A stretch of DNA of 48,848 nt from an uncultured Lachnospiraceae bacterium (lineage in GTDB: Bacteria; Bacillota; Clostridia; Lachnospirales; Lachnospiraceae). Of this stretch, positions 1 through 48,848 are shown one piece after another. The stretch covers positions 1 to 48,848 of the forward strand of contig ONEJ01000082.1 in the NCBI GenBank assembly GCA_900316805.1, read 5' to 3'. The first letter of the stretch is position 1, and each line of letters starts with the position of its first letter. The translations under genes were made by a program, and so were the position numbers. Under the pieces are notes generated by a model. That model saw nothing but the letters and a program-made list of their open reading frames with translations. It ran no database searches and had not been told where the DNA came from.

Positions 1-24
1 CTATATATAGTACACTTTGCCAAT

Positions 25-48
25 AAAAAGAAGCCCCAATGGGACTTC
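25..48 (-). terminator. Intrinsic terminator downstream of the XRE gene
   Basis: Read on the minus strand, GAAGTCCC and GGGGCTTC form an 8-bp stem (one G-T pair) around loop ATT, followed by five T. It sits 20 bases past the stop of the minus-strand regulator at 68. Confidence 0.75.
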
Positions 49-67
49 CTTAAAAATCAGATATGAA

Positions 68-310
68 TCAGCTGTGAATAGTAACTATGTCATTCCTCAC
101 AAGCAGATAGTCACTTGACACAGACAAACAGTCACAAATCTTAATCAGCGTTGGGATCGAAGTACCTACCACACCGCGCTCCAGATCCGAGACATACTGA
201 GGGCTGACATCTATCACATCTGCAAGATTCTCCTGTGTAAGACCAGCAGATTCACGAGCTACCCTTATACGCTCACCCATAAGGATATTCAGTTGTTTTC
301 GCTCTTTCAT
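68..310 (-). CDS. XRE-family helix-turn-helix transcriptional regulator
   Basis: This is an 80-residue Cro/C1-type DNA-binding protein that is almost entirely one HTH domain. The recognition region reads GLTQENLADVIDVSPQYVSD, followed by LERG and a typical helix 5 (PTLIKICDCLSVSSDYLL). Such proteins usually act as dimeric repressors of element genes. I chose the ATG at 308-310 because AGGTG lies six bases upstream; a GTG at 317-319 would add three residues but has a poorly spaced site. It is transcribed leftward and ends at an intrinsic terminator. Its target operator is not obvious. A second XRE gene with clear operators lies at 716-1021. Confidence 0.85.
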   Translation of the reverse strand: MKERKQLNILMGERIRVARESAGLTQENLADVIDVSPQYVSDLERGVVGTSIPTLIKICDCLSVSSDYLLVRNDIVTIHS

Positions 311-507
311 TCCACTCACCTACTTTCCTGCTCAAATGATGCTGTGAAAGCAGTCCAGATCTCTTATATATAAAAATCAGGGCTACCTACCACAGATTCA
401 TCGCATAAAGAATGTCTGTTCGCATTCACTCAGGATCGTCACACCATGTAGCGTGCACCAAAACGGCAGAAAAAATCCAAAAATCAAAATTATATTATAC
501 AGCCTTG

Positions 508-536
508 TTGATTTTTGCTTTATAAGGTGATACAAT
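508..536 (+). promoter_or_regulatory. Candidate sigma-A promoter pointing into a gene-free region
   Basis: TTGATT at 508-513 and TACAAT at 531-536 are separated by exactly 17 bases. Transcription would start near 543 and run toward the 3' side of the minus-strand XRE gene, so the product would be non-coding or antisense. Confidence 0.55.
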
Positions 537-691
537 TAAATTTCAAGGTGTCACTATTAGTTTGGCTCCGGAATGAGACATGAACCGATGATATGGTTTG
601 ATTCCAGTGACCATCGACATTGAAATATTGCACATTTGAAATAGGAGTGTGGGAAATCGAGAATGTTAGAACGGTTAGACGGAGCAGACTG

Positions 692-710
692 CTCAATGTG
701 ACACATTGAG
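692..710. repeat. Perfect inverted repeat beside the XRE stop codon
   Basis: CTCAATGTG and CACATTGAG are perfect 9-base arms around a single A. There is no T-run on either side, so it is either a weak terminator shared by convergent transcripts or a protein-binding palindrome. Confidence 0.6.
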
Positions 711-715
711 TTGGT

Positions 716-1021
716 TCAGAGCATATTGATAAAGCATGTAAGTTGCTTTAACTGGGCTTCGTTCAGCCGTACTGTTGCTGAAAGGAGCTCTTTTTGTGTT
801 TCAGTAAGAGAAGTCATTTCATCCTCTTCTGAAAAGAACTGAGAAAGGGTGATCCCAAATGCCACGCATATCTTCTCTATGGATGGAAGCGTTGGGGTCA
901 GTTCCTTTCTATACCATGAGTTGATGGTAGATTGCGGAATTTCGGATTTTTCTGCTAACTCGTATTCAGTCCATCCTCGGAGATTACGATAGTAGGAAAT
1001 CCGTTCAAGCACATTTATCAT
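716..1021 (-). CDS. XRE-family helix-turn-helix repressor, divergent from the envelope cassette
   Basis: This 101-residue protein has an N-terminal Cro/C1 HTH (about residues 6-60: WTEYELAEKSEIPQSTINSW, then PSIEKICVAFGITLSQFF) and a short charged C-terminal helix of the type seen in small element repressors. The ATG at 1019-1021 follows AAAGGTGG on the minus strand. The gene is divergent from the lipoprotein/J-domain operon at 1178. The shared intergenic region carries two 17-base TCGT-N9-ACGA sites, one beside its own TATAAT and one on the TATAAT of the cassette. I infer that it represses both directions. Confidence 0.88.
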   Translation of the reverse strand: MINVLERISYYRNLRGWTEYELAEKSEIPQSTINSWYRKELTPTLPSIEKICVAFGITLSQFFSEEDEMTSLTETQKELLSATVRLNEAQLKQLTCFINML

Positions 1022-1041
1022 GGTGCCACCACCTTTCTGTG

Positions 1042-1064
1042 ATTATATCGTTAATTTTATACGA
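1042..1064 (-). promoter_or_regulatory. -10 element of the XRE gene with adjoining operator
   Basis: On the minus strand TATAAT (1042-1047) directly abuts a 17-base site spanning 1048-1064 with TCGT and ACGA ends. No good -35 is visible. The site matches the reverse complement of the one at 1092-1108 in 15 of 17 positions, which points to one regulator acting on both promoters. Confidence 0.6.
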
Positions 1065-1071
1065 GAAAGCG

Positions 1072-1119
1072 TTGTGGCTTAATAATTCAAGTCGTATAAT
1101 AATAACGAGTATTCGTTAT
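1072..1119 (+). promoter_or_regulatory. Promoter of the envelope cassette, overlapped by a repressor operator
   Basis: TTGTGG (1072-1077), a 17-base spacer and TATAAT (1095-1100) form a strong sigma-A promoter. The TCGT-N9-ACGA operator covers 1092-1108 and so occludes the -10. An overlapping perfect palindrome ATAACGA-GTAT-TCGTTAT spans 1102-1119, adding a further half-site. This is the expected geometry for repression by the divergent XRE protein. Confidence 0.75.
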
Positions 1120-1177
1120 AAATATTGGCATATTAACCCTATCAATGACTATTTAAAGCTAAGGGGGAATGATTCTA

Positions 1178-2347
1178 TTGAAAAACAAGATAAAACTGCT
1201 GCTGATAGCGGCATTAACCACAACAACAGTAATATTTGCTGGATGTTCTTCTGCTCTACCTAAAGAAGCATCTCAAACCTCCCCATCCACGGAGAAGACA
1301 TCTGAAAGCAGTTCAACTGAACAGTCATCAGAGGATGCCATATCAAATGTAGATGCGGCGATCCTGTCTGCAGAAAAACTTATCAGCAAGGAAGATTACG
1401 AGGGAGCACTCAAAGCTCTTGATAATGTAAAGGAAGACAGTGCTGTGAGGGATATTCTTCTCAGGGCAAGATACGGCTATGCCACAAAACTGTTCGATGA
1501 AAAGAAATATACGGATGCTATCGAACAGTTTTCCATGATCCAAGATTATCAGGACGCAAGCGATTATATCAGCAAATGCAAGCTTGGCGTTAAGTATGCA
1601 AAACTTGACAATGTTGTTGATTGGGATGATGAACCAGGACGCCATTTAGATGAAAATGGTAATGTTCGCGAACTTACAGACGAAGAACGATGGGGGCAGG
1701 CAGAGCTGTTAATGGGTTCCTGCTATGGAACTTGGTATTCATCAGATACCTCAGAGGACGGCAATAGCGATAGAGAATTGGGGATTGAATTGCTAGATGG
1801 GAAGGAATACGGGATAACATCCATCTCTAATACAGAGACATTTTCGTTCATTTGGTATTACCTTGATGATCCTGATACCAATTACAAGTGGGAAATCAGT
1901 TATGATACTTGGCTACATGATACATACGGTCATGACATGTGGATTGCTGATGCTGAAAACGGTACTTACCAAAGCCTAAGCGTAGATACAGTAGATGAAA
2001 TAATTGCTACCAACGAAAGATTAGACCAGCCTGCAACAAACAATAGCGATCAGCCTCAACAACAGCAGAACACAGCCAGCCAGAAGATGACAGATGCTGA
2101 AATCATCGGCATGTGTGCCCCTTATGTCAGCGAAGTTATCAGCAAGAATACAGGATCAACTGATGCTTATATAGAGTTTATACGATGGAAAAGCACAAAC
2201 GAATTTACTGATTCATTGTATGGACATACTATTCAAGCAAATTTTGAAGCAAAGCGTGTGTCTTCTAATAGCGGGGCAGCAAATTACGAAACTTTATCTG
2301 TAAAACTGTTTCAGGATTTTGATGGAAGATGGAGATTACGAAGCTGA
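1178..2347 (+). CDS. Lipoprotein with TPR-like region
   Basis: This is a 389-residue exported lipoprotein of unknown function. Residues 1-22 form a lipoprotein signal with lipobox FAGC (lipidated Cys23). A Ser/Thr/Glu-rich linker follows, then a helical TPR-like segment (about 60-150, with repeated YEGAL and YTDAI patterns), a charged middle part, and a Gln-rich linker (DQPQQQQ) before a C-terminal domain of about 95 residues. I start at TTG 1178 because AAGGGGG (1161-1167) is ten bases from it but only one base from the ATG at 1169. It is the first gene of a four-gene operon with a J-domain protein, an FKBP lipoprotein and a coiled-coil membrane protein, and is probably controlled by the divergent XRE repressor. 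Confidence 0.8.
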   Translation: MKNKIKLLLIAALTTTTVIFAGCSSALPKEASQTSPSTEKTSESSSTEQSSEDAISNVDAAILSAEKLISKEDYEGALKALDNVKEDSAVRDILLRARYGYATKLFDEKKYTDAIEQFSMIQDYQDASDYISKCKLGVKYAKLDNVVDWDDEPGRHLDENGNVRELTDEERWGQAELLMGSCYGTWYSSDTSEDGNSDRELGIELLDGKEYGITSISNTETFSFIWYYLDDPDTNYKWEISYDTWLHDTYGHDMWIADAENGTYQSLSVDTVDEIIATNERLDQPATNNSDQPQQQQNTASQKMTDAEIIGMCAPYVSEVISKNTGSTDAYIEFIRWKSTNEFTDSLYGHTIQANFEAKRVSSNSGAANYETLSVKLFQDFDGRWRLRS

Positions 2348-2372
2348 CCAGTAAAGAAAGAGGTTGTAATGG

Positions 2373-3407
2373 ATGAATACACTTGAAAAGGATTATTACC
2401 TAATCCTTGGAATACTACCTGATGCTTCCGAAGAAGATGTGAAAAGAGCGTATAGGAAGCTTGCAAAACTATATCATCCCGATTCCTTCAAGGGAAATAA
2501 AGAAAATGCTGAAGAATACTTCAACGATATTACGGAAGCTTACGATGTTCTTGGCAATCAAGAGAAGCGAAAAAAGTACGATTTTATGCGTACTGAAGTT
2601 ATGCAAAAAGACACTCGAAAAGATTCTGGCAATACTGACTACCAGACAAATGATAATCGAGATAGCCAATATTCAACCTCACAACAGCATTCTTATGATG
2701 GAGAAGCTGAAAATAGTGCTCGGAAAAATAAGCCTTCAGCAACACGCAACGATAAAGGAGTACATAAGCACGGTAGCCGCTTCTGGAAAACAATCATCAT
2801 CATAATGATTGCAATAATATGTTTCAGAAGAGCGAGCGGTTTAACATGGAGCGAATCGGTAGGAATATGGGGCGATATCGAAAACCTGATATTATCTTCT
2901 GATGATGAAACTGTGGAAACGAGCCTTAGTAATTATTTTACAGCTATACAAAACGAAGATTTAACTACAGCAAACACCTATACAGATAGCAATCTGACAA
3001 AGTATAACGAGGCTGTCATTGGTCTTCTTAACAGCGGTACTGACAACATCATGTATGGTCCTCTATTTGAAAATGCCCATGATTTTACTTATCAAATCAT
3101 AGATAAAAAAAGGGTCACAAAAAAAGAAACCGTTCGCATCATAATAACCAATGTTGATTGCTACGAAGTCGTAAATACAATTATTGAAAACTATGATAAA
3201 GAATATCTTGAAAAATTGGATGATACAGAGGTTGCAGAACTGTTTATCTCATATATGAGGGAATCCGATTGCAGCATCTCAAATGAATATGTATTGACAT
3301 TATCCAAAAGAAAAGGCATATGGAAAATCACTAAAATTGATGATGTTAAAGGGTTTTCAAATACTCTGACTGGGTATATCAGCAGATTGGATGAATTAAC
3401 ACAGTAA
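2373..3407 (+). CDS. Membrane-anchored J-domain (DnaJ-like) protein
   Basis: This 344-residue protein starts with a classical J domain (residues 6-71, HPD at 35-37), which would stimulate the ATPase of an Hsp70 (DnaK). A polar linker leads to a short transmembrane segment (about 137-151, FWKTIIIIMIAIICF). The remaining ~190 residues form an alpha/beta domain, probably outside the membrane, whose start (ETVETSLSNYFTAIQNED) resembles NTF2-like/DUF4878 folds. It lacks the Gly/Phe and zinc-finger regions of DnaJ, so it is a specialised type III J protein. The inside J domain plus outside sensor-like domain suggests coupling of cytosolic DnaK to an envelope event; that is inference. It lies 25 bases after the upstream lipoprotein gene. 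Confidence 0.85.
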   Translation: MNTLEKDYYLILGILPDASEEDVKRAYRKLAKLYHPDSFKGNKENAEEYFNDITEAYDVLGNQEKRKKYDFMRTEVMQKDTRKDSGNTDYQTNDNRDSQYSTSQQHSYDGEAENSARKNKPSATRNDKGVHKHGSRFWKTIIIIMIAIICFRRASGLTWSESVGIWGDIENLILSSDDETVETSLSNYFTAIQNEDLTTANTYTDSNLTKYNEAVIGLLNSGTDNIMYGPLFENAHDFTYQIIDKKRVTKKETVRIIITNVDCYEVVNTIIENYDKEYLEKLDDTEVAELFISYMRESDCSISNEYVLTLSKRKGIWKITKIDDVKGFSNTLTGYISRLDELTQ

Positions 3408-3423
3408 AAGGAGGTAAAAACTC

Positions 3424-4350
3424 ATGAAAAAAACGATTTCCCTATTGGGTCTTCTATCTACAGTATTATGCTGCATTTTATTTGTGGGTTGTTCTGGAGA
3501 CAGCGCATCTTCAGTAACGGATGATGTTAAAGATATGATTAACGAAGAAGACCAGTCAGAACAAAATGAGGAAAAAACAGGCGCACAATTTAGTACAGAT
3601 AATCTGCAGTTGTTTGAATTGGATGTACAATGTAAAGGTGGGCTATTTAATGATAATGGAGATATTACCATTTCTTTAAATGATTATGATTTTGGAGAAA
3701 TCTTTGACGAAGATGTACATTGCTTTATGATGTATATAGATCCTGGCGAATATACCCTTTCCATGAAAGAAGATGGCAAAAAGGCTGTCAAAGAGAAAAT
3801 AACTATTCCAGATTTTTCAGGCGGTGTTTTTGATCCAGCCGTGATTGTGCTCTATAAGGATGGCAAAATTACATGGTTAGCAAACGATGATGAAAACTAT
3901 CAGTCCGTAGATGCCGAAACAGAAGATTTCATCATACTGCCAGGAACATCAGAAGCAGTAGAAAAGATACGAAATGGAGGTACTGTTGAGACAGACGATA
4001 CAGATTCGACTTATGAGCAGCAGAGCGAAATGGAACGAGAAATGCTTGACTATTATGACGACTCTGATTTAGATACCACAGAAGGTACAGAGGTAAACTC
4101 TGGCGACACAATCAAAATTGAATATGTTGGGAAAATGGATGGGAATGTCTTTGATGGTGGTTCTGGAACTTCAGATTTGACGCTTGGTTCTGGTCAAATG
4201 ATTAGTGGTTTTGAAGATGGTTTAATTGGTCATACAGTTGGCGAAACTGTAGTGTTAAATCTTACATTCCCTGAAAACTATGGATCTGATGATTTTAATG
4301 GTAAGGATGTGGAGTTTACAGTTAAAATTCTTGGAGTATATCAGCTCTAA
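3424..4350 (+). CDS. Lipoprotein with C-terminal FKBP-type peptidyl-prolyl isomerase domain
   Basis: This 308-residue protein has a lipoprotein signal (residues 1-22, lipobox FVGC, Cys23), an acidic linker, a beta-rich middle domain and a C-terminal FKBP domain (about 222-308). The FKBP part shows the usual order: GDTIKIEYVGKMDGNVFDGG, then LGSGQMISGFEDGLIGHTVGE, then FPENYG and a final strand VEFTVKILGV. FKBP enzymes isomerise proline bonds and often act as folding chaperones; lipidation would place it on the outer face of the membrane. AGGAGG lies eight bases before the ATG. It is the third gene of the operon. Confidence 0.88.
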   Translation: MKKTISLLGLLSTVLCCILFVGCSGDSASSVTDDVKDMINEEDQSEQNEEKTGAQFSTDNLQLFELDVQCKGGLFNDNGDITISLNDYDFGEIFDEDVHCFMMYIDPGEYTLSMKEDGKKAVKEKITIPDFSGGVFDPAVIVLYKDGKITWLANDDENYQSVDAETEDFIILPGTSEAVEKIRNGGTVETDDTDSTYEQQSEMEREMLDYYDDSDLDTTEGTEVNSGDTIKIEYVGKMDGNVFDGGSGTSDLTLGSGQMISGFEDGLIGHTVGETVVLNLTFPENYGSDDFNGKDVEFTVKILGVYQL

Positions 4351-4384
4351 CCAATACCAAATACCCAAAGAGGAGGTAACAAGG

Positions 4385-4861
4385 ATGGGTTCCAGAGAAG
4401 AAGAAATCCGAACAGATTTGAAAAAATGCGATGAATTTCTTGCCATGACCGAAGACAGTTTCCGAGAAGATGTAGAAGAATCTCAGAAGCTGTACTACGA
4501 GGCTTGCGAAGACATCGAACGAATCAAGCAGGAATACCAACAAGAACTGCAGCGTGCAGAAAAAGAGCATTTCAACAGCGACCAAATGAAAAATCTTCAC
4601 GCTGTCTATCGTGATGAAATCAAAGATGCTGAAGAATATGCAACAGAGCAAGGGAAAATCCTAAAACGAGAGCAACAGCGACTTGAACAATATCCGGCCC
4701 TCGTTGAACAGGCAAAGAAAGATAAGGCAAAGCTTGAAAAAGAACTGTCGGAGATACCACAAATCAAAAAAGAAGTATCCTTTGAACTTACTATAGTCAA
4801 ATGGGCAGTCATTGCCTTAGTGATACTCTTTATCTTAATGAAATCGGGTATCTTGTCCTGA
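4385..4861 (+). CDS. Tail-anchored coiled-coil membrane protein
   Basis: This 158-residue protein is almost wholly charged heptad-like helix (Glu/Lys/Gln-rich, about residues 5-130) ending in one transmembrane helix (about 136-154, KWAVIALVILFILM). That topology suggests a cytosolic coiled coil anchored by its C-terminus. I recognise no family. I chose the ATG at 4385, just after AGGAGG; an in-frame start 105 bases upstream would lie inside the FKBP gene. It closes the four-gene cassette, followed 20 bases later by a strong terminator. A role as a scaffold or partner of the membrane J protein is only a guess from position. Confidence 0.75.
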   Translation: MGSREEEIRTDLKKCDEFLAMTEDSFREDVEESQKLYYEACEDIERIKQEYQQELQRAEKEHFNSDQMKNLHAVYRDEIKDAEEYATEQGKILKREQQRLEQYPALVEQAKKDKAKLEKELSEIPQIKKEVSFELTIVKWAVIALVILFILMKSGILS

Positions 4862-4880
4862 CTGCTTACAGGCAGAATTT

Positions 4881-4918
4881 GGAACCTATGGAAATCAAAT
4901 ATCCATAGGTTCCTTTTT
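4881..4918 (+). terminator. Intrinsic terminator of the envelope cassette
   Basis: Arms GGAACCTATGGA and TCCATAGGTTCC form a perfect 12-bp stem with a 9-base loop, followed by TTTTT. The stop codon of the convergent HTH gene overlaps the T-run. Confidence 0.9.
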
Positions 4919-5123
4919 ATCTTTCGCTATCGTCCAAAAACTCGATCACGCTCTTTTTTTGTATCCGCCATATCTTACCAATTCTTGATGCTTTAAGCCG
5001 CCCTTCATTCACAAGCTCATAAAACAGGTTCTTTCCAATACCGAGTGCTTCCATCACATCTGCCGGTTTCATCACATCTGGATAATCTGCAAGCATTTCA
5101 AATCCATTATCTTCATAATCCAT
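4917..5123 (-). CDS. Excisionase-family helix-turn-helix DNA-binding protein
   Basis: This 68-residue protein has the MerR/Xis-like fold of the excisionase family: VMKPADVMEALGIGKNLFYELVNEGRLKASRIGKIWRIQKKSVIEFL. Such proteins bend DNA at attachment sites or regulate element genes. The start is set by GGAAGGAG, eight bases before the ATG at 5121-5123; a frame opening 18 bases upstream would place this ribosome binding site inside the gene. It faces the envelope cassette. A 12-base direct repeat (5147-5206) lies in its upstream region and may be its binding site. Confidence 0.8.
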   Translation of the reverse strand: MDYEDNGFEMLADYPDVMKPADVMEALGIGKNLFYELVNEGRLKASRIGKIWRIQKKSVIEFLDDSER

Positions 5124-5146
5124 GATCGTCTCTCCTTCCATTCGTT

Positions 5147-5206
5147 GATATTGATTATTATAGCCCTTTACTGATTGTTCCTAACTTATATTCAGATATT
5201 GATTAT
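5147..5206. repeat. Direct repeat upstream of the HTH gene
   Basis: GATATTGATTAT occurs at 5147-5158 and again at 5195-5206, 48 bases apart. A further imperfect inverted repeat (GCTGAAAGCC at 5219-5228, GGCTTCCAGC at 5239-5248) follows. Both lie in the divergent region between the HTH gene and the rightward operon, as expected for operator sites. Confidence 0.5.
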
Positions 5207-5322
5207 ATGTAGGAATTAGCTGAAAGCCGTCAACCATAGGCTTCCAGCCATGTATCACAATTTTCCAGATTATAAATAATAATTATGGAAAAATGCTTGC
5301 CAGTAAAGAAAGGAGGACAAAT

Positions 5323-5400
5323 ATGCTGGAAAAGGTATTCGCTTTGCTTCATGGAATTTTGTCTATGATGCTGATTGCCTGTACGATTCTTACCTTATAA
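5323..5400 (+). CDS. Small hydrophobic protein (25 residues)
   Basis: ATG at 5323 follows AAAGGAGG with ideal spacing. The predicted peptide has a short amphipathic start (MLEKVFALLHG) and then one hydrophobic stretch (ILSMMLIACTILTL), so it could be a single-span membrane microprotein. The next gene starts 15 bases after its stop, also with AGAGGAGG, consistent with a translated operon leader or a real small protein. No family is recognised. Confidence 0.55.
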   Translation: MLEKVFALLHGILSMMLIACTILTL

Positions 5401-5415
5401 AGAGGAGGAAATCGT

Positions 5416-5595
5416 ATGGATCCAAACAACTTTTATGATTTTGAAGAAGATTATGGGGCTTATGACGATTATGAAACAATGCAAAACCATCTTGTGAGGG
5501 AAGAAAAGGACAAGCATGTTTTAACAGAGCTTATAACTCTTCTTCGCAGTGCTCTGAATATTTTGGAGCTGATCTACCGCCATTACAACAAGTAA
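5416..5595 (+). CDS. Small acidic protein, unknown
   Basis: This 59-residue protein starts at an ATG preceded by AGAGGAGG. Its first half is rich in Asp, Glu and Tyr (NFYDFEEDYGAYDDYE); its second half is a probable amphipathic helix (LTELITLLRSALNILELIYRHY). It lies between the 25-residue peptide and the DUF932 gene with short gaps, so it is probably co-transcribed with them. The acidic N-terminus recalls nucleic-acid mimics or adaptor proteins, but there is no firm basis for a function. Confidence 0.7.
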   Translation: MDPNNFYDFEEDYGAYDDYETMQNHLVREEKDKHVLTELITLLRSALNILELIYRHYNK

Positions 5596-5617
5596 TGAAG
5601 AAAGGAAGGTGATCTAT

Positions 5618-6553
5618 ATGGCGGCTAACGTAGAAACTATGTTCTACACAGGAAGAGAAACACCCTGGCATGGACTGGGTGTAAGCGTCGAGACTGCACC
5701 CACATCAAAAGATGCTCTCGTGCTTGCAGGACTTGACTGGAAAGTAGTCCAGAAAAATGTTTACACTGACGACTGGAATAAGATTGACGATTACTTTGTG
5801 AATGTCAGAGACAAAGATAATCAGGTTCTTGGTGTCGTTACAGGACGCTACAAAGTTGTACAGAATGAGGAAGCGTTCGCTTTCACAGATGATTTGATTG
5901 GAAGCGGCGTGAGATATGAAACAGCAGGTTCGCTGAGGAATGGCAGAAAGGTATGGATTCTTGCAAAGCTCCCCCAAATGTTCAGAGTTGCCGAGGACAA
6001 GGTGATGCCATATCTTGTATTTTCTAACAGCCATGATGGAAGTGGTTCTATCAAGGTGGCGATGACACCTGTACGAGTAGTATGTAATAATACTCTCAAT
6101 CTTGCGCTGTCAACCGCAGAGCGTATCTGGTCAACTGCACATACTGGGGATATGGATGCGAAGCTTGAAGATGCACGCATGACGCTCTTCATGGCTCAGG
6201 ATTATATGAACAAGCTGTCTACTGAAGTTGATGAACTGTGCAAAAAGCGTGTTTCTGATGCTGCTGTACAGGAATATATCAGGCTCCTACTTCCTATACC
6301 AGACAATGCTACTTCTGTAACTGAGAGCAATATCATCAGGCTTCGCAGAGATATGGCTAAGAGATATGCCAATGCGCCTGACTTGAAGCATGTAGGAAAG
6401 AACGGCTATCGGTTCGTTAATGCAGTATCAGATTTCGCAACACACGCAGCACCTCTCAGGAAGACGAAGAACTATAAGGAAAACTTGTTCTTAAAGACCA
6501 TGGAAGGAAACCCCATGATCGACAAGGCTTATGAGCTGGTGCGTGCAGCATGA
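5618..6553 (+). CDS. DUF932 (plasmid/phage-associated) protein
   Basis: This 311-residue protein matches the DUF932/TIGR03299 family often found on plasmids, phages and ICEs. Typical segments are the start MAANVETMFYTGRETPWHGLG, the central NSHDGSGSIKVAMTPVRVVCNNTLNLAL and the end SDFATHAAPLRKT. Its biochemical role is not established; family members sit next to recombination and replication genes, as here. The ATG at 5618 is used because AAGGAAGGTGAT precedes it; an in-frame GTG nine bases upstream overlaps that site. It leads a run of rightward recombination genes. Confidence 0.88.
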   Translation: MAANVETMFYTGRETPWHGLGVSVETAPTSKDALVLAGLDWKVVQKNVYTDDWNKIDDYFVNVRDKDNQVLGVVTGRYKVVQNEEAFAFTDDLIGSGVRYETAGSLRNGRKVWILAKLPQMFRVAEDKVMPYLVFSNSHDGSGSIKVAMTPVRVVCNNTLNLALSTAERIWSTAHTGDMDAKLEDARMTLFMAQDYMNKLSTEVDELCKKRVSDAAVQEYIRLLLPIPDNATSVTESNIIRLRRDMAKRYANAPDLKHVGKNGYRFVNAVSDFATHAAPLRKTKNYKENLFLKTMEGNPMIDKAYELVRAA

Positions 6554-6718
6554 TACAAGAAAGGGTGATGCCTATGAAATGAAAAAGTGCTTCTATCTGC
6601 TGTGATTGCCATTGCAACTATAAACTTACCTCTTTTTGGTCTTAAAGCAAGGATAACATCATCACATACCACGGATGGCAGTCACAGCTTTGATAGGGGT
6701 GCTGGAAAGGTAAAAACT

Positions 6719-6874
6719 ATGAAGAAACTAAATGACAACAATGGGTTCGGGGTCGTCGAAATCATACTGACGCTGATCTTGATTATTGTGCTTCTAACGA
6801 TTTTTAAGGCTCCGATCACTTATGCAATCTCCAGAATGATAATACTTCTGCAGAATATCTTTATTGTGCAGTAG
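6719..6874 (+). CDS. Flp1-like type IVb pilin
   Basis: This 51-residue protein has the prepilin pattern: a short polar leader ending in Gly9, then Phe10 as +1 and Glu14 at +5 (NNGFGVVE), followed by a long hydrophobic helix (IILTLILIIVLLTIF) and a short tail. This is the motif cut by type IV prepilin peptidases in Flp/Tad pilins. GGAAAGG eight bases upstream fixes the ATG at 6719; the frame opens 132 bases earlier, but that part has no good start. No Tad assembly gene is in view. It sits between DUF932 and the YqaJ exonuclease. Confidence 0.65.
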   Translation: MKKLNDNNGFGVVEIILTLILIIVLLTIFKAPITYAISRMIILLQNIFIVQ

Positions 6875-6896
6875 TCAGAAAGGAGCTGATAATACA

Positions 6897-7829
6897 ATGT
6901 GCAAGATAATTGCAAAAACAAAGGATATGCCCCATGAGGAATGGCTAAAGCTGCGCCGTATTGGTATCGGTGGTTCTGATGCAGGTGCTATCTGTGGTGT
7001 AAATCCATATTCCAATGCCCTCTCGGTCTTTAGAGCCAAGACAAGCACTAAGATTGAAGAAGTGGATAATGAAGCTGTCAGGCAGGGACATGATCTTGAA
7101 GAATATGTAGCGCAGAGATTTTCAGAAGCAACCGGCTTCAAAGTCAGAAAAAGCAATATGATGTACCAGAGCGAGGAATACCCATTCATGATTGCTGATG
7201 TGGACAGGCTCGTTGTCGGTGAAGATGCAGGGCTTGAATGCAAGACTGCCAGTGCATATAACGCCGATAAATGGAAAGATGGGGATATACCTCTTCATTA
7301 TCTTTTGCAATGCTATCATTATATGATCGTGCTTGGTAAAAAGACATGGTATATCGCAGCCGTAATACTCGGACAGGAATTTGTGTATCGAAAGATTGTC
7401 TGGGATGACCAGCTTGCAGCCAGGCTTATAGAGATTGAGCGTGATTTCTGGAATAATAATGTACTTATGAACCGTTTGCCTGATCCAGATGGAACAGAAG
7501 TCTCCGATGATGTGATAAAACAGTATTTCGGTACTGCAAAAAAGGAAAGCACAATCAAACTTATAGGCTTTGATGATAAGCTGGACCGAAGAACCGAGAT
7601 ACTGACAAAAATTAAGGAGCTTGAAACAGAACAGAAGAAAATCGATCAGGAAATAAAGCTCTTTATGAAGGAAAATGAACGAGCCGAGAGCGATAAATAC
7701 CTGGTCTGCTGGAGCAATGTCGAATCGCGCAGAATCGACACAAAAAAATTCAAGGCTGAAAAGCCTGAGATGTATGATGAATACTCAAAGCCTTCTTCAT
7801 CACGAAGGTTTGAAGTTAAAGCGGCTTGA
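6897..7829 (+). CDS. YqaJ-family viral recombinase/exonuclease
   Basis: This 310-residue protein is a PD-(D/E)XK exonuclease of the YqaJ/lambda-exo type, which resects double-stranded DNA 5' to 3' so that an annealing protein can load. The family signature RIGIGGSDAGAICGVNPY lies at about 21-38, and the catalytic Asp101 and Glu114-x-Lys116 (MIADVDRL, ECKTAS) are present. A C-terminal coiled coil (about 225-265) follows the nuclease core. ATG 6897 follows AAAGGAG. The partner annealase is encoded next (7982), so the two form a phage-type recombination pair. Confidence 0.9.
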   Translation: MCKIIAKTKDMPHEEWLKLRRIGIGGSDAGAICGVNPYSNALSVFRAKTSTKIEEVDNEAVRQGHDLEEYVAQRFSEATGFKVRKSNMMYQSEEYPFMIADVDRLVVGEDAGLECKTASAYNADKWKDGDIPLHYLLQCYHYMIVLGKKTWYIAAVILGQEFVYRKIVWDDQLAARLIEIERDFWNNNVLMNRLPDPDGTEVSDDVIKQYFGTAKKESTIKLIGFDDKLDRRTEILTKIKELETEQKKIDQEIKLFMKENERAESDKYLVCWSNVESRRIDTKKFKAEKPEMYDEYSKPSSSRRFEVKAA

Positions 7830-7920
7830 TATCAGCAAGGACTATCTTAGCGGTAGTTCTTGTTTTTATATTTTTCTTACGAGGTAACCACATGGACTTA
7901 AGATTTCTTCACTCACACAG

Positions 7921-7950
7921 GATAAGAGAGCCTTGCTTTTTTCTCTTATC
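7921..7950. repeat. Hairpin ahead of the annealase gene
   Basis: GATAAGAGA and TCTCTTATC form a 9-bp stem (10 with a G-T pair) in the leader of the Rad52-family gene, 30 bases upstream of its start. It has no T-run and ends 10 bases before the AAAGGAGG, so it could affect translation or mRNA stability. Confidence 0.5.
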
Positions 7951-7981
7951 CCAGATCATCAAGAAAGGAGGAAATGATACA

Positions 7982-8776
7982 ATGGACAAAAAGATCATAC
8001 GGCTTCTTAAAGCTGATGAGATCGAGTGCAGGATTGGAAATATCTCTGAAAAAGGAGTATCCATACTGCTCTACAAGGATGCCAGGGTGGATCAGAAGAT
8101 TTTAGATGAAGTTTTCGGTCCTTTTGGATGGAAGCGCAGCCATGCATCCATAGATGGCAACCTATACTGCACTGTGTCAGTAAGAGATCCGGATACTGGC
8201 GAATGGATATCCAAACAAGATGTAGGAACGACTGGATTTACAGAAAAAGAGAAATCACAGGCTTCTGATTCTTTCAAGAGAGCCTGCTTCAACTGGGGTA
8301 TCGGTCGTGAACTATACTCAGCACCGTTTATCTGGATTCCATCTAACAAAGTGAATCTCCAGCAGAAGAATGGAAAATACCAGTGCTATGACAGGTTCAC
8401 AGTCACAAGCATCGGTTATAACGATGCAAACGAGATATGCTCTCTTACCATCGTTAATGACGACAATAACCAGACAGTTTACACTATGCAGAACAGGAAC
8501 AACAGAAATCAGGAATCGGCACAGGTCTCACAGCCAACTGCAGGCAAACAGCCAGGCAGTAATATGAACGCTAGAACAAATCAGTCAAGCCAGGTTTCAA
8601 GCAAACTCTCTCAGGCTCAGCTTGCATCATTCAATGATGAACTTAACAGGACCGGTGTTACAATGGCTGCTGTAGAGAAGCGTTACAAAGTTCGTTCTCC
8701 TGAAGAGATGTCACCTGCAGTATATGAAAAGGTGATGCACGCTCTTTCTGTGACACCGAACGCTCATGCAGCATAA
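7982..8776 (+). CDS. Rad52/Rad22-family single-strand annealing protein
   Basis: This 264-residue protein resembles the Rad52/22 group of single-strand annealing proteins used by phages and plasmids. The core (about 1-125) contains KDARVDQKILDEVFGPFGW, YCTVSVRDPDTGEWISKQDVG and SQASDSFKRACFNWGIGRELY, the usual family landmarks. A Gln/Asn/Ser-rich linker (about 165-210) leads to a C-terminal helical part that may bind single-strand-binding protein. ATG 7982 follows AAAGGAGG. Together with the YqaJ exonuclease upstream it would carry out RecA-independent annealing recombination. An intrinsic terminator follows at 8808. Confidence 0.9.
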   Translation: MDKKIIRLLKADEIECRIGNISEKGVSILLYKDARVDQKILDEVFGPFGWKRSHASIDGNLYCTVSVRDPDTGEWISKQDVGTTGFTEKEKSQASDSFKRACFNWGIGRELYSAPFIWIPSNKVNLQQKNGKYQCYDRFTVTSIGYNDANEICSLTIVNDDNNQTVYTMQNRNNRNQESAQVSQPTAGKQPGSNMNARTNQSSQVSSKLSQAQLASFNDELNRTGVTMAAVEKRYKVRSPEEMSPAVYEKVMHALSVTPNAHAA

Positions 8777-8807
8777 GAATATGTAACCCTTTTTTGGCAA
8801 GCATTTC

Positions 8808-8851
8808 AGCAGGATTGGACTCCCTCTGTATTATTCCAATCCTGCTTTTTT
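8808..8851 (+). terminator. Intrinsic terminator after the exonuclease/annealase genes
   Basis: AGCAGGATTGGA and TCCAATCCTGCT form a perfect 12-bp stem with a 15-base loop, followed by TTTTT. The next gene starts 22 bases later. Confidence 0.9.
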
Positions 8852-8872
8852 AGAATGGAGGCGAATAATAAT

Positions 8873-9778
8873 ATGAATTTACAGGAATTTGTACAGAAGA
8901 TGAAAACAATGGTGCAGGAACACCTCGGATCTGGTCATGAAGTAATAAGCCAGCAAGTAAAGAAGAACAATGGCATCGTTCTTGAAGCCCTCACGATCAG
9001 GGAAGATGGTTCAAATATTGCTCCTACGATATACATAGAGCCGTTTTACCACGATTACATGGAAAACGAGCTAACACTTATTGAGGCTGCGAAGAATATC
9101 TGCGAAGCCTATCAGAATAGCAAGGTCACTACAGACTTCGATGTGAACAGCTTCTGCGATTTTTCACAAGTCAGGGACAGGATCATTTACAAGCTTGTGA
9201 ACTATGAGAAGAACAAGGAACGCCTTGATGGTATTCCGCATGATGTATTCCTTGATTTTGCTATCATCTACTGCGTACTTATAGAACAGAAAGCAGAGGG
9301 ATATACCGGAACTATCCTTATCCACTACAATCATCTTGTTCTCTGGGGCATTTATGAAGAGGATCTGAAAACATATGCGATGAAGAACACTCCTGCTCTT
9401 CTTGCAAGCGAGCTTCTTCCAATGAAGGATGTCATCGATCAGATGATTCCGTGTGAAGCCGAGGATAAAATCCCGTTCGATGATGCTCATGAAGTCCCTA
9501 TGTATATTCTCTCCAACAAGTGCAAGCTTGACGGAGCTACATGTCTGCTCTACCCTGGGCTTCTTGAAAAGATTGCAACTGAATGGAACAGGGATTTCTA
9601 TGTGCTTCCAAGCAGCATCCATGAAACGATACTGATTCCTAAGGATGATTCAGTGGATGCAAAGACACTTAGCAGCATGGTAAAAGAGGTCAATGATACA
9701 CAGGTTATGCCTGCAGAGATTCTATCTGATCATGCTTATGTTTACTCCCACGCATCTAAGCAGCTTATGGCTGCGTAG
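8873..9778 (+). CDS. DUF5688-like protein
   Basis: This 301-residue protein resembles DUF5688 proteins found on Lachnospiraceae elements: LQEFVQKMKTMVQEHLG at the start, PTIYIEPFYHDYMENELTLIEAAKNI in the middle, and a C-terminal part ending EILSDHAYVYSH. The function is unknown. GGAGG lies 11 bases before ATG 8873; an ATG 18 bases further upstream overlaps that site and was not used. The gene lies just past a terminator, so it probably depends on readthrough or an unseen promoter. The following gene starts 15 bases after its stop. Confidence 0.75.
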   Translation: MNLQEFVQKMKTMVQEHLGSGHEVISQQVKKNNGIVLEALTIREDGSNIAPTIYIEPFYHDYMENELTLIEAAKNICEAYQNSKVTTDFDVNSFCDFSQVRDRIIYKLVNYEKNKERLDGIPHDVFLDFAIIYCVLIEQKAEGYTGTILIHYNHLVLWGIYEEDLKTYAMKNTPALLASELLPMKDVIDQMIPCEAEDKIPFDDAHEVPMYILSNKCKLDGATCLLYPGLLEKIATEWNRDFYVLPSSIHETILIPKDDSVDAKTLSSMVKEVNDTQVMPAEILSDHAYVYSHASKQLMAA

Positions 9779-9793
9779 AAAGGAGTTTGTCAA

Positions 9794-10186
9794 GTGGACT
9801 ACAGAAACAGGATGCTTACAAAATACCAGTCTGAAGAAAAACAGTTTTTATCAAACGAATACGACTGCTTCGGTATCTACCAGTTGAAGGTGTCTGATGA
9901 ACTCAGGCACCTTCATTTTGTCGGTATGGAATACCTCAGAAAAGGAGGCGATTTCCCAAGGAAGAGAAACTATGAATTTATCTTCTATGACAAGCTGAAA
10001 AGCGGAATGGATCTGGATAAGATTTTTGAAATATTAAATCTTTACAGACCAGAAAGCTTTGTGGGCCATTCGCTTTCAGTCAGCGACATCGTAGTTTTAC
10101 ATAAAAATGGAACTAATACAGCATACTATGTCGATATTGTGGGGTTCGTGAAACTGGACTGGCTGTCCTCATGGAAAAATTTATAG
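9794..10186 (+). CDS. YodL-like domain protein
   Basis: This 130-residue protein carries the short YodL-like pattern seen in element proteins of Clostridia: FGIYQLKVSDELRHLHFVGMEYL, then NYEFIFYDKL and PESFVGHSLSVSDIVVLHKNG followed by AYYVDIVGF. No enzymatic role is established. It starts at GTG 9794, nine bases after AAAGGAG. It is one of a chain of short accessory genes (DUF5688, YodL, DUF3848-like) that are tightly spaced and probably co-transcribed. Confidence 0.75.
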   Translation: MDYRNRMLTKYQSEEKQFLSNEYDCFGIYQLKVSDELRHLHFVGMEYLRKGGDFPRKRNYEFIFYDKLKSGMDLDKIFEILNLYRPESFVGHSLSVSDIVVLHKNGTNTAYYVDIVGFVKLDWLSSWKNL

Positions 10187-10201
10187 GAAGGAGTTGGTTC
10201 T

Positions 10202-10549
10202 ATGATGAAGCGTGAGCTGCATACTGATTCAGTTAATACTCTTCTGGATCGGCTGTCGCAGGAACACGAATTATTTTATTTCCAGATGATTTCAAGGACT
10301 CCCAAAGAGGTATATGAGAACTGTGGTATTATTCGATTCTACGATTCCCTCTGGGAATATTTCCAGTACAAAGAAAATCTGGACAAAGAACATGTGAATG
10401 CTTGCTTGAAGGAATCTCGAATACTCCCTGCTCTCTATAACTTGTATCTGAAATATGAACATTTCAAGATAGGAACATGGGACGAGATTGAAGAGCTTCT
10501 TGATAAGGAAGCTGATATCTGGAAACAGCGCGAGAAAACAGTTCTTTAA
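10202..10549 (+). CDS. DUF3848-like small helical protein
   Basis: This 115-residue, mainly helical protein resembles DUF3848 (region PKEVYENCGIIRFYDSLWEYF followed by LDKEHVNACLKESRILPALYNLYLKYEH). The function is unknown. AAGGAG precedes ATG 10202; a second ATG follows immediately and could be the true start. It is the last gene before two consecutive hairpins (10576-10634 and 10650-10690). Confidence 0.6.
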   Translation: MMKRELHTDSVNTLLDRLSQEHELFYFQMISRTPKEVYENCGIIRFYDSLWEYFQYKENLDKEHVNACLKESRILPALYNLYLKYEHFKIGTWDEIEELLDKEADIWKQREKTVL

Positions 10550-10575
10550 AAACTGCTCTCATGGTCAAAACTCAA

Positions 10576-10634
10576 AAGTTCTGACTATGATTTGGAAATG
10601 CTTTATTTACGGCATTCTTTCATAGTCAGAACTT
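10576..10634. repeat. Perfect 15-bp inverted repeat with nested stem, upstream of the serine recombinase
   Basis: AAGTTCTGACTATGA (10576-10590) and its exact reverse complement (10620-10634) flank a 29-base loop that contains a second small stem (AATGC/GCATT). ATGGTCA occurs just outside both arms (10561-10567 and 10635-10641). There is no T-run, so it is not a standard terminator. It could be a recombination, nicking or replication site. Confidence 0.7.
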
Positions 10635-10649
10635 ATGGTCATAAATATC

Positions 10650-10690
10650 ACCCGAAATATGGAGAATATCTCTTCGATTTCGGGTATTTT
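10650..10690 (+). terminator. Intrinsic terminator or attenuator before gene 10710
   Basis: ACCCGAAAT and ATTTCGGGT form a 9-bp stem followed by ATTTTTCTTTT. The ribosome binding site of the next gene (TTGGAGG) begins directly after the T-run, so it may act as an attenuator for the 10710 and recombinase genes. Confidence 0.7.
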
Positions 10691-10709
10691 TCTTTTGGAG
10701 GTATCAAGT

Positions 10710-10886
10710 ATGAGCGATGAAACGTTGGAACTCTTATGGAGTATGCTCACGAATGAGCAGCTTATGAAAATCAGGGAAAAAGGTGCTATGGATGACCGCA
10801 CCATGCAGTCTTTCAAGACTGAACTCTTCAAGAGATGCCTGATCGAGATGGACGAAGTGATGTGTGCTTTTTATGGAGAGGGGTGA
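10710..10886 (+). CDS. Small acidic helical protein, unknown
   Basis: This 58-residue protein (starting [18 protein letters not shown]) starts at an ATG nine bases after GGAGG. It looks fully helical and contains no recognisable motif. Its stop lies four bases before the TTG start of the serine recombinase, and its last codons contain that gene's ribosome binding site, so the two are translationally coupled. A regulatory or accessory role for the recombinase is possible but unproven. Confidence 0.6.
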
Positions 10887-10890
10887 TCAT

Positions 10891-11466
10891 TTGAAATATG
10901 GTTATGCAAGAGTATCAACGAAAGGTCAGGCAAGAGATGGGAACAGCCTTGAAAGCCAAGAAAGGGCTCTTAAAGAAGCTGGTGCAGAAAAGATTTTTAC
11001 TGACGCATTCACTGGAACAAAAGCACACAGGCCTGAGCTTGATAAACTGATAAAGGTTCTTTCTGATGGAGATATGCTGATCGTTACCAAATTAGACCGA
11101 GTTGCAAGAAGCACGATACAGGGCATCGAACTCATAGAAAACCTTCTGGATAAAGGTGTGATCGTCCATGTGCTGAATATCGGAATCATGGATAATACAC
11201 CGACAGGACGGCTGATAAGGAATATCTTTCTTGCTTTTGCAGAATTTGAAAGAGACATGATCGTTGAGCGCACCCAGGAGGGGAAAGCTATAGCAAAAAA
11301 TAACAAGGACTTCAAAGAGGGACGACCAAAGAAATATACCAAAGCACAGATGAACCATGCGCTCTCCCTGCTTGATACGAACTCATATAATCAGGTAGCA
11401 GAAATGACTGGAATATCTGTAAGCAGCCTTGTCCGTGAAAAACGGAGAAGGACAGAAGTATCATAG
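10891..11466 (+). CDS. Serine recombinase, resolvase/invertase family
   Basis: This 191-residue protein is a small serine recombinase. The N-terminal catalytic domain shows YARVSTKGQ with nucleophile Ser9, then [11 protein letters not shown] and the region around [27 protein letters not shown] short C-terminal HTH (about 150-185: [18 protein letters not shown]) would bind its site. The size fits a resolvase or invertase rather than a large serine integrase. Start TTG 10891 follows GAGGGGTGAT. Probable jobs are multimer resolution or inversion within the element; the 15-bp inverted repeat at 10576 is a candidate nearby site. Confidence 0.88.
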
Positions 11467-11488
11467 AAGAAATGGAGGTTGATGGAGC

Positions 11489-13694
<2,206 letters not shown>

Positions 13695-13795
13695 CGACCA
13701 TCTTCTTTTTCTGTCAGAGAAACAGGGGGTATGATGAGAATGTTTTCATACCCTCTGCCGGCAGAGAGTAACAAAGCATGAACAGGAGGAATATT

Positions 13796-14425
13796 ATGAA
13801 GGTTACAAACCTTATATCAGTCAAAGGCTACAGTGCTGGGACTGCTGGGAATATGCTCATATCACTTGATGATGAGCTTATATCAGATCAAATATACAGA
13901 GTTGGAAATAAGGAGCTTGGCTCTACGGAACTTTTACTATGCGTTGCATATGTAAATGATCCTGACGAAGAAAGAATTTTGGCGAAATACGTTGATGATA
14001 CGTCGATTACACCTGTTGATAAAGTAATTGTGGTGAGCAGGAAATTTATGTCTCTTAGGAATAAGACACAGATTATATTATTGGAACGACATAACAGGCT
14101 CGAAGATGATGTTGTTATTTCTTGCAATCAGGATAGAAACAGCAGAGCAAATATTATGACCATATCGCAGTATGGGGCATTCAGATGTAAAAGGGCTTTC
14201 GCTATTGAGACAAGAATTAGGGAAAAATCTGAGTTAAAGATAGGGAAAAAACTTGGAAAGGCGACAAGGAAGCATATCAAACAGATGAAGCGAAGCTGTG
14301 CTGATGCAGAAATGGAGCCAGACCTTTCAGAACTTCTTCATCCAAAGTCAGATACTAAAGAGCCGTTAAAGGAAGAAAAAACTAATAATGCAGCAAAACA
14401 CGAAGGGAGTAAATGCTATGCTTAA
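13796..14425 (+). CDS. Unknown element protein with charged C-terminus
   Basis: This 209-residue protein matches no family I know. The first ~110 residues look like mixed alpha/beta (ITPVDKVIVVSRKFMSLRNKTQIILLERHN); the second half is rich in Lys, Arg and Glu, including KLGKATRKHIKQMKRSC, and could bind nucleic acid. AGGAGG six bases before ATG 13796 fixes the start; an upstream in-frame ATG at 13778 precedes the ribosome binding site. The next gene (14418) overlaps its end by eight bases, implying co-translation. Confidence 0.65.
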   Translation: MKVTNLISVKGYSAGTAGNMLISLDDELISDQIYRVGNKELGSTELLLCVAYVNDPDEERILAKYVDDTSITPVDKVIVVSRKFMSLRNKTQIILLERHNRLEDDVVISCNQDRNSRANIMTISQYGAFRCKRAFAIETRIREKSELKIGKKLGKATRKHIKQMKRSCADAEMEPDLSELLHPKSDTKEPLKEEKTNNAAKHEGSKCYA

Positions 14426-14807
14426 AATGGCATCTGCATACGCCAGTAAGTTATTGAAAAAGCTGACGGACGAACGTAACTATCTGGCAAATATCGAAAA
14501 TGACCGCAATGTATATTTTGTTGATGAATGAGCAACGCCAATCATACCTGATTACGATTATCAGGTAACAAAGCAAAAAATCTCTGACCTGAACGAAAAG
14601 ATTATGAAGATCCGCCATGCGATAAATCTATCAAATACTACAACCGTCCTTCAGATTGGAGATAAGGAGCTTACGGTTGATTCTATTCTGATTAGAATGC
14701 CACAGCTACAGGCTGTGAAGGACAGGCTTGATGAAATGAGAAAAAACTTTCCCAATGGGGAATTAGGGTATGGTGGTTCGGTTTCCATACCCTTTTTAAT
14801 GTGTTGA
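14418..14807 (+). pseudogene. Gene interrupted by in-frame TGA, probably also truncated (DIP1984-like)
   Basis: One open frame runs from ATG 14418 to 14807 except for TGA at codon 38 (14529-14531). Both sides look coding: VYFVDE before and ATPIIPDYDYQVTKQKI after. The later part (KIMKIRHAINLSNTTTVLQIGDKELTVDSIL, then DRLDEM) weakly resembles DIP1984-family proteins. The last codons run through an intrinsic terminator (14766-14797), so the natural C-terminus is probably lost. The simplest reading is a decayed gene. Stop-codon readthrough or two separate products are possible but less likely. It overlaps the preceding gene by eight bases. Confidence 0.6.
14766..14797 (+). terminator. Intrinsic terminator at the end of the recombination block
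   Basis: GGGTATGG and CCATACCC form an 8-bp stem with an 11-base loop followed by TTTTT. It overlaps the last codons of the interrupted gene and closes the rightward gene run that began near 5,323. Confidence 0.8.
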
Positions 14808-14830
14808 TTATGGAGCTTGGAATTTTTTAC

Positions 14831-15032
14831 AATAAGACAGTAAGACAGTATTTTATGTAACTCATTAGTTTTTATGCAAAAAATCTGAAAGTTAAATAAG
14901 CATTGTGTACTGTCTTTTTTTTGTTATAGATTGCTTTCGTTTGTGTTTATATAGAACACTTTTGGCATATTATAAGCCATTACCAATTAAAAATCGCAAT
15001 AATAGTCATTTTTTCTGTCTTACTGTCTTATT
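14831..15032. repeat. 18-bp perfect inverted repeat of iteron-like octamers around an AT-rich core
   Basis: AATAAGACAGTAAGACAG (14831-14848) recurs as its exact reverse complement at 15015-15032, flanking 166 AT-rich bases. Each arm is itself a doubled octamer. AAGACAGT occurs at 14834 and 14842, its complement at 14909 and 15022, and a one-mismatch copy at 15014. The layout resembles a replication origin or a large operator. The right arm lies just past the stop of the minus-strand gene at 15069. Confidence 0.75.
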
Positions 15033-15068
15033 TGTACATGTGCCAATTTTATTAAGATACATTCTGGC

Positions 15069-16607
15069 TTAATCACCACTATGCTCAATGAGAAAAAGAA
15101 GAAGTTGTATTAGCCGGGATTCATTGATTGGTGTAGTAGTGGCAAGGTCTATAAGCTTTGCTTCCATATCTCGAAAAAAGGCATTAGCATTTTCTGAAAA
15201 TGATCTCTGGTATAGATAGGGAGTATCTTTATACCATTTCAGTAAACTATTATTGTCCTCAATGTCATCAGCAATAGAATTGATGATGCTTATTATTCGC
15301 AATTCAATATTATCTAAATAGACTTTGGCAAGTTTTTTTTCATAATAGCTATCAAGATAAGGTATAAAGTCTGTAATTACATAATAATATGTGCAAGGCA
15401 GGGAAAAATCAGTAAAAAACATAGGTGTGTTATTTTTGTCTTCTTTACGAGTGAGAATAAGGAGGGCATTGATCCATCCAGTAGCTTGGTTCAATAAATA
15501 CAAAGTTTGCTGATGGTTAATATATTTTTCCCAACCATTACCTTCCTGTGGCGGCAATTTCAAAAAATTAAAAAAGTTAATCATACTTTCCCCAAGGGGG
15601 ATTGCAAATGGCTTATGCCTGTCGTTTATGGAAAAGCTGGGGTAGTTTTCTATGTATGAAGAGTAAATCTGTTGCTTTCTTTGGCTTCTTTTGTTTTGTT
15701 GGTTGTTGTTAATCTTTTGAAACTTCTGATACCTACGGGAAGAAGATTCTCTTATTTTATTTTCTTCGACATTTGCTATTGATGATTTTTTTCGGATGAT
15801 GTCTTCGTCTATGTGGTATGGATCATCAGATAAAGCATCTATGGCTGTATCCCAAGAATCTTTGGTCGATGTGTGCGTATCACCATTATCTGAATCTGTG
15901 TTTTGATATAACATTTCCGATAAGCCGTCCATAATTTTTTTGCCATTATCTATAGCGTTGTCTTTGCTTGCTGACGGATTTGCAGAAAGCAATGAAAACA
16001 GGTAATCATCTTCGTACTGTCCTTTTATAATATCATTAAAACGTTCTTGGAGGGTGGCGGTTTGTTCGGCATTTATAGAGGAACTCTTACCGTGTCTATA
16101 ATCCACATCACAGCAGTCAGCAAACATATAAAAGTGATCTATCAATATAAACACTACCAATGGAAACGCATTATAACATATCGCTGGTGATTGCTGTTCA
16201 AAGATGTTAAAAAGTTCCCAAAGGAAATCCCTGTAGGTTTCTATATTTATTTCGGCTGATTTTATCCAGGATTGACAAAATAACTTACAGGCATTTATAA
16301 AATCACGCTTCTTTTTTAATGCGGCCCGGTCATCATCAGGTGGTGTAGTGAGAGTGTTCAGTTCGTGGGATGTTTGCATATCAAAAAAGATACACCGAAT
16401 TATTTGGTGATACTTCTCATGTATGATATCGTATTCTGGACATAATTTATAATCTTCTGTTGAAGGCGGAATATAAAACTCAGGCGATAATGTTTCCTCT
16501 AACGTCTTGGGGCATAATGAGGCTGGGTTCAAATGAAACGATGTATAATCATGGATTTCCTTGCCGTATTCTTTTTCAATCATATCATCTATTGTTAATG
16601 GTTTCAT
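15069..16607 (-). CDS. Unknown 512-residue protein, lone minus-strand gene in the replication module
   Basis: No family is recognised. The protein is AT-rich in codon use, with Asn, Ile, Lys and Tyr abundant. The N-terminal part (to about 210) looks helical with a hydrophobic stretch (FPLVVFILIDHFYMFA). A basic, Asn/Gln-rich linker (about 274-314, including RRYQKFQKINNNQQNKRS) divides it from a C-terminal helical domain. No signal peptide or enzymatic motif is seen. I start at ATG 16605-16607 because AAGGAAGG precedes it; the frame extends 16 codons further. It opposes all neighbouring genes and lies between iteron-like repeats and the D5 helicase operon, so it may be cargo or a regulator of replication. 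Confidence 0.7.
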   Translation of the reverse strand: MKPLTIDDMIEKEYGKEIHDYTSFHLNPASLCPKTLEETLSPEFYIPPSTEDYKLCPEYDIIHEKYHQIIRCIFFDMQTSHELNTLTTPPDDDRAALKKKRDFINACKLFCQSWIKSAEINIETYRDFLWELFNIFEQQSPAICYNAFPLVVFILIDHFYMFADCCDVDYRHGKSSSINAEQTATLQERFNDIIKGQYEDDYLFSLLSANPSASKDNAIDNGKKIMDGLSEMLYQNTDSDNGDTHTSTKDSWDTAIDALSDDPYHIDEDIIRKKSSIANVEENKIRESSSRRYQKFQKINNNQQNKRSQRKQQIYSSYIENYPSFSINDRHKPFAIPLGESMINFFNFLKLPPQEGNGWEKYINHQQTLYLLNQATGWINALLILTRKEDKNNTPMFFTDFSLPCTYYYVITDFIPYLDSYYEKKLAKVYLDNIELRIISIINSIADDIEDNNSLLKWYKDTPYLYQRSFSENANAFFRDMEAKLIDLATTTPINESRLIQLLLFLIEHSGD

Positions 16608-16670
16608 ATATAAAAATCCTTCCTTTTTTGAAATGTCAAGTGCTTTCTTCTTCAAAATTCAAATAAGTTG

Positions 16671-16828
16671 GTGTTACATTACGGAAATGCAGATGTTGAT
16701 TTTCCAATCGTAACACTCAGAATATGTCCATAGCGTCTGTTTCATTCTTGATAGTGCAAAAATATCCATTAAAATATAAAGTGTAAAGCATCGGTGCAAA
16801 AATAGCAATAGAGACTTGCCGAACCGAT
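16671..16828. repeat. Structured divergent region with paired repeats
   Basis: Between the minus-strand gene and the helicase operon are GTGTTAC/GTAACAC arms (16671-16677, 16710-16716) enclosing GGAAA/TTTCC, an 11-base direct repeat GTGCAAAAATA (16754-16764 and 16794-16804), and ATCGGT/ACCGAT arms (16790-16795, 16823-16828). These are plausible operators or part of an origin. No clear promoter could be picked. Confidence 0.45.
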
Positions 16829-16879
16829 CATTCGATACAGGTCTCATAAATGGGCAATTATAACAGGAGGAAAGAACTG

Positions 16880-17428
16880 ATGAATGAATTCAAAAATAAT
16901 GCACAGGTAGATATTATTAGAGAAGAATTTGACAGAAACAGAGTTAATTATAATCACAAGGTATATAAAATCTATTTTCCTGCGAGGAATGGATCTCCAA
17001 TCATTATGAGTGGACCGGCAGGATACCATCAGATTATTCGCATGGGAGTACATTATTTCAATGGTAAGAACAATCGCTTTATCGTTAAAGAAATGGGGGA
17101 TGGAGATGTTATGTCTGTTATGGATATGGGGAGAACTGTGCAGACATTGAACAACGAATCTATCATTGTAAACATTGATAGCAAGTATGGGGGAATGTTT
17201 TACGAAGAAGATGGCTTTGTTTCCAATGCTGCTGATGATGGCAAGTTTCTTATCGTTATAGAGGCGATTCCTAATATCAATGCGCAAATGACAGCTTACT
17301 TTGTGATTTACAAGAATCCTGAGATAGCTGAGTCGTCAGGGGATGTGAAGTTTATGAAAATTGATCAGGAAGAATTTGAAATTTTTTATTCTTTGCTTAA
17401 TGCATTGGATACAGGGGTGGTTGTATGA
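16880..17428 (+). CDS. Unknown protein upstream of the D5 helicase
   Basis: This 182-residue, mostly beta-rich protein starts at an ATG eight bases after AGGAGG; the frame extends ten codons further upstream without a better start. It contains KVYKIYFPARNGSPIIMSGPAG and KFLIVIEAIPNINAQMTAYFVIY. No family is recognised. Its stop overlaps the ATG of the helicase gene by four bases, so the two are coupled and it is probably a replication accessory protein. That role is inferred from position only. Confidence 0.65.
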   Translation: MNEFKNNAQVDIIREEFDRNRVNYNHKVYKIYFPARNGSPIIMSGPAGYHQIIRMGVHYFNGKNNRFIVKEMGDGDVMSVMDMGRTVQTLNNESIIVNIDSKYGGMFYEEDGFVSNAADDGKFLIVIEAIPNINAQMTAYFVIYKNPEIAESSGDVKFMKIDQEEFEIFYSLLNALDTGVVV

Positions 17429-19035
17429 GAGAACTATTGAACATGGATATACTGATTGGAAATGCCATCTCTGATCCACTTATGGATGCACCGGCACGTA
17501 ATCATATAAATTCAGATGGTTTTGATAATTGTATATCGCAGCCATTTGATGCTCTCTTGGACGCTCCGATTCACCGTCATAAGTGTGTGCGTTTTAGTGA
17601 TCCGCTTTTTGATGCACCAATTAAAAATGTAGAAAAATCTGCAGAAAGAGCACTTGACGGCTGGGAAGGATTTAAGTTAAGCACAGACGATTCAGAAGAT
17701 AATGCAATCGTAGTTTCTCCGGCTACATTATCCTGTTTGAAGGAACGAGGCGATATGCAGCTCGCATTGACAGAAATTGCTGATAAAGTGACAGCTTTTT
17801 GGAAACTCAAGAGAGTGGGCGACAATATATACTACTATAAAGCACCTATTTGGAGAAAACTTTCTGGCTATAAGGAGCTGCGCAAGATAACAGCATCTTG
17901 TCTGGATTGCCATGATTTATTAAAGACTCAGCAGTTTAAGGAAATCTACAATATTCTTCAGGGAAGAATTGAGAAATATGACTACCTGAACTTGAATGAT
18001 GAGAGATATCAGAACTTCATCTGCTTTAATAATGGAATCTATGATGTGATGAGTGATACTATGTTAGCCCATGAATACAAATACCCATTTCTTAATTACA
18101 TTGACTTTGACTATATGCCAGGGGTAGCAGGAGATGGACCAGTTTTTGATGCTTATTTAATCTCCGTCAGCCAAGACAACAGCAATGTTCGTAAGCGAAT
18201 TTTGCAGTGGATGGGATATGTAAGCTGCCCTCTTCCTAATTTGAAAAAGATTGCACTGCTTGTTGGTGAACGAGACAGCGGAAAGACAACTTTAGCAAAT
18301 GTTATGGTAATGATTATTGGGGAAGAGAATGTTCAGTCTTTTAACATGGAGCACATAGGCAGGTTTACAAATCACGCTATGTTTGGAAAACTGTTAGGTC
18401 TTTGTACTGATCTAAGTGGAAAGAGGTTAAAGCCTGAAGCAATGGAGTGGCTTAAAGAGCAGACTGGTGGTGACCATGTGAGTGCTGAGGTTAAATTCGG
18501 TGATCAATACTCATATGTTAGCAACTGCCGATATATTATAGCTTCTAACTTTAGACCGAATTTAGGAAATGATGATGCTCTTGAAAATCGTTTTTTGACA
18601 ATTCCATTTCCGGTATCAGTGCCGGATGAGGAAAAGAATGTCCATCTATTAGAGGATATAAGAAGTGAAATGCAGCATGTATTCTACCTGATGTTTGAGG
18701 AACTTCGAGAATTTATCCGAAATGGAATGAAATTCGCTAATATAGGAGAACTCGAATATTACGTTCCGCAGAATTGCATGGTTAAGCATGAATCTGTGAT
18801 GGACTTCTACGAGGATTGCTGCCTCATAGAAGCTGGAAGCAAGATTGGAGGGACAGAGTTATATAAGTATTATGTTCCTTACTGCCATAGCATAGGTGCA
18901 AAACCAATATCTGAAAGATCCTTTTGCACGCAATTTAAGAAGATTGCTGATTCTAAAGGAATAAAGGAAGATCGAAATGATACTCGTGGATACAAGGGTT
19001 TGTCTGTGAGAGATATTCTTGTGGACAACAAGTAG
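17425..19035 (+). CDS. D5-type (SF3) replicative helicase / phage-plasmid primase-like protein
   Basis: This 536-residue protein has a D5_N-like region (about 150-260: FNNGIYDVMSDTMLAHEY) and an SF3/AAA+ helicase core. Walker A is LLVGERDSGKTTL (about 282-294); Walker B-like GLCTDLSG and sensor region YIIASNFRPN follow, with a C-terminal winged-helix-like end. These helicases unwind origins of phages and integrated elements. No archaeo-eukaryotic primase domain is present, so it would rely on another primase. The N-terminus carries three copies of a DPLxDAP-like motif (16-23, 41-48, 58-65). Its start overlaps the preceding stop (ATGA). Confidence 0.85.
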   Translation: MRELLNMDILIGNAISDPLMDAPARNHINSDGFDNCISQPFDALLDAPIHRHKCVRFSDPLFDAPIKNVEKSAERALDGWEGFKLSTDDSEDNAIVVSPATLSCLKERGDMQLALTEIADKVTAFWKLKRVGDNIYYYKAPIWRKLSGYKELRKITASCLDCHDLLKTQQFKEIYNILQGRIEKYDYLNLNDERYQNFICFNNGIYDVMSDTMLAHEYKYPFLNYIDFDYMPGVAGDGPVFDAYLISVSQDNSNVRKRILQWMGYVSCPLPNLKKIALLVGERDSGKTTLANVMVMIIGEENVQSFNMEHIGRFTNHAMFGKLLGLCTDLSGKRLKPEAMEWLKEQTGGDHVSAEVKFGDQYSYVSNCRYIIASNFRPNLGNDDALENRFLTIPFPVSVPDEEKNVHLLEDIRSEMQHVFYLMFEELREFIRNGMKFANIGELEYYVPQNCMVKHESVMDFYEDCCLIEAGSKIGGTELYKYYVPYCHSIGAKPISERSFCTQFKKIADSKGIKEDRNDTRGYKGLSVRDILVDNK

Positions 19036-19039
19036 TCGA

Positions 19040-19107
19040 ATAGTTGTATATCACGTTCCCATATTATTACTCCGTGGGCAATAATATGGGAACGATACTA
19101 CAACTAT
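19040..19107. repeat. 68-nt near-perfect palindrome between helicase and excisionase genes
   Basis: The inner arms GTTCCCATATTATT (19055-19068) and AATAATATGGGAAC (19080-19093) are perfect. The outer arms ATAGTTGTA (19040-19048) and TACAACTAT (19099-19107) are also perfect, with only small bulges between. The loop is 11 bases. There is no T-run after it, so it is probably not a terminator. It may be an origin, nick site or regulatory hairpin. Confidence 0.75.
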
Positions 19108-19128
19108 ACTATTAGAGGAGGATTGTAA

Positions 19129-19425
19129 ATGGCTAATATAATGAATCAAGCAACTGTTGCGGATGCAATCGCAGCAAGACAAAACAAAGATTATGATTTT
19201 AGCAGTGAAGTTAATGTATCGAATGCCAGTGAGGAGAAAGCGGTTTATACGCCGGAAGAAATAAAAAGCATACTTTCAATGAGCCGCGCAAAAACGTATT
19301 CTTATTTGGCTGAAGTCGCAGAGAAGCAAAAACCCTTTAGGGTGCTAAAAATTGGCAGGTTAGTCAGGATTCCAAAGATTGATTTCGATAAATGGCTTGC
19401 TGGAACGCAGGAGGAGGCTGGATAA
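19129..19425 (+). CDS. Excisionase-like helix-turn-helix protein
   Basis: This 98-residue protein has an unstructured, Asn/Ala-rich N-terminus (1-38) and a C-terminal excisionase-family HTH (about 40-90: YTPEEIKSILSMSRAKTYSYL, then FRVLKIGRLVRIPKIDFDKWL). It lies directly before two tyrosine integrases, the usual position of a recombination directionality factor. AGAGGAGG precedes ATG 19129. The integrase ATG follows one base after its stop, so they are co-translated. It is the likely excision factor of this element. Confidence 0.82.
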   Translation: MANIMNQATVADAIAARQNKDYDFSSEVNVSNASEEKAVYTPEEIKSILSMSRAKTYSYLAEVAEKQKPFRVLKIGRLVRIPKIDFDKWLAGTQEEAG

Positions 19426-19426
19426 A

Positions 19427-20596
19427 ATGACAAAACGAAGTAAAGGAGCTGCTTTCTTTGAAGGCAGCTCTTGGAAGCACAGGGTTAAGATATTGAAGCC
19501 TGATGGCTCTATTGAATATACGAAGCGTGGTGGTTTTGCTACACAGGATGAAGCGGAGAAAAGCTACAAGCAATATGAAACGACATTCCAAAAAGCTTAT
19601 AGAGATCGCCAGATGGAGCAAGGTCTTGGTGCTGACATGGGGCTAAAAGAGTATCTGGAGTATTGGTTTGAGAACGAATTTAGCAGCAGAATAGAAAGCA
19701 CTACCCGAATGGTGGGGAGCTATACTTTATACAATCTGCTTCTTCCTCATTTAGAGCAGGAAATCAAGCTTCGACATCTTAACAGTGGTTATTTGGATGC
19801 TCTGTTACTGGCTGCATCGAAAGCCTGTCCATCAGCAGGTAATAAATCCAGAGAATTTTTGAACATGGCTCTGAGCGACGCTGTTCTTCATGGATATATA
19901 AGCAAGAACCCAGTGAAAGATACGAAGCCCTATTCACGACCAAAGCCCAAAGTACGCATTCTTTCAAAGGAAAAGCTTAAAATATTCATGGAAGCCGCCT
20001 ATCATACGAACTGGTATCTTGAAATTTTACTCGCAGTTACTTGTGGACTGCGAAAGGGCGAGATATTAGCTCTCTCATTTGATAGTTTTGATAAAAATGA
20101 AATGTCGGTTACGATAACAAAGCAGATTACATCAAACCCAATAGTTGAAAATGGGGGATTTAAGATTATGGAATATGGTGCTGTAGAGAAGTATCCTAAG
20201 ACCGCGGAAAGCATTAGGACAATCAGAGTGCCACAGGCAGTATTGAACGAGCTGGTAAAACGAGAGAATGTTATAAAGGGTGACAAAATTAAATTTGGAT
20301 CGGATTACATTGACAACGGTTTTATTTCTTGTCAATCCAATGGAATGCCCCATTCTTTATCGGCTTTCAATCAGGCATTAACAAGAATTTGTGAGAGACA
20401 TTCGCTGCCACATATTACCCCGCATTCTTTAAGACATCAATACGCAACAATACTGATGGAGAATGGTGTTCCAATACCAAAAATTTCAGCCCTGCTTGGG
20501 CATAAATCTGTTACAACCACTTATGATTACTATTGCGAGGTAATGGACGAAGAGGAGCATATCATTGATTTTCTTAACGCATCATTTATTCCATAG
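19427..20596 (+). CDS. Tyrosine recombinase/integrase 1
   Basis: This 389-residue integrase has an N-terminal arm-binding region (about 10-60), a SAM-like core-binding domain (about 75-170) and a C-terminal catalytic domain. Visible active-site residues are Arg209 (CGLRKGE), His333 and Arg336 (HSLRHQ), His359 (LGHKS) and Tyr368 in TTYDYY. AGGAGG precedes ATG 19427; a start 48 bases upstream would overlap the excisionase gene. It lies directly upstream of a second full-length integrase in the same operon. Confidence 0.92.
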   Translation: MTKRSKGAAFFEGSSWKHRVKILKPDGSIEYTKRGGFATQDEAEKSYKQYETTFQKAYRDRQMEQGLGADMGLKEYLEYWFENEFSSRIESTTRMVGSYTLYNLLLPHLEQEIKLRHLNSGYLDALLLAASKACPSAGNKSREFLNMALSDAVLHGYISKNPVKDTKPYSRPKPKVRILSKEKLKIFMEAAYHTNWYLEILLAVTCGLRKGEILALSFDSFDKNEMSVTITKQITSNPIVENGGFKIMEYGAVEKYPKTAESIRTIRVPQAVLNELVKRENVIKGDKIKFGSDYIDNGFISCQSNGMPHSLSAFNQALTRICERHSLPHITPHSLRHQYATILMENGVPIPKISALLGHKSVTTTYDYYCEVMDEEEHIIDFLNASFIP

Positions 20597-20617
20597 AAAG
20601 AAGGGAGATGAGAGAAA

Positions 20618-21925
20618 ATGGAAAAAGGGCTATCTGAGTATGTAGATTTTTCCGTGTATAACGTTACTACGATAAAGAATGGTTACGGTTATCGGGTGGT
20701 GCTAAAATATGCGGATGGCACAAAGAAAACCCAGCAGAAATCTGGATTTTCGAGCAAAAGGGAAGCCCAGAAAGCTAGGGAGAGAACGATTGCGGAGCTT
20801 TATAATGGTGAGTATATCGTTCATGCAGGTATCAGTGTAAAAGATTTTATGTGGCTCTGGCTCGAAGAAGATATCAGAAATCGGACAGATAGTGACGATA
20901 CCTATTCTACATTCAAGGGCATCGTAAAGAATCATGTGGTGCCAGAGATTGGAAATAAGCAGATGTCGATGGTTACGCCTGGGGATATACAGAAGCTATA
21001 TAACAAGAAAGCGGAGTATTCTCTTTCTGTTGTGCGACTGGTGAAAGCGGTGCTTTGCATCGCTTTTCGTTATGCAGAAGATAAGAAGATCATATCACAT
21101 AATCCAACAAAAGGAGTGAACCTTCCCAAACATAGTGTCGAGAGTAAGCCGTATCATACAAGAATAATTGATACGACAAAAACGCTGGATATGGAGCAGA
21201 TTATGTTATTGCTCGAAAAGAGCAGAGAAACAAAAATACATATGCAGGTGTGCTTCAATGTCCTTATGGGGCTTCGCAGAGGCGAAATCAATGGAGTTAA
21301 ATATTCAGATGTTGACTATGTAAACCATACTCTGACGATTGAGCGTCAGTTGGGTAAGGTGCTCGGTGCAAAGAAAGAAGACTATGCTCTCAAAACGCTG
21401 ACAAAACAGGAAATTGATGTTAAAACTGAATCCAGCCACAGAGTGCTTCCGATTCCGGATTATGTATTTGAAGCAATTCAGGAAGAACGAAAGAGGTATG
21501 AGGCGAACAGACGACGCAGAAGCACGACTTTTCAGGACATGGATTATATCTGCTGCTCCAGTTATGGAAGACCTCGTAGTAAAAATTATCACTGGACGCA
21601 TTATAAGCAGCTCCTTGCAGACTGTGGACTGCCTGATATCAGATGGCATGATCTACGCTCTACGTTTTGTACGCTTCTAATCCAGAATGATTTCTCTCCG
21701 AAAGCAGTATCAAGGCTGATGGGACACGCACGAGAAATCATTACGCTGGATGTTTATAGTGACAAGCAAAAGCTCATAGCCGATTGTATTCCAGAGATTA
21801 GTGATTATCTGGAGGAAATACTTCCAAAAGACGATGACAGTAGTGAGGCTAAAAATCTGACAGATGTAGAGCTTGACTTTAGTGATATATTGCCTTATGG
21901 GAGTAATGCAGATGATGCAGGATAA
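20618..21925 (+). CDS. Tyrosine recombinase/integrase 2
   Basis: This 435-residue integrase has an AP2-like arm-binding start (YGYRVVLKYADGTKKTQQKSGFSSKREAQKAR), a core-binding domain (about 65-165) and a complete catalytic domain: Arg220 (GLRRGE), His344 and Arg347 (HDLRST), His370 (MGHAR) and Tyr380 (LDVYSD). An acidic tail of about 50 residues follows. AAGGGAG precedes ATG 20618. It is the last element gene before the uvrB promoter region and is the best candidate for the enzyme that placed the element in uvrB. Confidence 0.92.
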   Translation: MEKGLSEYVDFSVYNVTTIKNGYGYRVVLKYADGTKKTQQKSGFSSKREAQKARERTIAELYNGEYIVHAGISVKDFMWLWLEEDIRNRTDSDDTYSTFKGIVKNHVVPEIGNKQMSMVTPGDIQKLYNKKAEYSLSVVRLVKAVLCIAFRYAEDKKIISHNPTKGVNLPKHSVESKPYHTRIIDTTKTLDMEQIMLLLEKSRETKIHMQVCFNVLMGLRRGEINGVKYSDVDYVNHTLTIERQLGKVLGAKKEDYALKTLTKQEIDVKTESSHRVLPIPDYVFEAIQEERKRYEANRRRRSTTFQDMDYICCSSYGRPRSKNYHWTHYKQLLADCGLPDIRWHDLRSTFCTLLIQNDFSPKAVSRLMGHAREIITLDVYSDKQKLIADCIPEISDYLEEILPKDDDSSEAKNLTDVELDFSDILPYGSNADDAG

Positions 21926-22238
21926 TCGTTTTTTGGAAGGGTTCAATCGTTTGTGATTGGTGTTGATGGAATGACCGCGAAGCGGGTATTTTCAACATTT
22001 TTTGTCTGTCTGGATATAGACTTGCAAAGATGTGTATGGTATAATTTTTGGTAATTGTGCCCCTCTATATAATACTGTCTAATCCATGTAGTTACAGGCG
22101 GTATTGGGGAGTTTCAAAAAAGAGAGTTTGTGACCAGCATTCGTATTCTGCTGATTTTGGAAGAAATCAAGGATTGCTCAGTACGAATTTGTGGCGAATA
22201 GACGAACTTTTTTACTATGACAAACAGGAGGTGGTTTT
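21926..22238. other. Right-end intergenic region of the element and uvrB leader
   Basis: No gene was found here. It contains a weak hairpin (CCGC/GCGG, 21975-21985) followed by a T-rich stretch that may end the integrase operon, the uvrB promoter (22017-22045) and a leader of roughly 185 bases before the uvrB start. No LexA-type box (GAAC-N4-GTTC) was found. Confidence 0.6.
22017..22045 (+). promoter_or_regulatory. Promoter for uvrB-uvrA
   Basis: TAGACT (22017-22022), a 17-base spacer and TATAAT (22040-22045) with an extended -10 TGG directly before it. Because it lies on the element side of the inferred junction, uvrB transcription may be driven by the element. Confidence 0.65.
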
Positions 22239-24239
22239 GTGCAAGATGGACAAAATCTGTTCAAGCTTCATGCACCATACCAGCCCACAGGCGACCAGCC
22301 TCAAGCGATAGAAGAACTTGTAAAAGGCTTCAAGGAAGGCAACCAATTCCAGACTTTACTAGGTGTTACAGGCTCAGGCAAGACATTCACGATGGCTAAC
22401 GTGATAGCGGCTTTGAATAAGCCCACTTTGGTAATATCTCACAATAAGACGCTTGCTGCCCAGCTCTATGGTGAGATGAAAGAGTATTTTCCTGAAAATG
22501 CCGTTGAGTATTTTGTCTCATATTACGACTACTACCAGCCGGAGGCCTACGTGCCCCAGTCGGATACCTATATCGCCAAGGATTCCTCCATTAATGATGA
22601 GATTGATAAGCTGCGTCTGTCGGCCACCGCTGCCCTGTCGGAGCGGCAGGATGTAATTATTGTGGCGTCCGTATCCTGTATCTACGGTCTCGGAAGCCCC
22701 GATGAATGGCTGGGAATGAGTCTGTCCTTAAGACCGGGGATGGAGAAGGATCGGGATGAGGCAGTCCATGCCCTGATCGACATGCAGTACAGCCGTAATG
22801 ATATGGACTTTAAGAGAGGAACTTTCCGGGTACACGGAGATGTGCTGGATATTTTTCCGGCAAACAATTCAGAAACGGCGATTCGCGTGGAGTTTTTCGG
22901 GGATGAGATCGACCGGATCACGGAGATTGATGTGCTGACAGGAGAGATAAAGTGTACCCTGGAGCACGCCATGATCTTTCCCGCTTCCCACTATGTAGTT
23001 TCCCAGGATAAGATCAACCGGGCCTGTGACAATATCGAGAAGGAACTGGCAGAGCAGGTGAAGTTCTTCAAGGGGGAAGATAAGCTGATCGAAGCCCAGC
23101 GGATTGCAGAGCGGACGAATTTTGATATAGAGATGATGCGGGAGACGGGCTTTTGTTCCGGTATTGAGAATTATTCAAGACACCTGAATTTCCAGCCTGC
23201 CGGAGCACCGCCCATGACCCTTTTGGATTTCTTCCCGGATGATTTTCTCATAATCGTGGATGAGTCCCATATTACGATTCCCCAGGTGCGGGGCATGTAT
23301 GCGGGAGACCGCTCCAGGAAGCAGACTCTGGTGGACTATGGGTTCCGGCTTCCGTCGGCACTGGACAACCGGCCGTTGAATTTCGAGGAGTTTGAGGGGA
23401 AGATTGACCAGATGCTTTTTGTGTCCGCGACCCCTAATGAATATGAAGATACCCATGAACTGCTTCGGGTAGAGCAGGTGATCCGCCCTACCGGACTTCT
23501 GGATCCGGAGATTTCCGTTCGTCCGGTGGAGGGACAGATCGATGATCTGATCTCTGAGGTCAATAAGGAGACAGCCAAGCATCATAAGGTGCTGATCACC
23601 ACATTGACCAAGCGGATGGCAGAGGATCTGACCCAGTATATGAGCGAAGTGGGGATCCGTGTGAAGTATCTCCATTCGGATATTGACACCCTGGAGCGGT
23701 CAGAAATCATCCGTGACCTCCGATTGGATGTTTTTGATGTGCTGGTGGGAATCAACCTTCTCCGTGAGGGACTGGATATACCGGAAATTACATTGGTTGC
23801 GATCCTGGATGCGGATAAGGAAGGCTTCCTGCGTTCGGAGACTTCCCTGATCCAGACCATTGGCCGTGCGGCCCGAAACAGTGAGGGACATGTCATCATG
23901 TATGCTGAAAAGATCACGGATTCCATGCGGGCAGCCATCGATGAGACCATGCGGCGCCGTAAGATTCAGCAGGATTACAATGAGGCCCATGGCATTGTTC
24001 CAAAGACCATCCAAAAATCCGTGCGTGATTTGATCGCAATATCCAAGAAGGTAGCGGCGCAGGAGGCGAAGTTTACGAAGGATCCGGAATCCATGAGCCG
24101 TGAGGAACTGGAGAAGCTGGTCGCAGATATCCAGAAGAAGATGAAGAAAGCAGCTACAGAGCTGAATTTTGAGGCGGCGGCAGAGTACAGGGATCAGATG
24201 ATATCCCTCAAGAAGATGTTACAGGAAGAGAGCAGATAA
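22239..24239 (+). CDS. uvrB: Excinuclease ABC subunit B (UvrB), apparently chimeric at its 5' end
   Basis: This 666-residue protein is the damage-verifying helicase of nucleotide excision repair. It shows Walker A TGSGKT (about 44-49), the beta-hairpin region [17 protein letters not shown] (about 95-111), the DESH box, helicase motifs [13 protein letters not shown] and QTIGRAARN, and the C-terminal UVR domain that binds UvrC. GTG 22239 follows AGGAGG. The first 100 codons have one CTG among nine Leu and ATA for all three Ile. From about codon 101 CTG dominates and ATA disappears, and GC rises from about 45% to about 55% by hand count. I infer that an integration or recombination junction lies at about 22,521-22,541. 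uvrA follows after one base. Confidence 0.97.
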
Positions 24240-24240
24240 C

Positions 24241-27078
24241 ATGGCAAAGAAGAAAGAAAGAAAATATATTAAGATACGGGGTGCCAGTGAGCACAATTTA
24301 AAGTCCATTGATATTGATATCCCCAGAGATGAATTTGTGGTGCTGACGGGATTGTCGGGATCGGGAAAGTCATCCCTTGCCTTTGATACCATCTATGCAG
24401 AGGGTCAGAGAAGATATATGGAGTCTCTGTCCTCCTATGCAAGACAGTTTCTTGGGCAGATGGAGAAACCCAATGTAGAATCGATCGAGGGACTTCCGCC
24501 GGCCATCTCCATTGACCAGAAGTCCACCAACCGCAATCCCCGGTCTACTGTGGGAACGGTGACGGAAATCTACGACTATTTCCGTCTTCTGTATGCGAGA
24601 ATCGGAATTCCCCACTGTCCCAAGTGTGGACGTGCTATTGAGAAGCAGACCATAGATCAGATGGTGGATGCGGTGATGCAGCTGCCGGAGCGGACGAAGA
24701 TTCAGGTGCTGGCGCCGGTGGTAAGAGGCCGCAAGGGAGAACACCAGAAGCTTTTCGAGAAGGCCAAAAAGAGCGGCTATGTCCGGGTGATCGTGGATGG
24801 AAGTATGTACGATCTGTCCGAGGAAATCCCCATGGACAAGAATATCAAGCATAATATCGACATCGTTGTGGATCGTCTTGTGGTAAAGGAGGGAATCGAG
24901 AAGAGGCTGACAGATTCCCTGGAGAACGTATTTGCCCTGACGGAGGGCAACGCTATCATAGATGTGGTGGATGGACAGCAGATGAATTTTTCCCAGAAGT
25001 TTGCCTGCCCGGACTGTAACGTCAGCATTGATGAGGTGGAGCCCAGAAGCTTTTCCTTCAATAATCCCTTTGGTGCCTGTCCGGTGTGCTACGGACTTGG
25101 GTATAAGATGGAATTCGATGAGGAACTGATGATTCCGGATAAGAGCCTTTCCCTGGCGGAGGGGGCAATACAGGTGATGGGATGGCAGTCCTGTACGGAT
25201 CCTTCCAGCTATACCTATGCAACCCTGCAGGCTTTGTCGGAGGGCTATGGCTTTTCTCTGGATACGCCTTATGGGGAACTGCCGAAGGAAATCCGGCACA
25301 TGCTTCTTCACGGCGGGGATGGGAGAGTCCTGAAGGTCCGTTACAAGGGGCAGCGGGGCGAGGGTGTTTATGATCTGAATTGGGAAGGCCTTATTAAGAA
25401 TGTGGAGCGGCGTTACCGGGAGACGGGATCTGACACCACGAAGCAGGAATACGAGCAGTTTATGCGGATTACCCCCTGTGCGTCCTGCCATGGACAGAGG
25501 CTGAAGCAGAGCTCTCTTGCCGTGACGGTATGCGATAAGAATATTTATGAGATGACGACCATGTCCGTGAAGGAATTGGTGGTATTTCTGGATCGGATGA
25601 AACTGACCGAGCAGCAGCAGTTTATCGGGAACCAGATCCTTAAGGAAATCCGTTCCCGGGTGGGATTTTTGCAGGAGGTGGGACTGGAATACCTGACCCT
25701 GACCCGTGCCACGGCTTCCCTGTCGGGAGGCGAGGCCCAGCGGATCCGTCTGGCCACCCAGATCGGCTCCGGGCTGGTGGGAGTTGCCTATATTCTGGAC
25801 GAGCCCAGCATAGGGCTGCATCAGAGAGATAATGATAAGCTGCTTCACGCCCTGATGAACCTGAAGAATCTGGGGAATACCCTCATCGTGGTGGAGCATG
25901 ATGAGGATACTATGCGGGCAGCGGATTTTATTGTGGATATCGGACCGGCTGCCGGTGTGCACGGCGGTGAGGTGGTGGTTGCGGGAACGGCAGCGGAGAT
26001 CATGAAGTGCAGACGTTCTGTTACCGGAGATTATCTCAGCGGCAGAAAGAAAATCCCGGTTCCCGCAGAGCGGAGGAAACCTACGGGCTTTATCACCATC
26101 AAAGGAGCCAGGGAGAACAACCTGAAGAATATCGATGTGGATATCCCTCTGGGAGTGATGACCTGTATTACCGGTGTGTCAGGCTCCGGCAAAAGTTCCC
26201 TGACCAATGAGATCCTTTATAAGCATCTGGCAAGAACTTTAAACCGCGCCCGCTGTATTCCGGGGGAGCACGATGACATTCTGGGGCTGGAGCAGCTGGA
26301 CAAGATCATTGACATTGACCAGTCTCCCATAGGGCGGACCCCAAGGTCCAATCCCGCAACCTACACCGGAGTCTTTGATATGATCCGGGATCTGTTTGCG
26401 GCTACACCGGATGCCAAGGCCCGGGGTTACAAAAAGGGCCGTTTCAGCTTTAACGTGAAGGGTGGCCGCTGCGAGGCCTGCAGCGGAGACGGAATCCTTA
26501 AGATTGAGATGCACTTCCTGCCGGATGTGTATGTGCCCTGTGAGGTCTGCGGCGGTAAGCGCTATAACCGGGAAACACTGGAGGTGAAGTATAAGGGAAA
26601 GAGCATTTACGATGTGCTGGACATGACAGTGGAGGAAGCCCTTGATTTCTTCAAAAATGTGCCCACCATTGAGCGGAAGATCCAGACTCTGTACGATGTG
26701 GGACTTTCCTATATCAAACTGGGACAGCCTTCCACAGAGCTGTCCGGCGGCGAGGCCCAGCGGATCAAGCTAGCCACAGAGTTCAGCAAGAGAGGAACCG
26801 GACGAACCATCTACGTGCTGGATGAACCTACAACGGGACTTCATTTTGCAGATGTACACAAGCTGGTGGAAATCTTGAGAAAACTGTCTGACAGCGGCAA
26901 TACCGTTGTGGTCATTGAACACAACCTGGATGTGATCAAAACTGCGGATTACATCATTGATATGGGCCCGGAGGGTGGAGATGGCGGCGGCACCGTGATC
27001 GCCAAGGGAACACCGGAGGAGGTCTGCCAGGTTCCGCAGTCCTATACGGGACAGTTTTTAAAGCCGTATCTGTCCTGA
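24241..27078 (+). CDS. uvrA: Excinuclease ABC subunit A (UvrA)
   Basis: This 945-residue tandem ABC ATPase finds DNA lesions together with UvrB. The first ATPase half has [12 protein letters not shown] (about 34-45) and a zinc-binding cluster; the second half has [10 protein letters not shown] and a further zinc cluster ([18 protein letters not shown]). Both signature motifs (LSGGEAQRI) are present and followed by Walker B sequences ([20 protein letters not shown]). The length matches normal UvrA. Its ATG is one base after the uvrB stop, with the ribosome binding site (CAGGAAGAG) inside uvrB, so the two subunits are co-translated. Codon use is uniformly host-like. Confidence 0.98.
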
Positions 27079-27167
27079 GTTTTTCGTGGATATCCGATAA
27101 AATCATTACCAAAAAATGGCATAATTCTTATATTTTTATGAAATCTACCCGGCAGGGAAAAAAATGT

Positions 27168-27195
27168 TTGAAAAATGGAATTTATTGTATATAAT
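27168..27195 (+). promoter_or_regulatory. Sigma-A promoter upstream of mbl
   Basis: TTGAAA (27168-27173) and TATAAT (27190-27195) are separated by 16 bases, in the ~260-base gap between uvrA and mbl. The leader to the mbl start is about 140 bases. Confidence 0.65.
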
Positions 27196-27339
27196 GTTAC
27201 TGTATGTATAAAATATGATTAACTGCGGTTTTTTGGCTTATCATTTGAAAAGGGTTTCAGATGAGAGCGGGGACAGATTCGCAAGCAGACAGATTTGGAA
27301 TAGATGTAGATAAAATTATAGGAAGGGGTATTGTTTGGA

Positions 27340-28335
27340 ATGATCGGATCAGATATCGGAATTGATTTAGGTACGGCCAGTATTTTAGTATATATCAAAG
27401 GAAAGGGTGTCGTGTTAAAGGAGCCGTCGGTGGTTGCCTTTGACCGCGATACCAATAAGATCAAAGCAATTGGTGAGGAAGCGCGTCTGATGCTTGGTAG
27501 AACACCGGGGAATATCGTGGCTGTTCGTCCCCTGCGCCAGGGCGTAATTTCTGATTATACCGTGACAGAGAAGATGATCAAGTACTTTATCCAGAAGGCA
27601 CTGGGAAAGAAGAGCTTCCGTAAGCCAAGAATCAGTGTCTGTGTACCAAGCGGTGTCACGGAGGTGGAGAAGAAAGCCGTTGAGGACGCTACCTATCAGG
27701 CAGGAGCCCGAGAAGTAGAGATCATCGAGGAGCCTATCGCTGCTGCCATCGGCGCCGGTATTGATATTGCACGGCCTTGCGGAAATATGATCGTGGATAT
27801 CGGAGGCGGTACCTCTGATATTGCAGTAATTTCTCTGGGAGGCTCTGTTGTCAGCACTTCTGTGAAGATTGCGGGAGATGATTTCGACGAGGCTCTGGTT
27901 CGCTATATGCGTAAAAAGCACAATTTACTCATTGGTGAGCGTACCGCTGAGGATATTAAGATTAAGATCGGTACCTGTTATCCGCTGGCTCAGAATGAGA
28001 CCATGGATGTCCGTGGACGAAATCTTGTGACTGGACTTCCTCGTACCATTACCGTAAGCTCCGAGGAGACGGAGGAGGCACTGCGGGAGTCTACCCTTCA
28101 GATTGTAGAGGCGGTTCATTCCGTATTGGAGAAGACTCCGCCGGAGTTGGCAGCAGATGTGGCTGACCGCGGAATCGTCCTGACCGGAGGAGGAGCCCTG
28201 CTTCGCGGACTGGAGCAGCTGATCGAGGAGAAAACAGGCATCAACACCATGACAGCTGAGCATCCGATGACCTGCGTGGCCATCGGAACCGGTAAGTATG
28301 TAGAATTTCTTTCCGGAAAAAGAGACGATGATTAA
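27340..28335 (+). CDS. mbl: MreB-family cell-shape protein (Mbl)
   Basis: This actin-like ATPase forms membrane-associated filaments that guide cell-wall synthesis. Actin-fold motifs are clear: phosphate 1 DIGIDLGTAS at the start, phosphate 2 IVDIGGGTSDIAV (about 151-163) and the adenosine motif LTGGGALLRGLEQLI. The length (331 residues) fits MreB/Mbl. I use ATG 27340; a TTG at 27331 would give MFG-MIGSD and sits only four bases from AGGAAGG. Its neighbours flgF and flgG recall the Bacillus mbl-flhO-flhP order, which is why I call it Mbl rather than MreB. Confidence 0.9.
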   Translation: MIGSDIGIDLGTASILVYIKGKGVVLKEPSVVAFDRDTNKIKAIGEEARLMLGRTPGNIVAVRPLRQGVISDYTVTEKMIKYFIQKALGKKSFRKPRISVCVPSGVTEVEKKAVEDATYQAGAREVEIIEEPIAAAIGAGIDIARPCGNMIVDIGGGTSDIAVISLGGSVVSTSVKIAGDDFDEALVRYMRKKHNLLIGERTAEDIKIKIGTCYPLAQNETMDVRGRNLVTGLPRTITVSSEETEEALRESTLQIVEAVHSVLEKTPPELAADVADRGIVLTGGGALLRGLEQLIEEKTGINTMTAEHPMTCVAIGTGKYVEFLSGKRDDD

Positions 28336-28345
28336 TCGTTTCCTA

Positions 28346-28372
28346 TAAAGCATTTGGAAAAAGGACCGATAT
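28346..28372 (+). promoter_or_regulatory. SigD (sigma-28) type flagellar promoter before flgF
   Basis: TAAA (28346-28349), a 15-base spacer and ACCGATAT (28365-28372) match the SigD consensus TAAA-N15-GCCGATAT in all but one base. It lies 51 bases before flgF, in the gap after mbl, so the rod genes can be expressed with the flagellar regulon independently of mbl. Confidence 0.8.
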
Positions 28373-28423
28373 ACAAAATAGATATTTGTTCACACAGAGC
28401 ACATTGCGCGAAAGGGGTGCAAT

Positions 28424-29227
28424 ATGGTAAAGGGATTGTATACCGCCCATACGGGCATGGTCAATGAGATGCGGCGTCTGGATATTCTTTCCAATAATCT
28501 TGCGAATGCAGACACCACGGCCTATAAGAAGGAGGGGACAACCTCCCGGACTTTTGCGGATGAAATGTCTGTCCGTATGAAAGACAGTTCCAATTATGGC
28601 CAGCCCAAGAAGCTTGGGGAGATTACCTATGGGGTTCATCTGGGACAGGTATACACCGATTACAGCACCGGAAGCTTTAAGGTAACAGACAATACAACAG
28701 ACTTCGCCCTTGACGGTGAGGGCTTTTTTGCGATTGCTTTTACTGATAAAGAGGGCAATACCTCTGTGAAATATACCAGGGATGGAGCCTTTACCGTGAA
28801 TACGGAGGGCTATCTTGTAACCAAGGATGGTGATTATGTTCTGAACGCCACAGGCGCCAGGAACGGGGATCCGGATGAGGAGAATTTTATCCGCGTTGAC
28901 CCCAATGCAGCCATTGCGGTGGACAAGATGGGATACATTTCCCAGAATAATCAGATCGTAGGGACTTTGGGTATCGTGGACGTAGATAATTACGATTATC
29001 TGGAAAAGTACGGAGAGAATATGTACAATCTGCTGGATGGGGGCAACCGGATTGCTTCGGGTGCCAGAATAGAGCAGGGGGTTCTCGAAACCTCCAATGT
29101 GAATGTGATTAATGAGATGGTAAATATGATCACGATTCAGCGGGCCTATGAGGCGGGACAGAAGGTAATTACCTCCATTGACAGCACTTTGGACAGAGCG
29201 GTGAACAGCGTTGGCAAAGTACAGTAA
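28424..29227 (+). CDS. flgF: Flagellar basal-body rod protein, FlgF/FlhO type
   Basis: This 267-residue rod/hook-family protein forms part of the flagellar rod. The N-terminal signature is MVKGLYTAHTGMVNEMRRLDILSNNLANADTTAYKKEG; the C-terminus carries the matching conserved end SNVNVINEMVNMITIQRAYEAGQKVITSIDSTLDRAV. The central domain (TDFALDGEGFFAI) is the usual FlgE/F/G insert. There is no signal peptide, as expected for a substrate of the flagellar export apparatus. AAAGGGG precedes the ATG, and a SigD promoter lies upstream. It corresponds in order to Bacillus flhO. Confidence 0.93.
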   Translation: MVKGLYTAHTGMVNEMRRLDILSNNLANADTTAYKKEGTTSRTFADEMSVRMKDSSNYGQPKKLGEITYGVHLGQVYTDYSTGSFKVTDNTTDFALDGEGFFAIAFTDKEGNTSVKYTRDGAFTVNTEGYLVTKDGDYVLNATGARNGDPDEENFIRVDPNAAIAVDKMGYISQNNQIVGTLGIVDVDNYDYLEKYGENMYNLLDGGNRIASGARIEQGVLETSNVNVINEMVNMITIQRAYEAGQKVITSIDSTLDRAVNSVGKVQ

Positions 29228-29262
29228 TTTTCCGGATGAAATGAGGAAGGAGTAAGAGCCCT

Positions 29263-30081
29263 ATGATGCGAGCACTTTATACTGCGGCAACAGGAATGAT
29301 TGCGGAGCAGACCAATGTTGACACCATCGCCAACAATTTAGCCAATGTAAATACAAACGGTTATAAGACCGAGCGTACAGAGTTCAAATCTCTTTTATAT
29401 CAGACATTACAGACGAAGACCACTACCGCCAACGGTGAGTACAAGCCGGTGGGAGCCCAGGTGGGGCTTGGTACCCGTGTGGCGGCCACCACCTCTATGT
29501 ATACGCAGGGCTCCCTTCTGGACAGTGAGAGCCCCACGGATTTTGCCATTGATGGAAACGGTTTTTTTGCAGTCCGTGCAGAGGATGGACAGACCTATTA
29601 TACCAGGAACGGAAGTTTTACCTGGAGTAAAACGGCAGATGGTGCCACGATCCTCACGGATCATGAGGGATGTCCGGTTTTGGATTCTGAAGGAGGTCAG
29701 ATTGCTGTTCCGGAGGGAATATCTTCGGAGAGCATGATATTTGGACAGGATGGAAGTATTTCCTATCGTGATACGGCAGGGAATACAATTCCGCTGAATC
29801 AGTCTTTTGGTATTTATCAGTTTAATAATCCGGCAGGACTTGAGAAACTTTCTTCCAGCCGGCTGGGAGTGACCGCGGCGTCCGGCAATCCTATGCTTGA
29901 GAGTGCCAACCAGGGACTTAAAGCAAGCAAGGTATGTGTGGGCTATCTGGAAGGCTCCAATGTTCAGGTGGCGGATGAGATGGTCAATATGATTGCGGCC
30001 CAGAGAGCTTATGAGTTGAATTCCAAGGCAATCACCACAGCGGATTCCATGCTGGAAACCGCCAACAACCTGAAGAGATAA
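29263..30081 (+). CDS. flgG: Flagellar distal rod protein FlgG/FlhP
   Basis: This 272-residue protein has the FlgG-type start MMRALYTAATGMIAEQTNVDTIANNLANVNTNGYKTER and the end GSNVQVADEMVNMIAAQRAYELNSKAITTADSMLETANNLKR. The segment VGAQVGLGTRVAATT is characteristic of FlgG. It forms the distal rod of the flagellum. AAGGAG lies ten bases before ATG 29263. It follows flgF by 35 bases and precedes the FlgJ-like gene, so the three form one rod operon. The order corresponds to Bacillus flhO-flhP. Confidence 0.94.
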   Translation: MMRALYTAATGMIAEQTNVDTIANNLANVNTNGYKTERTEFKSLLYQTLQTKTTTANGEYKPVGAQVGLGTRVAATTSMYTQGSLLDSESPTDFAIDGNGFFAVRAEDGQTYYTRNGSFTWSKTADGATILTDHEGCPVLDSEGGQIAVPEGISSESMIFGQDGSISYRDTAGNTIPLNQSFGIYQFNNPAGLEKLSSSRLGVTAASGNPMLESANQGLKASKVCVGYLEGSNVQVADEMVNMIAAQRAYELNSKAITTADSMLETANNLKR

Positions 30082-30118
30082 TCTTTGTGTCCGAATTTTA
30101 GAACAGTGAGGTAAGAGT

Positions 30119-30469
30119 ATGGATATATCCGGAATCAGTTCTATATATAATACGGCGAAAACAGATGCCTCGTCAGCAGCTTCCAACAGTCTGCGGAGTT
30201 CCCTTAAGAAGGTGTCTAAGGATTCTTCCGAGGATGAGTTAAAGGGTGTCATCAAAGATTTTGAATCCTACTTTGTAGAGCAGATGCTTAAGGAGATGAA
30301 GGACTCCCTGACTACCCAGGAGGAGGGAGACCAGTCCATGAACCAGTACAGGGATCTGTATATGGACAAGGCCATCGAGCAGATGGCAGATGTGGTTGTG
30401 GATCAGGTGGGAGAGAGCCTGACACAGCAGCTTTACGAGCAGATGAAGCGCAACATCGGAATGGAATAA
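30119..30469 (+). CDS. flgJ: FlgJ-like rod-binding protein
   Basis: This 116-residue protein matches the N-terminal rod-binding domain of FlgJ (about 40-112: IKDFESYFVEQMLKEMKDSL, then YRDLYMDKAIEQMADVV and SLTQQLYEQMKRN). The C-terminal muramidase domain of proteobacterial FlgJ is absent, as is common in Firmicutes, so it would act as a rod assembly cap only. GAGGTAA precedes ATG 30119. It is the last gene of the rod operon and is followed by a hairpin terminator. Confidence 0.88.
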   Translation: MDISGISSIYNTAKTDASSAASNSLRSSLKKVSKDSSEDELKGVIKDFESYFVEQMLKEMKDSLTTQEEGDQSMNQYRDLYMDKAIEQMADVVVDQVGESLTQQLYEQMKRNIGME

Positions 30470-30484
30470 ACGTGCGTGATTTAT

Positions 30485-30522
30485 AGGGAGATTATCCACA
30501 GCCATGGGTAATCTCCCTTTGT
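30485..30522 (+). terminator. Terminator of the flagellar rod operon
   Basis: AGGGAGATTA and TAATCTCCCT form a 10-bp stem with a 14-base loop; the T-tract is short (TTTGTT). The recD2 ribosome binding site follows within 20 bases. Confidence 0.65.
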
Positions 30523-30549
30523 TAGGCAAAGAAGAAGGAGTAAGGAATT

Positions 30550-32766
30550 TTGGATAATACCCAGGAGACGATCAATGGATACGTGGATCATATCATATAT
30601 CGCAAGGCGGAAAATGGATATACGGTGCTGGTACTGATCTGCGGTGAGGAAGAAATTACCTGTGTGGGGGTGTTTTCGGATATCGCAGAGGGGGAGAATA
30701 TCGAGGCTCATGGATTTTACACGGATCATCCCACCTATGGGCATCAGTTTTCCGTGAAGAGCTATGAGGAAAAGGCTCCGGAGGATGAAGTGGCCATTGA
30801 GCGTTATCTTGGATCGGGAGCCATCAAGGGCATTGGTATCGCCCTGGCGGCAAGAATCGTGCGAAGATTTAAGGAGGACACCTTCCGGATCATTGAGGAG
30901 GAACCGGAACGGCTGGCAGAGATCAAAGGTATCAGCGAGCGCAAGGCCATGGAGATTGCAGAGCAGGTCAATGGGAAAAAAGAGCTGCGGGCTGCCATGA
31001 TCTTTCTGCAGAAATACGGAATTACCACAGCATTAGCTGTGAAGATTTACAATACATATGGGCAGGAAATCTATGGAATCTTAAAGGAAAATCCCTACCG
31101 GTTGGCAGATGACGTGGAGGGCGTGGGCTTTCGCACGGCAGATGAGATTGCTGCCCGGGTGGGGATAAAGACCGACTCGGATTTCCGGATCCGAAGCGGA
31201 ATCCAGTACGCACTCCTGCAGGCTTCTTCGGAGGGGCACACCTATCTCCCCCAGGAGGAACTGACGAAGCGGGCTGTTGAACTTCTGTCGGTAAGCCCCG
31301 AGGCAATCGAGAATGAGTATATGAATCTGGCCATGGACCGGAAGATTATGATGCGTCAGTCAGAGGGCGTGACACAGATTTATGCAGCAGCCTTTTTCTA
31401 TATGGAGGCGAATGCGGCGGCGATGTTAAAGCAGTTGGATGCGGGCTTTGATGTACCGGATATTGAGATCGAGGCAAGAATCCGGGAAATCGAAAAGCAG
31501 ACCAAGATGGAACTGGAGGAACATCAGGTCGAGGCGGTCAAGGAGGCTGTCAGGAACGGCCTTCTTGTGATCACAGGAGGTCCCGGTACCGGAAAAACCA
31601 CCACCATCAATACCATCATCCGCTATTTTGAACTGGAAGGCTATGACATCATGCTGGCGGCGCCCACCGGTCGGGCGGCTAAGCGTATGAGCGAGACCAC
31701 AGGCTTTGAGGCCCGCACAATCCACCGGATGCTGGAGTTGAACGGCGGCGCGGAAGGAACGGCAGGTTTCGAACGCAATGAGCAGAATCCGCTGGAAACG
31801 GATGTGATCATCATCGATGAGATGTCCATGGTGGATATTTCTCTCATGTACGCCCTGCTGAAGGCAATCCCCGCGGGCACAAGGCTGATTCTGGTGGGGG
31901 ATGTGAACCAGCTTCCCAGTGTGGGACCCGGCAGTGTTTTGAAGGATATTATCGATTCGAAGCTGTTTCATACTGTGGAACTTAAGAAGATCTTCCGGCA
32001 GGCCAGCACCAGTGACATTATTGTCAACGCCCACAAGATCAACCGTGGGGAAAAGGTCAGTCTGGACAACAAGAGTATGGATTTCTTTTTCCTTAAGCGG
32101 TATGATGCAGATAAGATCATCAACGTGACACTTCAGCTGATTTTGCAGAAGCTCCCGAAATATGTTAATGCTGCCACCTATGATATTCAGGTGCTGACGC
32201 CGATGCGTAAAGGCCTGCTGGGGGTGGAACGCCTGAATACGATTCTGCAGATGTATCTGAATCCGGCATCGGAGAAGAAAAGGGAGAAGGAGCATGGCAC
32301 AAGGGTTTTTCGGGAGGGAGACAAGGTCATGCAGACTAAGAACAATTATCAGCTGGAGTGGGAGATCCGGAGCAGATACGGTCTGTGTATCGACAAAGGA
32401 ACCGGAATTTTTAACGGAGATATGGGCATCATAGAACAGATCAATGATTTTGCGGAGACCATGACCATTTCCTTCGATGAGGGGCGCACGGTGGAATATT
32501 CCTATAAGCTTCTGGACGAGCTGGAGCTGGCTTATGCGGTTACGATCCACAAATCCCAGGGCTCGGAGTATCCGGCGGTGGTGATTCCGCTGCTTTCCGG
32601 ACCACAGATGCTGATGAACCGGAATCTTCTCTACACAGCCGTTACAAGGGCAAAAAAATGTGTTACAATTGTAGGAAATGATGAAGCCTTCCGGCATATG
32701 ATAGAGAATAATTCGCAGCAGAAACGCTACAGCGGACTTAAGGACCGCTTATTGGAGGATATGTGA
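30550..32766 (+). CDS. recD2: RecD2-family SF1B DNA helicase
   Basis: This 738-residue 5'-3' helicase belongs to the RecBC-independent RecD2 group involved in DNA repair and replication-fork maintenance. The N-terminal extension (about 1-320) contains an OB-like region and helix-hairpin-helix repeats (GSGAIKGIGIALAARIV, KGISERKAMEIAEQV, DDVEGVGFRTADEIA). The helicase core begins with GGPGTGKTTTIN (Lys349), followed by DEMSMVD, GDVNQLPSVGPG and the C-terminal motif TIHKSQGSEYP. The start is TTG 30550, nine bases after AAGGAG. It overlaps the following GNAT gene at TGATG. Confidence 0.95.
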   Translation: MDNTQETINGYVDHIIYRKAENGYTVLVLICGEEEITCVGVFSDIAEGENIEAHGFYTDHPTYGHQFSVKSYEEKAPEDEVAIERYLGSGAIKGIGIALAARIVRRFKEDTFRIIEEEPERLAEIKGISERKAMEIAEQVNGKKELRAAMIFLQKYGITTALAVKIYNTYGQEIYGILKENPYRLADDVEGVGFRTADEIAARVGIKTDSDFRIRSGIQYALLQASSEGHTYLPQEELTKRAVELLSVSPEAIENEYMNLAMDRKIMMRQSEGVTQIYAAAFFYMEANAAAMLKQLDAGFDVPDIEIEARIREIEKQTKMELEEHQVEAVKEAVRNGLLVITGGPGTGKTTTINTIIRYFELEGYDIMLAAPTGRAAKRMSETTGFEARTIHRMLELNGGAEGTAGFERNEQNPLETDVIIIDEMSMVDISLMYALLKAIPAGTRLILVGDVNQLPSVGPGSVLKDIIDSKLFHTVELKKIFRQASTSDIIVNAHKINRGEKVSLDNKSMDFFFLKRYDADKIINVTLQLILQKLPKYVNAATYDIQVLTPMRKGLLGVERLNTILQMYLNPASEKKREKEHGTRVFREGDKVMQTKNNYQLEWEIRSRYGLCIDKGTGIFNGDMGIIEQINDFAETMTISFDEGRTVEYSYKLLDELELAYAVTIHKSQGSEYPAVVIPLLSGPQMLMNRNLLYTAVTRAKKCVTIVGNDEAFRHMIENNSQQKRYSGLKDRLLEDM

Positions 32767-33353
32767 TGGATATAAGAATTTTGGAAGAACAGGAAATACC
32801 GCAGGCACTGACAATGGCCAGGGGAGTATTTGATTTCTGCATCGGCGGAAATGTGCCGGATCCGCAGCTGGTGAGTGGTTTTATGGAGTACTCCTCCACA
32901 GAACGGATCATGGCTATGGCGGCAGAGGGGAGCATTACCCTCTGGGGCGCTTTTGAGCAGGGACAGCTGGCAGGCATGTCTGCCATGCAGAAGGAAGGGC
33001 ACATTACCATGCTCTATGTGCTGCCGGTATTCCAGAGAAAAGGTATCGGCAAAAAACTGCTGATCACTATGCGTACTTACGCCAGAACCAGATACGGCTA
33101 TTCCGATGTGACGGTCAATGCCATGCCGGTATACACCGCCGCCTATTTCCAGAAGCGCAAATTTGAGCAGATGGGACAGGTGCCCATGGGCTGCCCCTAT
33201 GTGTCCATGCGTGCAAAGACCATCGAGGAGGTATCCTACGAAAAGAAAGAAATTCCTGCCGGGTGGGCTATTGGCGCATCGGTTGGGGGGCTGGTACTTT
33301 GCGGCGCGATTGCGGCTGCTTTTATGGTATGTTATTTCCAGGGAATCATTTAG
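32766..33353 (+). CDS. GNAT-family acetyltransferase with C-terminal membrane helix
   Basis: This 195-residue protein has a GNAT acetyl-CoA-binding fold; its motif A is TMLYVLPVFQRKGIGKKLLITMRTYAR (about 80-107). The residues after about 165 form one transmembrane helix (WAIGASVGGLVLCGAIAAAFMVCYF), an uncommon addition to a GNAT enzyme. The substrate is unknown. Its ATG overlaps the recD2 stop (TGATG) and is preceded by GGAGG seven bases away, so it is coupled to recD2. A link between the two functions is not evident. Confidence 0.85.
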   Translation: MDIRILEEQEIPQALTMARGVFDFCIGGNVPDPQLVSGFMEYSSTERIMAMAAEGSITLWGAFEQGQLAGMSAMQKEGHITMLYVLPVFQRKGIGKKLLITMRTYARTRYGYSDVTVNAMPVYTAAYFQKRKFEQMGQVPMGCPYVSMRAKTIEEVSYEKKEIPAGWAIGASVGGLVLCGAIAAAFMVCYFQGII

Positions 33354-33376
33354 GGCGATTTTTCTCTGGAAATAGG

Positions 33377-33447
33377 TTGAAAAAAATGTCGTGTTATGAT
33401 AAACTTTTTACAATTTAGGGAAAAAAAGAGTTCTACTCTTTTTTTTT
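33377..33447 (+). promoter_or_regulatory. carAB promoter region with a hairpin and T-run in the leader
   Basis: TTGAAA (33377-33382) and TAAACT (33400-33405) are spaced by 17 bases. Shortly downstream AAAAAAAGAGT and ACTCTTTTTTT (33421-33445) form an 11-bp stem with loop TCT and a T-run. It sits about 50 bases before the carA start, so it either ends recD2/GNAT transcripts or attenuates carAB. No PyrR-box-like sequence was found. Confidence 0.5.
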
Positions 33448-33496
33448 GCCAAGATGCAGGAATGAGCTGGGAATTCAAAGAAAGGCAGGACAGAGA

Positions 33497-34645
33497 ATGA
33501 AAGCTTTTTTGATACTTGAGGACGGAACCGTATTTGCCGGAACAAGCATTGGTTCCACAAAAGAAGTCGTCAGTGAGATCGTGTTCAACACTTCCATGAC
33601 AGGTTATCTGGAGGTGCTCACAGACCCATCCTATGCGGGACAGGCTGTGGTAATGACCTATCCGCTGATTGGAAATTATGGAATTACACCGGACATGGAG
33701 TCGGAAAGACCGTGGCCGGACGGCTATATTGTGAGGGAGCTTTCCCGTATGCCAAGCAATTTCCGGTGTCAGGGAACCATTCAAGACTTTTTGAAGAAAT
33801 ATGATATTCCGGGAATCGCGGGAATCGATACCCGTGCCCTGACCAAGATTCTCAGGGAGAAGGGGACCATGAACGGTATGATCACCACCAACGAGAATTA
33901 TGATCTGGAGGAGATCCTTCCGAAATTAAAGGCCTACAGCACGGGAAATGTGGTAGACAAGGTTACCTGTGCAGAGAAAAAGGTGCTGAAGGGTACCGGA
34001 AAGAAGGTAGCCCTGCTGGATCTGGGGGCAAAGAACAACATTGCAAAATCATTAAATGAGAGAGGCTGCGAGGTTACCATCTATCCGGCTCACACATCCG
34101 CAGAAGAGATTCTTGCCTCTCATCCGGATGGTATTATGCTGAGCAACGGACCGGGAGATCCGAAGGAATGCACAGAAATCATTGCTGAGATTAAGAAATT
34201 GTATGACAGTGATGTACCAATCTTTGCCATCTGCCTTGGACATCAGCTGATGGCACTGGCCACCGGTGCGGATACCCATAAGATGAAATACGGCCACAGG
34301 GGAGGCAACCATCCGGTGAAGGATCTTGCTACGGGACGGGTTTATATTTCTTCCCAGAACCACGGCTATGTGGTTGATACGGAAAAACTGGATCCTGCAA
34401 TCGCAAAGCCTGCCTTTGTGAATGTCAACGATGGAACCAATGAGGGGCTTTCCTACGTGGGGAAGAATATCTTTACGGTGCAGTTCCATCCGGAGGCTTG
34501 CCCGGGACCGCAGGATTCTGCATATCTGTTTGAACGTTTTATCGATATGATGGAGCAAAGCACATGCAAATCTGCTGCGCAGAGTGCTTTGCGCAGGCAA
34601 TGTGCCGATGGCACATCACAGACGATGGGGGGAGGGAATCAGTAA
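33497..34645 (+). CDS. carA: Carbamoyl-phosphate synthase small (glutaminase) subunit
   Basis: This 382-residue protein releases ammonia from glutamine for the large subunit. The N-terminal domain (about 1-150) has the CarA start AFLILEDGTVFAG; the class I glutaminase domain has IFAICLGHQLMALATG with the nucleophilic Cys and the His-Pro-Glu part of the triad (VQFHPEACPGP). The last ~28 residues after MMEQ (STCKSAAQSALRR...) are a non-typical tail, encoded by DNA that folds into two hairpins. I chose ATG 33497 over an upstream frame opening because the conserved start begins there. Its stop overlaps the carB ATG (TAATG). Confidence 0.96.
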   Translation: MKAFLILEDGTVFAGTSIGSTKEVVSEIVFNTSMTGYLEVLTDPSYAGQAVVMTYPLIGNYGITPDMESERPWPDGYIVRELSRMPSNFRCQGTIQDFLKKYDIPGIAGIDTRALTKILREKGTMNGMITTNENYDLEEILPKLKAYSTGNVVDKVTCAEKKVLKGTGKKVALLDLGAKNNIAKSLNERGCEVTIYPAHTSAEEILASHPDGIMLSNGPGDPKECTEIIAEIKKLYDSDVPIFAICLGHQLMALATGADTHKMKYGHRGGNHPVKDLATGRVYISSQNHGYVVDTEKLDPAIAKPAFVNVNDGTNEGLSYVGKNIFTVQFHPEACPGPQDSAYLFERFIDMMEQSTCKSAAQSALRRQCADGTSQTMGGGNQ

Positions 34646-37600
34646 TGCCAAGAAATAAAGAAATAAAAAAAGTATTAGTGATTGGTTCGGGTCCAATCGT
34701 CATCGGACAGGCGGCTGAGTTCGACTATGCGGGAACACAGGCCTGCCGTTCCTTAAAGGAAGAGGGCGTTGAGGTTTGTCTGGTAAACTCCAACCCGGCT
34801 ACCATCATGACCGACAAGCAGATTGCGGATCAGGTATATATTGAGCCACTGACCTTGCCTGTTCTTAAGGAAATCATTTTGAAGGAAAAGCCGGACAGTA
34901 TTCTGCCTACCCTGGGTGGACAGGCTGGCCTGAATCTCGGTATGGAGCTGGCAGAGTGCGGTTTCCTAGAAGAAAACGGAGTAAAATTGATTGGAACCAC
35001 AGCGGAGACGATCTTTAAAGCAGAGGACCGTCAGGCTTTCAAGGATACCATGGAAAAGATTGGCGAGCCCTGTGCGGCTTCTCAGGTGGTGCATTCTGTG
35101 GAGGAGGGCATCCGCTTTACCAATACCATCGGTTATCCGGTGGTGCTTCGTCCTGCCTTTACATTGGGCGGAAGCGGCGGCGGTATCGCGAAGAATGAGC
35201 AGGAATTAATTGATATCTTAAGCAACGGACTTCGTTTGAGCCGTGTGGGTGAGGTTCTGGTAGAGCGTTGCATCGCAGGCTGGAAGGAAGTGGAGTATGA
35301 GGTGATGCGTGATGCTGCCGGCAACTGCATTACCGTATGTAACATGGAGAATATTGATCCGGTAGGTGTGCACACCGGAGACTCCATCGTTGTGGCACCA
35401 TCCCAGACTCTGGGAGACAAAGAGTATCAGATGCTTCGAAGCTCTGCTCTCAATATTATCAATGAACTGAAGATTACCGGAGGGTGTAACGTACAGTACG
35501 CACTGAATCCGGATTCCTTTGAATACTGTGTTATTGAAGTAAACCCACGTGTATCCCGTTCTTCGGCACTGGCATCCAAGGCCACCGGTTATCCCATTGC
35601 CAAGGTAACTGCAAAGATTGCCCTGGGTTATACTTTGGACGAGATCAAGAATGCCATAACAGAGAAGACCTATGCCAGCTTTGAGCCTATGCTGGATTAC
35701 TGTGTTGTTAAGATTCCGAGACTGCCTTTCGATAAGTTCCTGACAGCCAAGAGAACCTTAAGTACCCAGATGAAGGCTACCGGTGAGGTTATGAGTATCT
35801 GTGATAACTTCGAGGGCGCCCTGATGAAGGCAATCCGCTCCTTAGAGCAGCATGTGGACAGCCTTATGTCCTATGATTTTACAGAGCTCTCCGATGATGA
35901 ACTGGAGAAACAACTGCATGTGGTAGATGACAGAAGAATCTGGGTGATCGCTGAGGCACTTCGCCGCGGCGTATCCTATGACCATATTTTTGAAATTACG
36001 AAGATCGACCGCTGGTTCATCGACAAGATCGCGATTCTTGTGGAGATGGAACAGAGATTAAAGAGTGAAGAGCTTACCGTTGAACTGTTAAAGGAAGCCA
36101 AGAGAATCGAGTTCCCGGACAATGTCATTGCAGAGCTGACAGGAAAGACCGAGAGCGAGATTAAGAATATGCGCTATGCCAACGGTATCGTGGCGGCTTA
36201 TAAGATGGTAGATACCTGTGCTGCTGAGTTTGCTGCTGAGACACCCTATTACTACAGCGTTTATGGCAGTGAGAACGAGGCAGAGGAGACACATCCAAAG
36301 AAAAAAGTGCTGGTACTGGGCTCCGGTCCGATCCGTATCGGACAGGGTATCGAGTTCGATTTCTGTTCCGTGCACTGTACCTGGGCTTTTGCAAAGGAAG
36401 GCTGGGAAACCATTATCGTCAACAACAACCCGGAGACCGTTTCCACGGACTTCGATATTGCAGATAAGCTGTACTTTGAGCCTCTGACCGCAGAGGATGT
36501 GGAGTCTATCGTTAATCTGGAGAAGCCGGACGGCGCTGTGGTACAGTTCGGTGGACAGACCGCCATCAAGCTGACAGAAGCTTTGATGAAGATGGGCGTG
36601 AAAATCCTTGGAACCAAGGCGGAAGATGTAGATGCAGCCGAGGACCGTGAGCTTTTCGATGAGATTCTGGAGAAGACCGGAATCCCGAGAGCAGCAGGCG
36701 GTACGGTATTTACCGCTGAAGAGGCCAAAGAGGTTGCCAACCGCATTGGCTATCCGGTGTTGGTTCGTCCGTCCTACGTGCTTGGCGGACAGGGCATGAA
36801 GATCGCCTTCAGCGATGAAGAAATTGAGGAATTTATCGGCATTATCAATACCATTGCCCAGGATCATCCGATTCTGGTAGATAAATACCTGCAGGGTACG
36901 GAGATCGAGGTGGATGCCATCTGTGATGGCACAGATATCCTGATCCCCGGTATCATGGAGCATATTGAGCGTACCGGTGTCCATTCCGGAGACAGTATTT
37001 CCGTATATCCGGCTTACACCATTTCCCAGAAGGCGAAGGACACGCTGGTAGAGTACACCAAACGTCTGGCACAGGCGCTTCATGTGGTGGGTATGATCAA
37101 TATTCAGTTTATTGACATGAACGATGAGATTTACGTCATTGAGGTAAATCCGCGTTCCTCCAGAACCGTGCCTTATATCAGTAAGGTGACCGGCATTCCG
37201 ATCGTGGATCTGGCAGCCCGCATCATCATGGGCGAGACCATCCGGGGCATGGGCTATGAGCCGGGACTGGCACCTGCTGCGGACTATGTAGCCATCAAGA
37301 TGCCGGTATTCTCCTTCGAGAAATTGCGGGGAGCCGAGATCAGCCTTGGACCGGAGATGAAATCCACCGGTGAGTGCCTTGGTATCGCAAAGACCTTTAA
37401 CGAGGCTCTTTACAAAGCGTTCCTTGGAGCCGGCGTGGAACTTCCTAAGTATAAGCAGATGATCATGACCGTGAAGGATGCCGACAAGCCGGAGGCTGTG
37501 GATGTGGCCAAGCGTTTTGTGGCGCTGGGTTACAAGATCTACGCTACCAGAAGTACGGCGAAGTATCTGAACGAGCATGGAGTCGACGCCCTGCGCGTCA

Positions 37601-37851
37601 ATAAGATTTCCCAGGAGTCTCCAAACGTCATGGATCTGATCCTTGGACACAAGATCGATCTGGTCATCGATACACCGACCCAGGGTAACGGAGACAAGAC
37701 AAGAGACGGTTTCCTGATCCGTCGTAACGCCATCGAAACAGGCGTATACTGTATTACAGCGATGGATACGGCAAACGCTCTTGCCCTTGCCATGGAGACT
37801 GCCAGCGGAAAGCTGACACCGGTTGATATTGCCACCGTGAAAAATGTATAA
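34645..37851 (+). CDS. carB: Carbamoyl-phosphate synthase large subunit
   Basis: This 1,068-residue protein makes carbamoyl phosphate from bicarbonate, ammonia and two ATP for pyrimidine and arginine synthesis. Two homologous ATP-grasp halves are visible: the first starts KKVLVIGSGPIVIGQAAEFDYAG and the second KKVLVLGSGPIRIGQGIEFDF (about residue 554). Each has the matching HTGDSI/HSGDSI and EVNPRxSRS/T motifs. The C-terminal MGS-like allosteric domain (about 930-1068: LGYKIYATRSTAKYLNEHGV) is complete. GGGAGGG lies eight bases upstream of the ATG. It overlaps carA by one base, and an intrinsic terminator follows. Confidence 0.98.
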   Translation: MPRNKEIKKVLVIGSGPIVIGQAAEFDYAGTQACRSLKEEGVEVCLVNSNPATIMTDKQIADQVYIEPLTLPVLKEIILKEKPDSILPTLGGQAGLNLGMELAECGFLEENGVKLIGTTAETIFKAEDRQAFKDTMEKIGEPCAASQVVHSVEEGIRFTNTIGYPVVLRPAFTLGGSGGGIAKNEQELIDILSNGLRLSRVGEVLVERCIAGWKEVEYEVMRDAAGNCITVCNMENIDPVGVHTGDSIVVAPSQTLGDKEYQMLRSSALNIINELKITGGCNVQYALNPDSFEYCVIEVNPRVSRSSALASKATGYPIAKVTAKIALGYTLDEIKNAITEKTYASFEPMLDYCVVKIPRLPFDKFLTAKRTLSTQMKATGEVMSICDNFEGALMKAIRSLEQHVDSLMSYDFTELSDDELEKQLHVVDDRRIWVIAEALRRGVSYDHIFEITKIDRWFIDKIAILVEMEQRLKSEELTVELLKEAKRIEFPDNVIAELTGKTESEIKNMRYANGIVAAYKMVDTCAAEFAAETPYYYSVYGSENEAEETHPKKKVLVLGSGPIRIGQGIEFDFCSVHCTWAFAKEGWETIIVNNNPETVSTDFDIADKLYFEPLTAEDVESIVNLEKPDGAVVQFGGQTAIKLTEALMKMGVKILGTKAEDVDAAEDRELFDEILEKTGIPRAAGGTVFTAEEAKEVANRIGYPVLVRPSYVLGGQGMKIAFSDEEIEEFIGIINTIAQDHPILVDKYLQGTEIEVDAICDGTDILIPGIMEHIERTGVHSGDSISVYPAYTISQKAKDTLVEYTKRLAQALHVVGMINIQFIDMNDEIYVIEVNPRSSRTVPYISKVTGIPIVDLAARIIMGETIRGMGYEPGLAPAADYVAIKMPVFSFEKLRGAEISLGPEMKSTGECLGIAKTFNEALYKAFLGAGVELPKYKQMIMTVKDADKPEAVDVAKRFVALGYKIYATRSTAKYLNEHGVDALRVNKISQESPNVMDLILGHKIDLVIDTPTQGNGDKTRDGFLIRRNAIETGVYCITAMDTANALALAMETASGKLTPVDIATVKNV

Positions 37852-37872
37852 AACCATATAGGAATACAGAAG

Positions 37873-37903
37873 GAATCAGCGGGGATTTTCGCTGGTTCTT
37901 TTT
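37873..37903 (+). terminator. Intrinsic terminator of carAB
   Basis: GAATCAGC and GCTGGTTC form an 8-bp stem (one G-T pair) with a 10-base loop followed by TTTTT. Confidence 0.8.
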
Positions 37904-37992
37904 GCATATTGGCAAAGTGCACAAGAAAGAAAATTAGCTTTATACCTTTTTCACAAAGAAGCTTTGTTTTTTGTTTCGGACATGGAAATAGA

Positions 37993-38044
37993 TTGATTTT
38001 AAGCGGAAAATGTGGTATTATAGACATTGTTAAAAAATTAACAG
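37993..38044 (+). promoter_or_regulatory. Promoter of the butyrate operon with Rex-type operator
   Basis: TTGATT (37993-37998), a 17-base spacer and TATTAT (38016-38021) form the promoter. The sequence TTGTTAAAAAATTAACAG at 38027-38044 matches the clostridial Rex consensus TTGTTAA-N4-TTAACAA in 13 of 14 fixed positions and covers the start-site region, so Rex would block transcription when NADH/NAD+ is low. A separate GCGTCA-TT-TGACGC palindrome (38044-38057) lies in the leader. Confidence 0.82.
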
Positions 38045-38083
38045 CGTCATTTGACGCGAGTTTGACTCAAAGGAGAACGTAAA

Positions 38084-39268
38084 ATGGCAAAGAAAGTTGT
38101 ATTAGCAGGTGCTTGCCGTACAGCAATCGGCAAGATGGGCGGAGCATTAAGCAATACTCCAGCAGCAGATTTAGGAGCAATCGTAATTAAAGAGGCATTA
38201 AAGAGAGCCGGCGTTAAGCCAGAGCAGGTTGACGAGGTTAAGATGGGCTGTGTTATCCAGGCAGCTCAGGGACAGAACGTAGCTCGTCAGGCTTCCATCA
38301 AGGCTGGTTTACCAATCGAGGTTCCGGCTATCACAATCAACGTTGTATGTGGATCCGGTCTTAAGTGTGTCAACGATGCAGCAACCATGATCATGGCTGG
38401 TGAGGCTGATATCGTTGTTGCAGGTGGTATGGAGAACATGTCTATGGCTCCTTACGCAATGACAAAGGCTCGTTTCGGATACCGCATGAACAATGCAACT
38501 ATTATCGATACTATGGTTAATGATGCATTAACAGATGCATTCAACCACTATCATATGATGATCACAGCTGAGAATGTATGTGACAAGTATGGCATTACAA
38601 GAGAAGAATTAGATGAGTTTTCAGCAAACAGCCAGCAGAAGTGCGAGGCAGCTATCGCAGCTGGTAAGTTCGCAGATGAGATCGTTCCGGTGCCGATTAA
38701 GGTTAAGAAGGAAATGGTTGACTTCGTTACAGATGAGGGACCACGTCCTGGCACAACAGCTGAGTCACTTTCCAAGTTAAGATGCTGCTCCGGTAAGGAA
38801 GGCGGACTTGTTACAGCAGGTAACGCTTCCGGTATCAATGATGGTGCAGCAGCTATCGTTGTTATGAGCGAGGAGAAGGCTAAGGAGCTTGGTGTTACAC
38901 CTATGGCTACATGGGTTGCCGGAGCACTTGGCGGTGTTGAGCCTGAGATCATGGGTGTTGGCCCGGTTGCTTCTACTAAGAAGGTACTTGCTAAGACCGG
39001 TCTTTCCATCGACGATATCGATCTGATCGAGGCTAACGAGGCATTTGCCGCACAGTCTATCGCAGTAGCAAGAGACTTGAACTTCGATATGTCCAAGGTT
39101 AACGTTAATGGTGGTGCTATCGCTCTCGGTCATCCGGTTGGAGCATCCGGCTGCCGTATCCTTGTTACACTGCTTCATGAGATGCAGAAGAGCGGAGCTA
39201 ACCGTGGTCTTGCTACACTTTGCATCGGTGGTGGAATGGGATGCTCAACAATCGTTGAGAAGTACTAA
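38084..39268 (+). CDS. thl: Acetyl-CoA C-acetyltransferase (thiolase)
   Basis: This 394-residue biosynthetic thiolase joins two acetyl-CoA into acetoacetyl-CoA, the first step to butyrate. The nucleophile Cys89 (NVVCGSGLK), His350 (GHPVGASG) and Cys380 (LCIGGGMG) are all present. AAAGGAG precedes ATG 38084. It heads the run thl-hbd-bcd-etfB-etfA behind a Rex-type operator. Codon use is strongly biased (TTA/CTT Leu, CGT Arg, GTT Val) compared with the carAB genes just upstream, as in highly expressed genes. Confidence 0.97.
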
Positions 39269-39334
39269 TTGCGGTTGAGCAAAATTATCTTTGCCAGATA
39301 AATGATATAAAATATTTTAGGAGGTACATAGATC

Positions 39335-40207
39335 ATGAAGGTTGGCGTTATTGGCGCAGGAACAATGGGTCAGGGCATTGCAAAGGCATTTGCTCAGATC
39401 GACGGTTACGAGGTTGCACTCTGCGATATCAAGAAGGAGTGGGCTGAAGGCGGAAAAGACAAGATTGCAAAGGGATATGCAAGACTTGTTGAGAAAGGTA
39501 AATTGACACAGGAGAAGGTTGACGCTATTTTGGGCAGCATCACTCCTGGTCTGAAGGAGGATCTTTGCGCAGACTGTGATCTGGTTGTAGAGGCTGCTTT
39601 CGAGGATATGCAGGTAAAGAAGACTACATTCGCAGAGCTGGATAAGATTGTTAAGCCGGGATGCATCCTTGCTTCCAACACATCTTCTCTTTCTATCACA
39701 GAGATCGGCAACGGCATTGAGCATGCTACCATCGGTATGCATTTCTTCAATCCGGCAGACCGTATGAAGCTGGTTGAGGTTATTGCAGGCGCTAATACCT
39801 CTGCAGAGACTGTAGATACGATCAAGAAGATTTCTGAGGAGATCGGAAAGACTCCGGTACAGGTAAATGAGGCTGCCGGTTTCGTAGTAAACCGTATCCT
39901 GATCCCGATGATCAACGAAGCTGCTTTCATCAAGATGGAAGGTGTTTCCGATATCGCCGGAATCGATGCTGCTATGAAGCTTGGTGCTAACCATCCGATG
40001 GGACCTCTTGAGTTAGGTGACTTCATTGGTCTGGATATCTGCCTTGCAATTATGGATGTCCTTTACAATGAGACCGGTGACAGCAAGTACCGTGCATGCC
40101 CATTACTTCGCAAGATGGTTCGTGGCGGTAACCTTGGCTGCAAGAGCGGCAAGGGCTTCTACATCTACAATGCAGATCGTACCAAGACCCCTGTAGACGC
40201 ACAGTAA
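39335..40207 (+). CDS. hbd: 3-hydroxybutyryl-CoA dehydrogenase
   Basis: This 290-residue enzyme reduces acetoacetyl-CoA to 3-hydroxybutyryl-CoA. The N-terminal Rossmann motif GVIGAGTMGQGIA (4-16) binds the nicotinamide cofactor; conserved SNTSSLSI, the catalytic-His region GMHFFNPADRMKLVEV and NHPMGPLELGDFIGLD follow, and the C-terminal domain ends LGCKSGKGFYIY. AGGAGG precedes ATG 39335. In many butyrate clusters crotonase lies beside hbd, but here the next gene is bcd and a terminator-like hairpin follows hbd. Confidence 0.97.
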   Translation: MKVGVIGAGTMGQGIAKAFAQIDGYEVALCDIKKEWAEGGKDKIAKGYARLVEKGKLTQEKVDAILGSITPGLKEDLCADCDLVVEAAFEDMQVKKTTFAELDKIVKPGCILASNTSSLSITEIGNGIEHATIGMHFFNPADRMKLVEVIAGANTSAETVDTIKKISEEIGKTPVQVNEAAGFVVNRILIPMINEAAFIKMEGVSDIAGIDAAMKLGANHPMGPLELGDFIGLDICLAIMDVLYNETGDSKYRACPLLRKMVRGGNLGCKSGKGFYIYNADRTKTPVDAQ

Positions 40208-40216
40208 TAGCAAATC

Positions 40217-40245
40217 GAAAAGCCCGGTATTTTATCGGGCTTTTC
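40217..40245 (+). terminator. Hairpin between hbd and bcd
   Basis: GAAAAGCCCG and CGGGCTTTTC form a perfect 10-bp stem with a 9-base loop. The arm ends in TTTTC rather than a long T-run, so it may terminate only partly and set the hbd:bcd expression ratio. Confidence 0.65.
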
Positions 40246-40282
40246 TGAAATTATATAATGAAAATAAAGGAGTGTTAAAATC

Positions 40283-41437
40283 ATGGATTTTACTTTAGAC
40301 AAGAAACATGAGATGGCTCGCGGCCTTTTCAAGGACTTCGCTGAGACAGAAGTAAAACCTCTTGCACAGGAGACAGACGAGACAGAGCAGTTCCCGGCTG
40401 AAACTGTTGCGAAGATGGCAAAATATGGCTTCCTGGGAATTCCGGTTCCAAAGGAGTACGGCGGACAGGGCTGTGATCCTCTTACATACGTTATGTGTGT
40501 TGAGGAGCTGTCCAAGGTATGTGCTACCACCGGTGTTATCGTTTCCGCACATACTTCCCTCTGCATCGATCCGATCATGACCTATGGTACTGAGGAGCAG
40601 AAGCAGAAATATGTAGTACCCCTTGCAAAGGGCGAGAAGCTTGGTGCCTTCGGTCTTACTGAGCCGGGTGCAGGAACAGATGCACAGGGCTGCCAGACAA
40701 AGGCTGTATTAGATGGAGATGAGTGGGTATTAAACGGATCCAAGTGCTTCATTACCAACGGTAAGGTTGCAGATGTTTATATCATCATCGCTGTTACCAG
40801 CGTCACAGAGGACAAGCGTGGCAGAAAGAAGAAGAATTTCTCCGCATTTATCGTAGAGAAGGGAACTCCTGGATTCTCCTTCGGAACCAAAGAGAAGAAG
40901 ATGGGTATCCGTGGATCTTCTACTTATGAGCTGATCTTCGAAGACTGCAGAATTCCAAAGGATGCGTTACTTGGACCGGAAGGAAGAGGTTTCCCGATCG
41001 CAATGCATACACTGGATGGCGGACGTATCGGTATCGCAGCTCAGGCTCTTGGTATCGCTGAGGGCGCATTAGAGCGTTGTATCGCATACACCAAGGAAAG
41101 AAAGCAGTTTGGCCGTTCTATCGCACAGCAGCAGAATACACAGTTCAAGCTGGCTGATATGGCTGCAAGAATCGAGGCTGCACAGCTTCTGGTTTACAAG
41201 GCAGCAAATGCCAAGGCTACACAGAAGGTTTACTCTGTAGAGGCTGCCAAGGCTAAGTTATTCGCAGCAGAGACCGCTATGGCTGTTACCACAGAGGTCG
41301 TTCAGCTGTTCGGTGGATACGGATACATCCGTGAGTACGATGTAGAGCGTATGATGCGTGATGCTAAGATCACAGAGATTTACGAAGGAACATCTGAAGT
41401 TCAGCGCATGGTTATTTCCGGTGCATTACTGAAATAA
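40283..41437 (+). CDS. bcd: Butyryl-CoA dehydrogenase (short-chain acyl-CoA dehydrogenase)
   Basis: This 384-residue flavoenzyme reduces crotonyl-CoA to butyryl-CoA, forming with EtfAB the electron-bifurcating complex that also reduces ferredoxin. Acyl-CoA dehydrogenase motifs are clear: FGLTEPGAGTDAQG, MGIRGSSTYELIFEDCRIP, QLFGGYGYIREYDVERMMRDAKI and the catalytic base Glu368 in IYEGTSEVQ. The length is normal. AAAGGAG precedes ATG 40283. Etf genes follow directly. Its substrate crotonyl-CoA requires a crotonase not found in this window. Confidence 0.97.
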   Translation: MDFTLDKKHEMARGLFKDFAETEVKPLAQETDETEQFPAETVAKMAKYGFLGIPVPKEYGGQGCDPLTYVMCVEELSKVCATTGVIVSAHTSLCIDPIMTYGTEEQKQKYVVPLAKGEKLGAFGLTEPGAGTDAQGCQTKAVLDGDEWVLNGSKCFITNGKVADVYIIIAVTSVTEDKRGRKKKNFSAFIVEKGTPGFSFGTKEKKMGIRGSSTYELIFEDCRIPKDALLGPEGRGFPIAMHTLDGGRIGIAAQALGIAEGALERCIAYTKERKQFGRSIAQQQNTQFKLADMAARIEAAQLLVYKAANAKATQKVYSVEAAKAKLFAAETAMAVTTEVVQLFGGYGYIREYDVERMMRDAKITEIYEGTSEVQRMVISGALLK

Positions 41438-41479
41438 TCGCGTTTGAAATCAAATTGAAGAAAAGGAGATAGATCATAC

Positions 41480-42262
41480 ATGAATATCGTAGTATGTATT
41501 AAGCAGGTTCCGGATACCAAGGGCGGCGTTAAGTTCAATCCGGACGGAACACTCGATAGAGCAGCAATGCTTGCCATCATGAACCCGGACGATAAGGCCG
41601 GCCTTGAGGCAGCACTTAGAATTAAGGATGAGACCGGTGCTAAGGTTACCGTTCTTACCATGGGACTTCCAAAGGCTGATGCCGTTCTTCGTGAGGCAAT
41701 GGCTATGGGTGCAGACGATGCAATCCTTGTAACCGACAGAGTATTAGGTGGAGCTGATACATGGGCAACCTCTACTACCATCGCCGGTGCACTCCGCAAC
41801 CTGGATTACGACCTGATCATCACAGGACGTCAGGCTATCGATGGAGATACCGCTCAGGTAGGTCCGCAGATTGCTGAGCATCTTGGTCTGCCGGTAATCT
41901 CTTACGCTGAGGACATCAAGGTTGAGGGAGACTCTGTAATCGTTAAGCGTCAGTATGAGGACAGATATCACGTATTAAAAGCTAAGATGCCTTGTCTGAT
42001 CACTGCACTTTCTGAGTTAAACGAGCCAAGATATATGACTCCGGGCGGAATTTTCGAAGCATGTGACAAAGAAGTTACCGTATGGGGCAGAGCAGACTTA
42101 AAGGATGTGGATGATTCCAACCTTGGCCTTAAGGGATCACCGACAAAGATCGCAAAGGCTTCTGACAAGGTACCGAAGGGTGCTGGTGAGAAGGTTAACC
42201 TTGACCCGGCTGAGTCTGTAGCATACTTAATCGGAAAATTCAAAGAGAAGCACATCATTTAG
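41480..42262 (+). CDS. etfB: Electron transfer flavoprotein beta subunit
   Basis: This 260-residue protein is the small subunit of the Bcd-associated flavoprotein. The start MNIVVCIKQVPDTKGGVKFNPDGTLDR, the loop GLEAALRIKDETGAKVTVLTMG, the region LIITGRQAIDGDTAQVGPQIAEHLGLP and the C-terminal arm (SPTKIAKASDKVPKGAGE) are typical of EtfB. With EtfA it takes electrons from NADH and splits them between Bcd and ferredoxin in bifurcating anaerobes. AAAGGAG precedes the ATG, and etfA starts 28 bases after its stop. Confidence 0.96.
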   Translation: MNIVVCIKQVPDTKGGVKFNPDGTLDRAAMLAIMNPDDKAGLEAALRIKDETGAKVTVLTMGLPKADAVLREAMAMGADDAILVTDRVLGGADTWATSTTIAGALRNLDYDLIITGRQAIDGDTAQVGPQIAEHLGLPVISYAEDIKVEGDSVIVKRQYEDRYHVLKAKMPCLITALSELNEPRYMTPGGIFEACDKEVTVWGRADLKDVDDSNLGLKGSPTKIAKASDKVPKGAGEKVNLDPAESVAYLIGKFKEKHII

Positions 42263-42289
42263 AGAATGCAAGCTTAATGGAGGAATATC

Positions 42290-43336
42290 ATGGGTTTAGA
42301 AGAATATAAGGGCGTATATATCTACGCACAGCAGGTAGACAACAAATTAAGCTCTATCGCCTTTGAATTAATCGGAAAGGCAAAGGAGCTTGCAAGTGAT
42401 TTAGGAACAGAGGTTACAGCAGTACTTCTCGGTTCCAACGTAAAGAGCTTAGCAGATGAGTTAGGCGAGTATGGTGCAGACAAGGTTATCGTTGTAGATA
42501 ATCCGGAACTGGAGACCTACCGCACTGAGCCATATGCACAGGCTCTGGCAGCAGTTATCAACGAGTACAAGCCTGAGATCATGCTGGTTGGTGCAACCGC
42601 TATCGGTCGTGACCTTGGTCCTACCGTTTCCGCAAGAGTTGCTACAGGACTTACCGCTGACTGTACCAAGCTTGAGATTGGTGATTTCCCAATTCAGGCA
42701 GTACCGGGCAAAGAAGATGAGCAGAAGCACAATCAGCTGCTTATGACCCGTCCTGCATTCGGTGGAAACACCATCGCAACTATCGCCTGCCCGGACAACC
42801 GCCCACAGATGGCAACCGTTCGTCCTGGTGTTATGCAGAAGCTTCCGAAGGAGGCCGGACGTAAGGCTGAGGTGATCGAGTTCAATGCGCCAATCGAGAA
42901 GAACGACCGTTTCGTAGAGATTCAGGAAGTTGTTAAGGCTGTTGGAAATGTTGAGAACATCATGGATGCAAAGGTTCTTGTTTCCGGCGGACGTGGAGTT
43001 GGAAGCAAAGAGAACTTCCAGATGTTACAAGATCTGGCTGATGTATTCGGTGGAATGGTATCCTGCTCCCGTGCCGTTGTTGAGAATGGCTGGTTAGCAC
43101 CGGATTACCAGGTAGGACAGACCGGTAAGACCGTTCGTCCACAGATCTACTTCGCAATCGGTATCTCCGGAGCCATCCAGCACGTAGCTGGTATGGAGGA
43201 GTCTGATCTGATCATCGCCATCAACAAGGACGAGGATGCTCCGATCTTCTCCGTAGCTGATTACGGTATCGTTGGAGATCTCAACAAGATCGTTCCAGCT
43301 CTGACCGAAGCTTTAAAGGCTGAGATGGGCAAATAA
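42290..43336 (+). CDS. etfA: Electron transfer flavoprotein alpha subunit
   Basis: This 348-residue subunit binds FAD in its C-terminal domain: [18 protein letters not shown], then [46 protein letters not shown] (about 220-320). The N-terminal half is the usual EtfA pseudo-nucleotide fold ([29 protein letters not shown]). TGGAGG precedes ATG 42290. It is the last gene of the butyrate operon and is followed by a GC-rich terminator. Confidence 0.96.
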
Positions 43337-43356
43337 GATTCGTTTATCATAGGAAT

Positions 43357-43388
43357 AAAATCCGCCGCGGGTTTCCGCGGCGGATTTT
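43357..43388 (+). terminator. Terminator of the butyrate operon
   Basis: AAAATCCGCCGCGG and CCGCGGCGGATTTT form a perfect 14-bp stem with loop GTTT, ending in a T-run. Confidence 0.93.
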
Positions 43389-43398
43389 TGTTATTATC

Positions 43399-43427
43399 TT
43401 TACATTTGTTGAAAATTGCACTATAAT
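43399..43427 (+). promoter_or_regulatory. Sigma-A promoter for the ECF transporter gene
   Basis: TTTACA (43399-43404) and TATAAT (43422-43427) are separated by exactly 17 bases. The leader to the start codon is about 150 bases; it contains GCATG/CATGC arms but no riboswitch that I recognise. Confidence 0.75.
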
Positions 43428-43581
43428 AATATTGTTTTTCGGCAGATCAAGCATGCAGCAGAGAAAACTGACCATGCATATGGAGGTTATTCACAAGCGA
43501 GGTGTTTGGTATATCTGTGGAGGAAAGTATAAAATACACTGTATTCCCATGAGGGAAACGGAAGTAGGAGGAAAATTACAT

Positions 43582-44202
43582 ATGGAAACAAAGAATTCAA
43601 AGAAGTCAAACGTTGTAGTGATGACGGAACTGGCACTATTGACGGCAATCGTGATTCTGATGGCATACACGCCGTTAGGCTATTTAAGAGTCGGCGCCAT
43701 CTCAATTACCTTCATTGTTGTGCCGGTAGCAGTAGGGGCAGTTCTGCTGGGCGTGAAGGCGGGAGCTTTTCTCGGTCTTGTGTTTGGACTGACAAGCCTT
43801 GCGCAGTGCTTCGGTATGGACGCTTTCGGAACGATGATCTTTAATGCAAAGCCCGTTGCTACAGCAATCTGCTGCATTGTGCCACGTATTCTGGTGGGTA
43901 TTGTTCCGGCACTGGTATATATGGGTTTGGCTAAGGTGTGCAAGAAAAGACCGGTGAATATTGCCATCTCCTGTGTTCTGGCTCCGATCACCAATACGCT
44001 GTTGTATCTTGGATTTATGACCGTTTTCTTCCAGGATTACATGATTCAGGCATACAGCTATACCGGAAAGACAGGAATCGTTTTCCTGGGCTGGCTTCTG
44101 GCACTGGTGGGTGTGAATGCCATTCTGGAGGCAGCATCCTGCCTCATCATTGGATCGGCCATTACCAATGTTCTTTGGAAGATTACAAATAAAGGAAAAT
44201 AA
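43582..44202 (+). CDS. panT: ECF transporter S component, probably pantothenate-specific
   Basis: This 206-residue integral membrane protein has about six hydrophobic helices and the ECF S-component pattern: MTELALLTAIVILMAYTPLGYL, ISITFIVVPVAVGAVLLG and GAFLGLVFGLTSLAQ. S components capture a vitamin and work with the shared EcfA/A'/T energising module encoded elsewhere. The substrate call rests on its neighbour coaBC, which consumes pantothenate-derived intermediates, and is therefore tentative. ATG 43582 follows AGGAGG; an upstream frame opening (43432) lies inside the leader. Confidence 0.72.
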   Translation: METKNSKKSNVVVMTELALLTAIVILMAYTPLGYLRVGAISITFIVVPVAVGAVLLGVKAGAFLGLVFGLTSLAQCFGMDAFGTMIFNAKPVATAICCIVPRILVGIVPALVYMGLAKVCKKRPVNIAISCVLAPITNTLLYLGFMTVFFQDYMIQAYSYTGKTGIVFLGWLLALVGVNAILEAASCLIIGSAITNVLWKITNKGK

Positions 44203-44209
44203 GAATAGG

Positions 44210-44231
44210 GGCGGACATTGTCCGCCTTTTT
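44210..44231 (+). terminator. Terminator after the ECF S-component gene
   Basis: GGCGGAC and GTCCGCC form a perfect 7-bp stem with loop ATT followed by TTTTT. coaBC starts 22 bases later, so its expression may rely on readthrough. Confidence 0.85.
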
Positions 44232-44252
44232 CTGTACCATGAGGAGAAAACA

Positions 44253-45446
44253 ATGTTAAAAGGAAAAACAGTAGTACTTGGTGTGACCGGAAGTATCGCG
44301 GCCTACAAAATTGCAAATCTGGCCAGTGCATTGGTAAAGCTGCAGGCAGATGTCAATGTTATCATGACGAAAAATGCGACGAATTTTATCAATCCCATCA
44401 CCTTTGAGACACTGACGGGAAACAAATGTCTGGTGGATACCTTTGACCGGAATTTCCAGTTCAGTGTGGAGCATGTGGCACTGGCAAAGCGGGCGGATGT
44501 GTTTCTGGTGGCACCGGCTTCTGCAAATGTGATTGGAAAGATGGCTCACGGCATTGCGGATGACATGTTGACCACCACGATTTTGGCCTGCAAATGTCCG
44601 AAGCTGGTTTCTCCTGCCATGAATACGAATATGTATGAAAATCCAATCGTGCAGGATAATCTGAAAGTTCTTGAGAAATATGGTTTTGAAGTGATCGATC
44701 CCGCCAGCGGCTATCTGGCCTGTGGGGATACGGGAGCAGGGAAAATGCCGGAGCCGGAGACCTTACTCGCCTATATATTAAAGACCATTGCCCTCGAAAA
44801 AGATCTCGCGGGGAAAAAGGTATTGGTGACTGCCGGACCCACCCAGGAGAAAATTGACCCGGTGCGTTTTATTACCAATCATTCCACCGGAAAAATGGGC
44901 TATGCCATTGCTGAGAATTGTATGCTTCGCGGGGCAGAGGTTACCTTGGTAACAGGACCGGTTGCCATTGCACCGCCTCCTTTTGTGAAGGTAATTCCGG
45001 TGGTCACGGCAGCGGATATGGCAGAGGCTGTGAAGGAATGTTATCAGGAGCAGGATATTATCATCAAGTCAGCGGCTGTGGCAGATTACCGGCCGGAACA
45101 TCCGGCAGAGGAGAAGGTCAAGAAACAGGATGGAGGTGCTTCCATTGAATTGGAGCGGACGGAGGATATCCTTGCATTTCTCGGTGCCAACCGAAGAGAA
45201 GGGCAGTTTATCTGCGGTTTTTCCATGGAGACAGAGCATATGCTGGAAAACTCCAGAGCGAAGCTGGAAAAGAAAAAGGTGGATATGATCGTGGCCAATA
45301 ATCTGAAGGTGACCGGAGCCGGATTCGGTACGGATACTAATGTGGTAACCCTTATCACAAAGGATGACTGCAGGGAGCTGGAGATCATGAGTAAAGCGGA
45401 TGTGGCAGCTGCGATTGTTACGGAAATTCTGAATTTCAAAGGATGA
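44253..45446 (+). CDS. coaBC: Bifunctional CoaBC: phosphopantothenoylcysteine decarboxylase / phosphopantothenate-cysteine ligase
   Basis: This 397-residue enzyme carries out two steps of CoA synthesis. The N-terminal CoaC flavoprotein domain has VTGSIAAYKIANLASAL, the active-site His in SVEHVALAKRAD, PAMNTNMYENP and the Cys region GYLACGDTGAGKMPEPE (about 150-166). The CoaB domain (from about 185) starts KKVLVTAGPTQEKIDPVRFITNHSTGKMGYAIAE and ends with MIVANNLKVTGAGFGTDTN. A GAGGAG lies before ATG 44253. Location beside a probable pantothenate importer and a CoA-dependent butyrate operon makes a consistent CoA-supply group. Confidence 0.96.
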   Translation: MLKGKTVVLGVTGSIAAYKIANLASALVKLQADVNVIMTKNATNFINPITFETLTGNKCLVDTFDRNFQFSVEHVALAKRADVFLVAPASANVIGKMAHGIADDMLTTTILACKCPKLVSPAMNTNMYENPIVQDNLKVLEKYGFEVIDPASGYLACGDTGAGKMPEPETLLAYILKTIALEKDLAGKKVLVTAGPTQEKIDPVRFITNHSTGKMGYAIAENCMLRGAEVTLVTGPVAIAPPPFVKVIPVVTAADMAEAVKECYQEQDIIIKSAAVADYRPEHPAEEKVKKQDGGASIELERTEDILAFLGANRREGQFICGFSMETEHMLENSRAKLEKKKVDMIVANNLKVTGAGFGTDTNVVTLITKDDCRELEIMSKADVAAAIVTEILNFKG

Positions 45447-45457
45447 TGAGCCAACTG

Positions 45458-45504
45458 AAACTTCTCACACAAAAGAGCCGCAGGCAAATCCGTGTGAGAG
45501 GTTT
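45458..45504. repeat. Long hairpin after coaBC
   Basis: AAACTTCTCACAC and GTGTGAGAGGTTT form a 13-bp stem (one G-T pair) with a 21-base loop that holds a small inner stem. No T-run follows, so it could be an mRNA-stabilising or bidirectional element rather than a simple terminator. Confidence 0.6.
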
Positions 45505-45525
45505 ATATTCCTAAGATCATGAAAG

Positions 45526-45554
45526 AGCTGTCTGAAATTTTGGGCGGCTTTTTT
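45526..45554 (+). terminator. Intrinsic terminator after coaBC
   Basis: AGCTGTCT and GGGCGGCT pair over 8 bases (three G-T pairs) followed by TTTTTT. Confidence 0.65.
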
Positions 45555-45578
45555 CTATTGGCAGGGGGGTGTTTTCCA

Positions 45579-45607
45579 TTGAATTCTGGACAGATAGATG
45601 GTATGAT
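45579..45607 (+). promoter_or_regulatory. Promoter of the alcohol dehydrogenase gene
   Basis: TTGAAT (45579-45584), a 17-base spacer and TATGAT (45602-45607) with a TGG extended -10 lie about 50 bases before the start codon. No Rex-type site was found here. Confidence 0.65.
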
Positions 45608-45659
45608 TAAGAGGTAACAAATCATAAGACTACTACATAATTACATAAGGAGGGAATAC

Positions 45660-46877
45660 ATGGCAAGATTTACTTTACCGAGAGATCTGTATCACGGCAA
45701 GGGCTCTCTGGAGGCTCTTAAGACTTTTAAGGGAAAGAAAGCAATGATCTGCGTGGGTGGAGGATCCATGAAGCGTTTCGGTTTCCTGCAGAAGGCACAG
45801 GAGTATCTGGAGGAAGCAGGAATGGAGGTTCAGCTTTTTGAGGGAATTGAGCCGGATCCATCCGTTGATACGGTTATGAAGGGTGCAGCAGCAATGCAGG
45901 AATTTCAGCCTGACTGGATCGTTGCAATGGGCGGCGGCTCTCCAATTGATGCTGCAAAGGCAATGTGGATCAAATATGAGTATCCGGACATTACCTTCGA
46001 GGATATGTGCAAGGTATTCGGTATTCCGGCTCTGAGAAATAAGGCACATTTCTGTGCAATTTCTTCTACTTCAGGAACCGCTACCGAGGTAACAGCATTT
46101 TCCATCATTACGGACTATGAGAAGGGTATCAAGTACCCGATTGCAGACTTTGAGATCACACCGGATGTGGCAATTGTTGATCCGGATCTGGCAGAGACCA
46201 TGCCTCAGAAGCTGGTAGCACATACCGGTATGGATGCAATGACCCATGCCATTGAAGCATATGTATCCACAGCAAACTGCGATTTTACGGATCCCCTTGC
46301 ACTGCACGCCATTAAGATGATCCAGAGCGATCTGGTGGATTCTTACAATGGTGACATGGCCAAGAGAGATTCCATGCACAATGCACAGTGTCTGGCAGGT
46401 ATGGCATTTTCCAATGCCCTTCTTGGAATCGTTCATTCCATGGCTCACAAGACCGGTGCTGTTTTTGCTGATTATGGCGCACATATCATTCATGGTGCAG
46501 CGAACGCAATGTATCTTCCGAAGGTTATTGCCTTCAATGCAAAGGATGAGACTGCTAAGAAGCGTTATGGAGAGATTGCAGACTTCATGCAGTTGGGCGG
46601 AGATTCGCTGGATGAGAAGGTGGAGTTGCTGATCGCTTATCTGCGCAAGATGAACGATGATCTCAACATTCCGCACTGCATTAAGAATTATGGTTCGGAC
46701 AGCTATCCGGCTGAGCAGGGCTTCGTTCCGGAAGAGGTATTCTTAGAGAGACTGCATGACATTGCAGCAAACGCACTTCTCGATGCCTGCACAGGTTCCA
46801 ATCCGAGACAGCCAAGTCAGGAGGAGATGGAGAAGCTCTTGAAGTGCTGCTATTATGACACAGAAGTTGACTTTTAA
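45660..46877 (+). CDS. Iron-containing alcohol dehydrogenase
   Basis: This 405-residue group III alcohol dehydrogenase is similar to the C-terminal half of AdhE and to butanol/propanediol dehydrogenases. It shows the NAD-binding GGGSPIDAAKAMW, ISSTSGTATEVTAFSIITD, and metal-site segments HTGMDAMTHAIEAY and HSMAHKTGAVFADYGAHIIHGAANA. The spacing between HSMAH and HIIHG is longer than in classical members. It probably reduces short aldehydes with NADH, disposing of reducing power, but the substrate is not predictable. AAGGAGG precedes ATG 45660. Confidence 0.93.
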   Translation: MARFTLPRDLYHGKGSLEALKTFKGKKAMICVGGGSMKRFGFLQKAQEYLEEAGMEVQLFEGIEPDPSVDTVMKGAAAMQEFQPDWIVAMGGGSPIDAAKAMWIKYEYPDITFEDMCKVFGIPALRNKAHFCAISSTSGTATEVTAFSIITDYEKGIKYPIADFEITPDVAIVDPDLAETMPQKLVAHTGMDAMTHAIEAYVSTANCDFTDPLALHAIKMIQSDLVDSYNGDMAKRDSMHNAQCLAGMAFSNALLGIVHSMAHKTGAVFADYGAHIIHGAANAMYLPKVIAFNAKDETAKKRYGEIADFMQLGGDSLDEKVELLIAYLRKMNDDLNIPHCIKNYGSDSYPAEQGFVPEEVFLERLHDIAANALLDACTGSNPRQPSQEEMEKLLKCCYYDTEVDF

Positions 46878-46894
46878 ATAGTGAAAAGGAATCC

Positions 46895-46925
46895 GAGACG
46901 GGATGTGGTTTTCTCGTCTCTTTTT
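46895..46925 (+). terminator. Terminator after the alcohol dehydrogenase
   Basis: GAGACG and CGTCTC form a 6-bp stem with a 14-base loop followed by TTTTT. Confidence 0.75.
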
Positions 46926-46996
46926 CCTATGGTTTTCATAAAATAGTGATCACAGGTGTAAGATAATAGGGAAATCAATTGCAGGAGGTTTTTAAT

Positions 46997-47761
46997 ATGG
47001 GAAGATTACAGGATAAGGTAGCAATTATCACAGGCGGCAACTCAGGGGTGGGTGCAGCTACAGCTGTTCTTTTTGCCAGGGAAGGGGCGAAGGTGGTCAT
47101 CAGCGCCAGACGTAAACCCCAGCTGGAAGAAGTAGCCGCAAAGATCCGGGAGGCAGGGGGAGAAGTTTTACCGGTGGTTGCGGATATTTCCAAGCCGGAG
47201 GATGCAGACCGGGTGGTGGCAGAAGCAGTTCAGGCATATGGAAAGCTGGATATTCTGGTCAACAACGCCGGGGTGCTGGAGGAAGGCTTAAAGCCTATCG
47301 ATCGCGTGGAGGATGCAGATATGGACAGGATCCTTGACATCAATACCAAGGGAACCATGTATTGTATGCGTGCGGCTACGGCGAAGATGGAAGAAGCCGG
47401 GTGCGGCTCGATCGTTAATGTGGCATCTGTTGCCGGCGTTATGGGCTGCGGTGGTGCTGCATATGTGGCCTCCAAGGCGGCCATTATTGGAATTACCCGC
47501 CATACGGCATTGCGTTTTGCCGGAAAAGGAATCCGTTGTAACGCCGTGTGTCCGGGAACCATTGTGACTCCCATGGTGTCGGGGATGAATGCGGCTAATA
47601 TGGATGCGGATATGTTTGGACAGATGGCAAAGCATGGGGATATGAAGGTTCCACCATGTATGCCGGAGGATGTGGCAAACATTTTGCTTTTCCTGGCTTC
47701 GGATGAGTCCCGTGCCATTACCGGTCAGGCGATCGTTTCCGATTTCGGAAGTACGCTGTAA
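46997..47761 (+). CDS. Short-chain dehydrogenase/reductase
   Basis: This 254-residue classical SDR has the cofactor motif TGGNSGVGAA (about 12-21), NNAG (about 87-90), the catalytic Ser in NVASVAG, and Tyr/Lys in YVASK, with PG motif CNAVCPGTIVTPM. The Arg-Arg-Lys after the second strand (SARRKP) suggests NADP preference. The substrate is unknown; relatives include 3-oxoacyl-ACP reductases, but no fatty-acid genes are nearby. GGAGG eight bases upstream selects ATG 46997 over an upstream in-frame start at 46979. Confidence 0.92.
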   Translation: MGRLQDKVAIITGGNSGVGAATAVLFAREGAKVVISARRKPQLEEVAAKIREAGGEVLPVVADISKPEDADRVVAEAVQAYGKLDILVNNAGVLEEGLKPIDRVEDADMDRILDINTKGTMYCMRAATAKMEEAGCGSIVNVASVAGVMGCGGAAYVASKAAIIGITRHTALRFAGKGIRCNAVCPGTIVTPMVSGMNAANMDADMFGQMAKHGDMKVPPCMPEDVANILLFLASDESRAITGQAIVSDFGSTL

Positions 47762-47856
47762 TATATGGGGCGGACCAGATGATGTATGCCGATAAGGATG
47801 ATTATTACAGACGAAAATAGTACAAGGTCGGGTGTTTATATGGGAGGAGCTGTGTC

Positions 47857-48333
47857 ATGAAATTGTTAATTAAGCAGAGAGTTTTTTCCTGGACAGACAC
47901 CTATGATGTCTATGATGAGGCAGGAAATCCGAAATACTTTGTGAGAGCCCAGCTTTTGGCTCTGGGACACCAGATCCATGTGTACGACAGGTTCGACAAT
48001 GAGATCGGTATGGTAAAGCAGAGACTGTTTACTTTTCTGCCTGCCTTTGATATCGAGATTGGTGGAAGATCTTTTGGAAGTATTCAGAAGCAGTTTAGCT
48101 TTTTCAAGCCGAAGTATGAGCTGGAATACAACGGCTGGCGGTGCGAGGGGGATTTCATGTCCTGGAATTACGATGTCTACTCCGGCTGCAGTGCTGTGGT
48201 GCATATCTCTAAGCAATTGCTGCACTGGGGGGATACCTACGTGATTGATATTCTGAATCCACAGGATGAAATCATGGCTCTTATGCTGGCTGTTGCCATA
48301 GATGCGGCGAATTGCACGCAGAATAATGACTGA
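47857..48333 (+). CDS. LURP-one-related / tubby-C-like protein
   Basis: This 158-residue protein matches the LURP-one-related (YxjI-like) family, a 12-stranded barrel around a central helix, related to tubby C-terminal domains and scramblases. Typical segments are KLLIKQRVFSWTDTYDVYDEAGNPKYFVRAQ, IGMVKQRLFTFLPAFDIEIGG and the final helix MALMLAVAIDAA. The function in bacteria is not defined. GGGAGGAG precedes ATG 47857. It stands alone, with a clear terminator about 110 bases beyond its stop. Confidence 0.85.
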   Translation: MKLLIKQRVFSWTDTYDVYDEAGNPKYFVRAQLLALGHQIHVYDRFDNEIGMVKQRLFTFLPAFDIEIGGRSFGSIQKQFSFFKPKYELEYNGWRCEGDFMSWNYDVYSGCSAVVHISKQLLHWGDTYVIDILNPQDEIMALMLAVAIDAANCTQNND

Positions 48334-48445
48334 TACATTTTGTATGATCATTTATTGATGTATATCACTTATCGATGTATATTATTTGCCTGTTTGTATT
48401 ATATGCTCATTAAATCATTTGTTCATTCATATCATTGACTTGATA

Positions 48446-48490
48446 ATGGGGACGTGGAGAAGGTGATCTTTTCTGTTGTCCCCATTTTTT
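48446..48490 (+). terminator. Strong intrinsic terminator
   Basis: ATGGGGAC (48446-48453) and GTCCCCAT (48478-48485) are perfect arms; the 24-base loop has its own GAGAAG/CTTTTC stem. A run of T follows to 48490. It ends the LURP-one gene transcript. Confidence 0.85.
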
Positions 48491-48848
48491 GTTTTTCAAA
48501 TTACTGGTGGAGGCAAGGGGAATTATTCCTTTTTTCCGTTATCCTTGAGCTTATTAATATTCATGGAAAATGGGCGGTAGAGGCAATATTCTCTTCGTAT
48601 CGCCCAGAATATGATAGTTCGCATGCGAAAAATGGGCGCCAGAGGCTGATTTGGCATGCTGTCACCCACAAGGAGATGTAGACAGGATGCTCATATCTTT
48701 GTCCACATGTATTTTCCCGCAGCCCCGCCTGCCGCCTGGATTCTCCGGAGACGGATAGCGAAACTCGCATCAAATTGCTGATTTGTCTGGTATCGCATTT
48801 CGGCTCTTTTGATAATTCATGTTCATTCGACAGCTGGACACTTCCGGC
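48491..48848. other. Gene-free 3' end of the window with repeated, structured sequence
   Basis: No supported gene. AAAATGGGCGGTAGAGGC (48567-48584) recurs imperfectly at 48629-48646 (two mismatches), with a weaker copy near 48506. TGGGCG at 48571 and 48633 can each pair with CGCCCA at 48601-48606, and TTCGCATGCGAA (48618-48629) is a perfect palindrome. It looks like a non-coding dispersed repeat or a structured leader of a gene beyond the window. Confidence 0.5.

Follow-up and report, generated by a model that had tools for sequence, protein, structure and literature searches.

The principle that an integrating element supplies a promoter and an N-terminus to the gene in which it sits is already known from SXT in prfC and from islands in dusA. 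As far as the available text of the sources goes, SXT/R391 ICEs in prfC supply a promoter and an N-terminus (PMC2791158; PMC8409611; Hochhut and Waldor, 1999, as cited), and the dusA-specific islands of Vibrio and relatives supply a promoter together with a new 35-residue N-terminus; for IMEVchUSA3 and other dusA-specific islands, the reading frame is restored and expression was shown with a lacZ fusion (PMC8409611). Here, we analysed a locus of an uncultured Lachnospiraceae bacterium in which an element has very probably inserted inside uvrB, replacing the promoter and codons 1–94 and leaving a readable host–element hybrid gene. In common with the SXT and dusA kind, integration lies in the 5′ portion of a conserved coding sequence, as judged by displaced fragments and clade tests, and the frame is restored by an N-terminus from the element. 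Compared with the dusA islands, however, the replaced part comprises about 94 codons with the Walker A motif instead of 35 residues, the hosts are Lachnospiraceae and the integrases are paired. SXT/R391 elements target prfC, carry one Int and reside in other hosts. Membership among the SXT/R391 ICEs was rejected, since the target here is uvrB and not prfC.

Organization of the locus

The window, meaning the whole stretch of 48,848 nucleotides analysed, is contig C53 of a 2.25 Mb MAG that is 82% complete and consists of 103 contigs. When the window was compared by blastn with 40 kb of the element-free congener G010, positions 22284–41274 were collinear with G010, and no match was found left of uvrB. 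GC is 34–44% on the left (element) side versus 45–55% on the right. The features are as follows.

1–22514 (to about 22,515), no strand: integrated element, right-hand part, its left end off the contig (blastn against G010, and GC)
5609–9778, + strand: module of DUF932, YqaJ, Rad52-like and DUF5688 genes, with a small ORF between the first two (Pfam)
17425–19035, + strand: P4-family primase/helicase (TIGR01613, E 9.8e-37, above cut-off)
19129–19425, + strand: small HTH_17 protein, in an excisionase-like position before the integrases (Pfam HTH_17)
19379–20596, + strand: IntA, tyrosine recombinase (Phage_integrase, E 3.3e-19)
20618–21925, + strand: IntB, tyrosine recombinase (Pfam Phage_integrase, Arm-DNA-bind_4 and SAM_3 domains)
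22037–22045, + strand: extended –10 promoter-like element TGGTATAAT, on the element side (sequence)
22130–22213, + strand: conserved leader, with GTGACC..ATTCGT at 22130–22144, ACGAAT at 22183–22188 and ACGAACTTTTTT at 22202–22213
22227–22235, + strand: putative ribosome binding site AGGAGGTGG (sequence)
22239–22520, + strand: element-borne uvrB 5′ segment, codons 1–94, GTG start, Walker A included (DNA distance, tree placement)
22512–22523, + strand: predicted attachment core, TTTGTCTCATAT in the window (displaced copies)
22521–24239, + strand: host uvrB body, codons 95–666 (groups with congeners)
24241–27078, + strand: uvrA-like gene, native right flank (collinear with G010, 79% identity)

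The uvrB ORF runs from a GTG at 22239 to 24239 (666 aa) and is 80% identical to G010 uvrB over 22284–24226; solved UvrB chains match the window protein at up to E 1.5e-294. The Walker A motif (GVTGSGKT) lies inside the replaced part, and the conserved coding segment at the junction is presumably the base of the DNA-probing β-hairpin. The gene that follows we take to be uvrA from gene order, not from a family search. At the right end of the element, the order is HTH–IntA–IntB, promoter and leader, and the element's own uvrB codons 1–94, with host uvrB from about codon 95; 313 bp separate the end of IntB from the uvrB start. The initial annotation had placed two tyrosine integrases just upstream of uvrB, and both were recognized by Pfam Phage_integrase at 19379–20596 and 20618–21925. 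R220, H344, R347, H370 and Y380 of IntB are invariant across 15 aligned proteins, including that of the window. A homologue of the HTH_17 protein occurs in 58 of 86 element sequences searched, and the protein is a putative excisionase. The uvrB element of Acetatifactor muris has homologues of the DUF932, YqaJ, Rad52-like and DUF5688 genes, likewise in this order. The element also carries a gene for an NAD-dependent DNA ligase (11727–13694), homologues of which were found in 4 of 86 related sequences searched.

The genes secA and uvrB adjoin in G010, with 118 bp from the secA stop to the uvrB ATG, and are separated on two contigs, C4 and C53, in the window's own genome, where the assembly left the two contigs unjoined. 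On C4, secA (4546–1955, towards base 1; Pfam SecA) shares 91% identity over 456 aa with the ORF immediately preceding intact uvrB in G010; collinearity with G010 covers C4 up to secA and the window from uvrB on. Beyond secA, C4 holds a carbohydrate-enzyme-like ORF and two toxin–antitoxin-like small ORFs (all named by eye), then, further along, what is left of a leader, together with about 10 codons of a decayed uvrB start of the element type, followed by DNA 85–92% identical over 46–120 bases to the left ends of other uvrB elements. The native promoter and uvrB codons 1–94 were not found in this assembly, including beside secA. No near-complete displaced uvrB copy is present in this genome, the start of about 10 codons adjoining DNA from an older insertion. 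The prediction that a displaced native 5′ fragment of uvrB would lie at the left end held in relatives, as described below; in the window's own genome, only the roughly 10 codons of decayed element-type start on C4 were recovered. At the left end on C4, the suffix of the site is CCAG and differs from that in the right leader of the window; this left end may therefore belong to another element of the family, and the locus may hold two in a row. A pattern search for the left-end site in the same genome gave, besides the window's own, one hit on C9, apparently in coding sequence.

Displaced uvrB 5′ copies in relatives

When the window's UvrB was used to search 60 relatives, short copies of about codons 6–97 turned up besides full uvrB. 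Within the genus, the 5′ query matched in 53 of 62 genomes, and a clear displaced copy was present in 10 of the 62 congeners (G005, G006, G023, G027, G029, G033, G064, G068, G074 and G078); G004, also of the genus, has a decayed one. Pieces in G002, G017 and G080 were left out of the count because contig ends could explain them. When 120 genomes of the family with completeness of at least 90% were drawn, 116 matched and displaced copies were found in 14, of which 4 are partial or decayed; G215 and G225 were not counted, as each shows two adjacent pieces of one gene.

After removal of duplicates and of near-identical or short loci, 43 displaced copies were available. The match ends at codons 94–97 in 40 of them and at codons 98–100 in the other 3, other DNA following. 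TTTGTNTCCTA stands at the end of 34/43 and a close variant at the end of most others; one copy runs into N, and one (L048) is without the core. These endpoints therefore placed the attachment core at 22,512–22,523 of the window. The initial annotation had proposed, from a rise in GC, a breakpoint at 22,521–22,541 and an attachment site within the uvrB coding stretch; the breakpoint deduced from displaced copies (22,518–22,529) agrees with the former, and the fragments of relatives, which stop at the predicted codons, corroborate the latter. An in-frame stop follows within 12 codons in 36/43 copies. Stops in codons 8–93 were present in 9/32 displaced copies without an upstream integrase versus 0/70 and 0/66 full genes, and 10 of the 42 copies readable over these codons look decayed (4 with an internal stop, 6 without the 5′ part). 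In Lachnoclostridium sp. An138, the displaced copy is without its 5′ part, and in A. muris it is open.

Where enough upstream DNA was available, the ORF upstream of the displaced copy resembled one upstream of integrase-free uvrB in 13/28 cases, and in 2 of these (L239 and L272) the match is to the copy's own locus. Applied to integrase-linked loci, this comparison is uninformative, since integrase-bearing loci remained among those compared against. At five loci of the genus (L044, L045, L047, L048 and L270), the ORF upstream of the displaced copy is 75–87% identical to the ORF upstream of the congeners' intact uvrB. Two displaced 5′ copies in one genome (G131:C1:5450222–5453257) lie on the other strand at a distance of millions of bases from uvrB, which points to a rearranged chromosome or a misassembly. 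Inside a uvrB-bounded insert (L262:910–4591, in G407), tyrosine recombinase genes stand in a row, two assigned by Pfam and the third an unscanned ORF.

Distribution of the integrase pair

Among 397 family genomes, 23, counting that of the window, contain IntB relatives (E up to 1e-60). In a scan of the class at E up to 1e-70, matches were limited to 3/391 genomes: the window's own, one of the same family and one outside the family. No relatives were found when viral contigs were searched with the IntB alignment, and the IntB relatives on plasmids and phages have 25–29% identity among the 20 matches listed, and none reached 60%. In another family of the class, one locus (L300; G639:C39:61430–62575 plus flanks) carries an IntA–IntB pair at 32–36% identity, followed by a short relic resembling the uvrB core (50% over 20 residues), and no uvrB 5′ copy in the locus.

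Scanning genome contigs with the alignment of 15 IntB proteins yielded 217 relatives, and we retained the best 80. Among these 80 loci, 62 have uvrB extending past codon 110 within 1.5 kb downstream (interrupted by a run of N in L158 and by a frame break near codon 36–41 in L198), and 6 have only the first 94–97 uvrB codons, then other DNA (L165, L175, L194, L196, L203 and L209). Two more (L183 and L202) are cut by a contig end inside the uvrB 5′ part and were kept apart from these six. Another 5 loci end too early for uvrB to be seen, and 5 have no uvrB within 1.5 kb. Of these last five, L211 and L220 are loci where uvrB follows further on behind other genes, as does a uvrB 5′ part at L210; L189 and L229 have IntB and no uvrB in the locus DNA examined, and when both were checked for retargeting to other genes, neither a leader nor a clear new target was seen. 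At 69 of the 80 loci, IntB has an IntA match upstream. IntA and IntB probably catalyse the insertion into uvrB.

These counts bear on whether the element might instead sit in the secA–uvrB intergenic region, the uvrB 5′ part having been exchanged separately by homologous recombination. The 5′ copies are alike in DNA, which would allow some exchange, and breakpoints between homologous copies cannot be placed exactly. However, truncated 5′ copies with one common end would be unexpected from such exchange, whereas 40/43 displaced copies end at codons 94–97, 34/43 with one core, and uvrB lies downstream at 62 of the best 80 of 217 IntB loci; we therefore consider separate exchange highly improbable and insertion inside uvrB the preferred reading.

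Mosaic structure of uvrB

Composition had led the initial annotation to regard the 5′ part of uvrB as foreign, and its counts were reproduced: in codons 1–100, CTG serves 1/9 Leu and ATA 3/3 Ile (GC 44.7%), and in codons 101–170, CTG serves 5/7 Leu and ATA 0/6 Ile (GC 55.2%). The third-position GC difference of the window's uvrB is 0.16, and 2/66 uvrB genes without a detected integrase exceed it; thus, composition alone proves little and was rejected as proof of insertion. The same two genes would fit a native uvrB with local variation in codon usage and a separate element next door.

Of 140 full loci, a frame check of the body dropped 2/72 integrase-linked loci and 2/68 others, and trees were built from the remaining 136 for codons 8–93 (5′ segment) and codons 100–480 (body). 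The genus (34 loci) is accepted as one clade for the body (p-AU 0.999) versus rejection for the 5′ segment (p-AU 3.2e-6). Genus labels change 3 times on the body tree versus 17 times on the 5′ tree, and integrase-linked labels change 21 times on the 5′ tree versus 30 times on the body tree; these were quick trees, and the search of the body tree was shallow, since the free tree lies 182 log units below the tree with the genus held together. By DNA distance, the six 5′ segments closest to that of the window all belong to integrase-linked uvrB loci in other genera, and the eight bodies closest to its own are all from congeners, in line with the earlier proposal that the element carries a replacement 5′ segment. 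The clade tests refute a native uvrB, and secA and uvrB are moreover separated in the window's own genome, so that we give this explanation practically no credence. The comparative evidence, not composition, lifts the case for insertion inside uvrB above chance.

The correlation between 5′ and body distances was also tried and rejected as a separator of classes, because Spearman coefficients are similar (0.37 for integrase-linked and 0.42 for other loci), the class without integrase including segments of the element type that have lost their integrase or have it off-contig, and some near-duplicates being still present. After the frame check (2/72 dropped), all 70 integrase-linked uvrB genes are free of stops in codons 8–93; the element restores the uvrB reading frame with its own N-terminus. 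Median dN/dS is 0.06 for element-borne segments (699 pairs), 0.02 for their bodies (70 pairs) and 0.04 for other 5′ segments (98 pairs), which indicates purifying selection on the element-borne segment. The value for displaced copies, 0.05, rests on 8 pairs, too few to show relaxed selection. In Eubacterium plexicaudatum ASF492 (G859), uvrB at 5910723–5912576 has an apparent frame break near codon 627, either real or a sequencing error.

The leader upstream of uvrB

A promoter on the element side had been noted initially, and the extended –10 at 22037–22045 upholds this. Across 44 distinct element leaders, TGnTATAAT occurs in 21 (0.68 expected; median position –192) and GAACN4GTTC in 19 (0.12 expected), the expectations being derived from mononucleotide shuffles within 50-base blocks with near-identical or short loci left out. 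We take GAACN4GTTC to be the LexA box of Bacillota. Twelve leaders combine this box with a relaxed extended –10, and the start of the box is then 40–52 bases ahead of the –10. The box is also found in 22/57 other uvrB upstream regions and in G010, and within 250 bases it is present at 16/87 integrase-linked versus 24/65 other full loci; the window's own leader has none. The promoter-like and LexA-like sites suggest that the element promoter may be active and that uvrB expression may be under element control.

The inverted repeat ATTCGT..ACGAAT is present upstream of uvrB in 83/87 integrase-linked versus 9/65 integrase-free full genes and in 7/29 integrase-free displaced copies. Its next three pairs co-vary, forming in 96% of 48 distinct arms versus 46–63% of crossed arms. 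The GTGAC..ATTCGT site is also found about 125 bp inside the left end of the element. Seventeen left/right pairs were tried for agreement of the suffix, and among the 8 that were testable, at least 3 of 4 bases agree in 7 (permutation p 0.004), with G098 as the one pair that breaks the rule. We read the leader site as a putative DNA site of the recombination machinery. For the leader only, the repeat might alternatively be an RNA attenuator of uvrB with ACGAACTTTTTT as the terminator arm, to which the co-varying pairs, the T run after ACGAAC and the position of the inverted repeat between the promoter-like site and the start codon would be suited. The occurrence of GTGAC..ATTCGT with a matching suffix at the left end too, in 7/8 testable pairs, argues against an attenuator, as does a search of the leader against Rfam, which gave no match; we hold the attenuator to be possible, though rather unlikely. 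A recombination site in DNA and a role in RNA could also go together.

Sizes, tandem arrays and gene content

The distance from displaced copy to uvrB is 38.1 kb in Schaedlerella arabinosiphila DSM 106076, 32.2 kb in A. muris DSM 23669, 127.9 kb in G110, 25.1 kb in G098, 13.0 kb in G027, 4.1 kb in G033 and about 1–2.6 kb in G064, G068 and G074. Tandem insertions of 129.1 and 6.8 kb stand in a row in E. plexicaudatum ASF492, as do insertions of 23.9 and 102.7 kb in isolate A46_38.BP.DSS. That the genome under study is a MAG, 82% complete and in 103 contigs, could raise the suspicion that a chimeric assembly joined the element to uvrB; however, the same architecture in the isolates DSM 106076, DSM 23669 and ASF492 refutes this as a general explanation, and its probability is negligible next to that of an element integrated in uvrB.

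Integrative and conjugative elements are a known kind in Bacillota. The 128 kb uvrB element of G110 resembles them in carrying genes for a TraG-like ATPase, an SLT-C39 cell-wall enzyme and an FtsK-family ATPase (10 proteins scanned), and at least one family member therefore looks conjugative. The element in the window differs in that Pfam found no conjugation gene among 20 proteins of its visible part, the left end being off the contig; no phage structural genes were found among 20 window proteins either (Pfam). In L301 and G857:C1 (an IMG/VR record of 38.9 kb), a tailed phage with genes for terminase, portal, capsid, tail sheath and a reverse transcriptase comes after a displaced uvrB 5′ copy and the left end of an element; a prophage may therefore exploit this uvrB site or lie within it. 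Near the left end of two elements (L041:1896–2568 and L042:8415–9117), there are PIN-type toxin–antitoxin-like gene pairs (assigned by eye), and the L041 element also has a methyltransferase gene and a weakly restriction-like helicase gene.

Discussion

As read from sequence comparison, both junction types, a mosaic gene, some decay of displaced copies and tandem insertions are apparent in this family. In the mechanism that we propose, IntA and IntB would recombine attP with attB in the conserved coding segment of uvrB, with a core of about TTTGTNTCCTA. The native promoter and codons 1–94 would end up at the far (left) end, usually closed by a nearby stop, and the right junction would receive the element's promoter, leader and codons 1–94, giving a full-length hybrid UvrB that probably works. 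The displaced native copy would then be free to decay; once it has decayed, precise excision could no longer restore a working uvrB, and this decay may help to retain the element.

Among the matches listed in the open-licence literature, none names uvrB as an attachment site, and the mentions of uvrB met there and checked as such concern element-borne genes instead. As far as searched, the uvrB target, the length and content of the replaced part including Walker A, the paired integrases, the tandem arrays, the LexA-like boxes and the spread in Lachnospiraceae are new.

We give an even chance to the wider idea that about 94 codons of UvrB with Walker A are a mobile cassette of gut Lachnospiraceae, on elements often equipped with a LexA-type box, and that decay of the displaced copy acts as an addiction-like lock. 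If true, a host that lost the element would forfeit nucleotide excision repair, which offers a testable way for an element to become hard to lose with no toxin needed. The uvrB system offers a conserved integration site together with its recombinase pair, and hybrid uvrB confounds gene trees and annotation. Taken together, mobile elements appear to have rebuilt a core DNA-repair gene time and again across a bacterial family that is common in the gut, and the N-terminal part of this gene therefore does not track species ancestry.
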